A stretch of 36,836 bases of DNA from Noviherbaspirillum denitrificans. GTDB taxonomy: Bacteria; Pseudomonadota; Gammaproteobacteria; Burkholderiales; Burkholderiaceae_D. Positions 1-36,836 of this stretch are shown in pieces. The stretch's first letter is position 1, and every line of letters starts with the position of its first letter. The translations under genes and the position numbers were made by a program. Under the pieces are notes generated by a model. The model was not told the DNA's origin. It worked only from the letters and a program-made list of their open reading frames with translations, and ran no database searches. The DNA is taken from NCBI RefSeq assembly GCF_002211445.1, contig NZ_LSTO01000001.1:3086024-3122859 (forward strand), read 5' to 3'.

Positions 1-1
1 C

Positions 2-919
2 AACGCGGCAGCCGCGGGGCAGCGCGTTCTCCTGGTACCGGTCGATGTATCGAAGACAGGCATGATCGCACCGACTCCTGCATGTGCGATGGCATTACGT
101 AATCGCTACGTGGACGCCGTCGACGTAATGATCGATGCCTGCCAATTCCGCATCGCGTCGTCGACCTTGCGCGACTATCTTGCGCACGGTTTCATAGTCG
201 CGCTCACCGGATCGAAATTCCTCACCGGCCCGACGTTCTCCGGCGCATTGATGATCCCGCAATCCGTCGCGCAACGCTTTCGCCGCCATCCGCTGCCGCG
301 CGCATTGTCCGACTACGCCAGCCGCGCCGACTGGCCTTCGGACTGGGATGCCGCAGCAGTGCTCGACTGCGTACCCAACTATGGCTTGCTGCTGCGCTGG
401 GAAGCGGCACTGCAGGAACTGAAAGCGTTTCGGGAAGTACCGGAAGAGCGGATCACGCAATTCCTGCACGCCTTTGCACACGCGGTCACGACTCGCCTGC
501 AAAACGATCCGCTCTTCGCCCCCTTGCCCGTGCCTCCGCTTGATCGCGGCGCGATCGGCACCAGCAATGCATGGGATCGCATTCCAACGATTTTTCCATT
601 CCTGCTGTTTCAGCCGGCGCCAGGCACAACGAGCCGGCGGCCGATGAACCGGGAGCAGACGTTGCGGATCTATCGCTTGCTACAGGCTGATATGTCGTCG
701 CAAGCCGGCGGCAGCGAGACTGGGCTAGCCGCATTGCGCTGCCAGTTGGGACAACCTGTCACCTGCGGCGAACGCGACGGGATTGCAATCTCCGCATTGC
801 GCATATGCGCCAGTTCCCGACTGATCGTCGAGGCCGCACAGGGAGATGGCGAGGCAGTGATACAGCGCGCGCTTTCCGTGCTGGACAAGGCCGCCTGGCT
901 GGTGCGGATCGATAAGTAG
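2..919 (+). CDS. PLP-dependent transferase-like protein, 3' part (5' end outside window)
   Basis: The frame is open from the first bases, so the ATG at 62 is probably internal and about 305 residues of a longer protein are present. A fold-type I PLP enzyme signature is visible: a DVSKTG segment before the ATG-62 methionine continues into IAPT, then comes IDACQ, with an Asp in the place that contacts the PLP ring nitrogen, and about 25 residues on TGSKF, with the candidate Schiff-base lysine, followed by GPTFSGAL. This order resembles cysteine-desulfurase/class V aminotransferase enzymes, but I do not recognise a named family and the substrate is unknown. It converges with the GT41-like gene, 10 bases away. 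Its location beside flagellin glycosylation genes makes an amino-sugar or protein-modification role possible, but this is inference only. Confidence 0.6.
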   Translation, partial: NAAAAGQRVLLVPVDVSKTGMIAPTPACAMALRNRYVDAVDVMIDACQFRIASSTLRDYLAHGFIVALTGSKFLTGPTFSGALMIPQSVAQRFRRHPLPRALSDYASRADWPSDWDAAAVLDCVPNYGLLLRWEAALQELKAFREVPEERITQFLHAFAHAVTTRLQNDPLFAPLPVPPLDRGAIGTSNAWDRIPTIFPFLLFQPAPGTTSRRPMNREQTLRIYRLLQADMSSQAGGSETGLAALRCQLGQPVTCGERDGIAISALRICASSRLIVEAAQGDGEAVIQRALSVLDKAAWLVRIDK

Positions 920-921
920 AT

Positions 922-945
922 CGCCAGCGTCAACGACCGCTGGCG
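922..945. terminator. inverted repeat between convergent genes, possible bidirectional terminator
   Basis: A perfect 8-bp inverted repeat (CGCCAGCG at 922-929, CGCTGGCG at 938-945) with an 8-base loop lies where the PLP-like gene and the GT41-like gene converge. Its right part covers the last codons of the GT41-like gene. There is no T-run on either side, so it is a weak intrinsic terminator at best. Confidence 0.4.
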
Positions 946-2585
946 CTCCAGATCGCAAACATTTCCCGGTACGCGGCCTCGACCTTCCTTGCGAATGCCG
1001 GCTCGTCCATCAACGGGCTGGCGGCCATTTCAGCGCGCAATCCCGCGCGCAACGCGGCGAGTGCGGACAGGTCCGACGCCAGTGCGACCGCCTTCTCCAC
1101 ATATTCTTCTTCAGTCCGGGCAATCCATTCCGGACGCCCAACGCCTTCCAGTATCGAACTGCCCACCCGCCCGACGCTAGGCCGGCCAGCAAGGGTGACA
1201 TAAGGCACGCCCATGTGAAGGCTTTCGAACAGTGTGGTGCCGGAGTTGTGAGGGAAGCAATCGAGGGTGATGTCCATTCCCCGCAGTACGTCCCAAGGAG
1301 GCGTTTGATAGCCGATGTCGAGCCGATCCCGACCGATACCATGCGCCGCAAACTTCCCGGCCAGTGCCGCCTGCATGGACGGCTCCCTGAAATTCTCGCT
1401 GTTGACGACGAGCCGTGCACCGGGAACGCGCCGGAGGATTTCCGACCATACGCGAATCGTGTGATGGTTGATCCGCAGCGCCCGCGTCAACGTACCGAAG
1501 GTCACGTAGCCGCGCGACGCTGCCGGCAAGGCGTTCGGAAGCCCGGAATCCTCCGCTGGACGGTAGATGTAGCCCGGGTTGTCCAGCCGCCAGGGCCGTT
1601 CGGAAAAGAAGCCATCGCTGCCCTGCGGCGCGCTGGCGAAGTCGGTCAGCAGGTAATCTACCGCTGTCAGCCCGGTTGTATACCCGTAGCCCAGCCACGT
1701 CAGCGAGACCGGCGCCGGCTTGAGGGCGAATACGCCGAGCCGGTTCTTCGCGGTATGTCCTGCGAGGTCCACCAGGATATCGATGCCGTCCGCGCGGATA
1801 CGCTCGGCCAGCGCCGCATCGCTCATTCCCGCGGTCGGCACCCAGTGATCCATATAGCGCCGGTAGCGCCCGGTAACCGCGTCTTCGCTGGCAAGCTCCG
1901 CATAGGCTGTCACCTCGACAACCGTCTTGTCATGGTGCGCCAGTAACGGCTCCAGGAAATAACGTACCGCGTGACTACGGAAATCAGGCGACACATAGCC
2001 GACTTTCAGGCGGCGATTCGCGCCCCGATCGTTACCGTGCGGCCGCCATTGCGCCCGCAGGGGCAAGCCAAAACGGGCGTCGTACTCGCGATACGCGTCA
2101 AAAATCTCTTCGGCGCTCTTGTCAGCGTCGTAGTTCAGGGCAAACAACAGGTTGCCGTAGACATCCGCGTAATCCGGCTTGACCCCCAGCGCCTTGCGAA
2201 AGCAGGCTTCCGCCTCGCCGATGCGGCCTTGGTCCAGGACAGTGACGCCCAGGTCCCGATACACCGTGGCGTCGTCCCCGGCGATGGCAAGCACACGCCG
2301 GAAGCAGGCCTCGGCATCCGATTTGCGCCCCAATTCCCTGTATATATAAGCAAGATTCCAATGGGTTTCGGCATCACCCGGCGCCAGTTCCGCGGATTTT
2401 TGCACCGCTTCCGCCGCATCCGCAAGCCGGCCCTGGTGCACCGCAACGCCACCCAGCACCTTCCAGCCGAACCCGTGCAACGGAAAACGCGCCGTCAGCG
2501 ACCGGGCGAGCGCCTCCACTTCGTCGAGGCGGCCCTGGCCATACAGTGCAACGATGGCATCGATTTCTTGTTGGCTTGGTTCCAT
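930..2585 (-). CDS. TPR plus O-GlcNAc-transferase-like (GT41) protein, candidate flagellin glycosyltransferase
   Basis: This is a 551-residue cytoplasmic protein. Residues about 5-140 are TPR repeats (for example DAETHWNLAYIYRELGRKSD), and the rest is a GT41/SPINDLY-type catalytic region. It shows VGYVSPDFRSHAV near residue 195, DLAGHT near 274, WLGYGYTTGL near 297 and a nucleotide-binding-type segment, HNSGTTLFESLHMGVP, near 446. Family members transfer GlcNAc or related sugars from UDP donors to Ser/Thr. At the position where OGT enzymes usually carry a UDP-contacting lysine the protein reads TLTRALRIN, so Arg replaces Lys. I chose the ATG at 2585 because the longer frame's ATG at 2627 overlaps the -10 element of a sigma-28 promoter and could not lie in that transcript. 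Divergence from fliC and sigma-28 control argue that flagellin is the acceptor. The donor sugar is unknown. Confidence 0.85.
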   Translation of the reverse strand: MEPSQQEIDAIVALYGQGRLDEVEALARSLTARFPLHGFGWKVLGGVAVHQGRLADAAEAVQKSAELAPGDAETHWNLAYIYRELGRKSDAEACFRRVLAIAGDDATVYRDLGVTVLDQGRIGEAEACFRKALGVKPDYADVYGNLLFALNYDADKSAEEIFDAYREYDARFGLPLRAQWRPHGNDRGANRRLKVGYVSPDFRSHAVRYFLEPLLAHHDKTVVEVTAYAELASEDAVTGRYRRYMDHWVPTAGMSDAALAERIRADGIDILVDLAGHTAKNRLGVFALKPAPVSLTWLGYGYTTGLTAVDYLLTDFASAPQGSDGFFSERPWRLDNPGYIYRPAEDSGLPNALPAASRGYVTFGTLTRALRINHHTIRVWSEILRRVPGARLVVNSENFREPSMQAALAGKFAAHGIGRDRLDIGYQTPPWDVLRGMDITLDCFPHNSGTTLFESLHMGVPYVTLAGRPSVGRVGSSILEGVGRPEWIARTEEEYVEKAVALASDLSALAALRAGLRAEMAASPLMDEPAFARKVEAAYREMFAIWSASGR

Positions 2586-2626
2586 TTTGTCCGGCTCGAT
2601 GAGTTCTTTTCCCGCAGCACGGCGCA

Positions 2627-2653
2627 TTAACGGCCAGTTTTCCGATTACTTTA
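2627..2653 (-). promoter_or_regulatory. sigma-28 (FliA) promoter for the GT41-like gene
   Basis: Read on the minus strand the elements are TAAAGTAA (2653-2646), an 11-base spacer, and GCCGTTAA (2634-2627). Against the enterobacterial consensus TAAAGTTT-N11-GCCGATAA this is 6/8 and 7/8 with exact spacing. Transcription would start near 2620, about 35 bases before the ATG at 2585. The last A of the -10 element is the first base of the upstream in-frame ATG. Confidence 0.75.
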
Positions 2654-2692
2654 GGCCCGTTCTTTTCTTTTTTCGATATTGCCGCCAAACAC

Positions 2693-2719
2693 TAAAGATT
2701 TTCCGTTTCATTCCGAAGA
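2693..2719 (+). promoter_or_regulatory. possible second, weaker sigma-28 promoter upstream of fliC
   Basis: TAAAGATT (2693-2700) matches the -35 consensus at 7/8, and 11 bases later TCCGAAGA (2712-2719) matches the -10 at only 5/8. It sits about 80 bases upstream of the better fliC promoter. It may be a degenerate or chance match. Confidence 0.25.
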
Positions 2720-2776
2720 AACAGGCATCCCGCTTGATTTAAAACGGGGTCAGAAAAAATAAATCAGCAAACGGCC

Positions 2777-2803
2777 TCAACTTTTTCCAGACCCGTCCGA
2801 TAA
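2777..2803 (+). promoter_or_regulatory. sigma-28 (FliA) promoter and leader of fliC
   Basis: TCAACTTT (2777-2784), an 11-base spacer and TCCGATAA (2796-2803, 7/8 to consensus) form a class III flagellar promoter. The start point would be near 2810, giving a leader of about 77 bases. The leader begins with the short inverted repeat ACAAC-G-GTTGT (2812-2822) and ends with a strong Shine-Dalgarno, AAAAGGAG (2874-2881), six bases before the fliC ATG. The remainder of the 2586-2776 interval holds only the divergent promoter elements. Confidence 0.75.
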
Positions 2804-2887
2804 AGCTAGCAACAACGGTTGTGTCCCATAGGAAACACGAGACAAACCGGGTACCGATTAAACGTAGCGTCCTAAAAGGAGATTCAA

Positions 2888-4954
2888 ATGTCCTCGATGA
2901 TCAACACAAACCTGGCGTCCCTGAACGCGCAGCGTAACCTGTCCTCGTCTTCCTCGTCGTTGACCACGGCATTGCAGCGTTTGTCCTCCGGTCTGCGCAT
3001 CAACAGCGCAAAGGACGATGCAGCCGGTCTGGCGATTTCCCAGCGTATGACCGCCCAGGTTGGCGGCCTGAACCAAGCAGCACGTAACGCGAACGACGCG
3101 ATCTCCCTGGCCCAGACGGCTGAAGGCGCGCTGTCCGGCATGAGCGACAACCTGCAGCGTCTGCGTACCCTGGCAGTCCAGGCAGCAAACTCCACCAACA
3201 GCGATTCCGACCGCGCAACGATCCAGGCTGAAGTTTCCGCGCTGGTCTCCGAAATCGGCCGCGTTGCTGAAACCACCGAATTCAACGGCATCAAGCTGCT
3301 CAACGGCTCGTTCGCCAACCAGGCATTCCAGGTCGGCGCCAACTCCAACCAGACGATTTCCGTCTCGATGGACAGCGCACAAACCACCAAGCTGGGCAGC
3401 ACCCAGGTGGCATCGCTGACCGCAGCCAATAACGGTACCGCACTCGGCACCGGCGACCTGGTCATCAACGGCGTGGCAGTCGGTTCCTCCTCGTCCGCCA
3501 GCGATACGGCTTCCAACGCGGCCAAGAGCTCCAGCGCGATCGCCAAGGCAGCTGCAATCAATGCGGTTTCCTCGCAAACCGGCGTCAGCGCATCGGTCAA
3601 TGAAAACGTGGTCGGCGGTACCAGCATGACTGCTGCCGCACTGGCCGGCACGCTCACCATCAACGGCGTCGCGACGGGCACCATCACCACGAACGCGGCC
3701 GACAGCACCGCGACCATCCGTGCAAACGTGATCAACGCGATCAACCTGATTTCCGGCCAGACCGGTGTGAAGGCTAGCGACGGTGGCAGCACCGAGGCCG
3801 GCATCACCCTGACTGCCGCTGACGGCCGCAATATCTCCGTCTCGTCGGCAGCGCTGACCGCCGCGGGTACCGGCGTGACATTTACTTCCGCCTCCACCAA
3901 CCTGGGCTTCGGCACCTTCAGCCTGACCTCGAGCAAGGCCATCGTCATCACCGGCACCTCTACCGGCCTGGCCAATGCAGGCGTGAAGGCTGGCACCTTC
4001 GCGACGCAAACGGCAACCACCTCCACGGTTTCCTCGACCGCTACCGCTACGGCGTTTGCAACGGGTGACTTCCGACTCAACGGCATCATCGTCGGCGCCA
4101 GCCTTGCTGCCAGCGACACCTCTTCGTCGTCGGGCAACGCTGCCAGCTCCATCGCCAAGGTTGCGGCTATCAATGCGGTGTCGTCCCAGACCGGCGTGAC
4201 CGCTACCGTCGATGCCAACACCTCCGATGGTTCGGCGATGACTGCGGCTTCTGTTACCGGCACCTTCCTGATCAACGGTATCGCCACCGGCAGCATCACG
4301 ACCAACGCTTCCGACAACACCGCATCCCGCGCCGCAGTAATCGCAGGTATCAACGCGATCTCGGGCCAGACCGGCGTGCAGGCAGTGGACGGTGGTTCCT
4401 CGGCATCCGGCGTCCTCCTGGTTGCCGCTGACGGCCGCAACATCTCTGTCTCCTCGGCTGCCCTTACCGCGGCTGCATCCGGTGTCACGTTCACCTCCGG
4501 TAACGGCGCCGGCGGCAAGTACGGCACCTTTACCCTGAGCTCCGCCAAGACCTTCACGGTGTCGGCAGGCACCACCGGCGCAACGATGTCGACCATCGGC
4601 ATGTCGGCTGTCGGTACCTACGGCGCAGGCAAGAGCGGCCAGTCCCTGGCAACCATCGACGTGTCGACGGCAGCAGGTGCGAACAACGCGATCATCGCAA
4701 TCGACAACGCGATCTCGACGCTCAACACCAGCCGTGCGAACCTCGGTGCGATCCAGAACCGGTTCACGTCGACGATCTCCACGCTGCAATCGACGTCGGA
4801 AAACCTGACCGCCGCACGCAGCCGGATCACCGACGCAGACTTCGCGGCTGAAACCGCGAACCTGACCCGCGGCCAGATCCTGCAGCAAGCTGGTACGGCA
4901 ATGCTGGCCCAGGCAAACGGTCTGCCGAACGGCGTGCTGGCCCTGCTCCGCTAA
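2888..4954 (+). CDS. fliC: flagellin FliC with duplicated variable domain
   Basis: This is the filament subunit, 688 residues, long for a betaproteobacterial flagellin (often 280-500). The conserved D0/D1 N-terminus covers roughly residues 1-175 with MSSMINTNLASLNAQ and RLSSGLRINSAKDD. Residues 30-51 match the flg22 peptide of Pseudomonas aeruginosa at 18 of 22 positions by my count. The C-terminal D1/D0 helices occupy about residues 595-688 (SRITDADFAAETANLTRG, ending LALLR). Between them lie two tandem copies of a unit of about 204 residues. The variable region is very rich in Ser, Thr, Ala and Gly and has no Cys, giving many potential O-glycosylation sites. The start is fixed by AAAAGGAG six bases upstream. 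A sigma-28 promoter precedes it and a strong terminator follows. The neighbouring GT41-like, nonulosonate and CDP-sugar genes suggest it is glycosylated. Confidence 0.97.
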   Translation: MSSMINTNLASLNAQRNLSSSSSSLTTALQRLSSGLRINSAKDDAAGLAISQRMTAQVGGLNQAARNANDAISLAQTAEGALSGMSDNLQRLRTLAVQAANSTNSDSDRATIQAEVSALVSEIGRVAETTEFNGIKLLNGSFANQAFQVGANSNQTISVSMDSAQTTKLGSTQVASLTAANNGTALGTGDLVINGVAVGSSSSASDTASNAAKSSSAIAKAAAINAVSSQTGVSASVNENVVGGTSMTAAALAGTLTINGVATGTITTNAADSTATIRANVINAINLISGQTGVKASDGGSTEAGITLTAADGRNISVSSAALTAAGTGVTFTSASTNLGFGTFSLTSSKAIVITGTSTGLANAGVKAGTFATQTATTSTVSSTATATAFATGDFRLNGIIVGASLAASDTSSSSGNAASSIAKVAAINAVSSQTGVTATVDANTSDGSAMTAASVTGTFLINGIATGSITTNASDNTASRAAVIAGINAISGQTGVQAVDGGSSASGVLLVAADGRNISVSSAALTAAASGVTFTSGNGAGGKYGTFTLSSAKTFTVSAGTTGATMSTIGMSAVGTYGAGKSGQSLATIDVSTAAGANNAIIAIDNAISTLNTSRANLGAIQNRFTSTISTLQSTSENLTAARSRITDADFAAETANLTRGQILQQAGTAMLAQANGLPNGVLALLR
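3452..4630 (+). repeat. fliC: tandem duplication encoding the flagellin variable domain
   Basis: Two copies of a unit of about 612 bases are in frame. Matched landmarks are GDLVINGVAVG (residue 189) with GDFRLNGIIVG (393), AAINAVSSQTGV in both, GTLTINGVATGTITTNA with GTFLINGIATGSITTNA, and DGRNISVSSAALTAA identical in both (the nucleotides at about 3821 and 4430 are offset by 609). The copies have diverged at protein level, so the duplication is not very recent. Each copy itself contains two INGVA-type motifs, the flagellin_IN pattern. Confidence 0.85.
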
Positions 4955-4976
4955 TCAGGACGCTAACGCAGCAACA

Positions 4977-5006
4977 AACCCGGCCGGATTCCCGGCCGGG
5001 TTTTTT
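4977..5006 (+). terminator. intrinsic terminator after fliC
   Basis: An 11-bp perfect stem (AACCCGGCCGG at 4977-4987 and CCGGCCGGGTT at 4992-5002) has a 4-base loop and runs into six T residues (5001-5006). It lies 22 bases after the fliC stop and would separate abundant fliC mRNA from the flaG-fliD-fliT genes. Confidence 0.92.
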
Positions 5007-5024
5007 CCATAAAGGAGCATAGGA

Positions 5025-5396
5025 ATGCGGATCTCAACAGTCAGCGTCGAAGGCTACAGCCCGCCCGCAAACGTCGCGGCCAATCCCGCCCCCGCCGCTC
5101 CTGTCACTTCGCGCCCATCCGCCCCTGTCGAACTCCCGTCGAAGGCCGTCGCCGCCACCAGCGAGCTGATAAAAAAAGAACAGCTCCAGGACGCAGCGAA
5201 CAAGCTCAACAAGGTCGTCCAGACAATGACCAACGGTGTGGAATTCACCGTGGATAGCGAAACGGGTATTCACGTTGTCAAAGTGATCGATACCCGGACC
5301 GATGAAGTGATCCGTCAGTTTCCGTCGGAAGAATTGGTGGACCTTGCCAAGTCCCTGGACAGGCTGCAAGGCCTGGTCATCCGCCAGAAGGCATAG
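5025..5396 (+). CDS. flaG: FlaG family protein (copy 1)
   Basis: FlaG is a small flagellar protein usually found between fliC and fliD; its loss affects filament length in several bacteria. The product has 123 residues. A Pro/Ala-rich variable N-terminus (about residues 1-45) precedes the conserved FlaG fold, with GVEFTVDSETGIHVVKVID and VIRQFPSEELVDLAKSL, ending GLVIRQKA. AAAGGAG at 5011-5017 supports the ATG at 5025. Only 18 bases separate it from the fliC terminator, so no independent promoter fits there and expression probably depends on readthrough. A second, diverged flaG lies at 29066 beyond the glycan island. Confidence 0.9.
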   Translation: MRISTVSVEGYSPPANVAANPAPAAPVTSRPSAPVELPSKAVAATSELIKKEQLQDAANKLNKVVQTMTNGVEFTVDSETGIHVVKVIDTRTDEVIRQFPSEELVDLAKSLDRLQGLVIRQKA

Positions 5397-5407
5397 CTTT
5401 ACAATTT

Positions 5408-5454
5408 ATTACGTTCACTTGAAGGCGTTTTTCCCCCTGTCGCTGGAACGTAAT
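5408..5454. promoter_or_regulatory. 9-bp inverted repeat upstream of fliD
   Basis: ATTACGTTC (5408-5416) and GAACGTAAT (5446-5454) are perfect 9-bp inverted arms 29 bases apart in the 105-base flaG1-fliD gap. The right arm ends 47 bases before the fliD ATG. It could be a dimeric regulator site, for example for the class II flagellar activator FlhDC. The match to that activator's box was not established, and no sigma-28 promoter is visible in the gap. Confidence 0.4.
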
Positions 5455-5501
5455 TGCAGGTTGATGTATCGTGCAGTATTGAAGCATTGAAGGAGTAAGC
5501 C

Positions 5502-8189
5502 ATGGCCTTATCATCACCCGGTATCGGATCAAATCTGGATGTCAACGGACTTGTTTCCAAGCTGATGAACGTTGAGAGCCAGCCGCTCACTGCCCTGCAA
5601 AAGAAAGAGGCCAGCTTCCAGGCCAAGCTCTCCGCCTACGGCACCCTCAAGGGAGCGCTGTCGTCATTCCAGTCGGCGGTAAGCGCCCTGAATTCCGTCT
5701 CGAAATTCCAGTCCATGACGGCTTCGGCTTCGGACTCCTCCATTTTTTCGGCATCCGCGACCAGCTCGGCGACTCCGGGCAGTTATCCCATTACGGTAAG
5801 CGCCCTCGCCCAGGCGCAAACGATTTCTTCCGCTGCACAGGCCAGCTCGACTGGCGCGATCGGCAGCGGCACTGCAACCACACTGACATTCCAGTTCGGC
5901 ACCATCAGCGGCGGGACGCTGACCAACGGGGCCTACTCGGGCGCAAGCTTTACGCAGGATGCAACGCAAACCACCGGCACGGTAGTCATCGACAGCAGCA
6001 ATAACTCGCTGCAAGGTATCCGCGACGCGATCAATGCCGCGAAATTGGGCGTGACCGCATCGATCGTCAGCGATGGCAATGCGACCACGCCCTATCGCCT
6101 GGTGCTGACGTCGACGAGCACCGGCCTGTCGAAGAGCATGAAGATCACATCCAGCGGTGAGGATGCATCCATCACCAGCCTGCTGGGCTACGATCCGGCC
6201 GGCACGCAGAACCTGACCCAGAACACGGCAGCCCAGAACGCCTCGTTGACCGTCAATGGCCTGGCGATCACCAGCGCATCGAATTCCGTCACCGGCGCGA
6301 TCAGCGGCGCAACGATCAACCTGTCCAAGGTCGGCAGTGCCAACCTGAACATTGCGAACGATACATCGTCGATCGTCTCGGCGGTGCAGGCACTGGTTAC
6401 GGCATACAACACCACGAACACGCAGCTGAACTCGCTGACGCGCGTCGACCCGAATACGAAGCAGGCCGGCATCCTGGTTGGCGACTCCGCAACCCAAATG
6501 ATCCAGGCGCGCATGCGCAGCACCCTGTCGACCGCGCTTTCCGGACTGGGCAGCAATACCCTGACGAATATTTCGCAGATCGGCGTCACCTTCCTGAAAA
6601 ACGGCACCTTGTCGCTCGACACGGCCAAGCTGCAGTCGGCCCTGGCCGCCAATCCCGGCGAGTTCGCCCAGCTGTTCGCGGCATTCGGCAAGTCGACCGA
6701 CAGCCTGGTTAGCTACGTGAGCGCCAGCGGCAACGCCAAGCCGGGCAGCTATCCGGTCTCCGTGACCAGCCTGGCCACGCAAGGCAAGGTGACAGGATCG
6801 ACGGCCGTTACCACGCCGATGACGATCACCGCCGGCGTGAACGACCAGTTGACCCTGTCCATCGACGGCACCAGTTCGACGGTCACGCTCGCCGCCGGCA
6901 CCTATAACACGGCGTCTGCACTGGCGGCACAACTCCAGGCTGCAATCAACGGCAACACCACTTTTTCCAGCGCATCCGCCAAGGTCAGCGTTGCCGAGTC
7001 AGCTGGCGTATTGACCCTGACATCGGATCGTTACGGCTCATCGTCCAGCGTCAGCGTCAGCGGCGGCACCGCGATTACCGGGCTGTTCGGCGCGGCGCCA
7101 ACCGCTACGCCCGGCAAGGATGTGGCCGGCACCATCAATGGCGTCGCGGCGACGGGCGCCGGGCAGTTCCTTACCGCGGCGAGCGGTGTGCAGGGCACAT
7201 CGCTTGGATCGGACAAGGGCACGCAGGAGCGCCGCTCCGGATCCGCCGCTGCGGGACTGACCATTACCGGCGGATCGAACGACACGCTGACGCTGTCGAT
7301 TGATGGCGCCCCAGCAGTCACCGCCACACTGACCGCGAACACCTATACGGCTGACACCCTGGTAACAGAGGTCCAGACCCAGATCAATGCCGCACTGACT
7401 GCTGCCGGCCAATCCGGCCGGGTCACGGTGACACACAATGGCGGCGTCCTGAGCATCACCTCGGACAAGTTCGGCACCGCATCGAGTGTCGGCGCCGTGT
7501 CGGGCAATGGCGCTACTGACCTGCTTGGTGCGACGCAGAGCAATTCCCGGGTCGCCACCATTACGGCTGGCGTAAACGATCAGTTGACGATGACCGTGGA
7601 CGGCGTTTCCGCTACGGTGACGCTGACCGCCGGCACCTATACCTCTGCCCTGCTTGCCGCCCACATTCAAACCGCCACCAACACCACGCAGGCTTTTTCC
7701 GTCGCAGGAAAATCGATCAGCGTGACGCAGGCAGGCGATGTATTCAAGCTGACCTCAAACAGCAGCGGCAACACGTCCAGTGTCTCTGTGACGGGCGGCA
7801 ATGCCCGCACCAACCTGCTCGGTGCGACGCAAACCGAAACGATCGGAAATGCAACCAGCAACGATGCAGGCGACATCAAGGTGCAAATCATTGGCGGCAC
7901 CACCGGCGCGCGCGGCTCGATCAATTTCTCGCAGGGCTATGCGTACAACCTGAATACCCTGATCAACAGCATGATGTCGAGCAGCGGCCCGTTTGCCAGT
8001 ACCACCGACGGCATCAACAGGAACATCGCCGACCTGCAAAGGCGCGCTGCCGTGCTGAACACCCAATTGACAGCGACTGAAAAGCGTTATCGTGCGCAAT
8101 TCACCGCCCTGGATACCCTGATTGGCAAGTTGAGCACGACCAGCAGCTTCCTGAGCCAGCAATTGGCCAACCTGCCCAAGTCGAGTTAG
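5502..8189 (+). CDS. fliD: filament cap protein FliD, extra-long, with three internal repeats
   Basis: FliD caps the growing filament and helps flagellin fold and assemble at the tip. The N-terminal FliD_N region (residues about 1-110) shows GIGSNLDVNGLVSKLM and ESQPLTALQKKEA. The C-terminal FliD_C region ends with GTTGARGSINFSQGYAYNLN (about 797-816), then a helix with LQRRAAVLNTQLTATEKRY typical of the cap leg. At 895 residues it is much longer than common FliD proteins (about 450-680). The extra length is a central block of three related units (residues 440-585, 586-684, 685-786). The unit-1/unit-2 junction carries an uncharacteristic basic stretch, SDKGTQERRSG. AAGGAG at 5490-5495 supports the start. 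It has no adjacent fliS, unlike the usual fliD-fliS-fliT order. Confidence 0.95.
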   Translation: MALSSPGIGSNLDVNGLVSKLMNVESQPLTALQKKEASFQAKLSAYGTLKGALSSFQSAVSALNSVSKFQSMTASASDSSIFSASATSSATPGSYPITVSALAQAQTISSAAQASSTGAIGSGTATTLTFQFGTISGGTLTNGAYSGASFTQDATQTTGTVVIDSSNNSLQGIRDAINAAKLGVTASIVSDGNATTPYRLVLTSTSTGLSKSMKITSSGEDASITSLLGYDPAGTQNLTQNTAAQNASLTVNGLAITSASNSVTGAISGATINLSKVGSANLNIANDTSSIVSAVQALVTAYNTTNTQLNSLTRVDPNTKQAGILVGDSATQMIQARMRSTLSTALSGLGSNTLTNISQIGVTFLKNGTLSLDTAKLQSALAANPGEFAQLFAAFGKSTDSLVSYVSASGNAKPGSYPVSVTSLATQGKVTGSTAVTTPMTITAGVNDQLTLSIDGTSSTVTLAAGTYNTASALAAQLQAAINGNTTFSSASAKVSVAESAGVLTLTSDRYGSSSSVSVSGGTAITGLFGAAPTATPGKDVAGTINGVAATGAGQFLTAASGVQGTSLGSDKGTQERRSGSAAAGLTITGGSNDTLTLSIDGAPAVTATLTANTYTADTLVTEVQTQINAALTAAGQSGRVTVTHNGGVLSITSDKFGTASSVGAVSGNGATDLLGATQSNSRVATITAGVNDQLTMTVDGVSATVTLTAGTYTSALLAAHIQTATNTTQAFSVAGKSISVTQAGDVFKLTSNSSGNTSSVSVTGGNARTNLLGATQTETIGNATSNDAGDIKVQIIGGTTGARGSINFSQGYAYNLNTLINSMMSSSGPFASTTDGINRNIADLQRRAAVLNTQLTATEKRYRAQFTALDTLIGKLSTTSSFLSQQLANLPKSS
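6819..7859 (+). repeat. fliD: three tandem FliD repeat units
   Basis: The units begin MTITAGVNDQLTLSIDG (6819), LTITGGSNDTLTLSIDG (7257) and ATITAGVNDQLTMTVDG (7554). Shared later landmarks are LTSDRYGSSSSVSVSGG, ITSDKFGTASSVGAVSG and LTSNSSGNTSSVSVTGG. Units 2 and 3 both end with DLLGATQ or NLLGATQ. Unit 1 is about 45 residues longer because it keeps the DVAGTINGVAATGAGQ segment that normally leads into the C-terminal region, which suggests units 2 and 3 were added later. Confidence 0.8.
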
Positions 8190-8194
8190 TTGGT

Positions 8195-8518
8195 ATGACC
8201 AGCCTTGAACTGCTGAAGCGCTACGAAGCGATGCTGCAATTGTCCCGGCAAATGCTGGATGCCGCCAAAAACGCCGAATGGGAAAAGCTGGTCGAGCTCG
8301 AGCAGGTGCGAAGTGCCGTTGAAGAAGAGCTGAAGCGAAACGACACCATCCGCTGGCAGCCTGCGGAGGCTGCAAAAAAAGCCGCGTTGATCCAGTCCAT
8401 CCTCGACGGCGATGCCGAGATCAAGGGCCTGACAGAATCCTGGATGAAAGAACTGCAAGGCGACATCGGCAGCATCGGCACCGAGATGAAATTGAAGAAG
8501 GCATACGGGGCTCTTTAG
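8195..8518 (+). CDS. fliT: FliT-type flagellar export chaperone (copy 1)
   Basis: FliT chaperones FliD before export and in enterobacteria also inhibits FlhDC. The 107-residue, all-helical, charged product begins LELLKRYEAMLQLSRQMLDA and continues with EWEKLVELEQVR, the pattern of betaproteobacterial FliT proteins. It starts 5 bases after the fliD stop, so it belongs to the fliD transcript. The closest element in the window is the second FliT at 30061: both share SRQMLDAA or TRQMLDAA, W-E-(K/Q)-L-(V/A)-E-LE and a DxxIxxxTExWM motif, but the rest differs. Keeping two such chaperones may reflect specialisation, possibly one for FliD and one for another cargo. Confidence 0.85.
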   Translation: MTSLELLKRYEAMLQLSRQMLDAAKNAEWEKLVELEQVRSAVEEELKRNDTIRWQPAEAAKKAALIQSILDGDAEIKGLTESWMKELQGDIGSIGTEMKLKKAYGAL

Positions 8519-8523
8519 AAAGC

Positions 8524-10239
8524 ATGCCTGTCGACAACTCCGTATTCGCACGCAATCAACGCGCGCTCGATCTCTTCGATCCCCGCACTGCAGCCTGCAT
8601 TGCACGTATTTCCTCCCTGCCCGCAACTGGCGTTCGTCCGACGGTACGGCAAAGCGCCTGGTCTCCACCGGAACTGAAACCCGAGGACACCGTGATCCTG
8701 CAGGGGATCGGTGACGGCGCTGAAATCCTGCGGTTGCTGGCGCAGCCTTTCTCGCGCATCCTCGTCGTGGAATGCGACAGGGCGGCGTGCATTTCAGTCC
8801 TGCACCACAATGACTTCTCGACCGCACTGGCTGAGGGCCGCTTGCGCCTGTTCCTGGTGCCGGCGGACTCGCCTGTTACGCGCGAGATCTCGCTGAGGGA
8901 ATGCACCTCCGAACTGGTCGCATGCCTGCACGGCCGCAACGGCACGCTGCACTTCGTTGCCACTGCCACCACGCCCGCGCGCAGTGAATTCTTTGATGCC
9001 CTACGCAGAGGCGTGCAGGAAGCTGCACGTACCATCGGAGAACTGACCAGGGCACGTGCCAGCACCGCCGCCTACGATGTCACTGTGATCAGCCCGTGCT
9101 GCGCGATCTTCGACGACCTGGCGCGTTGCTTCCACAACCTGGGATTGAGGATCCAGTTACTGCGCGTGCCGGACAACCAGGGCACATGGACCAGCGAGCA
9201 GCTTCGGAACGTTCGATCCACCCTGGCAAGCGCGCCCAGCCGCCTCGTCGTCACGCGTAATCGCGCGCTGTTCGAAACGGAGGAACCGACTGGCTATCCG
9301 CAGCCGGAAGCGCTGGTTCCCGGCCACGTGGCAATGTGGTGGTGGGACGTGCCCAATCTCGCCACCTACATCGACCTCCGCCATCCCCGCGGCAACACCC
9401 GCGCCTTCGGCTTTGCACGGGACATCCTGCCCTTGCTTCCCCAGGGCGCCGAGTGGCTGCCTCCCGGCGCGCGCATGGCATTTGTCGAAGCCGGGACGCA
9501 GCCGGAAATCGCGCAGGACATCGACGTATCCTTTGTCGGCCAAAGCCGGCTGCAGAACCTGCACGCCAATCTCCGCCACCTTGGCAAGGTCTTGCACGAC
9601 CTTGGCGGCAATGCGCCTGCCCTGGCCAGGGACATCGAGCAATCCCGCGGGTATGTGTGGCTGCATGACTACCTGAAGCAGCACCACCGGGACATACAGG
9701 ACGCAATCGCGCCGATCGCGGCCGCCTATCCTGCGCACGCCTATTACCTGCACTATCTGCTGGAGATGGCCGTGAGCGGCTCCTTCAGGATTGCCGCCAT
9801 TGAAAAGGTGTCCGGCGAAGGCGTCGACGTTGCGATCTACGGCGACGATGACTGGCTCAAGGTTGCCGGCGTCAACGCGCGCAATTTCAAGGGCCTGATC
9901 GCCCCCGAAGACCTTCCCACGCTCTACCGGCGATCGCGGATCAACCTGAACCTGAACTTCATGCAGGTTTCGTCGACCGTCAATCCCAAGGTCCTGGATA
10001 TCGCCGCCACCGGCAGCGTTGTGCTGACCGATCATCGCCCGGAACTCGAACTGCTTTACAGCGACCCCGCTGCCCGCCCGTTCGCCTTCCATGGATTGCA
10101 TGAATTGTCCGGAAAGATCGACGCCCTCCGGCAAGCGGACCTGACGCACCACCGCAAAGCCGTGCTCATGCAAACCTGCCAGAACCATACCTTGCAGCAG
10201 CGGGCGCTTTGGCTCGCCCAACGTTTCGGCTTGCTATAA
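8524..10239 (+). CDS. Maf-like N-terminal region fused to CgeB-type glycosyltransferase
   Basis: The product has 571 residues. Residues about 5-150 resemble the N-terminal domain of Maf flagellin nonulosonate transferases: an early FARNQRALDLF segment, then TVILQGIGDGAEILRLL (56-72) and RILVVECDRAACISVLHHND (78-97), a Rossmann-like glycine-rich strand and acidic strand end. I do not see the central Maf catalytic domain. Residues about 184-540 instead form a GT-B fold of the CgeB/DUF3880 sort: IDVSFVGQSRL near 333, VAIYGDDDW near 436, and INLNLNFMQVSSTVNPKVLD followed by TGSVVLTD near 473-503. It starts 5 bases after fliT1, so it is probably co-expressed with the cap genes, and its end overlaps the end of the opposite-strand operon by 6 bases. 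A flagellin glycosyltransferase role is my inference; the domain assignment of the first part is moderate. Confidence 0.75.
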   Translation: MPVDNSVFARNQRALDLFDPRTAACIARISSLPATGVRPTVRQSAWSPPELKPEDTVILQGIGDGAEILRLLAQPFSRILVVECDRAACISVLHHNDFSTALAEGRLRLFLVPADSPVTREISLRECTSELVACLHGRNGTLHFVATATTPARSEFFDALRRGVQEAARTIGELTRARASTAAYDVTVISPCCAIFDDLARCFHNLGLRIQLLRVPDNQGTWTSEQLRNVRSTLASAPSRLVVTRNRALFETEEPTGYPQPEALVPGHVAMWWWDVPNLATYIDLRHPRGNTRAFGFARDILPLLPQGAEWLPPGARMAFVEAGTQPEIAQDIDVSFVGQSRLQNLHANLRHLGKVLHDLGGNAPALARDIEQSRGYVWLHDYLKQHHRDIQDAIAPIAAAYPAHAYYLHYLLEMAVSGSFRIAAIEKVSGEGVDVAIYGDDDWLKVAGVNARNFKGLIAPEDLPTLYRRSRINLNLNFMQVSSTVNPKVLDIAATGSVVLTDHRPELELLYSDPAARPFAFHGLHELSGKIDALRQADLTHHRKAVLMQTCQNHTLQQRALWLAQRFGLL

Positions 10240-11046
10240 GCGCCGCAAGTAGCCGTCGGGGGCGACCGTCAGCAGCAGCTTGTTTTCGATTGTCTTGTCG
10301 ATTTCAAGATCGAGCGATGCCCCGTCAGCGGCGACACGTCCCTCTTCCGTCAAGCGGCGCAAATATTCCCGGACGGCCGTCTTCGGATTGTCGCCGACGC
10401 CCCATGGACGATCAGGATATGAATCCTCCGGCAAATCCTCGATCACGGTATCAAAGACGCAGCAATAACTTCCCTTGCTGACCAGTGGCGCATAGGCTTC
10501 CAGTTCAGCCAGCACGTGCTCATGCGTGTGGTTGGAGTCAAGGCAAACCATGATGCGCTGGTAGCCCCTGGCGATTTCCCGCACCTTGCCGATGACTTCC
10601 GGCGCGACTGACGATCCCTGGATCATATCGATGCGATGCGCCATCGGATGCGCCTCAATGGCCGCACGATTATGCGCGCGAATATCGATGTCGAGCCCCA
10701 GCACGCGACGGCGCGGGTTGCGTGGATCAAGTATGGAGCCTGCCTCGACCGCATCGCAATAGTCGAGCATGGCGAGCATGGATGCGCTCAGGATCAGCGA
10801 TCCGCCATGGGCGATGCCGGTTTCCACGATCAGGTCCGGCCTGACCCGCCAGATCAGCTCCTGCATCGCCACCATGTCCTGCGGATACTGGATGATGGGC
10901 CGCGACAGCCATTCAAAGTTGTAGGAATACCCGGCGCGGATCGTCTCGTTAAGAAAGGCAACCGTGGATTGCTGCAAGGAGGCATTGCCTGCATTGCTGT
11001 CGATGCGCGCTTGCCTTTCCTGGCGAAATGCTTCTATCAGATTCAT
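10234..11046 (-). CDS. CmcI/rhamnosyl O-methyltransferase family protein
   Basis: This 270-residue SAM-dependent enzyme belongs to the cephalosporin hydroxylase (CmcI) family, whose sugar-acting members O-methylate deoxyhexoses. Visible motifs are DLIVETGIAHGGSL (residues 71-84, SAM-binding glycine-rich loop), VLGLDIDIRAHNR (115-127, acidic residue at the end of strand two), MIQGSS (141-146), and VCLDSNHTHEHVLAELEAYA (167-186) with the metal-binding-type Asp and His. It is the last gene of the long minus-strand operon, 2 bases after the preceding methyltransferase. The position next to CDP-sugar genes suggests O-methylation of that sugar. No terminator is visible past its end, where it overlaps the opposite gene by 6 bases. 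Confidence 0.85.
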   Translation of the reverse strand: MNLIEAFRQERQARIDSNAGNASLQQSTVAFLNETIRAGYSYNFEWLSRPIIQYPQDMVAMQELIWRVRPDLIVETGIAHGGSLILSASMLAMLDYCDAVEAGSILDPRNPRRRVLGLDIDIRAHNRAAIEAHPMAHRIDMIQGSSVAPEVIGKVREIARGYQRIMVCLDSNHTHEHVLAELEAYAPLVSKGSYCCVFDTVIEDLPEDSYPDRPWGVGDNPKTAVREYLRRLTEEGRVAADGASLDLEIDKTIENKLLLTVAPDGYLRRL

Positions 11047-11048
11047 GA

Positions 11049-12110
11049 TCAGGCCACCGATATCACGTTGACGTTAAATTCATTGAGCGACGCTTTGATT
11101 TCGTCGAGATACACCGGGTTCATGACGAAGACATCGGCATCGTTGAACCGCCCGGCGATCTCGTCCGGCGACAGGATCGGCAATCCGGTACCGCCCGCGA
11201 ATCGCCCCTGCTTGGCGGGATTGATATCCACCATGGCATCGACGTCGACGCCCTGCCTGGCAAGAAGGTTGGCAAAGGTGATGCCTTTTGCGCCCGCTCC
11301 CCAGATATAGGACTTTCCTCCGCCAGCCCGCCTGCGACGCAACAGGGATGCGAAATAGGCATCCATGCATATCTCCGCAAACCGCTTGCCCTGGTATGCA
11401 ACCGGCTTGCGGAAACTGGACAGGTCGGCAACCAGGTACAGGTATTGGCCTCCGAAGAAATGGCCGGACGCGATTACCGATCCGAATGCGCCGGCCAGTA
11501 CATCGCGCGTGAAGTAATTGACGTGTTCGTAGAACACATCGTAAAACGCCTGGTTGCTCACGATCCAGTCAAAGCACGGCACTTCGATATAGATCTTCGT
11601 CCCGGCCTTGCATTGCGCAGCGATCTGTTCAAGGAAGGCCCAGGGGGACGGAATGTGCTCCAGCACATGGCGCAGCACTACATAGTCTGGTGCAACGCTC
11701 AGCGCGTCCTTGCCGAAGTACTGCCGGACCACCCGCGGATTATTGCCTTCATACGCGGGATCGAAACCAATAACACTGGCGCCGGCCTTGTCCAGCATGT
11801 CGAAGAAATAGCCTTTGCCGCAACCGATTTCAACGCCCGACGCCTGCAGGCCGAAATGACGAAGGATAATTTCGAGCACCTCGTCCAGGTGTTGCTTGAA
11901 CGCGGGCGAACATGCCTGCTCGTTCTGGTAATCCGCATCATAGTCAAGCAGGCCGGGATTGAATTTCCGGTTGAACACCAGCCCCGACAGCCGACACTGC
12001 ACCAACTCCACATCACCGCAAACCGCAGCTTGTGCGGCCGCGCGCGTCGGATACACCTTGTTCTGGAAAACCGGCAGTCCGGGCTGCGAAAAGATGATCT
12101 CGTCATACAT
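11049..12110 (-). CDS. SAM-dependent methyltransferase with C-methyltransferase-type C-terminal domain
   Basis: The 353-residue protein starts at the ATG at 12110; the open frame runs further upstream to 12167 but would then run 65 bases into the preceding gene. A short N-terminal region (LVQCRLSGLVFNRKFNP) looks like the zinc-ribbon part of sugar methyltransferases with one Cys replaced. The class I methyltransferase core has GVEIGCGKGYFFDML near 91 and YVVLRHVLEHIPSPWAFL near 143. The last 90 residues (SYIWGAGAKG, MVDINPAKQGRFAGG) are the Rossmann-like C-terminal domain of C-methyltransferases. The substrate is unknown; it may act on the same CDP-sugar as its neighbours. It overlaps the upstream epimerase gene by 8 bases. 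Confidence 0.82.
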   Translation of the reverse strand: MYDEIIFSQPGLPVFQNKVYPTRAAAQAAVCGDVELVQCRLSGLVFNRKFNPGLLDYDADYQNEQACSPAFKQHLDEVLEIILRHFGLQASGVEIGCGKGYFFDMLDKAGASVIGFDPAYEGNNPRVVRQYFGKDALSVAPDYVVLRHVLEHIPSPWAFLEQIAAQCKAGTKIYIEVPCFDWIVSNQAFYDVFYEHVNYFTRDVLAGAFGSVIASGHFFGGQYLYLVADLSSFRKPVAYQGKRFAEICMDAYFASLLRRRRAGGGKSYIWGAGAKGITFANLLARQGVDVDAMVDINPAKQGRFAGGTGLPILSPDEIAGRFNDADVFVMNPVYLDEIKASLNEFNVNVISVA

Positions 12111-12951
12111 GCCCGCAAAACCTCCTGTACTTTTCCGTCCCGCCCCAGAACGCCATGGGTTCGTCATCGGCGTAAGGATAGTGGCCGAGATTCAGGGACA
12201 GGGTGGCGCCGCGTTGCGCAAGGTGCCGCTCCACCAGGTTGCGCACCGAAACAGGTTCACCGCTGCACACATTGACCACACCCGCGCACGCCGGGTGATC
12301 GGCCAGCGCAACCAGTCGCCGCGCCACCTCCTGCACCGGCAGGTAATCGCGCAATTGCTCGCCGCCCGACATGTTGAATTCCGGCTCGCCGCTGTCGATC
12401 GCGCGATCGAGTTGCGCGAGCAGGCTGTTTGGATTCTGGCCCGGGCCATACATGTAGAACAGGCGTGCCCATTGCAAGGTGAATGGGTATTGACCTTGAA
12501 AGTCCTGCAAAACCGTTCGCAGGCTGTCTTTGGCCTGCGCATACGCATTGGCCGGATACGTCGGCATCTCTTCTGTGAGACAGCCGCTTTGAAGACCGTA
12601 TTCGGCGCACGTCCCCGCCACGAGAAGCCGGCCTGTTACCTTCTTGATGAGTGAAGTCAGGAAACGGCAATCGCCCGGCAGATTTTCTTCAACATGAAAC
12701 GCCGCCTTGTAGTTCGGCAGGCCGGGCCATGCAAGGTGAACGACAATGTCCTGTGCACCGAACAGTTCCAGAGCGCGATCGTCCATCCGATGGATGTCGC
12801 ATGAAACGAACCTGACGCTGTCGAACCAAGCAAATCCGCGCGCCCGTTCCACGTCACGTCCAACCACCGCCACCTCATGGCCCCGTTCGAGCAACACAGG
12901 TACGAGATGCCGGCCGATGAAGCCGGTGGCGCCCGTCACCAGAACTTTCAT
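12103..12951 (-). CDS. NAD-dependent epimerase/dehydratase (extended SDR), probable 4-ketosugar reductase
   Basis: This is a 282-residue extended short-chain dehydrogenase. The NAD(P) loop GATGFIG is at residues 7-13, LLVAGTCAEYG at 109-119, and the catalytic Tyr137-xxx-Lys141 in AYAQAKDSL. RDYLPVQEVA in the C-terminal half is a typical substrate-domain motif. In NDP-deoxysugar pathways this class reduces the C4 ketone after epimerisation or C-methylation, which suits its place directly after the C-methyltransferase gene (ATGA overlap at 12948-12951). Direct evidence of stereochemistry or substrate is not in the sequence. Confidence 0.88.
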   Translation of the reverse strand: MKVLVTGATGFIGRHLVPVLLERGHEVAVVGRDVERARGFAWFDSVRFVSCDIHRMDDRALELFGAQDIVVHLAWPGLPNYKAAFHVEENLPGDCRFLTSLIKKVTGRLLVAGTCAEYGLQSGCLTEEMPTYPANAYAQAKDSLRTVLQDFQGQYPFTLQWARLFYMYGPGQNPNSLLAQLDRAIDSGEPEFNMSGGEQLRDYLPVQEVARRLVALADHPACAGVVNVCSGEPVSVRNLVERHLAQRGATLSLNLGHYPYADDEPMAFWGGTEKYRRFCGHV

Positions 12952-14174
12952 TCGATCTCTCGCAATTCAGGCACCGCGACGACAAACTTCCCGCCCCACT
13001 CCTTCACGAAACTTTGCTGGGCGATCAGCTCGGGGGCGATATTCCACGGCAGGATCAGCACTACGTCGGGACGCCTTTCGCGCAAGGCCGCCGGCGGCAG
13101 GACTGGAATGCGTGAACCGGGCAGGAATTTCCCCTGCTTGGACGGCGCGGCGTCGCATACATAGGAGACAAGGTCGCCTCGAATGCCGGCAAAATTGATC
13201 AAGGTATTTCCCTTGGCCGCAGCACCATAGGCAGCGACGGACTTGCCGGCACGTTTCTGCTCGATCAGGTAAGCCAGCAGCTTGTCCTTGACGCGCTCGG
13301 CACGCGACTGGAATTCCAGGTAAGTGCCGCGCTCACGCAATCCACGCCGCTTTTCTTCCTCGACCAAGACGGCGACTACGGGCAATGTTGGACGCGCGTC
13401 GTCCACATGACAGCCATAGATGCGCAAGCTGCCGCCATGCGTCGGCAATTCCTCGACATCCCATACGCGCAAACCGGCCTGCTCAAAAATTCGGCAAACT
13501 GTGTAGAGCGAGAGATAGGAAAAATGCTCGTGGTAGACGGTATCGAACTGCGTCTGTTCGATCAGGCGCATCAGGTGCGGGAATTCCAGCGTGATGGTGC
13601 CGCCCGGCTTCAATATCGCTTTCAATCCCGCTGTAAAGTCGTTGATGTCCGGTACGTGGGCATAGACGTTGTTGCCGACAACCAGGTCGGCCTGGCGGCC
13701 TGCGGCGGCCAGTTTCCGTGCCAGCGCAGTGCCGAAAAATTCGCGCAGCATCGGTATGCCGAGCTTCTCTGCCGCTGTGGCGGTTCCGTCCGTCGGTTCA
13801 ATGCCTAGGCAGGGAATGCCGGCAGCGACAAAATTCTTCAGCAGGTAACCGTCGTTGGCGGCGATTTCGATGACCAGGCTTTGCGCATCCAGAACCAGGC
13901 GCTTGCCGATGTCTTCCGCATAGCGCGCTGCATGCGCGAGCCAGCTGCTGGAGGTGGAGGAAAAGTAGGCGTAATCGGCGCTGAACAATGCATCGGCCCG
14001 GACATAATCCTCCGTCTGCACCAGCCAGCAATTTTCACAGGCCAGCAAGCGCAGGGGATACCACGACTCCGGAGCGTGCAATTGCGCTTCGCTCAAATAG
14101 GCATTGGATGGCGGAGCCGCGCCCAGGTCCAGGAAAGGAAGCGTCAACTCTGACTGGCAATGACGACACTTCAT
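12948..14174 (-). CDS. sugar C-methyltransferase (TylC3/NovU/TcaB9 type)
   Basis: The enzyme has 408 residues from the ATG at 14174; the frame is open 22 codons further but that would run through the end of rfbC-like. Three parts are visible. An N-terminal zinc-binding domain has Cys3, Cys6, Cys46 and Cys49. A SAM-binding core has LVIEIAANDGYLLKNF (100-115). The active-site segment YHEHFSYLS (214-222) matches the catalytic Glu-His and Tyr residues of TcaB9. The C-terminal domain has AAYGAAAKGNTLINFAG and SKQGKFLPG. Family members add a methyl to C3 of NDP-4-keto-6-deoxysugars. It overlaps the genes on both sides by ATGA, inside the CDP-sugar block, so the likely substrate is a CDP-4-keto-6-deoxyhexose. 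Confidence 0.9.
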   Translation of the reverse strand: MKCRHCQSELTLPFLDLGAAPPSNAYLSEAQLHAPESWYPLRLLACENCWLVQTEDYVRADALFSADYAYFSSTSSSWLAHAARYAEDIGKRLVLDAQSLVIEIAANDGYLLKNFVAAGIPCLGIEPTDGTATAAEKLGIPMLREFFGTALARKLAAAGRQADLVVGNNVYAHVPDINDFTAGLKAILKPGGTITLEFPHLMRLIEQTQFDTVYHEHFSYLSLYTVCRIFEQAGLRVWDVEELPTHGGSLRIYGCHVDDARPTLPVVAVLVEEEKRRGLRERGTYLEFQSRAERVKDKLLAYLIEQKRAGKSVAAYGAAAKGNTLINFAGIRGDLVSYVCDAAPSKQGKFLPGSRIPVLPPAALRERRPDVVLILPWNIAPELIAQQSFVKEWGGKFVVAVPELREIE

Positions 14175-14731
14175 ACGCGTACCCCATCGAACTTCCCGTC
14201 GACCCGCGATTGCGCGGCATCCTTTTCCGACAGTTCGCACACGGGCAGGGGCCAGTCGATTGCGAGTCTTTCATCCAGCGCATGCAGGCCGCGCTCGGCG
14301 TCCGGTGCATACGCGGCGGAATGGCAATAGAGCAGCTCGACATCATCGCTCAGCGCCTGGAAGCCGTGCGCAAATCCTTCAGGGATCAGCAAGGAACAAT
14401 GATTGTCCGCCGACAGCCGTTCCGCATGCCATTGCAGGAAGGTGGGCGAGCCGGCGCGCAGGTCGAGCGCCACATCCCAGATTTCACCGCGCAGGCAGGT
14501 CACCAGTTTCATCTCCGCATGCGGAGGCAATTGGTAATGCATGCCCCTGACCGTGCCCTGCCGCAGGGTGCACGTATGATTGATCTGCACGATCGGCTTG
14601 TCCCAGCCTGCCGCCAGAAGCGCGTCCGCGCAAAACAGGCGTGACAGGAATCCGCGTGAATCGGAAAACTGCTGGCGCTGGATCAACCTGAGACCGGCCA
14701 GCGGTGTTTCGGTGACGAGGAAGCGGCTCAT
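14171..14731 (-). CDS. rfbC: RmlC-like NDP-4-keto-6-deoxyhexose 3,5-epimerase
   Basis: This 186-residue cupin is of normal length for dTDP-4-dehydrorhamnose 3,5-epimerase-like enzymes. QFSDSRGFLSRLF near 21 is the start of the substrate pocket, GMHYQ holds the catalytic-type His65, and EMKLVTCLRGEIWDVALDLR contains Lys75 and Asp90. FAHGF follows near 120, and the tyrosine at 141 (AAYAP) is the candidate general acid. With rfbF and rfbG upstream the substrate should be CDP- rather than dTDP-activated, epimerised at C5, C3 or both. The name rfbC is by family and not by proven nucleotide specificity. Confidence 0.85.
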   Translation of the reverse strand: MSRFLVTETPLAGLRLIQRQQFSDSRGFLSRLFCADALLAAGWDKPIVQINHTCTLRQGTVRGMHYQLPPHAEMKLVTCLRGEIWDVALDLRAGSPTFLQWHAERLSADNHCSLLIPEGFAHGFQALSDDVELLYCHSAAYAPDAERGLHALDERLAIDWPLPVCELSEKDAAQSRVDGKFDGVRV

Positions 14732-15789
14732 GCCGGCGCCTCGTAATCGCGGATATCCGCCTCGCAGAGCGCCTTTGCATCGGCGCCCTCTGACAGGCTG
14801 CGATACCAGCGCATCGTGCGTCCTACGGCTTCCTGCAGCGTCCAGCGCGGCAACAGATTCAGTTGCTGCCGGGCCTTGGCGGTTTCGAGCGCAAGACAGC
14901 CGGCCTCATGCGGGCCGTCGGTGTTATCGCCCCAGATGACGTCCCCGTGCCCCAACGTCGCCCTCGCCATGTCGACGACGGTCCGGACCGTGGCGGTGTC
15001 ATTGCTCGCGGGCCCGAAATTCCATGCGCCGGAAAACGATGCGTCAGCCCACAAATGTTCCGCCAGTACGAGATAACCCGCGAGCGGCTCCAGCACGTGC
15101 TGCCATGGACGTGTGGCATTCGGTGAACGAATCGACAGTGACGCACCGGCATCCCATGCGCGTGCGGCATCCGGGATCAGGCGATCAGCGGACCAGTCGC
15201 CACCGCCGATCACATTCCCGGCCCTGGCCGTGGCCAGCGCCACGCCCTGCTGAGCCAGGTATGCATCGCGGTAACAGCGCGCCACCATTTCGGAAGCCGC
15301 CTTGCTGGCGCTGTACGGATCATGCCCGCCGAGCGTATCGTCCTCCCGGTACGGATACGGCCATTCACGATTGAGGTAAACCTTGTCGGTGGTCACCACC
15401 AAGGCGACTTTCACGCAATCAAGACCGCGCAATGCATCGAGCACATGCGCCGTACCCATCACGTTGGTGGAAAACGTATCCAGCGGCTGGCGATAGCCGG
15501 CGCGCACCAACGGCTGCGCTGCCAGGTGGAGCACGATATCGGGTTGAAATTCACGAATCAGCGTGCCGACGGCCGGATCGCGAATATCGCAGAAATGACT
15601 GTCCACCTCGTCGGCGACGCCGGCCAGTTTGAACAACGCCGGTGATGTGTCGGGTGGCAACGCGATGCCGCGCACCTCGGCACCCAGGCGCTTCAGCCAA
15701 AGCGCCAGCCAGCTGCCCTTGAAACCGGTATGCCCCGTCAGCACCACCCGCTTGCTGTGCCAGAATGCCGGTGACGGAAGCGCGGTCAT
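14728..15789 (-). CDS. rfbG: CDP-glucose 4,6-dehydratase
   Basis: RfbG converts CDP-glucose to CDP-4-keto-6-deoxyglucose with tightly bound NAD. The product has 353 residues from the ATG at 15789, which overlaps the rfbF stop (TAATG); the longer open frame back to 15942 lies inside rfbF and is rejected. TGHTGFKGSWL (residues 18-28) is the family-specific NAD loop. VVTTDKVY (131-138) and Tyr159-Ser-Ala-Ser-Lys163 give the dehydratase catalytic set, and ARAGNVIGGGDWS and RPWQHVLEPL are typical of RfbG. It ends in an ATGA overlap with the RmlC-like gene. Confidence 0.95.
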   Translation of the reverse strand: MTALPSPAFWHSKRVVLTGHTGFKGSWLALWLKRLGAEVRGIALPPDTSPALFKLAGVADEVDSHFCDIRDPAVGTLIREFQPDIVLHLAAQPLVRAGYRQPLDTFSTNVMGTAHVLDALRGLDCVKVALVVTTDKVYLNREWPYPYREDDTLGGHDPYSASKAASEMVARCYRDAYLAQQGVALATARAGNVIGGGDWSADRLIPDAARAWDAGASLSIRSPNATRPWQHVLEPLAGYLVLAEHLWADASFSGAWNFGPASNDTATVRTVVDMARATLGHGDVIWGDNTDGPHEAGCLALETAKARQQLNLLPRWTLQEAVGRTMRWYRSLSEGADAKALCEADIRDYEAPA

Positions 15790-16559
15790 TACCACACCTT
15801 CCACGGCGCCTTGCCGGATTGCCAAAGTGTCTCCAGCATGTTTTTTTCGCGCAAGGTGTCCATCGGCTGCCAGAAGCCCCTGTGCTCGAAAGCGTTCAGT
15901 TCGCCCTCGTTCGCGAGTCGCTCCAGGGGACGCAACTCCCATGCGGTATCGTCGCCGTCAATGTAGTCCAGCACCCTGGGCGACAGAACGAAAAAGCCGC
16001 CATTGATCAAGCCGCCGTCGCCGGGCGGCTTCTCGGCAAACCTGGTCACCCTTCCCTCTTCGACCTGTATCGCACCATAGCGTCCCGGCGGCTGCACCGC
16101 TGTCACCGTCGCCAGTTTGCCATGCGATCGATGGGAGGCGATCAAGGCTGACACATCCACATCCGCCACGCCGTCGCCGTAGGTAAAGCAGAATGCCTCC
16201 TCGTCGCGCACATAGTCCGCGATGCGCTTGAGCCGCCCTCCGGTCTGCGTGTCGGCACCGGTATCGACCAGCGTGACCCGCCAGGGCTCGGCGTGCTCCT
16301 CGTGGATCTCCATGCGATTGTGCTTCATGTCGAATGTCACATCCGACATGTGCAGGAAGTAATTGGCGAAGTACTCCTTGATGACGTAACCCTTGTAGCC
16401 GCAACAGATCACGAAGTCATTCACCCCGTGCGCCGAATAGATCTTGAGGATATGCCAGAGGATGGGCATGCCGCCGATCTCGATCATGGGCTTGGGGCGA
16501 AGATGGGACTCCTCGGAGATTCTCGTGCCAAACCCGCCGGCCAGGATGACTGCTTTCAT
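15789..16559 (-). CDS. rfbF: glucose-1-phosphate cytidylyltransferase
   Basis: RfbF makes CDP-glucose from CTP and glucose-1-phosphate, the first committed step of CDP-deoxysugar pathways. The 256-residue product has the nucleotidyltransferase start LAGGFGTRISEES (7-19), RPKPMIEIGG (21-30), the metal-binding-type YGDGVADVD near 126-134, and the C-terminal GFWQPMDTLREKNMLE characteristic of this family. It follows the TPR glycosyltransferase gene after 14 bases. Confidence 0.96.
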   Translation of the reverse strand: MKAVILAGGFGTRISEESHLRPKPMIEIGGMPILWHILKIYSAHGVNDFVICCGYKGYVIKEYFANYFLHMSDVTFDMKHNRMEIHEEHAEPWRVTLVDTGADTQTGGRLKRIADYVRDEEAFCFTYGDGVADVDVSALIASHRSHGKLATVTAVQPPGRYGAIQVEEGRVTRFAEKPPGDGGLINGGFFVLSPRVLDYIDGDDTAWELRPLERLANEGELNAFEHRGFWQPMDTLREKNMLETLWQSGKAPWKVW

Positions 16560-16573
16560 CGCTTCCTCGTTCC

Positions 16574-19570
16574 TTATGCGATTCCAAACCGCCTTTTGAT
16601 CAGCTCCATGCGCCTGTCGATTTCACCGCCGCCGAAGCCGAGCGCCTGGACCTCCTTCAGCACCGGAAGCGCCTCCTCGCCGGTAAAGAAGCTCGACAAT
16701 GCGCGCAGGTTTTCGCGCTGGGCCAGGATCATCGCGACGCTCCAGTCGGACTCGCGTCCAGCCGGCGATGCCGAGGCAAAGTGCGCCGACAGAGCCAGGC
16801 AGGGCTCGTCGAGCGAACGCACCATGCCCGAATTGAGCAGCGAGCAGATCTGGTTCAGCAAACTCACCGCCGCTTCCCGCCGGCCAAGGTCGGTCAGGGT
16901 TCGGACCAGGCTCAACAGCCTGGGCATGTTCGCGTGTTCCTGTATCAAGGTCGTCAATATGCTGCAGGAAGCCTGGAGGCTGGCATACCGTTCAGCGGCA
17001 GGACGCGCTTCCATCCTGGCCCTTGCAAACAGGTTCAAGGCCATCCAGTACACTTCCCAGCCGGGCGCTTTTGGCTGGGACGACAGCCAGCCATCCAGCA
17101 TGGGGGCGGCATAGGGAAGCGATCCCAGGTATTCCTGCCAGTACGTCAGTTCGATGCCGGGGAAATCATTCAACGCCTGAACCTGTCCAACCAGGATGCC
17201 CTGCTGCGCCAGCAATGCCGCCCGATCGTGCTTGCACGCAAAGATGTTCAACGCGTACACATCCAGTTCCTCGAATGCGGCAATTGGAACCAGCATGCCC
17301 AGCCCCGGCACCAGGCGGTAGAGGCCATAGCCACGCGCATTGAGCCATCCGCCGAGCGCACGGGCGGAGTCCCTGCCGGACTTGAGGCCCAGCATCAGCA
17401 AGGGCGAATTGATCGAGAAAAGTTGCGACCCGCTCGCCAACAGATCCACGCTGCAAATGTCAGCCGCGATGCGCATGAACCCAATATTGTCGAGGCCGTG
17501 CTTGTCCATTTCAGCATCAAGTGACAAGCCCTGGTCCGCAATCGCGATATTGATGCTCTTTTCCAGCGCATTGCGCGTGCGGGATTTCATCAGCAGGTTG
17601 GCATTTTCCGCACCATGCGTGAGCGCCAGCACCTGGCCGTTGCCGATGCGCCTCGCGAGCGGAATCGCGTATGCGCCGACACCCGCCCCCACATCCACCA
17701 CCTGCATGCCCGACGTCGCCACGCCCAGCACGAATGCATATTCGGCATCGAACCATCCGCCCTGCTCTTTCAGCACATAGGTAGGAAGATCGTCCAGCGA
17801 GCCGTTGACCGCGACGTCAACCTCGTGCGGAAGACGGACATACTCGACCTGTGTCGCGGTTCCCCGCACCTTCTCGCTCAGGGCTTCGGCGACCAGTGCG
17901 AGCGGCGTATCCCAGTCGCCCAGGGTCAATTGGCCGAACAGCCTCATCTTCGGATGCCACGGCGACCTGCCCGTGCCCAATGCATCCATTGGCTTGCCGA
18001 ACGGATCCAGGCGATAGGTCTCGACGCCGGCAGCGCCAGCCATTTCGCTCACCGCCGTACCAGCGGAGATCACCAGGTCAAGGGAGCAGATCAGCGCGGT
18101 CGTTTCGTCGAGCTCGTTCTTCATGTCCAGCTCGCGGAATGAGGTGATGGTCACCCCAAATTTTTCCTCGGCTGCGCGCAGTTCGTCCGAGCACTCGTCA
18201 TATTGCAGGTTAACGAAATGCACACCAGGAAGCTTGAATATTTGCCCCCATTGGGTCAGCTCAGAATAGTTCTTGTGCCGCTCGCCGACCACCAGTCCGC
18301 TTCGCCAGCAAATGCCGACCTTGACGCCGGGCCCCAACAGTGCCAGTCGGGAACGCCAGTATTCGATGCGCTGCGTGTCCGCATACAGGTACTGCGGCGT
18401 ATCGGGAAAGCTTTCCAGGGTCGGACGCAGGAAGCGCGGCATGCTGCCCATCGCGACCTGCACGTCGATCTTCGGCACATTGACGATCCATCCAATCTGC
18501 AAGCGGTCGCCGCCGACGACAGTGGCGGTGGGAAAAGACCGCGAAAACAGCGAGGCCAGGCGCGGCGTGCATTCGATGACAACATGCCCCGCCCTGGCAA
18601 TCAGGTCGGGAATACAGGAGGCAAACCAGATTTCGTCGCCCAAACCCTGTTCTGCATAGACGAGGATGGTCTTGCCTTCGAGCGAAGACCCGTCCCATCG
18701 GGGAAAAGGAAAGCGTTCCGATACCTGTCCGCCCGGGCCGAGCCGCAACTCATGCGCTTCCCAGCCACGATCGAGCACACCTTGGCGCAGGTAGAGATAC
18801 GAAGTATTCCACGCCGCGGTCGTATCCTCCGGACATAAGCGTGTAGCAATCTCGTATTCGGCAAGCGCCTCGTCGAAGCGTCCCAGTTCCTCCAAGGTTG
18901 TGCCACGATTGGTGTGCAGGTAGTGCGACTGCGGGGCAATTTTCAATCCACGTTCGAAACACGCAAGCGCCTGCTCAGTGCGCCCCCAACGCTTGTAGAT
19001 ACTGCCAAGGTCGCTATATGCTTCCGCCAGATCGGGCCTCAGTTCGAGCCCGCGGGTGATGTGTCGTGCTGCCTCCTCAAACTTGTCCTTGGCATACAGT
19101 ACAAGGCCCAGGTTGTAGTGGACATTGGCCATGTCGGGGTTCAGTGCCAATGCCCGCCGCAGGGGCGCTTCCGCCTCGTCGGGCTTTCCGTCGAATTCCA
19201 GCACGCTTCCCAGGTTGGACAGCGCATCCACGTAGTTGGGTTCAAGCTCCACTGCACGCCGGAAACACTTAGTGGACTCCGCCAGCTTTCTTTGTGCTTT
19301 CAATACGAGGCCCATGCTGTTGAGCGCCTGGACATGGTCGGGCGCGATCTTCAGTGCCCGCTCCAGGAACTTAGCCGCCTCGTCGATCTTGCCAAGCTGC
19401 GCGCATGCCGTTCCCAGCAGGTACAGCGTTTCCATGTCGTTCGGCGTCTCGCGCAATGCCTTGCGATAGAGTTCCTCGGCCTCTTTCACCTTGCCCGCGT
19501 TGTGCGCGATAAACGCCTTGTGAAACAGCGCGTCGGCCTTGGCCACCTTGTTTTTGTCCACGTAACTCAT
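16574..19570 (-). CDS. large TPR / glycosyltransferase / FkbM-like protein
   Basis: This 998-residue protein has at least four parts. Residues about 10-275 are seven or eight TPRs (for example YNLGLVLYAKDKFEEAARH). About 298-565 form a TPR-associated glycosyltransferase domain with a GT9-like fold: LVYAEQGLGDEIWFASCIPD (303-322), KVGICWRSG (417-425) and SLDLVISAGTAVSEMAGAAG (496-515). About 595-770 resemble an FkbM methyltransferase (QVVDVGAGVGAYAIPLARRI, 623-642), but the acidic residue expected after strand two is replaced (QVLALTHGAEN), so methyl transfer may be lost. The rest to 998 is helical with no family I recognise. I chose the ATG at 19570 because it overlaps the deacetylase stop as ATGA; the frame reads back to 19699 inside that gene. 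TPRs suggest a protein acceptor, plausibly flagellin. Confidence 0.85.
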   Translation of the reverse strand: MSYVDKNKVAKADALFHKAFIAHNAGKVKEAEELYRKALRETPNDMETLYLLGTACAQLGKIDEAAKFLERALKIAPDHVQALNSMGLVLKAQRKLAESTKCFRRAVELEPNYVDALSNLGSVLEFDGKPDEAEAPLRRALALNPDMANVHYNLGLVLYAKDKFEEAARHITRGLELRPDLAEAYSDLGSIYKRWGRTEQALACFERGLKIAPQSHYLHTNRGTTLEELGRFDEALAEYEIATRLCPEDTTAAWNTSYLYLRQGVLDRGWEAHELRLGPGGQVSERFPFPRWDGSSLEGKTILVYAEQGLGDEIWFASCIPDLIARAGHVVIECTPRLASLFSRSFPTATVVGGDRLQIGWIVNVPKIDVQVAMGSMPRFLRPTLESFPDTPQYLYADTQRIEYWRSRLALLGPGVKVGICWRSGLVVGERHKNYSELTQWGQIFKLPGVHFVNLQYDECSDELRAAEEKFGVTITSFRELDMKNELDETTALICSLDLVISAGTAVSEMAGAAGVETYRLDPFGKPMDALGTGRSPWHPKMRLFGQLTLGDWDTPLALVAEALSEKVRGTATQVEYVRLPHEVDVAVNGSLDDLPTYVLKEQGGWFDAEYAFVLGVATSGMQVVDVGAGVGAYAIPLARRIGNGQVLALTHGAENANLLMKSRTRNALEKSINIAIADQGLSLDAEMDKHGLDNIGFMRIAADICSVDLLASGSQLFSINSPLLMLGLKSGRDSARALGGWLNARGYGLYRLVPGLGMLVPIAAFEELDVYALNIFACKHDRAALLAQQGILVGQVQALNDFPGIELTYWQEYLGSLPYAAPMLDGWLSSQPKAPGWEVYWMALNLFARARMEARPAAERYASLQASCSILTTLIQEHANMPRLLSLVRTLTDLGRREAAVSLLNQICSLLNSGMVRSLDEPCLALSAHFASASPAGRESDWSVAMILAQRENLRALSSFFTGEEALPVLKEVQALGFGGGEIDRRMELIKRRFGIA

Positions 19571-20271
19571 GCTTTTCCCAAATGAACGATACGCCTGCCG
19601 AGCATGAATGCTTCGGCGGCTTCCACACCTGCGCTGGCGCCGCGCCACCTGGCCAGGCTCTCCAGCGCCCTGATCGAGCGCGCATGCGGCCATGGGCACA
19701 TTTCAGTGTCATAGCACGCCAATGCCTTCAACTTGAGATCGAGCGTGTCCGAAATATCGACGAACCAGTCCGGCGCGAAGAACGGCGCTGAAGATGGCGG
19801 CATCCATTCCGTGCTGGATGCCACTTCAAAAAACAGCAGGCTGTTGACCGGATGCCCCGGCTTGGGGCGGCAGGCCGTCAACACGCTTTCATGCACAATC
19901 CTGTGGTCGATATTGAGATCGCCGGCGTGATGCGTATAGACCACCTCAGGGACCACGCGCGCGATCTCCGCTTCAACGAGCTTGATGACGTCCAGCCGGT
20001 CCAGCGAATCCATGCGGTTGTCGGGCAGGCTGTGCAAGGTCACCGAGGCTGCACCCAGCAGCGCATTGGCCTTGCGCGCCACATCCGCCAGCTGTTCCAG
20101 GTCGGTCTTCTGCGCAGCGGCATCGCGCTGCAGACTGCGGCTGGTCAGGCCTTCCGCCATGATGACCACATGGACCTCATGCCCGGCACGTGCGTGCGCG
20201 GCGATCGTGCCGCCGCATCCCAGGATTTCATCGTCCGGATGGGCCGCCACTACGAGAATTTTTTTTGTCAT
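19567..20271 (-). CDS. PIG-L/LmbE family deacetylase
   Basis: The product is 234 residues of a zinc-dependent N-deacetylase fold. The signature AAHPDDEILGCGG (residues 9-21) supplies His11 and Asp14, and THHAGDLNIDHRIVHESV (113-130) supplies the second His/Asp group. Family members remove acetyl groups from GlcNAc-type substrates. Here it could remove an N-acetyl so that another acyl group is installed by the hexapeptide acyltransferase encoded nearby. That role is inference. It lies 35 bases after the upstream methyltransferase gene, one of the widest gaps in the operon. Confidence 0.88.
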   Translation of the reverse strand: MTKKILVVAAHPDDEILGCGGTIAAHARAGHEVHVVIMAEGLTSRSLQRDAAAQKTDLEQLADVARKANALLGAASVTLHSLPDNRMDSLDRLDVIKLVEAEIARVVPEVVYTHHAGDLNIDHRIVHESVLTACRPKPGHPVNSLLFFEVASSTEWMPPSSAPFFAPDWFVDISDTLDLKLKALACYDTEMCPWPHARSIRALESLARWRGASAGVEAAEAFMLGRRIVHLGKA

Positions 20272-20306
20272 TTCAGTTCGAACGCCTTGTCTGAAGGCGC
20301 AGCCAT

Positions 20307-20972
20307 TCAGGGTTTCTTCGCAACGAAATTCCAGCTCGCGAAATGCCAGCCACTGTCCGGGAGCTCGCGCTGTATCGTCTTGTGCTCCATGACCAGCATC
20401 TCGAAGCCCTTGAACAATTCCAGCAGGTGCGGCTTGTCGGAAAAATGGACGCGGCCCACATCGGCGAAGGAACCATCCTGGTAGCCCGTGCGTGTGTACG
20501 CATCTTCCGCCGCCAAGCCGCGCTGGTATTCCGAGTACGCGGTCGAAAACCAGTCTATGCCGATGAATTTTCCTCCCGGCTTCAATCGCGCATGCAGCAT
20601 CTCGATACAGTGAATGATCGCGGCACTGGTATTGTGGGTCAGCGACGACCGGTCCACGACCAGGTCGAAGTCGCCGGCGAACGGAATCTCGAGCGTGAAG
20701 TCACCGGCGGCGATGTTGTCCTTCAAATGCGGGAATCGCTCCCAAAGCTTTTCGACGATCGCAGGACTTCCTTCTACCGCGAAATACTCCACGCCCAGGG
20801 ACTGAAAGAACGGAATGTTCGCCCCTGCACCACATCCCAGTTCCAGCACCCGGAAATCTTTTCCAGCCGGTCTGGCATGACGCATGACATAGCCGACCAG
20901 GTCGCTCCATGGCCAGATGCTGAGATGGGTCAACTCCTTGTAGCGCCTGTCCCATTCGGTCGAAAAATTCAC
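20307..20972 (-). CDS. class I SAM-dependent methyltransferase
   Basis: The 221-residue product has motif I VLELGCGAGANIPFFQSLG (42-60), an acidic strand end (FAVEGSP, near 67), DLVVDRSSLTHNT in the region of motif IV, and LKPGGKFIGIDWF afterwards. The likely start is GTG (20972-20970), which overlaps the WbqC stop as TAGTG and has a strong GGAGGAG four bases before. The target (sugar O- or N-methyl) is not apparent. The upstream partner is a WbqC family gene and the downstream partner a deacetylase. Confidence 0.85.
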   Translation of the reverse strand: MNFSTEWDRRYKELTHLSIWPWSDLVGYVMRHARPAGKDFRVLELGCGAGANIPFFQSLGVEYFAVEGSPAIVEKLWERFPHLKDNIAAGDFTLEIPFAGDFDLVVDRSSLTHNTSAAIIHCIEMLHARLKPGGKFIGIDWFSTAYSEYQRGLAAEDAYTRTGYQDGSFADVGRVHFSDKPHLLELFKGFEMLVMEHKTIQRELPDSGWHFASWNFVAKKP

Positions 20973-21685
20973 TAGTCTCCTCCCTCATGGGCGACCCGGG
21001 AAATGTTCCCGGACATCAGAACGGAAAACGATTCGGGACCGACGTTGAACAGAAGGTCGATCAGCGACATATACGGCTCGAATTCGCCGTGAAGCTGGCT
21101 GTAACGAGGATGAACATAATCCTGGAAGGTGACGCCGATGTCATTTTTCTCGAATGACGCCACGTCCGCATAGTTTTTCCCCTGTGCGCCGAAAATATAG
21201 TGGCGGGCCTTCAGCTTCACGCACATGTCGAGGACGAGATCCGACTTGTAGCCTGAGAAATCGTAGTCCGATGCCTTGACGATGGGGATCTTGATGCCAA
21301 GCGCGTCCAGCGAGAATCGCAGGATTTCCGTATTCAGGTCGGTCAGGTAGTCAAACTGCGTTCCGAGGATTTTTTCCAGCGCACCGATGTGGTCCTTGTA
21401 GAACGGCGCCTTCTGATACGCGAGCTGTATCGATTTCAGATGCTTCCGGTTCCAGCCATTATTGACGATGCGTATATCGCAAATCTTCTTCTGGAAATGG
21501 TCCTTCGATTCCACCGGTACCGAAAGCCAGATCGGGCCGGCATTGGTCTTGATCTTGTTACGGTTGTTATAGTCTTTGGTCTGGTATTGCGCAATATCGA
21601 AAATGCAGAACATGTCCGCCAGCGCGATCTTGTGAAACAGACCGAGCCAGGGCAGATACACGGGCTGGTGTGCAGTCAGGATCAT
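20972..21685 (-). CDS. WbqC family protein
   Basis: The product is 237 residues from the ATG at 21685, which overlaps the aminotransferase stop (ATGA). MILTAHQPVYLPWLGLF at the very N-terminus is the signature of the WbqC family, found in many O-antigen and nonulosonate clusters. DYNNRNKIKTNAG, WLSVPVESKDHF and ARHYIFGAQGKNY are other conserved-looking segments. The biochemical role of the family is not established as far as I know; linked genes suggest sugar N-acylation or amino-acid attachment. Base composition is lower in GC than its surroundings (21541-21600 has 24 G/C of 60, against 38 of 60 at 33601-33660 in fliF). Confidence 0.88.
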   Translation of the reverse strand: MILTAHQPVYLPWLGLFHKIALADMFCIFDIAQYQTKDYNNRNKIKTNAGPIWLSVPVESKDHFQKKICDIRIVNNGWNRKHLKSIQLAYQKAPFYKDHIGALEKILGTQFDYLTDLNTEILRFSLDALGIKIPIVKASDYDFSGYKSDLVLDMCVKLKARHYIFGAQGKNYADVASFEKNDIGVTFQDYVHPRYSQLHGEFEPYMSLIDLLFNVGPESFSVLMSGNISRVAHEGGD

Positions 21686-22701
21686 GCCAGGCCCTTCACG
21701 CATGCCGCGATGTTCACTGCCTGTTCATCCGTCAACGCAGGAAAGACTGGGAGCGATACCGTCGTTTTCGTCATATCCCAGGCATGCGGATAGTCGGCAC
21801 CGTCGCCGAGCAATTCCCAGTCCTCGATAGGAACGATGGCCCGCACGCCGTTCTCTGCCAGTGCGGTCAGGATTTCGCCCTGCCTGTAGGTTCGGATGAC
21901 CGCACGGTAGCGCACCGGCTCGAACCCTGCCGCATTCACGGGAGCGTCGAGGAGATTCAATCCGGCTTCCTGGTAGATCTTGAAAATAGCTGCGCGCCGT
22001 TCGATGAAGCCGGGAAGCCTTTTCAGTTGCACGCGTCCCACCGCTGCCTGCATGTCGGTCATCTGGAAATTGAAACGCCGATGCCTGTCATGCCTGCAGT
22101 CGAATTCACGGTAATCGCGCACTGCATCGACCAGGCTCTTGTCATGCGATACAAGCATTCCGCCTTGCCCGCCCGAGGTCATCATTTTCGTCGCATAGAA
22201 CGAGTAAATGCCAACCTTGCCTTGCAAGCCGGTGCGGCGTCCGCCGACCTTCGCGCCGAGACTTTGCGCGCAATCTTCGATCAGTTGCTTGTCGCCAGCT
22301 TCAGAGAGATCCATCGGAATGCCGAACATGTGCGGCGCGATGATAATCTCCGCTTTCGAGCTTGTAGCTTGTGCAAGGTCGATGTTAGGTGTTCCCTTGC
22401 CGGTGTCCAGCAAGATCTCTTCACCGCCTGCCATCGCAATCGCATTCCGCAGCGCCGAGCAGGCATAGACCGGCAATCCGACAGGTTTTCCCTTCGCCCC
22501 AAGTACCCAGAGGGCAAGGAACAGCGCCGCCGTCCCGGACGACACCGCAACCGCATGCCCCGCCGGCAATCCGAGGAATTCACACAGCGCATCCTCGAAG
22601 GCGGCGACTTCCTTCCCTTGCGCCAGCCAACCGGACTGAATCACCCTGGAGGCCGCCTCGGCCTCTTCGGCACCACATGCGGGACTGTTATGCGGGATCA
22701 T
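21682..22701 (-). CDS. DegT/DnrJ/EryC1 family sugar aminotransferase (second in cluster)
   Basis: This is a 339-residue PLP enzyme. VAVSSGTAALFLAL (51-64) binds the cofactor phosphate, IEDCAQSLGAKVGG (141-154) has the Asp that contacts the pyridine, and Lys172 in SFYATKMMTSGGQGG is the Schiff-base lysine. These enzymes aminate keto sugars. PseC at 27780 already covers the pseudaminic-acid step, so this one should act on another ketosugar, or on an altered nonulosonate precursor. It overlaps the acyltransferase gene by 14 bases, and an aminotransferase next to an acyltransferase is the usual pairing for making an N-acylamino sugar. Confidence 0.9.
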   Translation of the reverse strand: MIPHNSPACGAEEAEAASRVIQSGWLAQGKEVAAFEDALCEFLGLPAGHAVAVSSGTAALFLALWVLGAKGKPVGLPVYACSALRNAIAMAGGEEILLDTGKGTPNIDLAQATSSKAEIIIAPHMFGIPMDLSEAGDKQLIEDCAQSLGAKVGGRRTGLQGKVGIYSFYATKMMTSGGQGGMLVSHDKSLVDAVRDYREFDCRHDRHRRFNFQMTDMQAAVGRVQLKRLPGFIERRAAIFKIYQEAGLNLLDAPVNAAGFEPVRYRAVIRTYRQGEILTALAENGVRAIVPIEDWELLGDGADYPHAWDMTKTTVSLPVFPALTDEQAVNIAACVKGLA

Positions 22702-23146
22702 TCTCGGACAGCTTCTGCGCGTAATACCCCGGTTTGACCGTCATCGGATTGCCAATTACCAGCGAATACGGGGGAATGGCTCCGGCTTCGACAATGGTGC
22801 CGGCAGCCACGACGGAATGGTGGCCGATATGGGCGCCGCCCTTGATGACGGAATGCGAACCGACAAAGACATTGTTTTCAAGGACGATATCGCGCCGGTC
22901 CACCTCTTTGGCCAAACCGATGCATTTCCTGTGCGAGTCGGCGCAATTGATCGAGACGAACGACGCGATATCGCAGTTGTCGCCAATGACGACCCGCGCG
23001 CCCTTGCCGTTCACTTCGGACATGCCGCCGATGTAGACATTGGCGCCAATTTCAGGATTGCCGACGATCCAGACCAGCGGATGGAAACGGTTCTTCGGAA
23101 AGGTCGTCAACTCCGCGAAGCGGGCTTCGAATTCTGACTTGTCCAT
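22688..23146 (-). CDS. left-handed beta-helix (hexapeptide) acyltransferase
   Basis: The product has 152 residues. Imperfect hexapeptide repeats run from about residue 30 to 135 (IGANVYIGGMSEVNGKGARV, VIGDNCDIASFVSINCADSH, IVLENNVFVGSHSVIKGGAH), with candidate catalytic histidines in the coils, and end with PPYSLVIGNPMTVKPGYY, the usual exit of this fold. Members acylate amino sugars using acyl-CoA. No GNAT-type PseH is present in the window, so this enzyme is the best candidate for the 4-N-acylation step, or it works with the neighbouring DegT aminotransferase. Start ATG 23146 overlaps the pseI stop by 1 base (TGATG). Confidence 0.87.
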   Translation of the reverse strand: MDKSEFEARFAELTTFPKNRFHPLVWIVGNPEIGANVYIGGMSEVNGKGARVVIGDNCDIASFVSINCADSHRKCIGLAKEVDRRDIVLENNVFVGSHSVIKGGAHIGHHSVVAAGTIVEAGAIPPYSLVIGNPMTVKPGYYAQKLSENDPA

Positions 23147-24198
23147 CAGTTGAAGTCTCCCAGTTCCAGCAGGCTGCCCTTGGCAATTTTCCTGGCCGCG
23201 ACACGTTGAAGCACCTTCTCGAACAGCGCGGGCGGCAGTCCGTTACCGGGACGGCGCAAGCCGATATTGCCTGCGTCCAGCACGGCACCCGGCTCGATAT
23301 CCTGCAGGGCGACAATACTGCGCCGCGCCAGCGTGCGCATCTCGCGCTCCGCAGTGGTCGGCCGCACCTGGGCAGAACCCATCATGATGTGCGCGGTGCG
23401 GATCGCCTTGATCCACTGCCCCGCACCATCCGGGTCTTCGGAGAACCAGTGGTCAGGCCCGGGCAGGTCGTGACTGAGGGTGAAATGCTTCTCGAATACT
23501 GTGGCGCCCATTGCCACCGCCAGCGAGGATGCCAGCGGTCCCTGGGTATGGTCGGAGAAGCCCATGACCACCGACGGGAAAGCCGCGGCCAGGGTACGCA
23601 GCTTGAGCAGGTTCACATCGGCCGGCGGCGTCGGATATTGCGACGTGCACAGGAACAGTACGGTCGGATGTCCATCCAGCGCGCCGACGGCTTCCAGCCC
23701 CTGGTGGACTTCGCCAAGATCGGACATGCCGCACGACACCAGCATCGGCAGCCCGGCACTGGCGTAATCGCGCAGCAGCGGGAGGTTCGTGAAGTCGTCG
23801 GAACCGACCTTGACGGCGGGTACGCCGAGTTCGAGCAGGAGGTCGAGGTCGGAGCGATTTTGCGGCGTGGACAGGAAGAGGATGCCGGTTTCATCGCAGC
23901 GACGCTTGATCGCCAGCCAGTCGCTGCGCGAAAACTCGTAACGCCGGAACATATCCAGCATCGATTCTGTGACTTCCTTGCCTTGCGAGCGGTAGGTGAA
24001 CATCAGCGTCGGGTCGCCCACGAATTCATCCGCCTTGAAGGTCTGGAACTTCACGGCATCCGCGCCGAGACGCTTCGCGACCGCGATCATCTCGAACGCC
24101 TTGTCGAGGTCGCCGTTATGGTTGATCCCCGATTCGAGAATCACAAGCGGAGGCTGGTCCTTGCCGACGAGTCGTTCACCGATCCTGATTTGCGTCAT
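23146..24198 (-). CDS. pseI: nonulosonate (pseudaminic/legionaminic-type) acid synthase
   Basis: The NeuB family condenses phosphoenolpyruvate with a six-carbon N-acyl sugar to form a nine-carbon sialic-acid-like sugar. The 350-residue product is of family length. VILESGINHNGDLDKAFEMI (18-37) and DAVKFQTFKADEF (47-59) are barrel motifs, PAVKVGSDDF and VFEKHFTLSHDLPGPDH hold conserved Lys, His and Asp residues, and the last 60 residues (SIVALQDIEPGAVLDAGNI) are an SAF antifreeze-like domain. The N-terminal motif also resembles LegI/NeuB proteins. The pseudaminic call rests on pseB, pseC, pseG and the Pse methylase in the same operon. Confidence 0.88.
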   Translation of the reverse strand: MTQIRIGERLVGKDQPPLVILESGINHNGDLDKAFEMIAVAKRLGADAVKFQTFKADEFVGDPTLMFTYRSQGKEVTESMLDMFRRYEFSRSDWLAIKRRCDETGILFLSTPQNRSDLDLLLELGVPAVKVGSDDFTNLPLLRDYASAGLPMLVSCGMSDLGEVHQGLEAVGALDGHPTVLFLCTSQYPTPPADVNLLKLRTLAAAFPSVVMGFSDHTQGPLASSLAVAMGATVFEKHFTLSHDLPGPDHWFSEDPDGAGQWIKAIRTAHIMMGSAQVRPTTAEREMRTLARRSIVALQDIEPGAVLDAGNIGLRRPGNGLPPALFEKVLQRVAARKIAKGSLLELGDFN

Positions 24199-24211
24199 GG
24201 TTTTACCTCTG

Positions 24212-25252
24212 TCATTCCGTTTGCATCAATGCCTGCACGACGCGCAAGGCACCCTTGCCGTCCACCAGGCTGCGGGCGCGCTGCGCCATGCTCGCCATTG
24301 CAGCGGGGTCGAGGCTCTCGACGGCCCGGCGATAATCTTCCGCGCCAAGTGAATTTCCCCATCCCAGGTCAACTGCCGCGCCGTAGGCCGCCACTGCACG
24401 GGTCAGTTCCAGCTGGTTCTCGGCGAGGACGACTTGCAGCGTCGGCAAGCCGAGGCAGCAGCGCTCCCAGGTGGCGGTCCCACCCGCACCGATTGCGAGG
24501 TCGGCGGCATCCATCAACTCCGCTATTGACGGCGTCTGGCAATGGTAGGTGGCGCCCGGGATGGCGGCGCACATTTCCTTCACCTGTTCGCGATGCGGAT
24601 TGGAACTTCCCACCACAACATCCAGCCTGACCTGCATTGGTAGCGCGCGCAAGCCTTCCAGTGCCTTGCCCGTTTCATTGCCCGGATCGCTGCCGCCGAA
24701 GAAGACGAAAATGCGCTCGATGCGCCCGTCGCGTTCCCTGGCGCACCCGGCGAGCCGCCCGAATTCCGGACGCAGCAGCGCAAACCGCGGACCGAGCAAT
24801 GTCTTGCACGACGACGGGATCAATCCTTCATATCGATGCGCGATGTCGCTGCCGTAGTTCTGGTCAAGCAGGACGTCAGCATCGTGCTTGCGGTCCGCGA
24901 GGTCGTCGATGACGAACAGCCTGTCGCAAGCAGCCCTGCACTTCGTTTCCCAACGCGCGTCGAGTCCGTAATGGTCGACGATCAGCCAGTCGACACGCCG
25001 AGCCGACAATGCCGCCAACATCTGTTCCGCATCCTCTTGCCAGCCCGGCGGCGTGCCGCTGCCGGCGGGCAGCCGATGCACGGCGAATCCCTCGGCGTGG
25101 ACAAGGTCACACAGGTTGCCCGGTAACTCGCGCGAGACGAATTCCACCACCATCCCCGCTTCGCGCAATGCATTCGCGATCGCCAGGCACCGCATCACAT
25201 GCCCGGTTCCGATCGAGACAGCTGCGTCGGCGCGGATGGCGACTCTCGTCAT
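24212..25252 (-). CDS. pseG: PseG-type UDP-sugar hydrolase
   Basis: PseG removes UDP from UDP-2,4-diacetamido-2,4,6-trideoxy-L-altrose to give the free sugar for PseI. The product has 346 residues. The N-terminus RADAAVSIGTGHVMRCLAIA (7-26) contains the catalytic-type His18, WLIVDHYGLDARWE and FVIDDLADRKHDADVLLDQN are family motifs, and the C-terminal half has GGSDPGN and IGAGGTATWERCCLGLP of a MurG-like GT-B fold. The stop lies 13 bases before pseI, and the start overlaps the methylase stop (ATGA). Confidence 0.92.
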   Translation of the reverse strand: MTRVAIRADAAVSIGTGHVMRCLAIANALREAGMVVEFVSRELPGNLCDLVHAEGFAVHRLPAGSGTPPGWQEDAEQMLAALSARRVDWLIVDHYGLDARWETKCRAACDRLFVIDDLADRKHDADVLLDQNYGSDIAHRYEGLIPSSCKTLLGPRFALLRPEFGRLAGCARERDGRIERIFVFFGGSDPGNETGKALEGLRALPMQVRLDVVVGSSNPHREQVKEMCAAIPGATYHCQTPSIAELMDAADLAIGAGGTATWERCCLGLPTLQVVLAENQLELTRAVAAYGAAVDLGWGNSLGAEDYRRAVESLDPAAMASMAQRARSLVDGKGALRVVQALMQTE

Positions 25253-25878
25253 TGGCCGGTTTTCTCCAGCACGAACCAGGTGAGGTCGTCTTGCGGGAAC
25301 TGCACATCCCGGCGATATGCAAAGCCGTAATCGACCAGCCTCAGGTCAGGATAGCGCTCGAGCATTTCGCCGGCAAAATCGCGCTTGAACAGCTTGCCGG
25401 TATTGCCGCGGTAAGTCAGTTCGACCGGCACGGGGTTGTAATACTCGGCCAGGCAGATATAGCGGCGCGCGGTCTTGTACATGCTGTCGTACACATCCGG
25501 GAGGCTGTCCGGATTGATATGGATGAGCACACCCTTGATGAACACGAGGTCGCGCTGGTAATCGGGCTGGAAATCAAGAATGGATTGCGGGTAGACCTTG
25601 ATGCCGCCCATCCTTTGCAATTCTTCCGCCGCCTTCAGGTTGATCTCGATCGCGGACAGTTCGACGCCCGGCACCAGCGCGCGGAATACCTTGAGGTTCA
25701 GGCCGATATTGGCGCCGAATTCGATCACCGACTTCACCGGCTGCATGCACGACAGGATGCGGCTGGTGAAACCGAGGTTGGCGGCATCCACGGCCGCGCC
25801 CTGGTTGCGCTCGATGTATTCGTTGCCGAAGTCCCCGGCCCAGAATTGTTCCTGCTCCGTCTTGAAATTCCTGCTCAC
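25249..25878 (-). CDS. pseudaminic acid biosynthesis-associated methylase
   Basis: The product is 209 residues from a GTG start at 25878, preceded by GAGGAG six bases upstream; the frame stays open to 25968 but runs into spsF. The N-terminus FKTEQEQFWAGDFGNEYIER is the hallmark of the small methyltransferase family found in Pse clusters. A SAM-binding motif, SVIEFGANIGLNLKVFRAL, and EINLKAAEEL follow. The reaction is not defined for the family as far as I know; methylation of a nonulosonate substituent is likely. It overlaps pseG by ATGA. Confidence 0.9.
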   Translation of the reverse strand: MSRNFKTEQEQFWAGDFGNEYIERNQGAAVDAANLGFTSRILSCMQPVKSVIEFGANIGLNLKVFRALVPGVELSAIEINLKAAEELQRMGGIKVYPQSILDFQPDYQRDLVFIKGVLIHINPDSLPDVYDSMYKTARRYICLAEYYNPVPVELTYRGNTGKLFKRDFAGEMLERYPDLRLVDYGFAYRRDVQFPQDDLTWFVLEKTGQ

Positions 25879-25888
25879 TCCGCGCTCC

Positions 25889-26622
25889 TCATTCTCCGAG
25901 TTTTTTCTGCCGCACATGGGCATTGATCGCCGGCCAGTCCGGGTGCCGCTCCAGCAAATCCAGGACATCCTGGGTGGTGAACTGCGGGTTGCCGGGGTAC
26001 AGCGCTTCGATGATGCGGCGGACGAGTTCGAAATCGTCCGGCGTATCGACCGTCCACCGGTGATGGCTCAGGTCCTCCGCCTGCACGACTTGGCCGATGC
26101 GGAAACGCTCCGGCCTCGTGTAAAGGAAAGGCGACACATGTTCACGTTCGGGTTCGGCCTGCGCCTCGCGCCAGGCAGTCTCCAGCGCACGATACGGAAA
26201 CACCTCGACGGCAAGCCCGTACGGGAAGCTCTGCGTCAGAGAGTTGGACACGTAATCGTAGGCGCCTCCGCTGTCGCGATAGAAAGCAATGACCCTGTCG
26301 ATGACCGTTGGATCGATCAGCGGGCAATCGGATGTCACGCGCACAATCAGGTCGGCCTTGTGCAAGGTTGCCGCTTCATAGTAACGGCCGAGCACATCAT
26401 TCTCGGAGCCGCGGGTACACGCAACGCCGAGCCGCGCGCAAAGATCGACAATGGGCTGGTCCGTATCGTTGGTCGTCGTGGCGATCACGACGTCGTCCGC
26501 CAGCTGCGCGCGGCGGATGCGTTCGATGTGGTATTCCAGCAATGACTTGCCGAGAATTTCCTTGAGCACCTTCCCGGGAAGCCGCGTGGAAGTCATGCGT
26601 GCCTGGACGATGATGACGGTTT

Positions 26623-26626
<4 letters not shown>
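25889..26626 (-). CDS. spsF: SpsF-type cytidylyltransferase, probable CMP-nonulosonate synthetase
   Basis: The 245-residue protein is of the CMP-Kdo-synthetase-like SpsF family, which replaces canonical PseF in some nonulosonate clusters such as the Bacillus sps locus. VQARMTSTRLPGKVLKEI (7-24) is the nucleotide-binding loop, DLIVRVTSDCPLIDP near 92 carries the metal-type Asp, and RWTVDTPDDF near 191 is the C-terminal family motif. No standard PseF (with a GGSKRIP loop) is seen, so this is the only candidate for CMP activation. It overlaps pseC by ATGA and is followed after 10 bases by the methylase. Confidence 0.87.
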
Positions 26627-29065
<2,439 letters not shown>

Positions 29066-29440
29066 ATGAACAGCATCGGACCGATCACCAGCTCGAACCA
29101 GTCTGCACAGCATCTGGAGAAATACACATTTGCGTCGGACGCATCGCCCGTGGCGAGTGCCCCCGCCGCGCCGGTCGCCACCGCTTCCGCTGTCGAACCG
29201 CCACGGCAAGCCCCAAGCCCCGAACAAGTCACGCAAGCCCTGAAAAGCATCAACAAGACAATGGAAGGTCTTTCCCAGGGACTGGAGTTCACCATTGACG
29301 AAGACAGCCACCGCACTATCGTGAAAGTGGTGGACAGGAACACCAAGGATGTCATCCGCCAGATCCCCACGGAAGAAGCCCTGGAAATCGCCAAAGCCCT
29401 CGACCAGGTAACCGGCTTGCTAATCCGACAAAAAGCTTGA
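29066..29440 (+). CDS. flaG: FlaG family protein (copy 2)
   Basis: The product has 124 residues, with an Ala/Pro-rich N-terminus and a conserved C-terminal half: GLEFTIDEDSHRTIVKVVD and VIRQIPTEEALEIAKALDQ, ending GLLIRQKA. The order of motifs matches copy 1 at 5025 exactly, but many positions differ, so the copies are old paralogues. GGAGG at 29056-29060 supports the start. Unlike copy 1 it has its own sigma-28 promoter. It is followed by fliS across a gap with a further sigma-28 promoter. Confidence 0.9.
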   Translation: MNSIGPITSSNQSAQHLEKYTFASDASPVASAPAAPVATASAVEPPRQAPSPEQVTQALKSINKTMEGLSQGLEFTIDEDSHRTIVKVVDRNTKDVIRQIPTEEALEIAKALDQVTGLLIRQKA

Positions 29441-29468
29441 AATCGGAGTAAGCGGATAAATTGCCTTC

Positions 29469-29495
29469 TAAAGTTCGATTTGGCGAGACCGATAA
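29469..29495 (+). promoter_or_regulatory. sigma-28 (FliA) promoter for fliS
   Basis: TAAAGTTC (29469-29476, 7/8), an 11-base spacer and ACCGATAA (29488-29495, 7/8) make this the best sigma-28 match in the window. Transcription would start near 29502, about 67 bases before the fliS ATG. It would drive fliS, fliT2 and possibly the genes to ycgR. Confidence 0.8.
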
Positions 29496-29568
29496 GTAGC
29501 TATGCTTAGCACCTGAAATCACGCAGCCGCGTCTTCAGGCGGCCTCGGCACCGATTAAGGAAACACAC

Positions 29569-30057
29569 ATGTTTGGATCAACACAAAGCGGAGCACGCGC
29601 TTATGCCACTGTCGGCGTCGAAACCGGCGTTGCGGCGGCAGACCCGCACAAACTGATCGTCATGTTGTTCGAAGGTGCGCTGGTTGCAGTCGCATCCGCC
29701 ACCCAGCACATGCAGGCCGGGGAAATCGCAAAAAAGGGCGCCGCAATCTCCAAGGCCATTTCCATTATCGATAACGGCCTTCGCGCCAGCCTCGACAAGA
29801 AAGTCGGCGGCGAGATCGCGCAAAATCTCGACGCGCTGTACGAATACATGAGCAACCGGCTGCTGCTGGCCAACCTGCACAACCAGGTGCCCATGCTCGA
29901 CGAAGTCTATCAACTGCTCTCGGGCTTGAAGTCGGCATGGGAATCGATCGCGCCGAACACCAACCAGGCCGCCGCACAGGGAGCACCGCAGGCCGCCTCC
30001 CCGGCGACGGGATACGACCCGCTGGCCCCGAACACATCCAGATTAGTGAAAGCCTGA
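29569..30057 (+). CDS. fliS: flagellin chaperone FliS
   Basis: FliS keeps flagellin unpolymerised in the cytoplasm and delivers it to the export gate. The product has 162 residues. ARAYATVGVETGVAAADPHK and LIVMLFEGALVAVASA are the family N-terminal motifs, followed by four helices (NLDALYEYMSNRLLLANLHN). The tail after about residue 125 is a longer Ala/Gln/Pro-rich extension than in short FliS proteins. AAGGA at 29557-29561 supports the start. This is the only fliS in the window, although fliD lies 21 kb away. Confidence 0.95.
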   Translation: MFGSTQSGARAYATVGVETGVAAADPHKLIVMLFEGALVAVASATQHMQAGEIAKKGAAISKAISIIDNGLRASLDKKVGGEIAQNLDALYEYMSNRLLLANLHNQVPMLDEVYQLLSGLKSAWESIAPNTNQAAAQGAPQAASPATGYDPLAPNTSRLVKA

Positions 30058-30060
30058 TCA

Positions 30061-30390
30061 ATGATGGACAGCCATGAAGTTCTGTCGCTCTATGAGAGCG
30101 TCGCGGATATCACACGGCAGATGCTCGATGCGGCACGCGTTGGCAACTGGGAGCAGCTGGCCGAGCTGGAATCGCGCTGCTCGACGCAGGTGGCGATGAT
30201 CAAGGATGGCGAACCGTCTGCAGCCATGACCGGCGTGGTGCGCGAACGGAAGGTAAAGATCATCCGCAAGATCCTCGAAGACGATCGCCAGATCCGGGAC
30301 ATTACCGAGCCCTGGATGGCGCGGCTGACCACGATAATGAATAACGCCAGCAACGACCGCAACGCGGCGCAGACAAACCCCACCAGTTAA
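30061..30390 (+). CDS. fliT: FliT-type flagellar export chaperone (copy 2)
   Basis: The 109-residue helical product has VLSLYESVADITRQMLDAA, NWEQLAELESRCSTQV, and RQIRDITEPWMARLTTIMNN. It is the same family as copy 1 at 8195 but only distantly similar. It starts 3 bases after the fliS stop (an alternative ATG is the next codon), so both form one transcript. The canonical fliS-fliT order is kept here but without fliD. FliT may also act on FlhDC, so two copies could give separate regulatory inputs. Confidence 0.85.
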   Translation: MMDSHEVLSLYESVADITRQMLDAARVGNWEQLAELESRCSTQVAMIKDGEPSAAMTGVVRERKVKIIRKILEDDRQIRDITEPWMARLTTIMNNASNDRNAAQTNPTS

Positions 30391-30395
30391 TCACC

Positions 30396-31544
30396 ATGCT
30401 GCCGCGGGCCGACCTCAATACCACCCGGCCCCCGGCCTCTCTAGAGGCCGCAACCACTGTCGTTTCTTCGACGGACACGCGCCTCGAGATCTTCCGGCGC
30501 CTGAACCAGATTGCCGTCGGCAGGGAACTCCAGGCTACGGTCGATGCCATGCTGGACGACGGCACCTTCCTCGTAAAGGTCGCCGACACCACCGCGCGCA
30601 TGGCGCTTCCCGTCGGGACCAAGGTTGGCGACACCCTTTCGATGGTCTTCATCGGCAAGGATCCCCGCCCGACATTCCTGCTGACGCAGCAGCAAGGCAG
30701 CACACCCGCGTCGCTGAGCACAACTGGAAGGCTGGTTGACCACCTCCTGCAAGCGGCAGAAGATGCCGGCACCCCGAACGCCGTCACAACACGCATTCCC
30801 CTGGTCGCATCCGCCGCCGCGATGGAGCCGAAACAGGTTGCCTCGGCTTTGCAGAACGCCCTGTCCGGGAGCGGGCTGTTTTACGAATCCCACCTGCACG
30901 AATGGATCAGCGGAACGCGCCCGGCGACGGACCTGGCGCGCGAACCGCAGGCCAGCCTGCAGGAAGGAATCCGGCAGCCGCCGGCCAGCACGAAGGATGC
31001 CCCCAATCCGGACCTGGCAAAGCTGGCCGCCAGCATGCGCGAGATCGGCGACGGCGCGCAAAAGCTCGCCAACCTGATTCGCGAAGCCCAACTGCAGACG
31101 GTAAATACCGCCACGACCGACGCCGACCTGATCACGCCCGCCCCGCCGCCGCTGCCGACGGTTGAACCCGAGGCTGCGCGCCTCATCAATCTGCAGCTCA
31201 ATACGCTTGAACACCAGGCGGTCCGCTGGCAGGGACAGCTCTGGCCCGGCATGCCCCTGGAATGGGAAGTGCAGGAAGAAAAGGAACAGCGGGAAGAAAC
31301 CGCATCCCAGGCCGAACCCTCCACGCCGGTATGGAGCAGCTCAGTGCGTTTCGAACTGCCCACTCTGGGAGGCGTGTCCGCCACTGTGCGACTGGTCGGC
31401 AATCGCGTCCACGTGCAGGTGAATACCCAGACCGAAGATGCCGCGACCACCATCCGCTCTTTCGGCAACCTCCTTGCCGATTCGCTCGACGCAGCCGGCG
31501 CACCACTCGACTCACTGTCGGTGAAGCAGAATGAATCGACCTAA
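30396..31544 (+). CDS. FliK-like flagellar hook-length control family protein
   Basis: The product has 382 residues. There is no recognisable motif in the Pro/Ala/Gln-rich middle, as is common in FliK. The last 80 residues carry the Flg_hook-type C-terminal domain: SVRFELPTLGGVSATVRLVG and HVQVNTQTEDAATTIRSFGN, ending LDSLSVKQN. The usual fliK lies downstream of fliJ, so this is probably a paralogue. Its end overlaps the FlhB-like gene by 14 bases, and FliK C-domains act on FlhB, so the pair may be functionally linked. It starts 5 bases after fliT2. Confidence 0.8.
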   Translation: MLPRADLNTTRPPASLEAATTVVSSTDTRLEIFRRLNQIAVGRELQATVDAMLDDGTFLVKVADTTARMALPVGTKVGDTLSMVFIGKDPRPTFLLTQQQGSTPASLSTTGRLVDHLLQAAEDAGTPNAVTTRIPLVASAAAMEPKQVASALQNALSGSGLFYESHLHEWISGTRPATDLAREPQASLQEGIRQPPASTKDAPNPDLAKLAASMREIGDGAQKLANLIREAQLQTVNTATTDADLITPAPPPLPTVEPEAARLINLQLNTLEHQAVRWQGQLWPGMPLEWEVQEEKEQREETASQAEPSTPVWSSSVRFELPTLGGVSATVRLVGNRVHVQVNTQTEDAATTIRSFGNLLADSLDAAGAPLDSLSVKQNEST

Positions 31545-31854
31545 CCCCAGCCAGAGCGCCGTTGCGCTTGCCTATCAGACCGGTGACCTCGCCCCGCGCG
31601 TGGTGGCCAAGGGACGCGGATTGATCGCAGAGGAGATCATATCGCGCGCACGGGAGCACGGACTCTTCGTCCACGAATCAAAAGAACTCGTCGCCTTGCT
31701 GATGCAGGTCGACCTGGACCGACACATCCCTCCGACCCTGTACCGGGTAGTGGCGGAATTGCTCGCGTGGCTTTACCATATCGACGCATTGAAGAACAAA
31801 GGAGACAAGGGGCCGAATCCCCGCCCCTTGAACGGAACGGAAAAGCAGGAATAA
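31531..31854 (+). CDS. FlhB C-terminal-domain-like protein
   Basis: The 107-residue product corresponds to only the cytoplasmic domain of the FlhB/YscU export switch, with no membrane segment. Motifs are SAVALAYQTGDLAPRVVAKG, then IAEEIISRAREHGL and IPPTLYRVVAELLAWLYHID. The autocleavage site NPTH of FlhB is here NPSQ (residues 5-8), so self-cleavage is probably lost. Such soluble FlhB-like proteins can partly replace the FlhB C-domain. It overlaps the FliK-like gene by 14 bases, and its stop directly abuts the ycgR ATG. Confidence 0.85.
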   Translation: MNRPNPSQSAVALAYQTGDLAPRVVAKGRGLIAEEIISRAREHGLFVHESKELVALLMQVDLDRHIPPTLYRVVAELLAWLYHIDALKNKGDKGPNPRPLNGTEKQE

Positions 31855-32625
31855 ATGTCATTCACGAACAAGTTCGGCACTGAGGACGTCAGCCCCTACC
31901 AGGTGCACTCGCGTCGAGAGATCGTCGGACTGCTGCGCTCCATGCATGAGCGCAACCAGCTGGTTACCATGCAGGCCGCCGGCGGCGCCGAAGCGGTCGT
32001 CACCTCCATCCTCGATGTCGACGAGGAAGCAGGCATCGTTGTCGTCGACCGCGCGCCGAGCAATACGCTGAACCAGCGGCTGCTGGGCAGCGACAACATT
32101 TCATTCGAAACCGTCCTCGACAACATCCGCATCCTGTTCTTTTCCAACAAGATGAGGGAATGCCTGTATGACAACCTCCCCGCCCTGTACATCGCCATTC
32201 CTCCGAGCCTGATCCGCCTGCAGCGACGCGAGTATTACCGCGTGACGACGCCGGTCGCCAATCCGGTGCGCTGCACGATCCGCATTCCCGCTGACGATGA
32301 GTCCGGCGCCCCCGGCACGACCGTCATCGTGACACTGAAGGACATCAGCGGCGGCGGCGTGGGCGTCATCGACGAAAAGAAAATGCTGGATAACACAATC
32401 GGCCGTATTTATGCCGATTGCCGGATTGATATCCCAGGCGGAACGGTGGTGAACTGCAAGCTGCAAGTCCGGAATTCGCACGACTTGACACTGACGAGCG
32501 GCAAGTCCATCCGCAAGGTCGGATGCATGTTTGTCAATCTTCCGAGCGCGATGCTCGCGGCGGTCCAGCGCTACATCACCAAGCTCGAGCGCGAGCGCAA
32601 CGCCAAGGCGACGGGCATGACCTGA
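31855..32625 (+). CDS. ycgR: flagellar brake protein YcgR (PilZ)
   Basis: YcgR binds c-di-GMP and slows the motor. The product has 256 residues. The N-terminal YcgR domain (about 15-115) is followed by the PilZ domain beginning LQRREYYRVTTP. Arg125-xxx-Arg129 and the DISGGGVG motif (163-170) are the c-di-GMP contacts. Its ATG immediately follows the FlhB-like stop. It couples c-di-GMP levels to the motility genes of the region. Confidence 0.93.
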   Translation: MSFTNKFGTEDVSPYQVHSRREIVGLLRSMHERNQLVTMQAAGGAEAVVTSILDVDEEAGIVVVDRAPSNTLNQRLLGSDNISFETVLDNIRILFFSNKMRECLYDNLPALYIAIPPSLIRLQRREYYRVTTPVANPVRCTIRIPADDESGAPGTTVIVTLKDISGGGVGVIDEKKMLDNTIGRIYADCRIDIPGGTVVNCKLQVRNSHDLTLTSGKSIRKVGCMFVNLPSAMLAAVQRYITKLERERNAKATGMT

Positions 32626-32628
32626 ACG

Positions 32629-32646
32629 TGCGCCCCTCGGGGCGCA
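32629..32646. terminator. hairpin between convergent ycgR and fliE
   Basis: TGCGCCCC (32629-32636) and GGGGCGCA (32639-32646) form a perfect inverted repeat only 2 bases apart, so the real loop includes the inner C-G pair. It sits in the 30-base gap between convergent genes. There is no T-run either way. Confidence 0.5.
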
Positions 32647-32655
32647 TGACAATCC

Positions 32656-32997
32656 TTACACTGACATGTTCATGATGTCGTGATAGGCCGACACCAGCTT
32701 GTTGCGCACCTGGATGGTCGCCTGGAAGGCAATATTGGCTTTCTGGGAATTGATCATGACATCCGACAGGCTGACACTGTCATCGCCCAGCACGAACTTC
32801 TTGGCAAGTTCCTCGGACTTGTTCTGTGCCGTGTTCACCTGATCCAACGCCGACTTCAGCGCGCTTCCGAAATCGACCTTGGGCGCCGCCTTTTCACCCT
32901 GGATGGGATTCACCGGGCCGTCGGGACGCGTGGCAGCCGCCCGCAACTGGGCAATCATTGCCTCGATCTTGCTCGAATCGATCATTCCGGTTTTCAT
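32656..32997 (-). CDS. fliE: flagellar hook-basal body protein FliE
   Basis: FliE links the MS ring to the rod and is an early export substrate. The product has 113 residues from the ATG at 32997, preceded by GGGAG five bases upstream; a GTG at 33015 has no such site. The C-terminal half, DSVSLSDVMINSQKANIAFQ, and QVRNKLVSAYHDIMNMSV are the FliE signature. It is divergent from fliF, as usual. Confidence 0.96.
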   Translation of the reverse strand: MKTGMIDSSKIEAMIAQLRAAATRPDGPVNPIQGEKAAPKVDFGSALKSALDQVNTAQNKSEELAKKFVLGDDSVSLSDVMINSQKANIAFQATIQVRNKLVSAYHDIMNMSV

Positions 32998-33113
32998 GCG
33001 TTCTCCCTTTGACACCCTCCGCCATCAGCGGCGTCGGCACAGCCTTTTTCACAGCGCTAAGGTAGCACGCAAAAAACACGCACTGGCCGGGGATAAACAC
33101 AGGAAAAATTGTT

Positions 33114-33142
33114 CTGTTCCAGCGATCGATTTCGCTTAACAG
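33114..33142. promoter_or_regulatory. interrupted inverted repeat in the fliE-fliF divergent region
   Basis: In the 236-base fliE-fliF gap, CTGTT (33114-33118) and AGCGA (33121-33125) pair with TCGCT (33132-33136) and AACAG (33138-33142) around a 6-base centre. This is a candidate operator for a class II flagellar activator such as FlhDC. I found no convincing sigma-54 or sigma-70 promoter in the gap; spacings failed. Confidence 0.4.
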
Positions 33143-33189
33143 GAAGAAAATCCTACACTAAGGGAAAAACCTCGATTTGCAGGACCAAC

Positions 33190-33243
33190 ATGACCAATAA
33201 CACGAAGAACGACAGCAGAGCCGGAGGCGCGCCGTGGCAGTAG
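33190..33243 (+). CDS. possible 17-codon leader peptide overlapping the fliF start
   Basis: An ATG at 33190, preceded by AGGA (33181-33184), opens a 17-residue reading frame (MTNNTKNDSRAGGAPWQ) that ends with a TAG at 33241, 10 bases into fliF in another frame. The stop being so close to the fliF GTG would suit translational coupling. It may also be chance; there is no homology evidence. Confidence 0.3.
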   Translation: MTNNTKNDSRAGGAPWQ

Positions 33244-34889
33244 CCGGCGAAGGCGCCATCGTACCCGCATCCCCCGGTGGGATCGTCGGCTTCGCCCAGA
33301 CGCCGGGCGGGCGCAACTTTTTCCTGATGCTTGGCGTGGCAGCCGTGGTCGGCGTCATGTCGGGCGTGTGGCTGTGGAGCCAGCAGCCGGATTACCGCGT
33401 GCTGTTCTCGAATTTTTCGGACCGTGACGGTGGCGCCATCGTCGCCGCGCTGCAGCAGGCCAACGTCCCCTACAAATTCGCCGATGGCGGCGGCGCCATC
33501 CTCGTGCCGGCCAACCAGGTCCACGATGTGCGCCTCAAGCTTGCATCGCAAGGCCTGCCCAAGGGCGGCAATGTCGGCTTCGAGCTGATGGAAAACCAGA
33601 AGCTGGGCGTGTCCCAGTTCCTCGAACAGGTCAATTTCCAGCGCGCCCTCGAAGGCGAGCTGGCCCGCTCTATCCAATCGCTCGGCGCGGTGCAGGCAGC
33701 GCGCGTCCACCTCGCACTACCCAAGGCATCGGTCTTCGTGCGCGACCAGCAGAAGCCGACCGCATCGGTCTTGCTCAACCTGCATCCCGGCCGCACCATG
33801 GATCCGCAGCAGGTCAGCGCCATCGTGCACCTTGTCGCAAGCAGCGTGCCGGAACTGCCGACCAAGAACGTCACCGTGGTTGACCAGAATGGCAACCTGC
33901 TGTCCGAATCCGGCAAGCCGGCCGGCGCCAACGGACTCGACCCGACGCAGCTCAAGTACGTGCAGGAACTGCAACAGAGCATCGTCAAGCGCATCGAATC
34001 CATCGTCACACCGATCGTCGGCCCCAACAACGTGCGTGCCGAAGCGACCGCGGATGTCGATTTCTCGCATTCCGAACAGGCCGCAGAAACCTACAAGCCG
34101 AACGGCCAGCCGAACGCCTCCACCATTCGCAGCCAGCAGAGCAGCGAGTCGCAAAGCAATTCGCCGCTCGGCGCCTCCGGCGTGCCCGGCGCGCTCAGCA
34201 ACCAGCCGCAGCCGAACGCCACGGCGCCGATCGCCGGCAGCCCGCAGCAGTCCGGCACACAAACTGCCGCTGCCGCTTCGTCGGGCAATGTGCAGAAGGA
34301 CATGACCGTCAATTACGAAGTCGACAAGACGGTGCGTTATGTGCAGCAGCCGATGGGCGGCATCAAGCGTCTTTCGGTCGCCGTGGTGGTCAATTACAAG
34401 AAGGAAGTCGCGAAGGACGGCAAGGTCACCATGAAGCCGCTGTCCGAGGATGAAAAGACGCAGATCAGCGACCTCGTCAAGGAAGCCATGGGCTTCAGCA
34501 AGGATCGCGGCGACAGCCTGAACGTGGTCAACAGCCCGTTCGCGGGTCCGGAGAAGGAAATCATTCCGGAAACGCCGATCTGGAAGCGGCCGGAAGCGAT
34601 CGACATGGGCCTTAGCGGCGGCAAGTACCTGCTCGGCATTGCCATCCTGGCATACCTGTTCTTCGGCGTGCTCAGGCCAATGTTCAGGCGGATCATGAAG
34701 ACCTTCGATCCGCCGCCTCCGCCGGTTGAAGAAGATGATGCCGTCGTCCACATCCAGCACGAAGTGGAACCGATGGGCCAGAAGGTGCGCAGTTACCAGG
34801 ACAACCTGGAAGCTGCAAAAACCCTGGCCAAGAATGATCCGAAAATGGTCGCCAACGTAGTGAAAGCATGGGTAGGAACAAATGAATGA
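33234..34889 (+). CDS. fliF: flagellar MS-ring protein FliF
   Basis: FliF forms the MS ring in the inner membrane. The product has 551 residues from a GTG at 33234 with GGAGG (33223-33227) six bases upstream; the only nearby ATG, at 33190, is out of frame. Two membrane segments are visible at about residues 29-48 (NFFLMLGVAAVVGVMSGVWL) and 465-481 (YLLGIAILAYLFFGVL). The first ring-building region has LPKGGNVGFELMENQKLG and RVHLALPKASVFVRDQQKP, the middle is Ser/Gln/Pro-rich, and the C-terminal tail (DPKMVANVVKAWV) binds FliG. It overlaps fliG by 8 bases. Confidence 0.97.
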   Translation: MAVAGEGAIVPASPGGIVGFAQTPGGRNFFLMLGVAAVVGVMSGVWLWSQQPDYRVLFSNFSDRDGGAIVAALQQANVPYKFADGGGAILVPANQVHDVRLKLASQGLPKGGNVGFELMENQKLGVSQFLEQVNFQRALEGELARSIQSLGAVQAARVHLALPKASVFVRDQQKPTASVLLNLHPGRTMDPQQVSAIVHLVASSVPELPTKNVTVVDQNGNLLSESGKPAGANGLDPTQLKYVQELQQSIVKRIESIVTPIVGPNNVRAEATADVDFSHSEQAAETYKPNGQPNASTIRSQQSSESQSNSPLGASGVPGALSNQPQPNATAPIAGSPQQSGTQTAAAASSGNVQKDMTVNYEVDKTVRYVQQPMGGIKRLSVAVVVNYKKEVAKDGKVTMKPLSEDEKTQISDLVKEAMGFSKDRGDSLNVVNSPFAGPEKEIIPETPIWKRPEAIDMGLSGGKYLLGIAILAYLFFGVLRPMFRRIMKTFDPPPPPVEEDDAVVHIQHEVEPMGQKVRSYQDNLEAAKTLAKNDPKMVANVVKAWVGTNE

Positions 34890-35877
34890 GGATGGCGTAA
34901 CCAAGGGAGCAATCCTGATGCTGGCCCTCGGCGAGGAAGAAGCTGCCGAGGTGATGAAGTACCTCGGCCCGCGCGAGGTACAGAAGCTTGGCGCCGCGAT
35001 GTCGGCCATGAAGGCGGTAGCGAGCGAGCAGCTCGAAGCGGTGCTCGCCGACTTCCGCGAAGAGACGGAGCAGAACACATCCTTCGGCCTCGACTCCGAC
35101 GAATACATCCGCACCGTGCTGACCAAGGCGCTGGGCGAGGACAAGGCCTCCTCACTGCTCACCCGCATCCTCGGCACGCGCGACGCCAGCGGCATCGAAA
35201 GCCTGAAGTGGATGGACGCGCAGTCGGTCGCCGACCTGATCCGCAACGAGCACCCGCAGATCATCGCCACCATCCTGGTGCACCTCGAGCGTTACCACGC
35301 CTGCGAAGTGCTGACCTATTTCACCGAACGCCTGCGCAATGACGTCGTGCTGCGCATCGCCACGCTGGACGGCGTGCAGCCGACCGCATTGCGCGAACTG
35401 AATGAAGTGCTGACCAAGCTGCTCACCGGCAACGAAAACCTGAAGAAGAAGCCGATCGGCGGTGTGCGCACCGCGGCGGAAATCCTCAACTTCATGAGCG
35501 GCGACACCGAGACCTCGGTGATGGACAACCTGAAGAACTACGACAGCGACCTTGCCCAGAAGATCATGGACGAGATGTTCGTGTTCGACAACATCATCGA
35601 CATCGACGACCGCGGCATCCAGGTGCTGCTGCGCGAAGTGCAGTCCGAATCCCTCATCGTCGCGCTCAAGGGCGCCAACCAGGACCTGCGCGAGAAGATC
35701 TTCAAGAACATGTCGCAGCGCGCTGCGGAGATGATGCGCGAAGACCTCGAGTCCAAGGGACCGGTCCGCCTGTCCGAAGTGGAAGCGCAGCAGAAGGAAA
35801 TCCTGCAAATCGTCCGCCGCCTCGCCGACGAAGGCCAGATCATCCTCGGCGCCAAGGGCGACGACCAGTTCGTTTAA
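34882..35877 (+). CDS. fliG: flagellar motor switch protein FliG
   Basis: FliG is the rotor protein that touches the stator and sets direction. The product has 331 residues, the standard length. NEHPQIIATILVHL holds the EHPQ motif of the middle domain, ILNFMSGDTETSVMDNLKNY links domains, and the C-terminal torque helix MFVFDNIIDIDDRGIQVLLR carries the conserved charged residues. The start overlaps fliF (ATG within its last codons). Confidence 0.98.
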   Translation: MNEDGVTKGAILMLALGEEEAAEVMKYLGPREVQKLGAAMSAMKAVASEQLEAVLADFREETEQNTSFGLDSDEYIRTVLTKALGEDKASSLLTRILGTRDASGIESLKWMDAQSVADLIRNEHPQIIATILVHLERYHACEVLTYFTERLRNDVVLRIATLDGVQPTALRELNEVLTKLLTGNENLKKKPIGGVRTAAEILNFMSGDTETSVMDNLKNYDSDLAQKIMDEMFVFDNIIDIDDRGIQVLLREVQSESLIVALKGANQDLREKIFKNMSQRAAEMMREDLESKGPVRLSEVEAQQKEILQIVRRLADEGQIILGAKGDDQFV

Positions 35878-35903
35878 ACAATTAGCGCGATATCAGGACA
35901 ACA

Positions 35904-36569
35904 ATGAGTTCGAACGTCATCCCCAAAGAGCAGCTCACCGCTTACCAGCGCTGGGAGATGGCTTCCTTCGGCGAGGAACCGCGCGCGCAACAGACGGCCG
36001 CAGCAGCGGCAGCAGCAGCGGCAGCCGCCCAGCAGAAAATTGCCGCGGAGGCCGCTCGACTGCGCGAAGAAGCGCGGCAGCAAGGCTACGACGAAGGCTT
36101 CAACCAGGGCCACGCGGAAGGCCTGGCGGCCGGCCGCACGGAATCGGCACGCGAGACCCTGCGCTTGCGACAGGTGGCGGAAGCCTTCGACGCCGAACTG
36201 GCACGCGTGAACGACGCCGTTGCGGACGACATGCTGAACCTTTCGCTCGACCTCGCCAAGGCCATGCTGAAAACCGCGCTGAAACTGAAGCCGGAACTCG
36301 TCCTGCCCGTCGTCAGCGAAGCCATCCGCTACTTACCCAGCGTGCAGCAACCCGCCATGCTTGTCCTCCACCCGCAGGATGCGGCCATCGTGCGCGACCA
36401 CATGAAGGACGAACTGGAAAAGGCGGGCTGGCGCCTGGGCGAAGACATGCAGATTGAACGCGGCGGATGCCGCGTCGAGACGGCCAGCAACCAGATCGAC
36501 GCCACCCTGCCGGTGCGCTGGCAGCGCATCGCCGACGCGCTCGGCAAGCAAACCGACTGGCTCGAATGA
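35904..36569 (+). CDS. fliH: flagellar assembly protein FliH
   Basis: FliH holds the FliI ATPase inactive and docks it at the export gate. The product has 221 residues. It begins NVIPKEQLTAYQRWEM, typical of FliH, then has an 11-residue alanine run (32-42) from a GCN-repeat tract and a helix rich in Ala, Glu and Gln. The C-terminal domain includes VLHPQDAAIVRDHM and GWRLGEDMQIERGGCRVET. AGGA lies before the ATG. It ends in an ATGA overlap with fliI. Confidence 0.93.
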   Translation: MSSNVIPKEQLTAYQRWEMASFGEEPRAQQTAAAAAAAAAAAQQKIAAEAARLREEARQQGYDEGFNQGHAEGLAAGRTESARETLRLRQVAEAFDAELARVNDAVADDMLNLSLDLAKAMLKTALKLKPELVLPVVSEAIRYLPSVQQPAMLVLHPQDAAIVRDHMKDELEKAGWRLGEDMQIERGGCRVETASNQIDATLPVRWQRIADALGKQTDWLE

Positions 36570-36836
36570 CCGGCACACACACCGAACGCTGGCAATCCTA
36601 CCTGCGTGACTGCAGGTCGCTGGTATCGATTCCCGAACCGATGCTCGTGTCCGGGCGCGTCACGCGCGTGGCCGGCCTGGTGATGGAGGCGGTCGGCCTG
36701 AAACTGGCGGTCGGCAGTGCCTGCACCGTTCCGCTGCCGAGCGGCGCGAAGATCGAAGCAGAAGTCGTCGGGTTCGAAAACGACAAGCTGTTCCTGATGC
36801 CGCAGAGCGACGTTGAAGGCGTCGTTCCCGGCACCC
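36566..36836 (+). CDS. fliI: flagellum-specific ATP synthase FliI, 5' part
   Basis: About 90 codons are present before the window ends. ATG 36566 overlaps the fliH stop (ATGA). The visible part, RVTRVAGLVMEAVGLKLAVG and then LPSGAKIEAEVVGFENDKLF, is the N-terminal beta-barrel domain of FliI; the Walker motifs lie beyond the window. FliI energises flagellar type III export. Confidence 0.93.
   Translation, partial: MTGTHTERWQSYLRDCRSLVSIPEPMLVSGRVTRVAGLVMEAVGLKLAVGSACTVPLPSGAKIEAEVVGFENDKLFLMPQSDVEGVVPGT

Follow-up and report, generated by a model that had tools for sequence, protein, structure and literature searches.

A GT41 glycosyltransferase gene behind a recurrent leftward sigma-28-type promoter beside fliC in Noviherbaspirillum denitrificans

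The flagellar gene cluster and its sugar genes

The window, the whole stretch of DNA analysed here, comprises 36,836 nucleotides of the Noviherbaspirillum denitrificans genome (G000:C1:3086024-3122859; 5.8 Mb in 49 contigs). It holds a flagellar cluster in the order GT41 glycosyltransferase gene (leftward), fliC, flaG, fliD, fliT, a transferase-like gene, and a leftward block of sugar genes, beyond which lie a second flaG-like gene (29066-29440, so named from a reading of its sequence), fliS (29569), fliT, and fliK, with fliF and fliG further on. The 688-aa flagellin encoded by fliC (2888-4954, + strand) carries the Pfam Flagellin_N and Flagellin_C domains. A run of N in the contig adjoins window position 1, and the upstream gene (2-919) is probably cut by the assembly gap.

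The sugar genes form two sets, both on the - strand. The CDP-sugar set (10234-16559), the first genes of which stand directly behind a GT41 gene in relatives, includes genes for glucose-1-phosphate cytidylyltransferase (15789-16559) and CDP-glucose 4,6-dehydratase (14728-15942), both over the NCBIfam cut-offs, as well as a C-methyltransferase (12948-14240), an epimerase (12103-12951), and two methyltransferases (11049-12167 and 10234-11046). The pseudaminic-acid-type set (23146-28775) encodes PseB, PseC, PseG, and a Pse-associated methylase, all over NCBIfam cut-offs, along with a NeuB/PseI-like synthase and a CMP-type transferase that fall below them. Further candidate transferases are encoded at 8524-10239. 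With transferases and sugar genes lying inside the flagellar cluster, the region has the make-up of a flagellin glycosylation island. The homology of PseB begins at residue 85 (ATG 28775), and the listed open reading frame probably starts too far upstream; a start at 28775 leaves a divergent intergenic region (28775-29027) that contains the sigma-28-type site of the second flaG-like gene.

Sigma-28-type sites between the GT41 gene and fliC

The sigma-28 consensus is TAAAGTTT-N11-GCCGATAA. Facing the GT41 gene, a site on the - strand from 2653 to 2627 reads TAAAGTAA-TCGGAAAACTG-GCCGTTAA (-35 box at 2653-2646, -10 box at 2634-2627), and facing fliC, a proximal site on the + strand at 2777-2803 reads TCAACTTT-TTCCAGACCCG-TCCGATAA; both match the consensus at 13 of 16 bases, and both spacers are exactly 11 bases long. 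A distal fliC site, TAAAGATT-N11-TCCGAAGA (2693-2719, + strand), precedes the proximal one by 84 bases and had been overlooked in the first-pass annotation. Five sites of at least 13/16 occur in the window at a spacing of 11, against one in total at spacings of 8-10 and 12-15, and all five such sites found at spacing 11 in the 240 kb around the window fall inside it. One of the five, at 21169 inside a gene on the opposite strand, is probably due to chance.

For scoring, a matrix was built from the 15 Escherichia coli FliA sites tabulated in PMC4183435, not all of which are accompanied by FliA-dependent expression in the tabulated material. Across the 479,946 positions of the 240 kb, the five best scores all lie in the window: the promoter-like sites of fliS (29469-29495, + strand, 25.0 bits) and of the second flaG-like gene (28947-28973, + strand, 22.6 bits) are followed by the fliC proximal site (19.6 bits), the GT41-facing site in fourth place (18.6 bits), and the fliC distal site in fifth (16.3 bits), while the sixth-best position reaches 15.97 bits. 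Simulated sequence yielded 0.4 matches per Mb per strand at the score of the GT41-facing site (2 in 5 Mb). A 14-base consensus with at most one mismatch found five sites in the 5.8-Mb genome, two of them in the window (the GT41-facing and fliS sites); the fliC site is absent from these matches. At up to two mismatches a reversed control pattern gave 46 matches genome-wide against 14 for the real pattern. The consensus count was therefore dropped as proof of the sites, and the case rests on matrix rank and conservation.

The sites in the gap thus have the boxes and spacing of sigma-28 promoters, and the genome encodes FliA (283.8 bits, over the cut-off), about 117 kb from the window. No sigma-70-like promoter, terminator, or Rfam match was found in 2560-2900 of the window. 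The first-pass annotation had proposed sigma-28 elements on both strands with an exact 11-base spacing; third and fourth ranks among 479,946 positions confirm the proposal and make the back-to-back arrangement more significant than that annotation could show.

Translation start of the GT41 gene

The GT41 gene (930-2585, - strand) is read here as encoding a 551-aa protein that likely begins at ATG 2585, rather than the 565-aa protein obtained from the ATG at 2627. The additional 14 codons (2586-2627) overlap the leftward -10 box, which runs into the ATG at 2627, and are probably leader and promoter rather than protein. With the standard spacing from a -10 box, the leftward mRNA would start near 2620, past that ATG, and an equivalent ATG is present in only one of eight aligned leftward promoters. 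Among the 27 distinct N-terminal matches listed, nine start at residues 14-17 of the 565-aa reading and have a shared EIxAL-type motif, three more carry the motif but start earlier, at residues 1, 3, and 11; the remainder are shifted repeat matches. The predicted mRNA start, the N-terminal matches, and the rarity of the upstream ATG together make 2585 the likely start, as had been suggested previously, with the three earlier-starting matches counting against it. The ribosome binding site before 2585, read by eye, is weak.

The leftward site in relatives

Regions upstream of fliC were collected from 60 family genomes outside the genus, 14 other members of the genus, 10 GT41-bearing relatives, and the window (85 in all); one region with only 290 bases upstream (L106) was left out, giving 84. 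A flagellin match is present in 157 of 195 family genomes. The fliC promoter itself recurs: 47 of the 84 regions have a site of at least 14 bits between -140 and -80 of the gene, and 18 have tandem sites spaced by 80-87 bases, both of at least 14 bits. The tandem sites are mostly 82-84 bases apart, or about eight helical turns (the window, L067, L105, L108-L110, L112-L114, and L116).

Leftward sites were sought from about -150 to -627 of fliC. A score of 15 bits or more was reached in 7 of 14 regions of the genus and in 7 of the 70 outside it, against 2 of 840 shuffled sequences. When eight leftward sites are aligned, each of the 11 invariant columns lies in one of the two boxes or is the C before the -35 box. 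In six members of the genus with a site of at least 12/16 (G162, G197, G195, G115, G196, and G081), the site is directed into the 3′ end of an upstream gene that has the same orientation as fliC; in G058 and L162 the site stands ahead of a divergent repeat-rich open reading frame. No conserved small open reading frame or protein was seen by eye behind the site in relatives. Leftward sigma-28-type sites upstream of fliC in L116 and L162 precede large divergent repeat open reading frames with STAQIAAL-like units. Another leftward site, TCAASTTT-N11-GCCGATTG, lies at about -283 from fliC in L126, L146, and L181 and recurs in genera g23 and g30.

The closest comparison is provided by G162, the nearest genome sampled by flagellin (89% identity in the N-terminal part). 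It has a leftward site of 20.4 bits, shares the upstream gene of the window at 53% identity, and has no GT41 match in its genome at E<=1e-30. The leftward site is likewise present in G197, whose 4.5-kb contig carries no GT41, and the contig of G173 ends too early to reveal the site. A FliC/FliD tree, which reflects flagellar genes alone and intermixes other genera with the genus, separates the window genome and G162 from all others with 98% support and groups these two with G173 and G197 at 88%.

Where a GT41 gene is divergent from fliC, the leftward site reaches 15 bits in 1 of 14 regions, which is the window, and the next best score is 12.6. In a listing of sites of at least 12/16 over 700 bases, the divergent-GT41 loci other than the window show only single 12s, at -142 (L067) and -114 (L182), and the divergent-GT41 genus members G151 and G184 lack the leftward site. 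The site was accordingly rejected as a marker of GT41 genes, and sigma-28 control is not a general rule among GT41s linked to fliC. Since G162 and other relatives have the promoter but no divergent gene, and since it falls below 15 bits in 13 of the 14 divergent-GT41 regions, it is not there because of the GT41 gene or dedicated to it, and to conclude from the promoter that the enzyme is a dedicated flagellin modifier goes too far. On balance, the leftward site appears to be a long-standing element of fliC control that was reused by the GT41 gene. The simplest history would be the gain of a GT41 gene behind a standing promoter, that is, capture rather than loss.

The GT41 enzyme

The protein consists of TPR repeats followed by a GT41 catalytic domain (Pfam PF13844) and is the only PF13844 protein found in the genome. 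Its closest solved structure is the plant O-fucosyltransferase SPINDLY (8dtf; E 1e-99, best stretch of 495 residues), followed by 5djs, and it shares with SPINDLY the architecture of TPR repeats and GT41 domain. In SPINDLY, mutation of K665 abolished activity and Y744 is important for fucose transfer, according to the portion of the study drawn on here (PMC9715652). The window enzyme differs at both positions, with Arg371 aligned to K665 and His446 to Y744, as well as at N661 (Thr) and S496 (Ala), while the equivalent of H495 is kept in the alignment as read by eye. The enzyme belongs to GT41 by sequence, but the changes at K665 and Y744 keep it from being classed as a SPINDLY-type fucosyltransferase. 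Its earlier description as O-GlcNAc-transferase-like is doubtful, given that the closest solved relative is an O-fucosyltransferase, that two donor-site residues are changed, and that many related GT41s adjoin CDP-sugar genes.

Typing by the residues at the K665 and Y744 positions covered the GT41s of 63 loci, which had been selected for their similarity to the query. The Arg/His pair occurs at 16 loci, 12 of which are divergent to fliC within 8 kb (genera g1, g32, and g4), with one more on a stretch with flagellar genes and three on fetched stretches without any. Of the 50 locus entries of the Lys type, 6 are divergent to fliC, 13 have some flagellar genes on the stretch, and 31 have none; one locus has another residue. 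The 18 entries with a GT41 divergent to fliC are therefore made up of 12 Arg/His and 6 Lys types, which describes a pattern rather than a measured rate, as the Arg/His loci were taken from among the top matches to the query and a single genus supplied 8 of the 12 that are divergent to fliC. Very long open reading frames with several GT41 modules in a row are present at L067 (7700-13530), L009 (1773-8948), and L068, and an open frame of 2100 aa in G151 holds three GT41 matches.

The likely sugar donor

A glucose-1-phosphate cytidylyltransferase gene follows a GT41 match on the same strand, at a distance of 6-60 bases, in at least 21 of the 195 family genomes, as judged from distances measured for 30 GT41 places picked among the matches listed. 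In the window the GT41 gene is 15.6 kb from the CDP-sugar genes, which lie beyond fliC. The position directly before the cytidylyltransferase gene, held by GT41 in relatives, is occupied in the window by the gene for a 1041-aa TPR protein (16574-19699) with a weak methyltransferase-like match. The adjoining GT41s, at least 21 in number, include 12 of the Arg/His type, 3 of the Lys type (G128, G100, and G111), and 6 untyped, so that adjacency to CDP-sugar genes is not special to the Arg/His pair. Genes for both the cytidylyltransferase and the dehydratase are found on the stretch at 15 of the 16 Arg/His loci (all but L068) and on four Lys-type stretches (L080, L081, L084, and L232).

Within the genus, the cytidylyltransferase is over its cut-off in the window genome, G151, G184, G100, and G128 and below it in G141, and G162, G173, G081, G115, G058, and G023 have no match at E<=1e-40. 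Among these last six, GT41s of the Lys type are found in G115 and G023 and untyped GT41s in G173, G081, and G058; G162 lacks a GT41 match. PseG is over its cut-off in G162, the genome without a GT41, and not in G151 or G184, and the surroundings of the other Arg/His loci yielded nothing beyond PseC-like matches of 30-32% identity, at 4 of 15 loci. These observations weaken CMP-pseudaminic acid as the donor of the GT41, although that pathway is also present in the cluster, and association favours a CDP-sugar instead. A CDP-activated sugar is not known to serve as donor for a GT41 enzyme.

A proposed explanation and its alternatives

The arrangement can be explained as follows. Within the 260-base gap that separates the GT41 gene from fliC there would be three FliA (sigma-28) promoters: a tandem pair serving fliC and a single leftward one facing the GT41 gene, the latter being an older part of the fliC control region. 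The GT41 gene, which in the closest relatives directly precedes CDP-sugar genes, lies here behind that promoter, and because of this position FliA would turn on flagellin and the GT41 together. Translated from 2585, the GT41 would most likely glycosylate flagellin in the cytoplasm, ahead of export, and the sugar is probably a CDP-activated 6-deoxy sugar. Points against this account are the other candidate transferases and the pseudaminic acid pathway of the cluster, the six Lys-type loci that are likewise divergent to fliC, and the lack of the leftward site in G151 and G184. We regard the account as a whole as somewhat more probable than not. The first-pass annotation had gone from late-class control to the conclusion that the GT41 is made together with flagellin and modifies it; joint expression is plausible, with sites facing both genes and FliA encoded, but co-expression is no proof of the target. 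The likely choice of flagellin is suggested instead by the recurring place of such genes beside fliC.

A mere chance likeness of the leftward site to sigma-28 boxes could be argued from the reversed control pattern that outnumbers the real one at up to two mismatches, but it is highly improbable for a site that ranks fourth among 479,946 positions with an independent matrix and has its boxes conserved in relatives. Accepting the site as real, one could hold that it serves an antisense or short non-coding RNA, or the regulation of fliC, and that the GT41 gene is simply downstream and perhaps transcribed mainly from elsewhere. Its pointing into the 3′ end of a co-directional gene in six g1 relatives would fit this, as would the many intragenic sites bound by FliA in E. 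coli, two of which yield small or antisense RNAs in the data drawn from PMC4183435. The window site is nevertheless well placed for the GT41 gene, with a predicted start about 35 bases before ATG 2585; the absence of a sigma-70-like site or (in the window) an Rfam match from 2560-2900, and of a conserved small open reading frame by eye in relatives, also speaks against such a role, which we consider unlikely.

The history could also have run the other way, with the GT41 gene and promoter both ancestral and the gene lost from G162 and others, leaving the promoter behind. GT41 genes divergent from fliC in several genera agree with this order of events; however, no other GT41-bearing region has a leftward site that reaches 15 bits, and the six genus members without a cytidylyltransferase match would imply repeated double loss, making ancestry an improbable alternative. 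As for the substrate, an enzyme that modifies a protein other than flagellin would fit the three Arg/His loci, out of 16, whose fetched sequence shows no flagellin: L009 (an entire contig of 12.6 kb), L010 (14.2 kb), and L068, which starts at a contig end. Against the divergence from fliC of 12 of the 16, and the position of the sole PF13844 protein found in the genome inside the flagellar cluster, a different target seems quite unlikely.

Capture of the leftward promoter by the GT41 gene, if correct, would show how an enzyme can acquire the expression timing of the protein it modifies by coming under a promoter already in place. The findings would also draw attention to GT41s in which the active site is altered and the donor is likely new. 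A bolder version can be entertained tentatively, although we lean against it: Arg/His GT41s would be flagellin-dedicated transferases using a CDP-activated 6-deoxy (possibly C-branched) sugar, and the one in this lineage would have been brought under late flagellar control by an orphan FliA promoter, kept beside fliC in the genus for another purpose. The orphan leftward FliA promoter beside fliC, which reaches 15 bits in half of the 14 genus regions, is a question of its own.

Comparison with known systems

FliA control of a GT41, or a GT41 using a CDP-sugar, was not found in the titles and abstract openings of the open-access literature matches listed. The intragenic FliA sites of E. coli, as far as covered in the account used (PMC4183435), resemble the leftward site in having no evident target gene, but the site described here lies beside fliC and recurs through the genus. 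Caulobacter FlmG, in the material available from PMC7591256, demonstrates that a cytoplasmic TPR transferase can act on flagellin, to which its TPR part binds. The window GT41 resembles FlmG in domain layout, both combining TPR repeats with a transferase; FlmG uses pseudaminic acid and is controlled by CtrA, whereas the window GT41 has a FliA-type site and probably uses a CDP-sugar.

SPINDLY-type GT41s are also part of the flagellin glycosylation islands of Enterobacteriaceae, one type of which contains CDP-4-keto-6-deoxyglucose genes, according to the part of the island survey considered (PMC4875605). The Arg/His pair is without mention in that part of the account. The islands are similar to the window in bringing together a GT41, a flagellin locus, and, in that one type, genes for a CDP-sugar. 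They differ in being inserted between fliC and fliA and in that most of their GT41s carry methyltransferase domains (PMC4875605, same part), whereas in the window the GT41 gene is divergent from fliC, behind a sigma-28-type site, and apart from the CDP-sugar genes.
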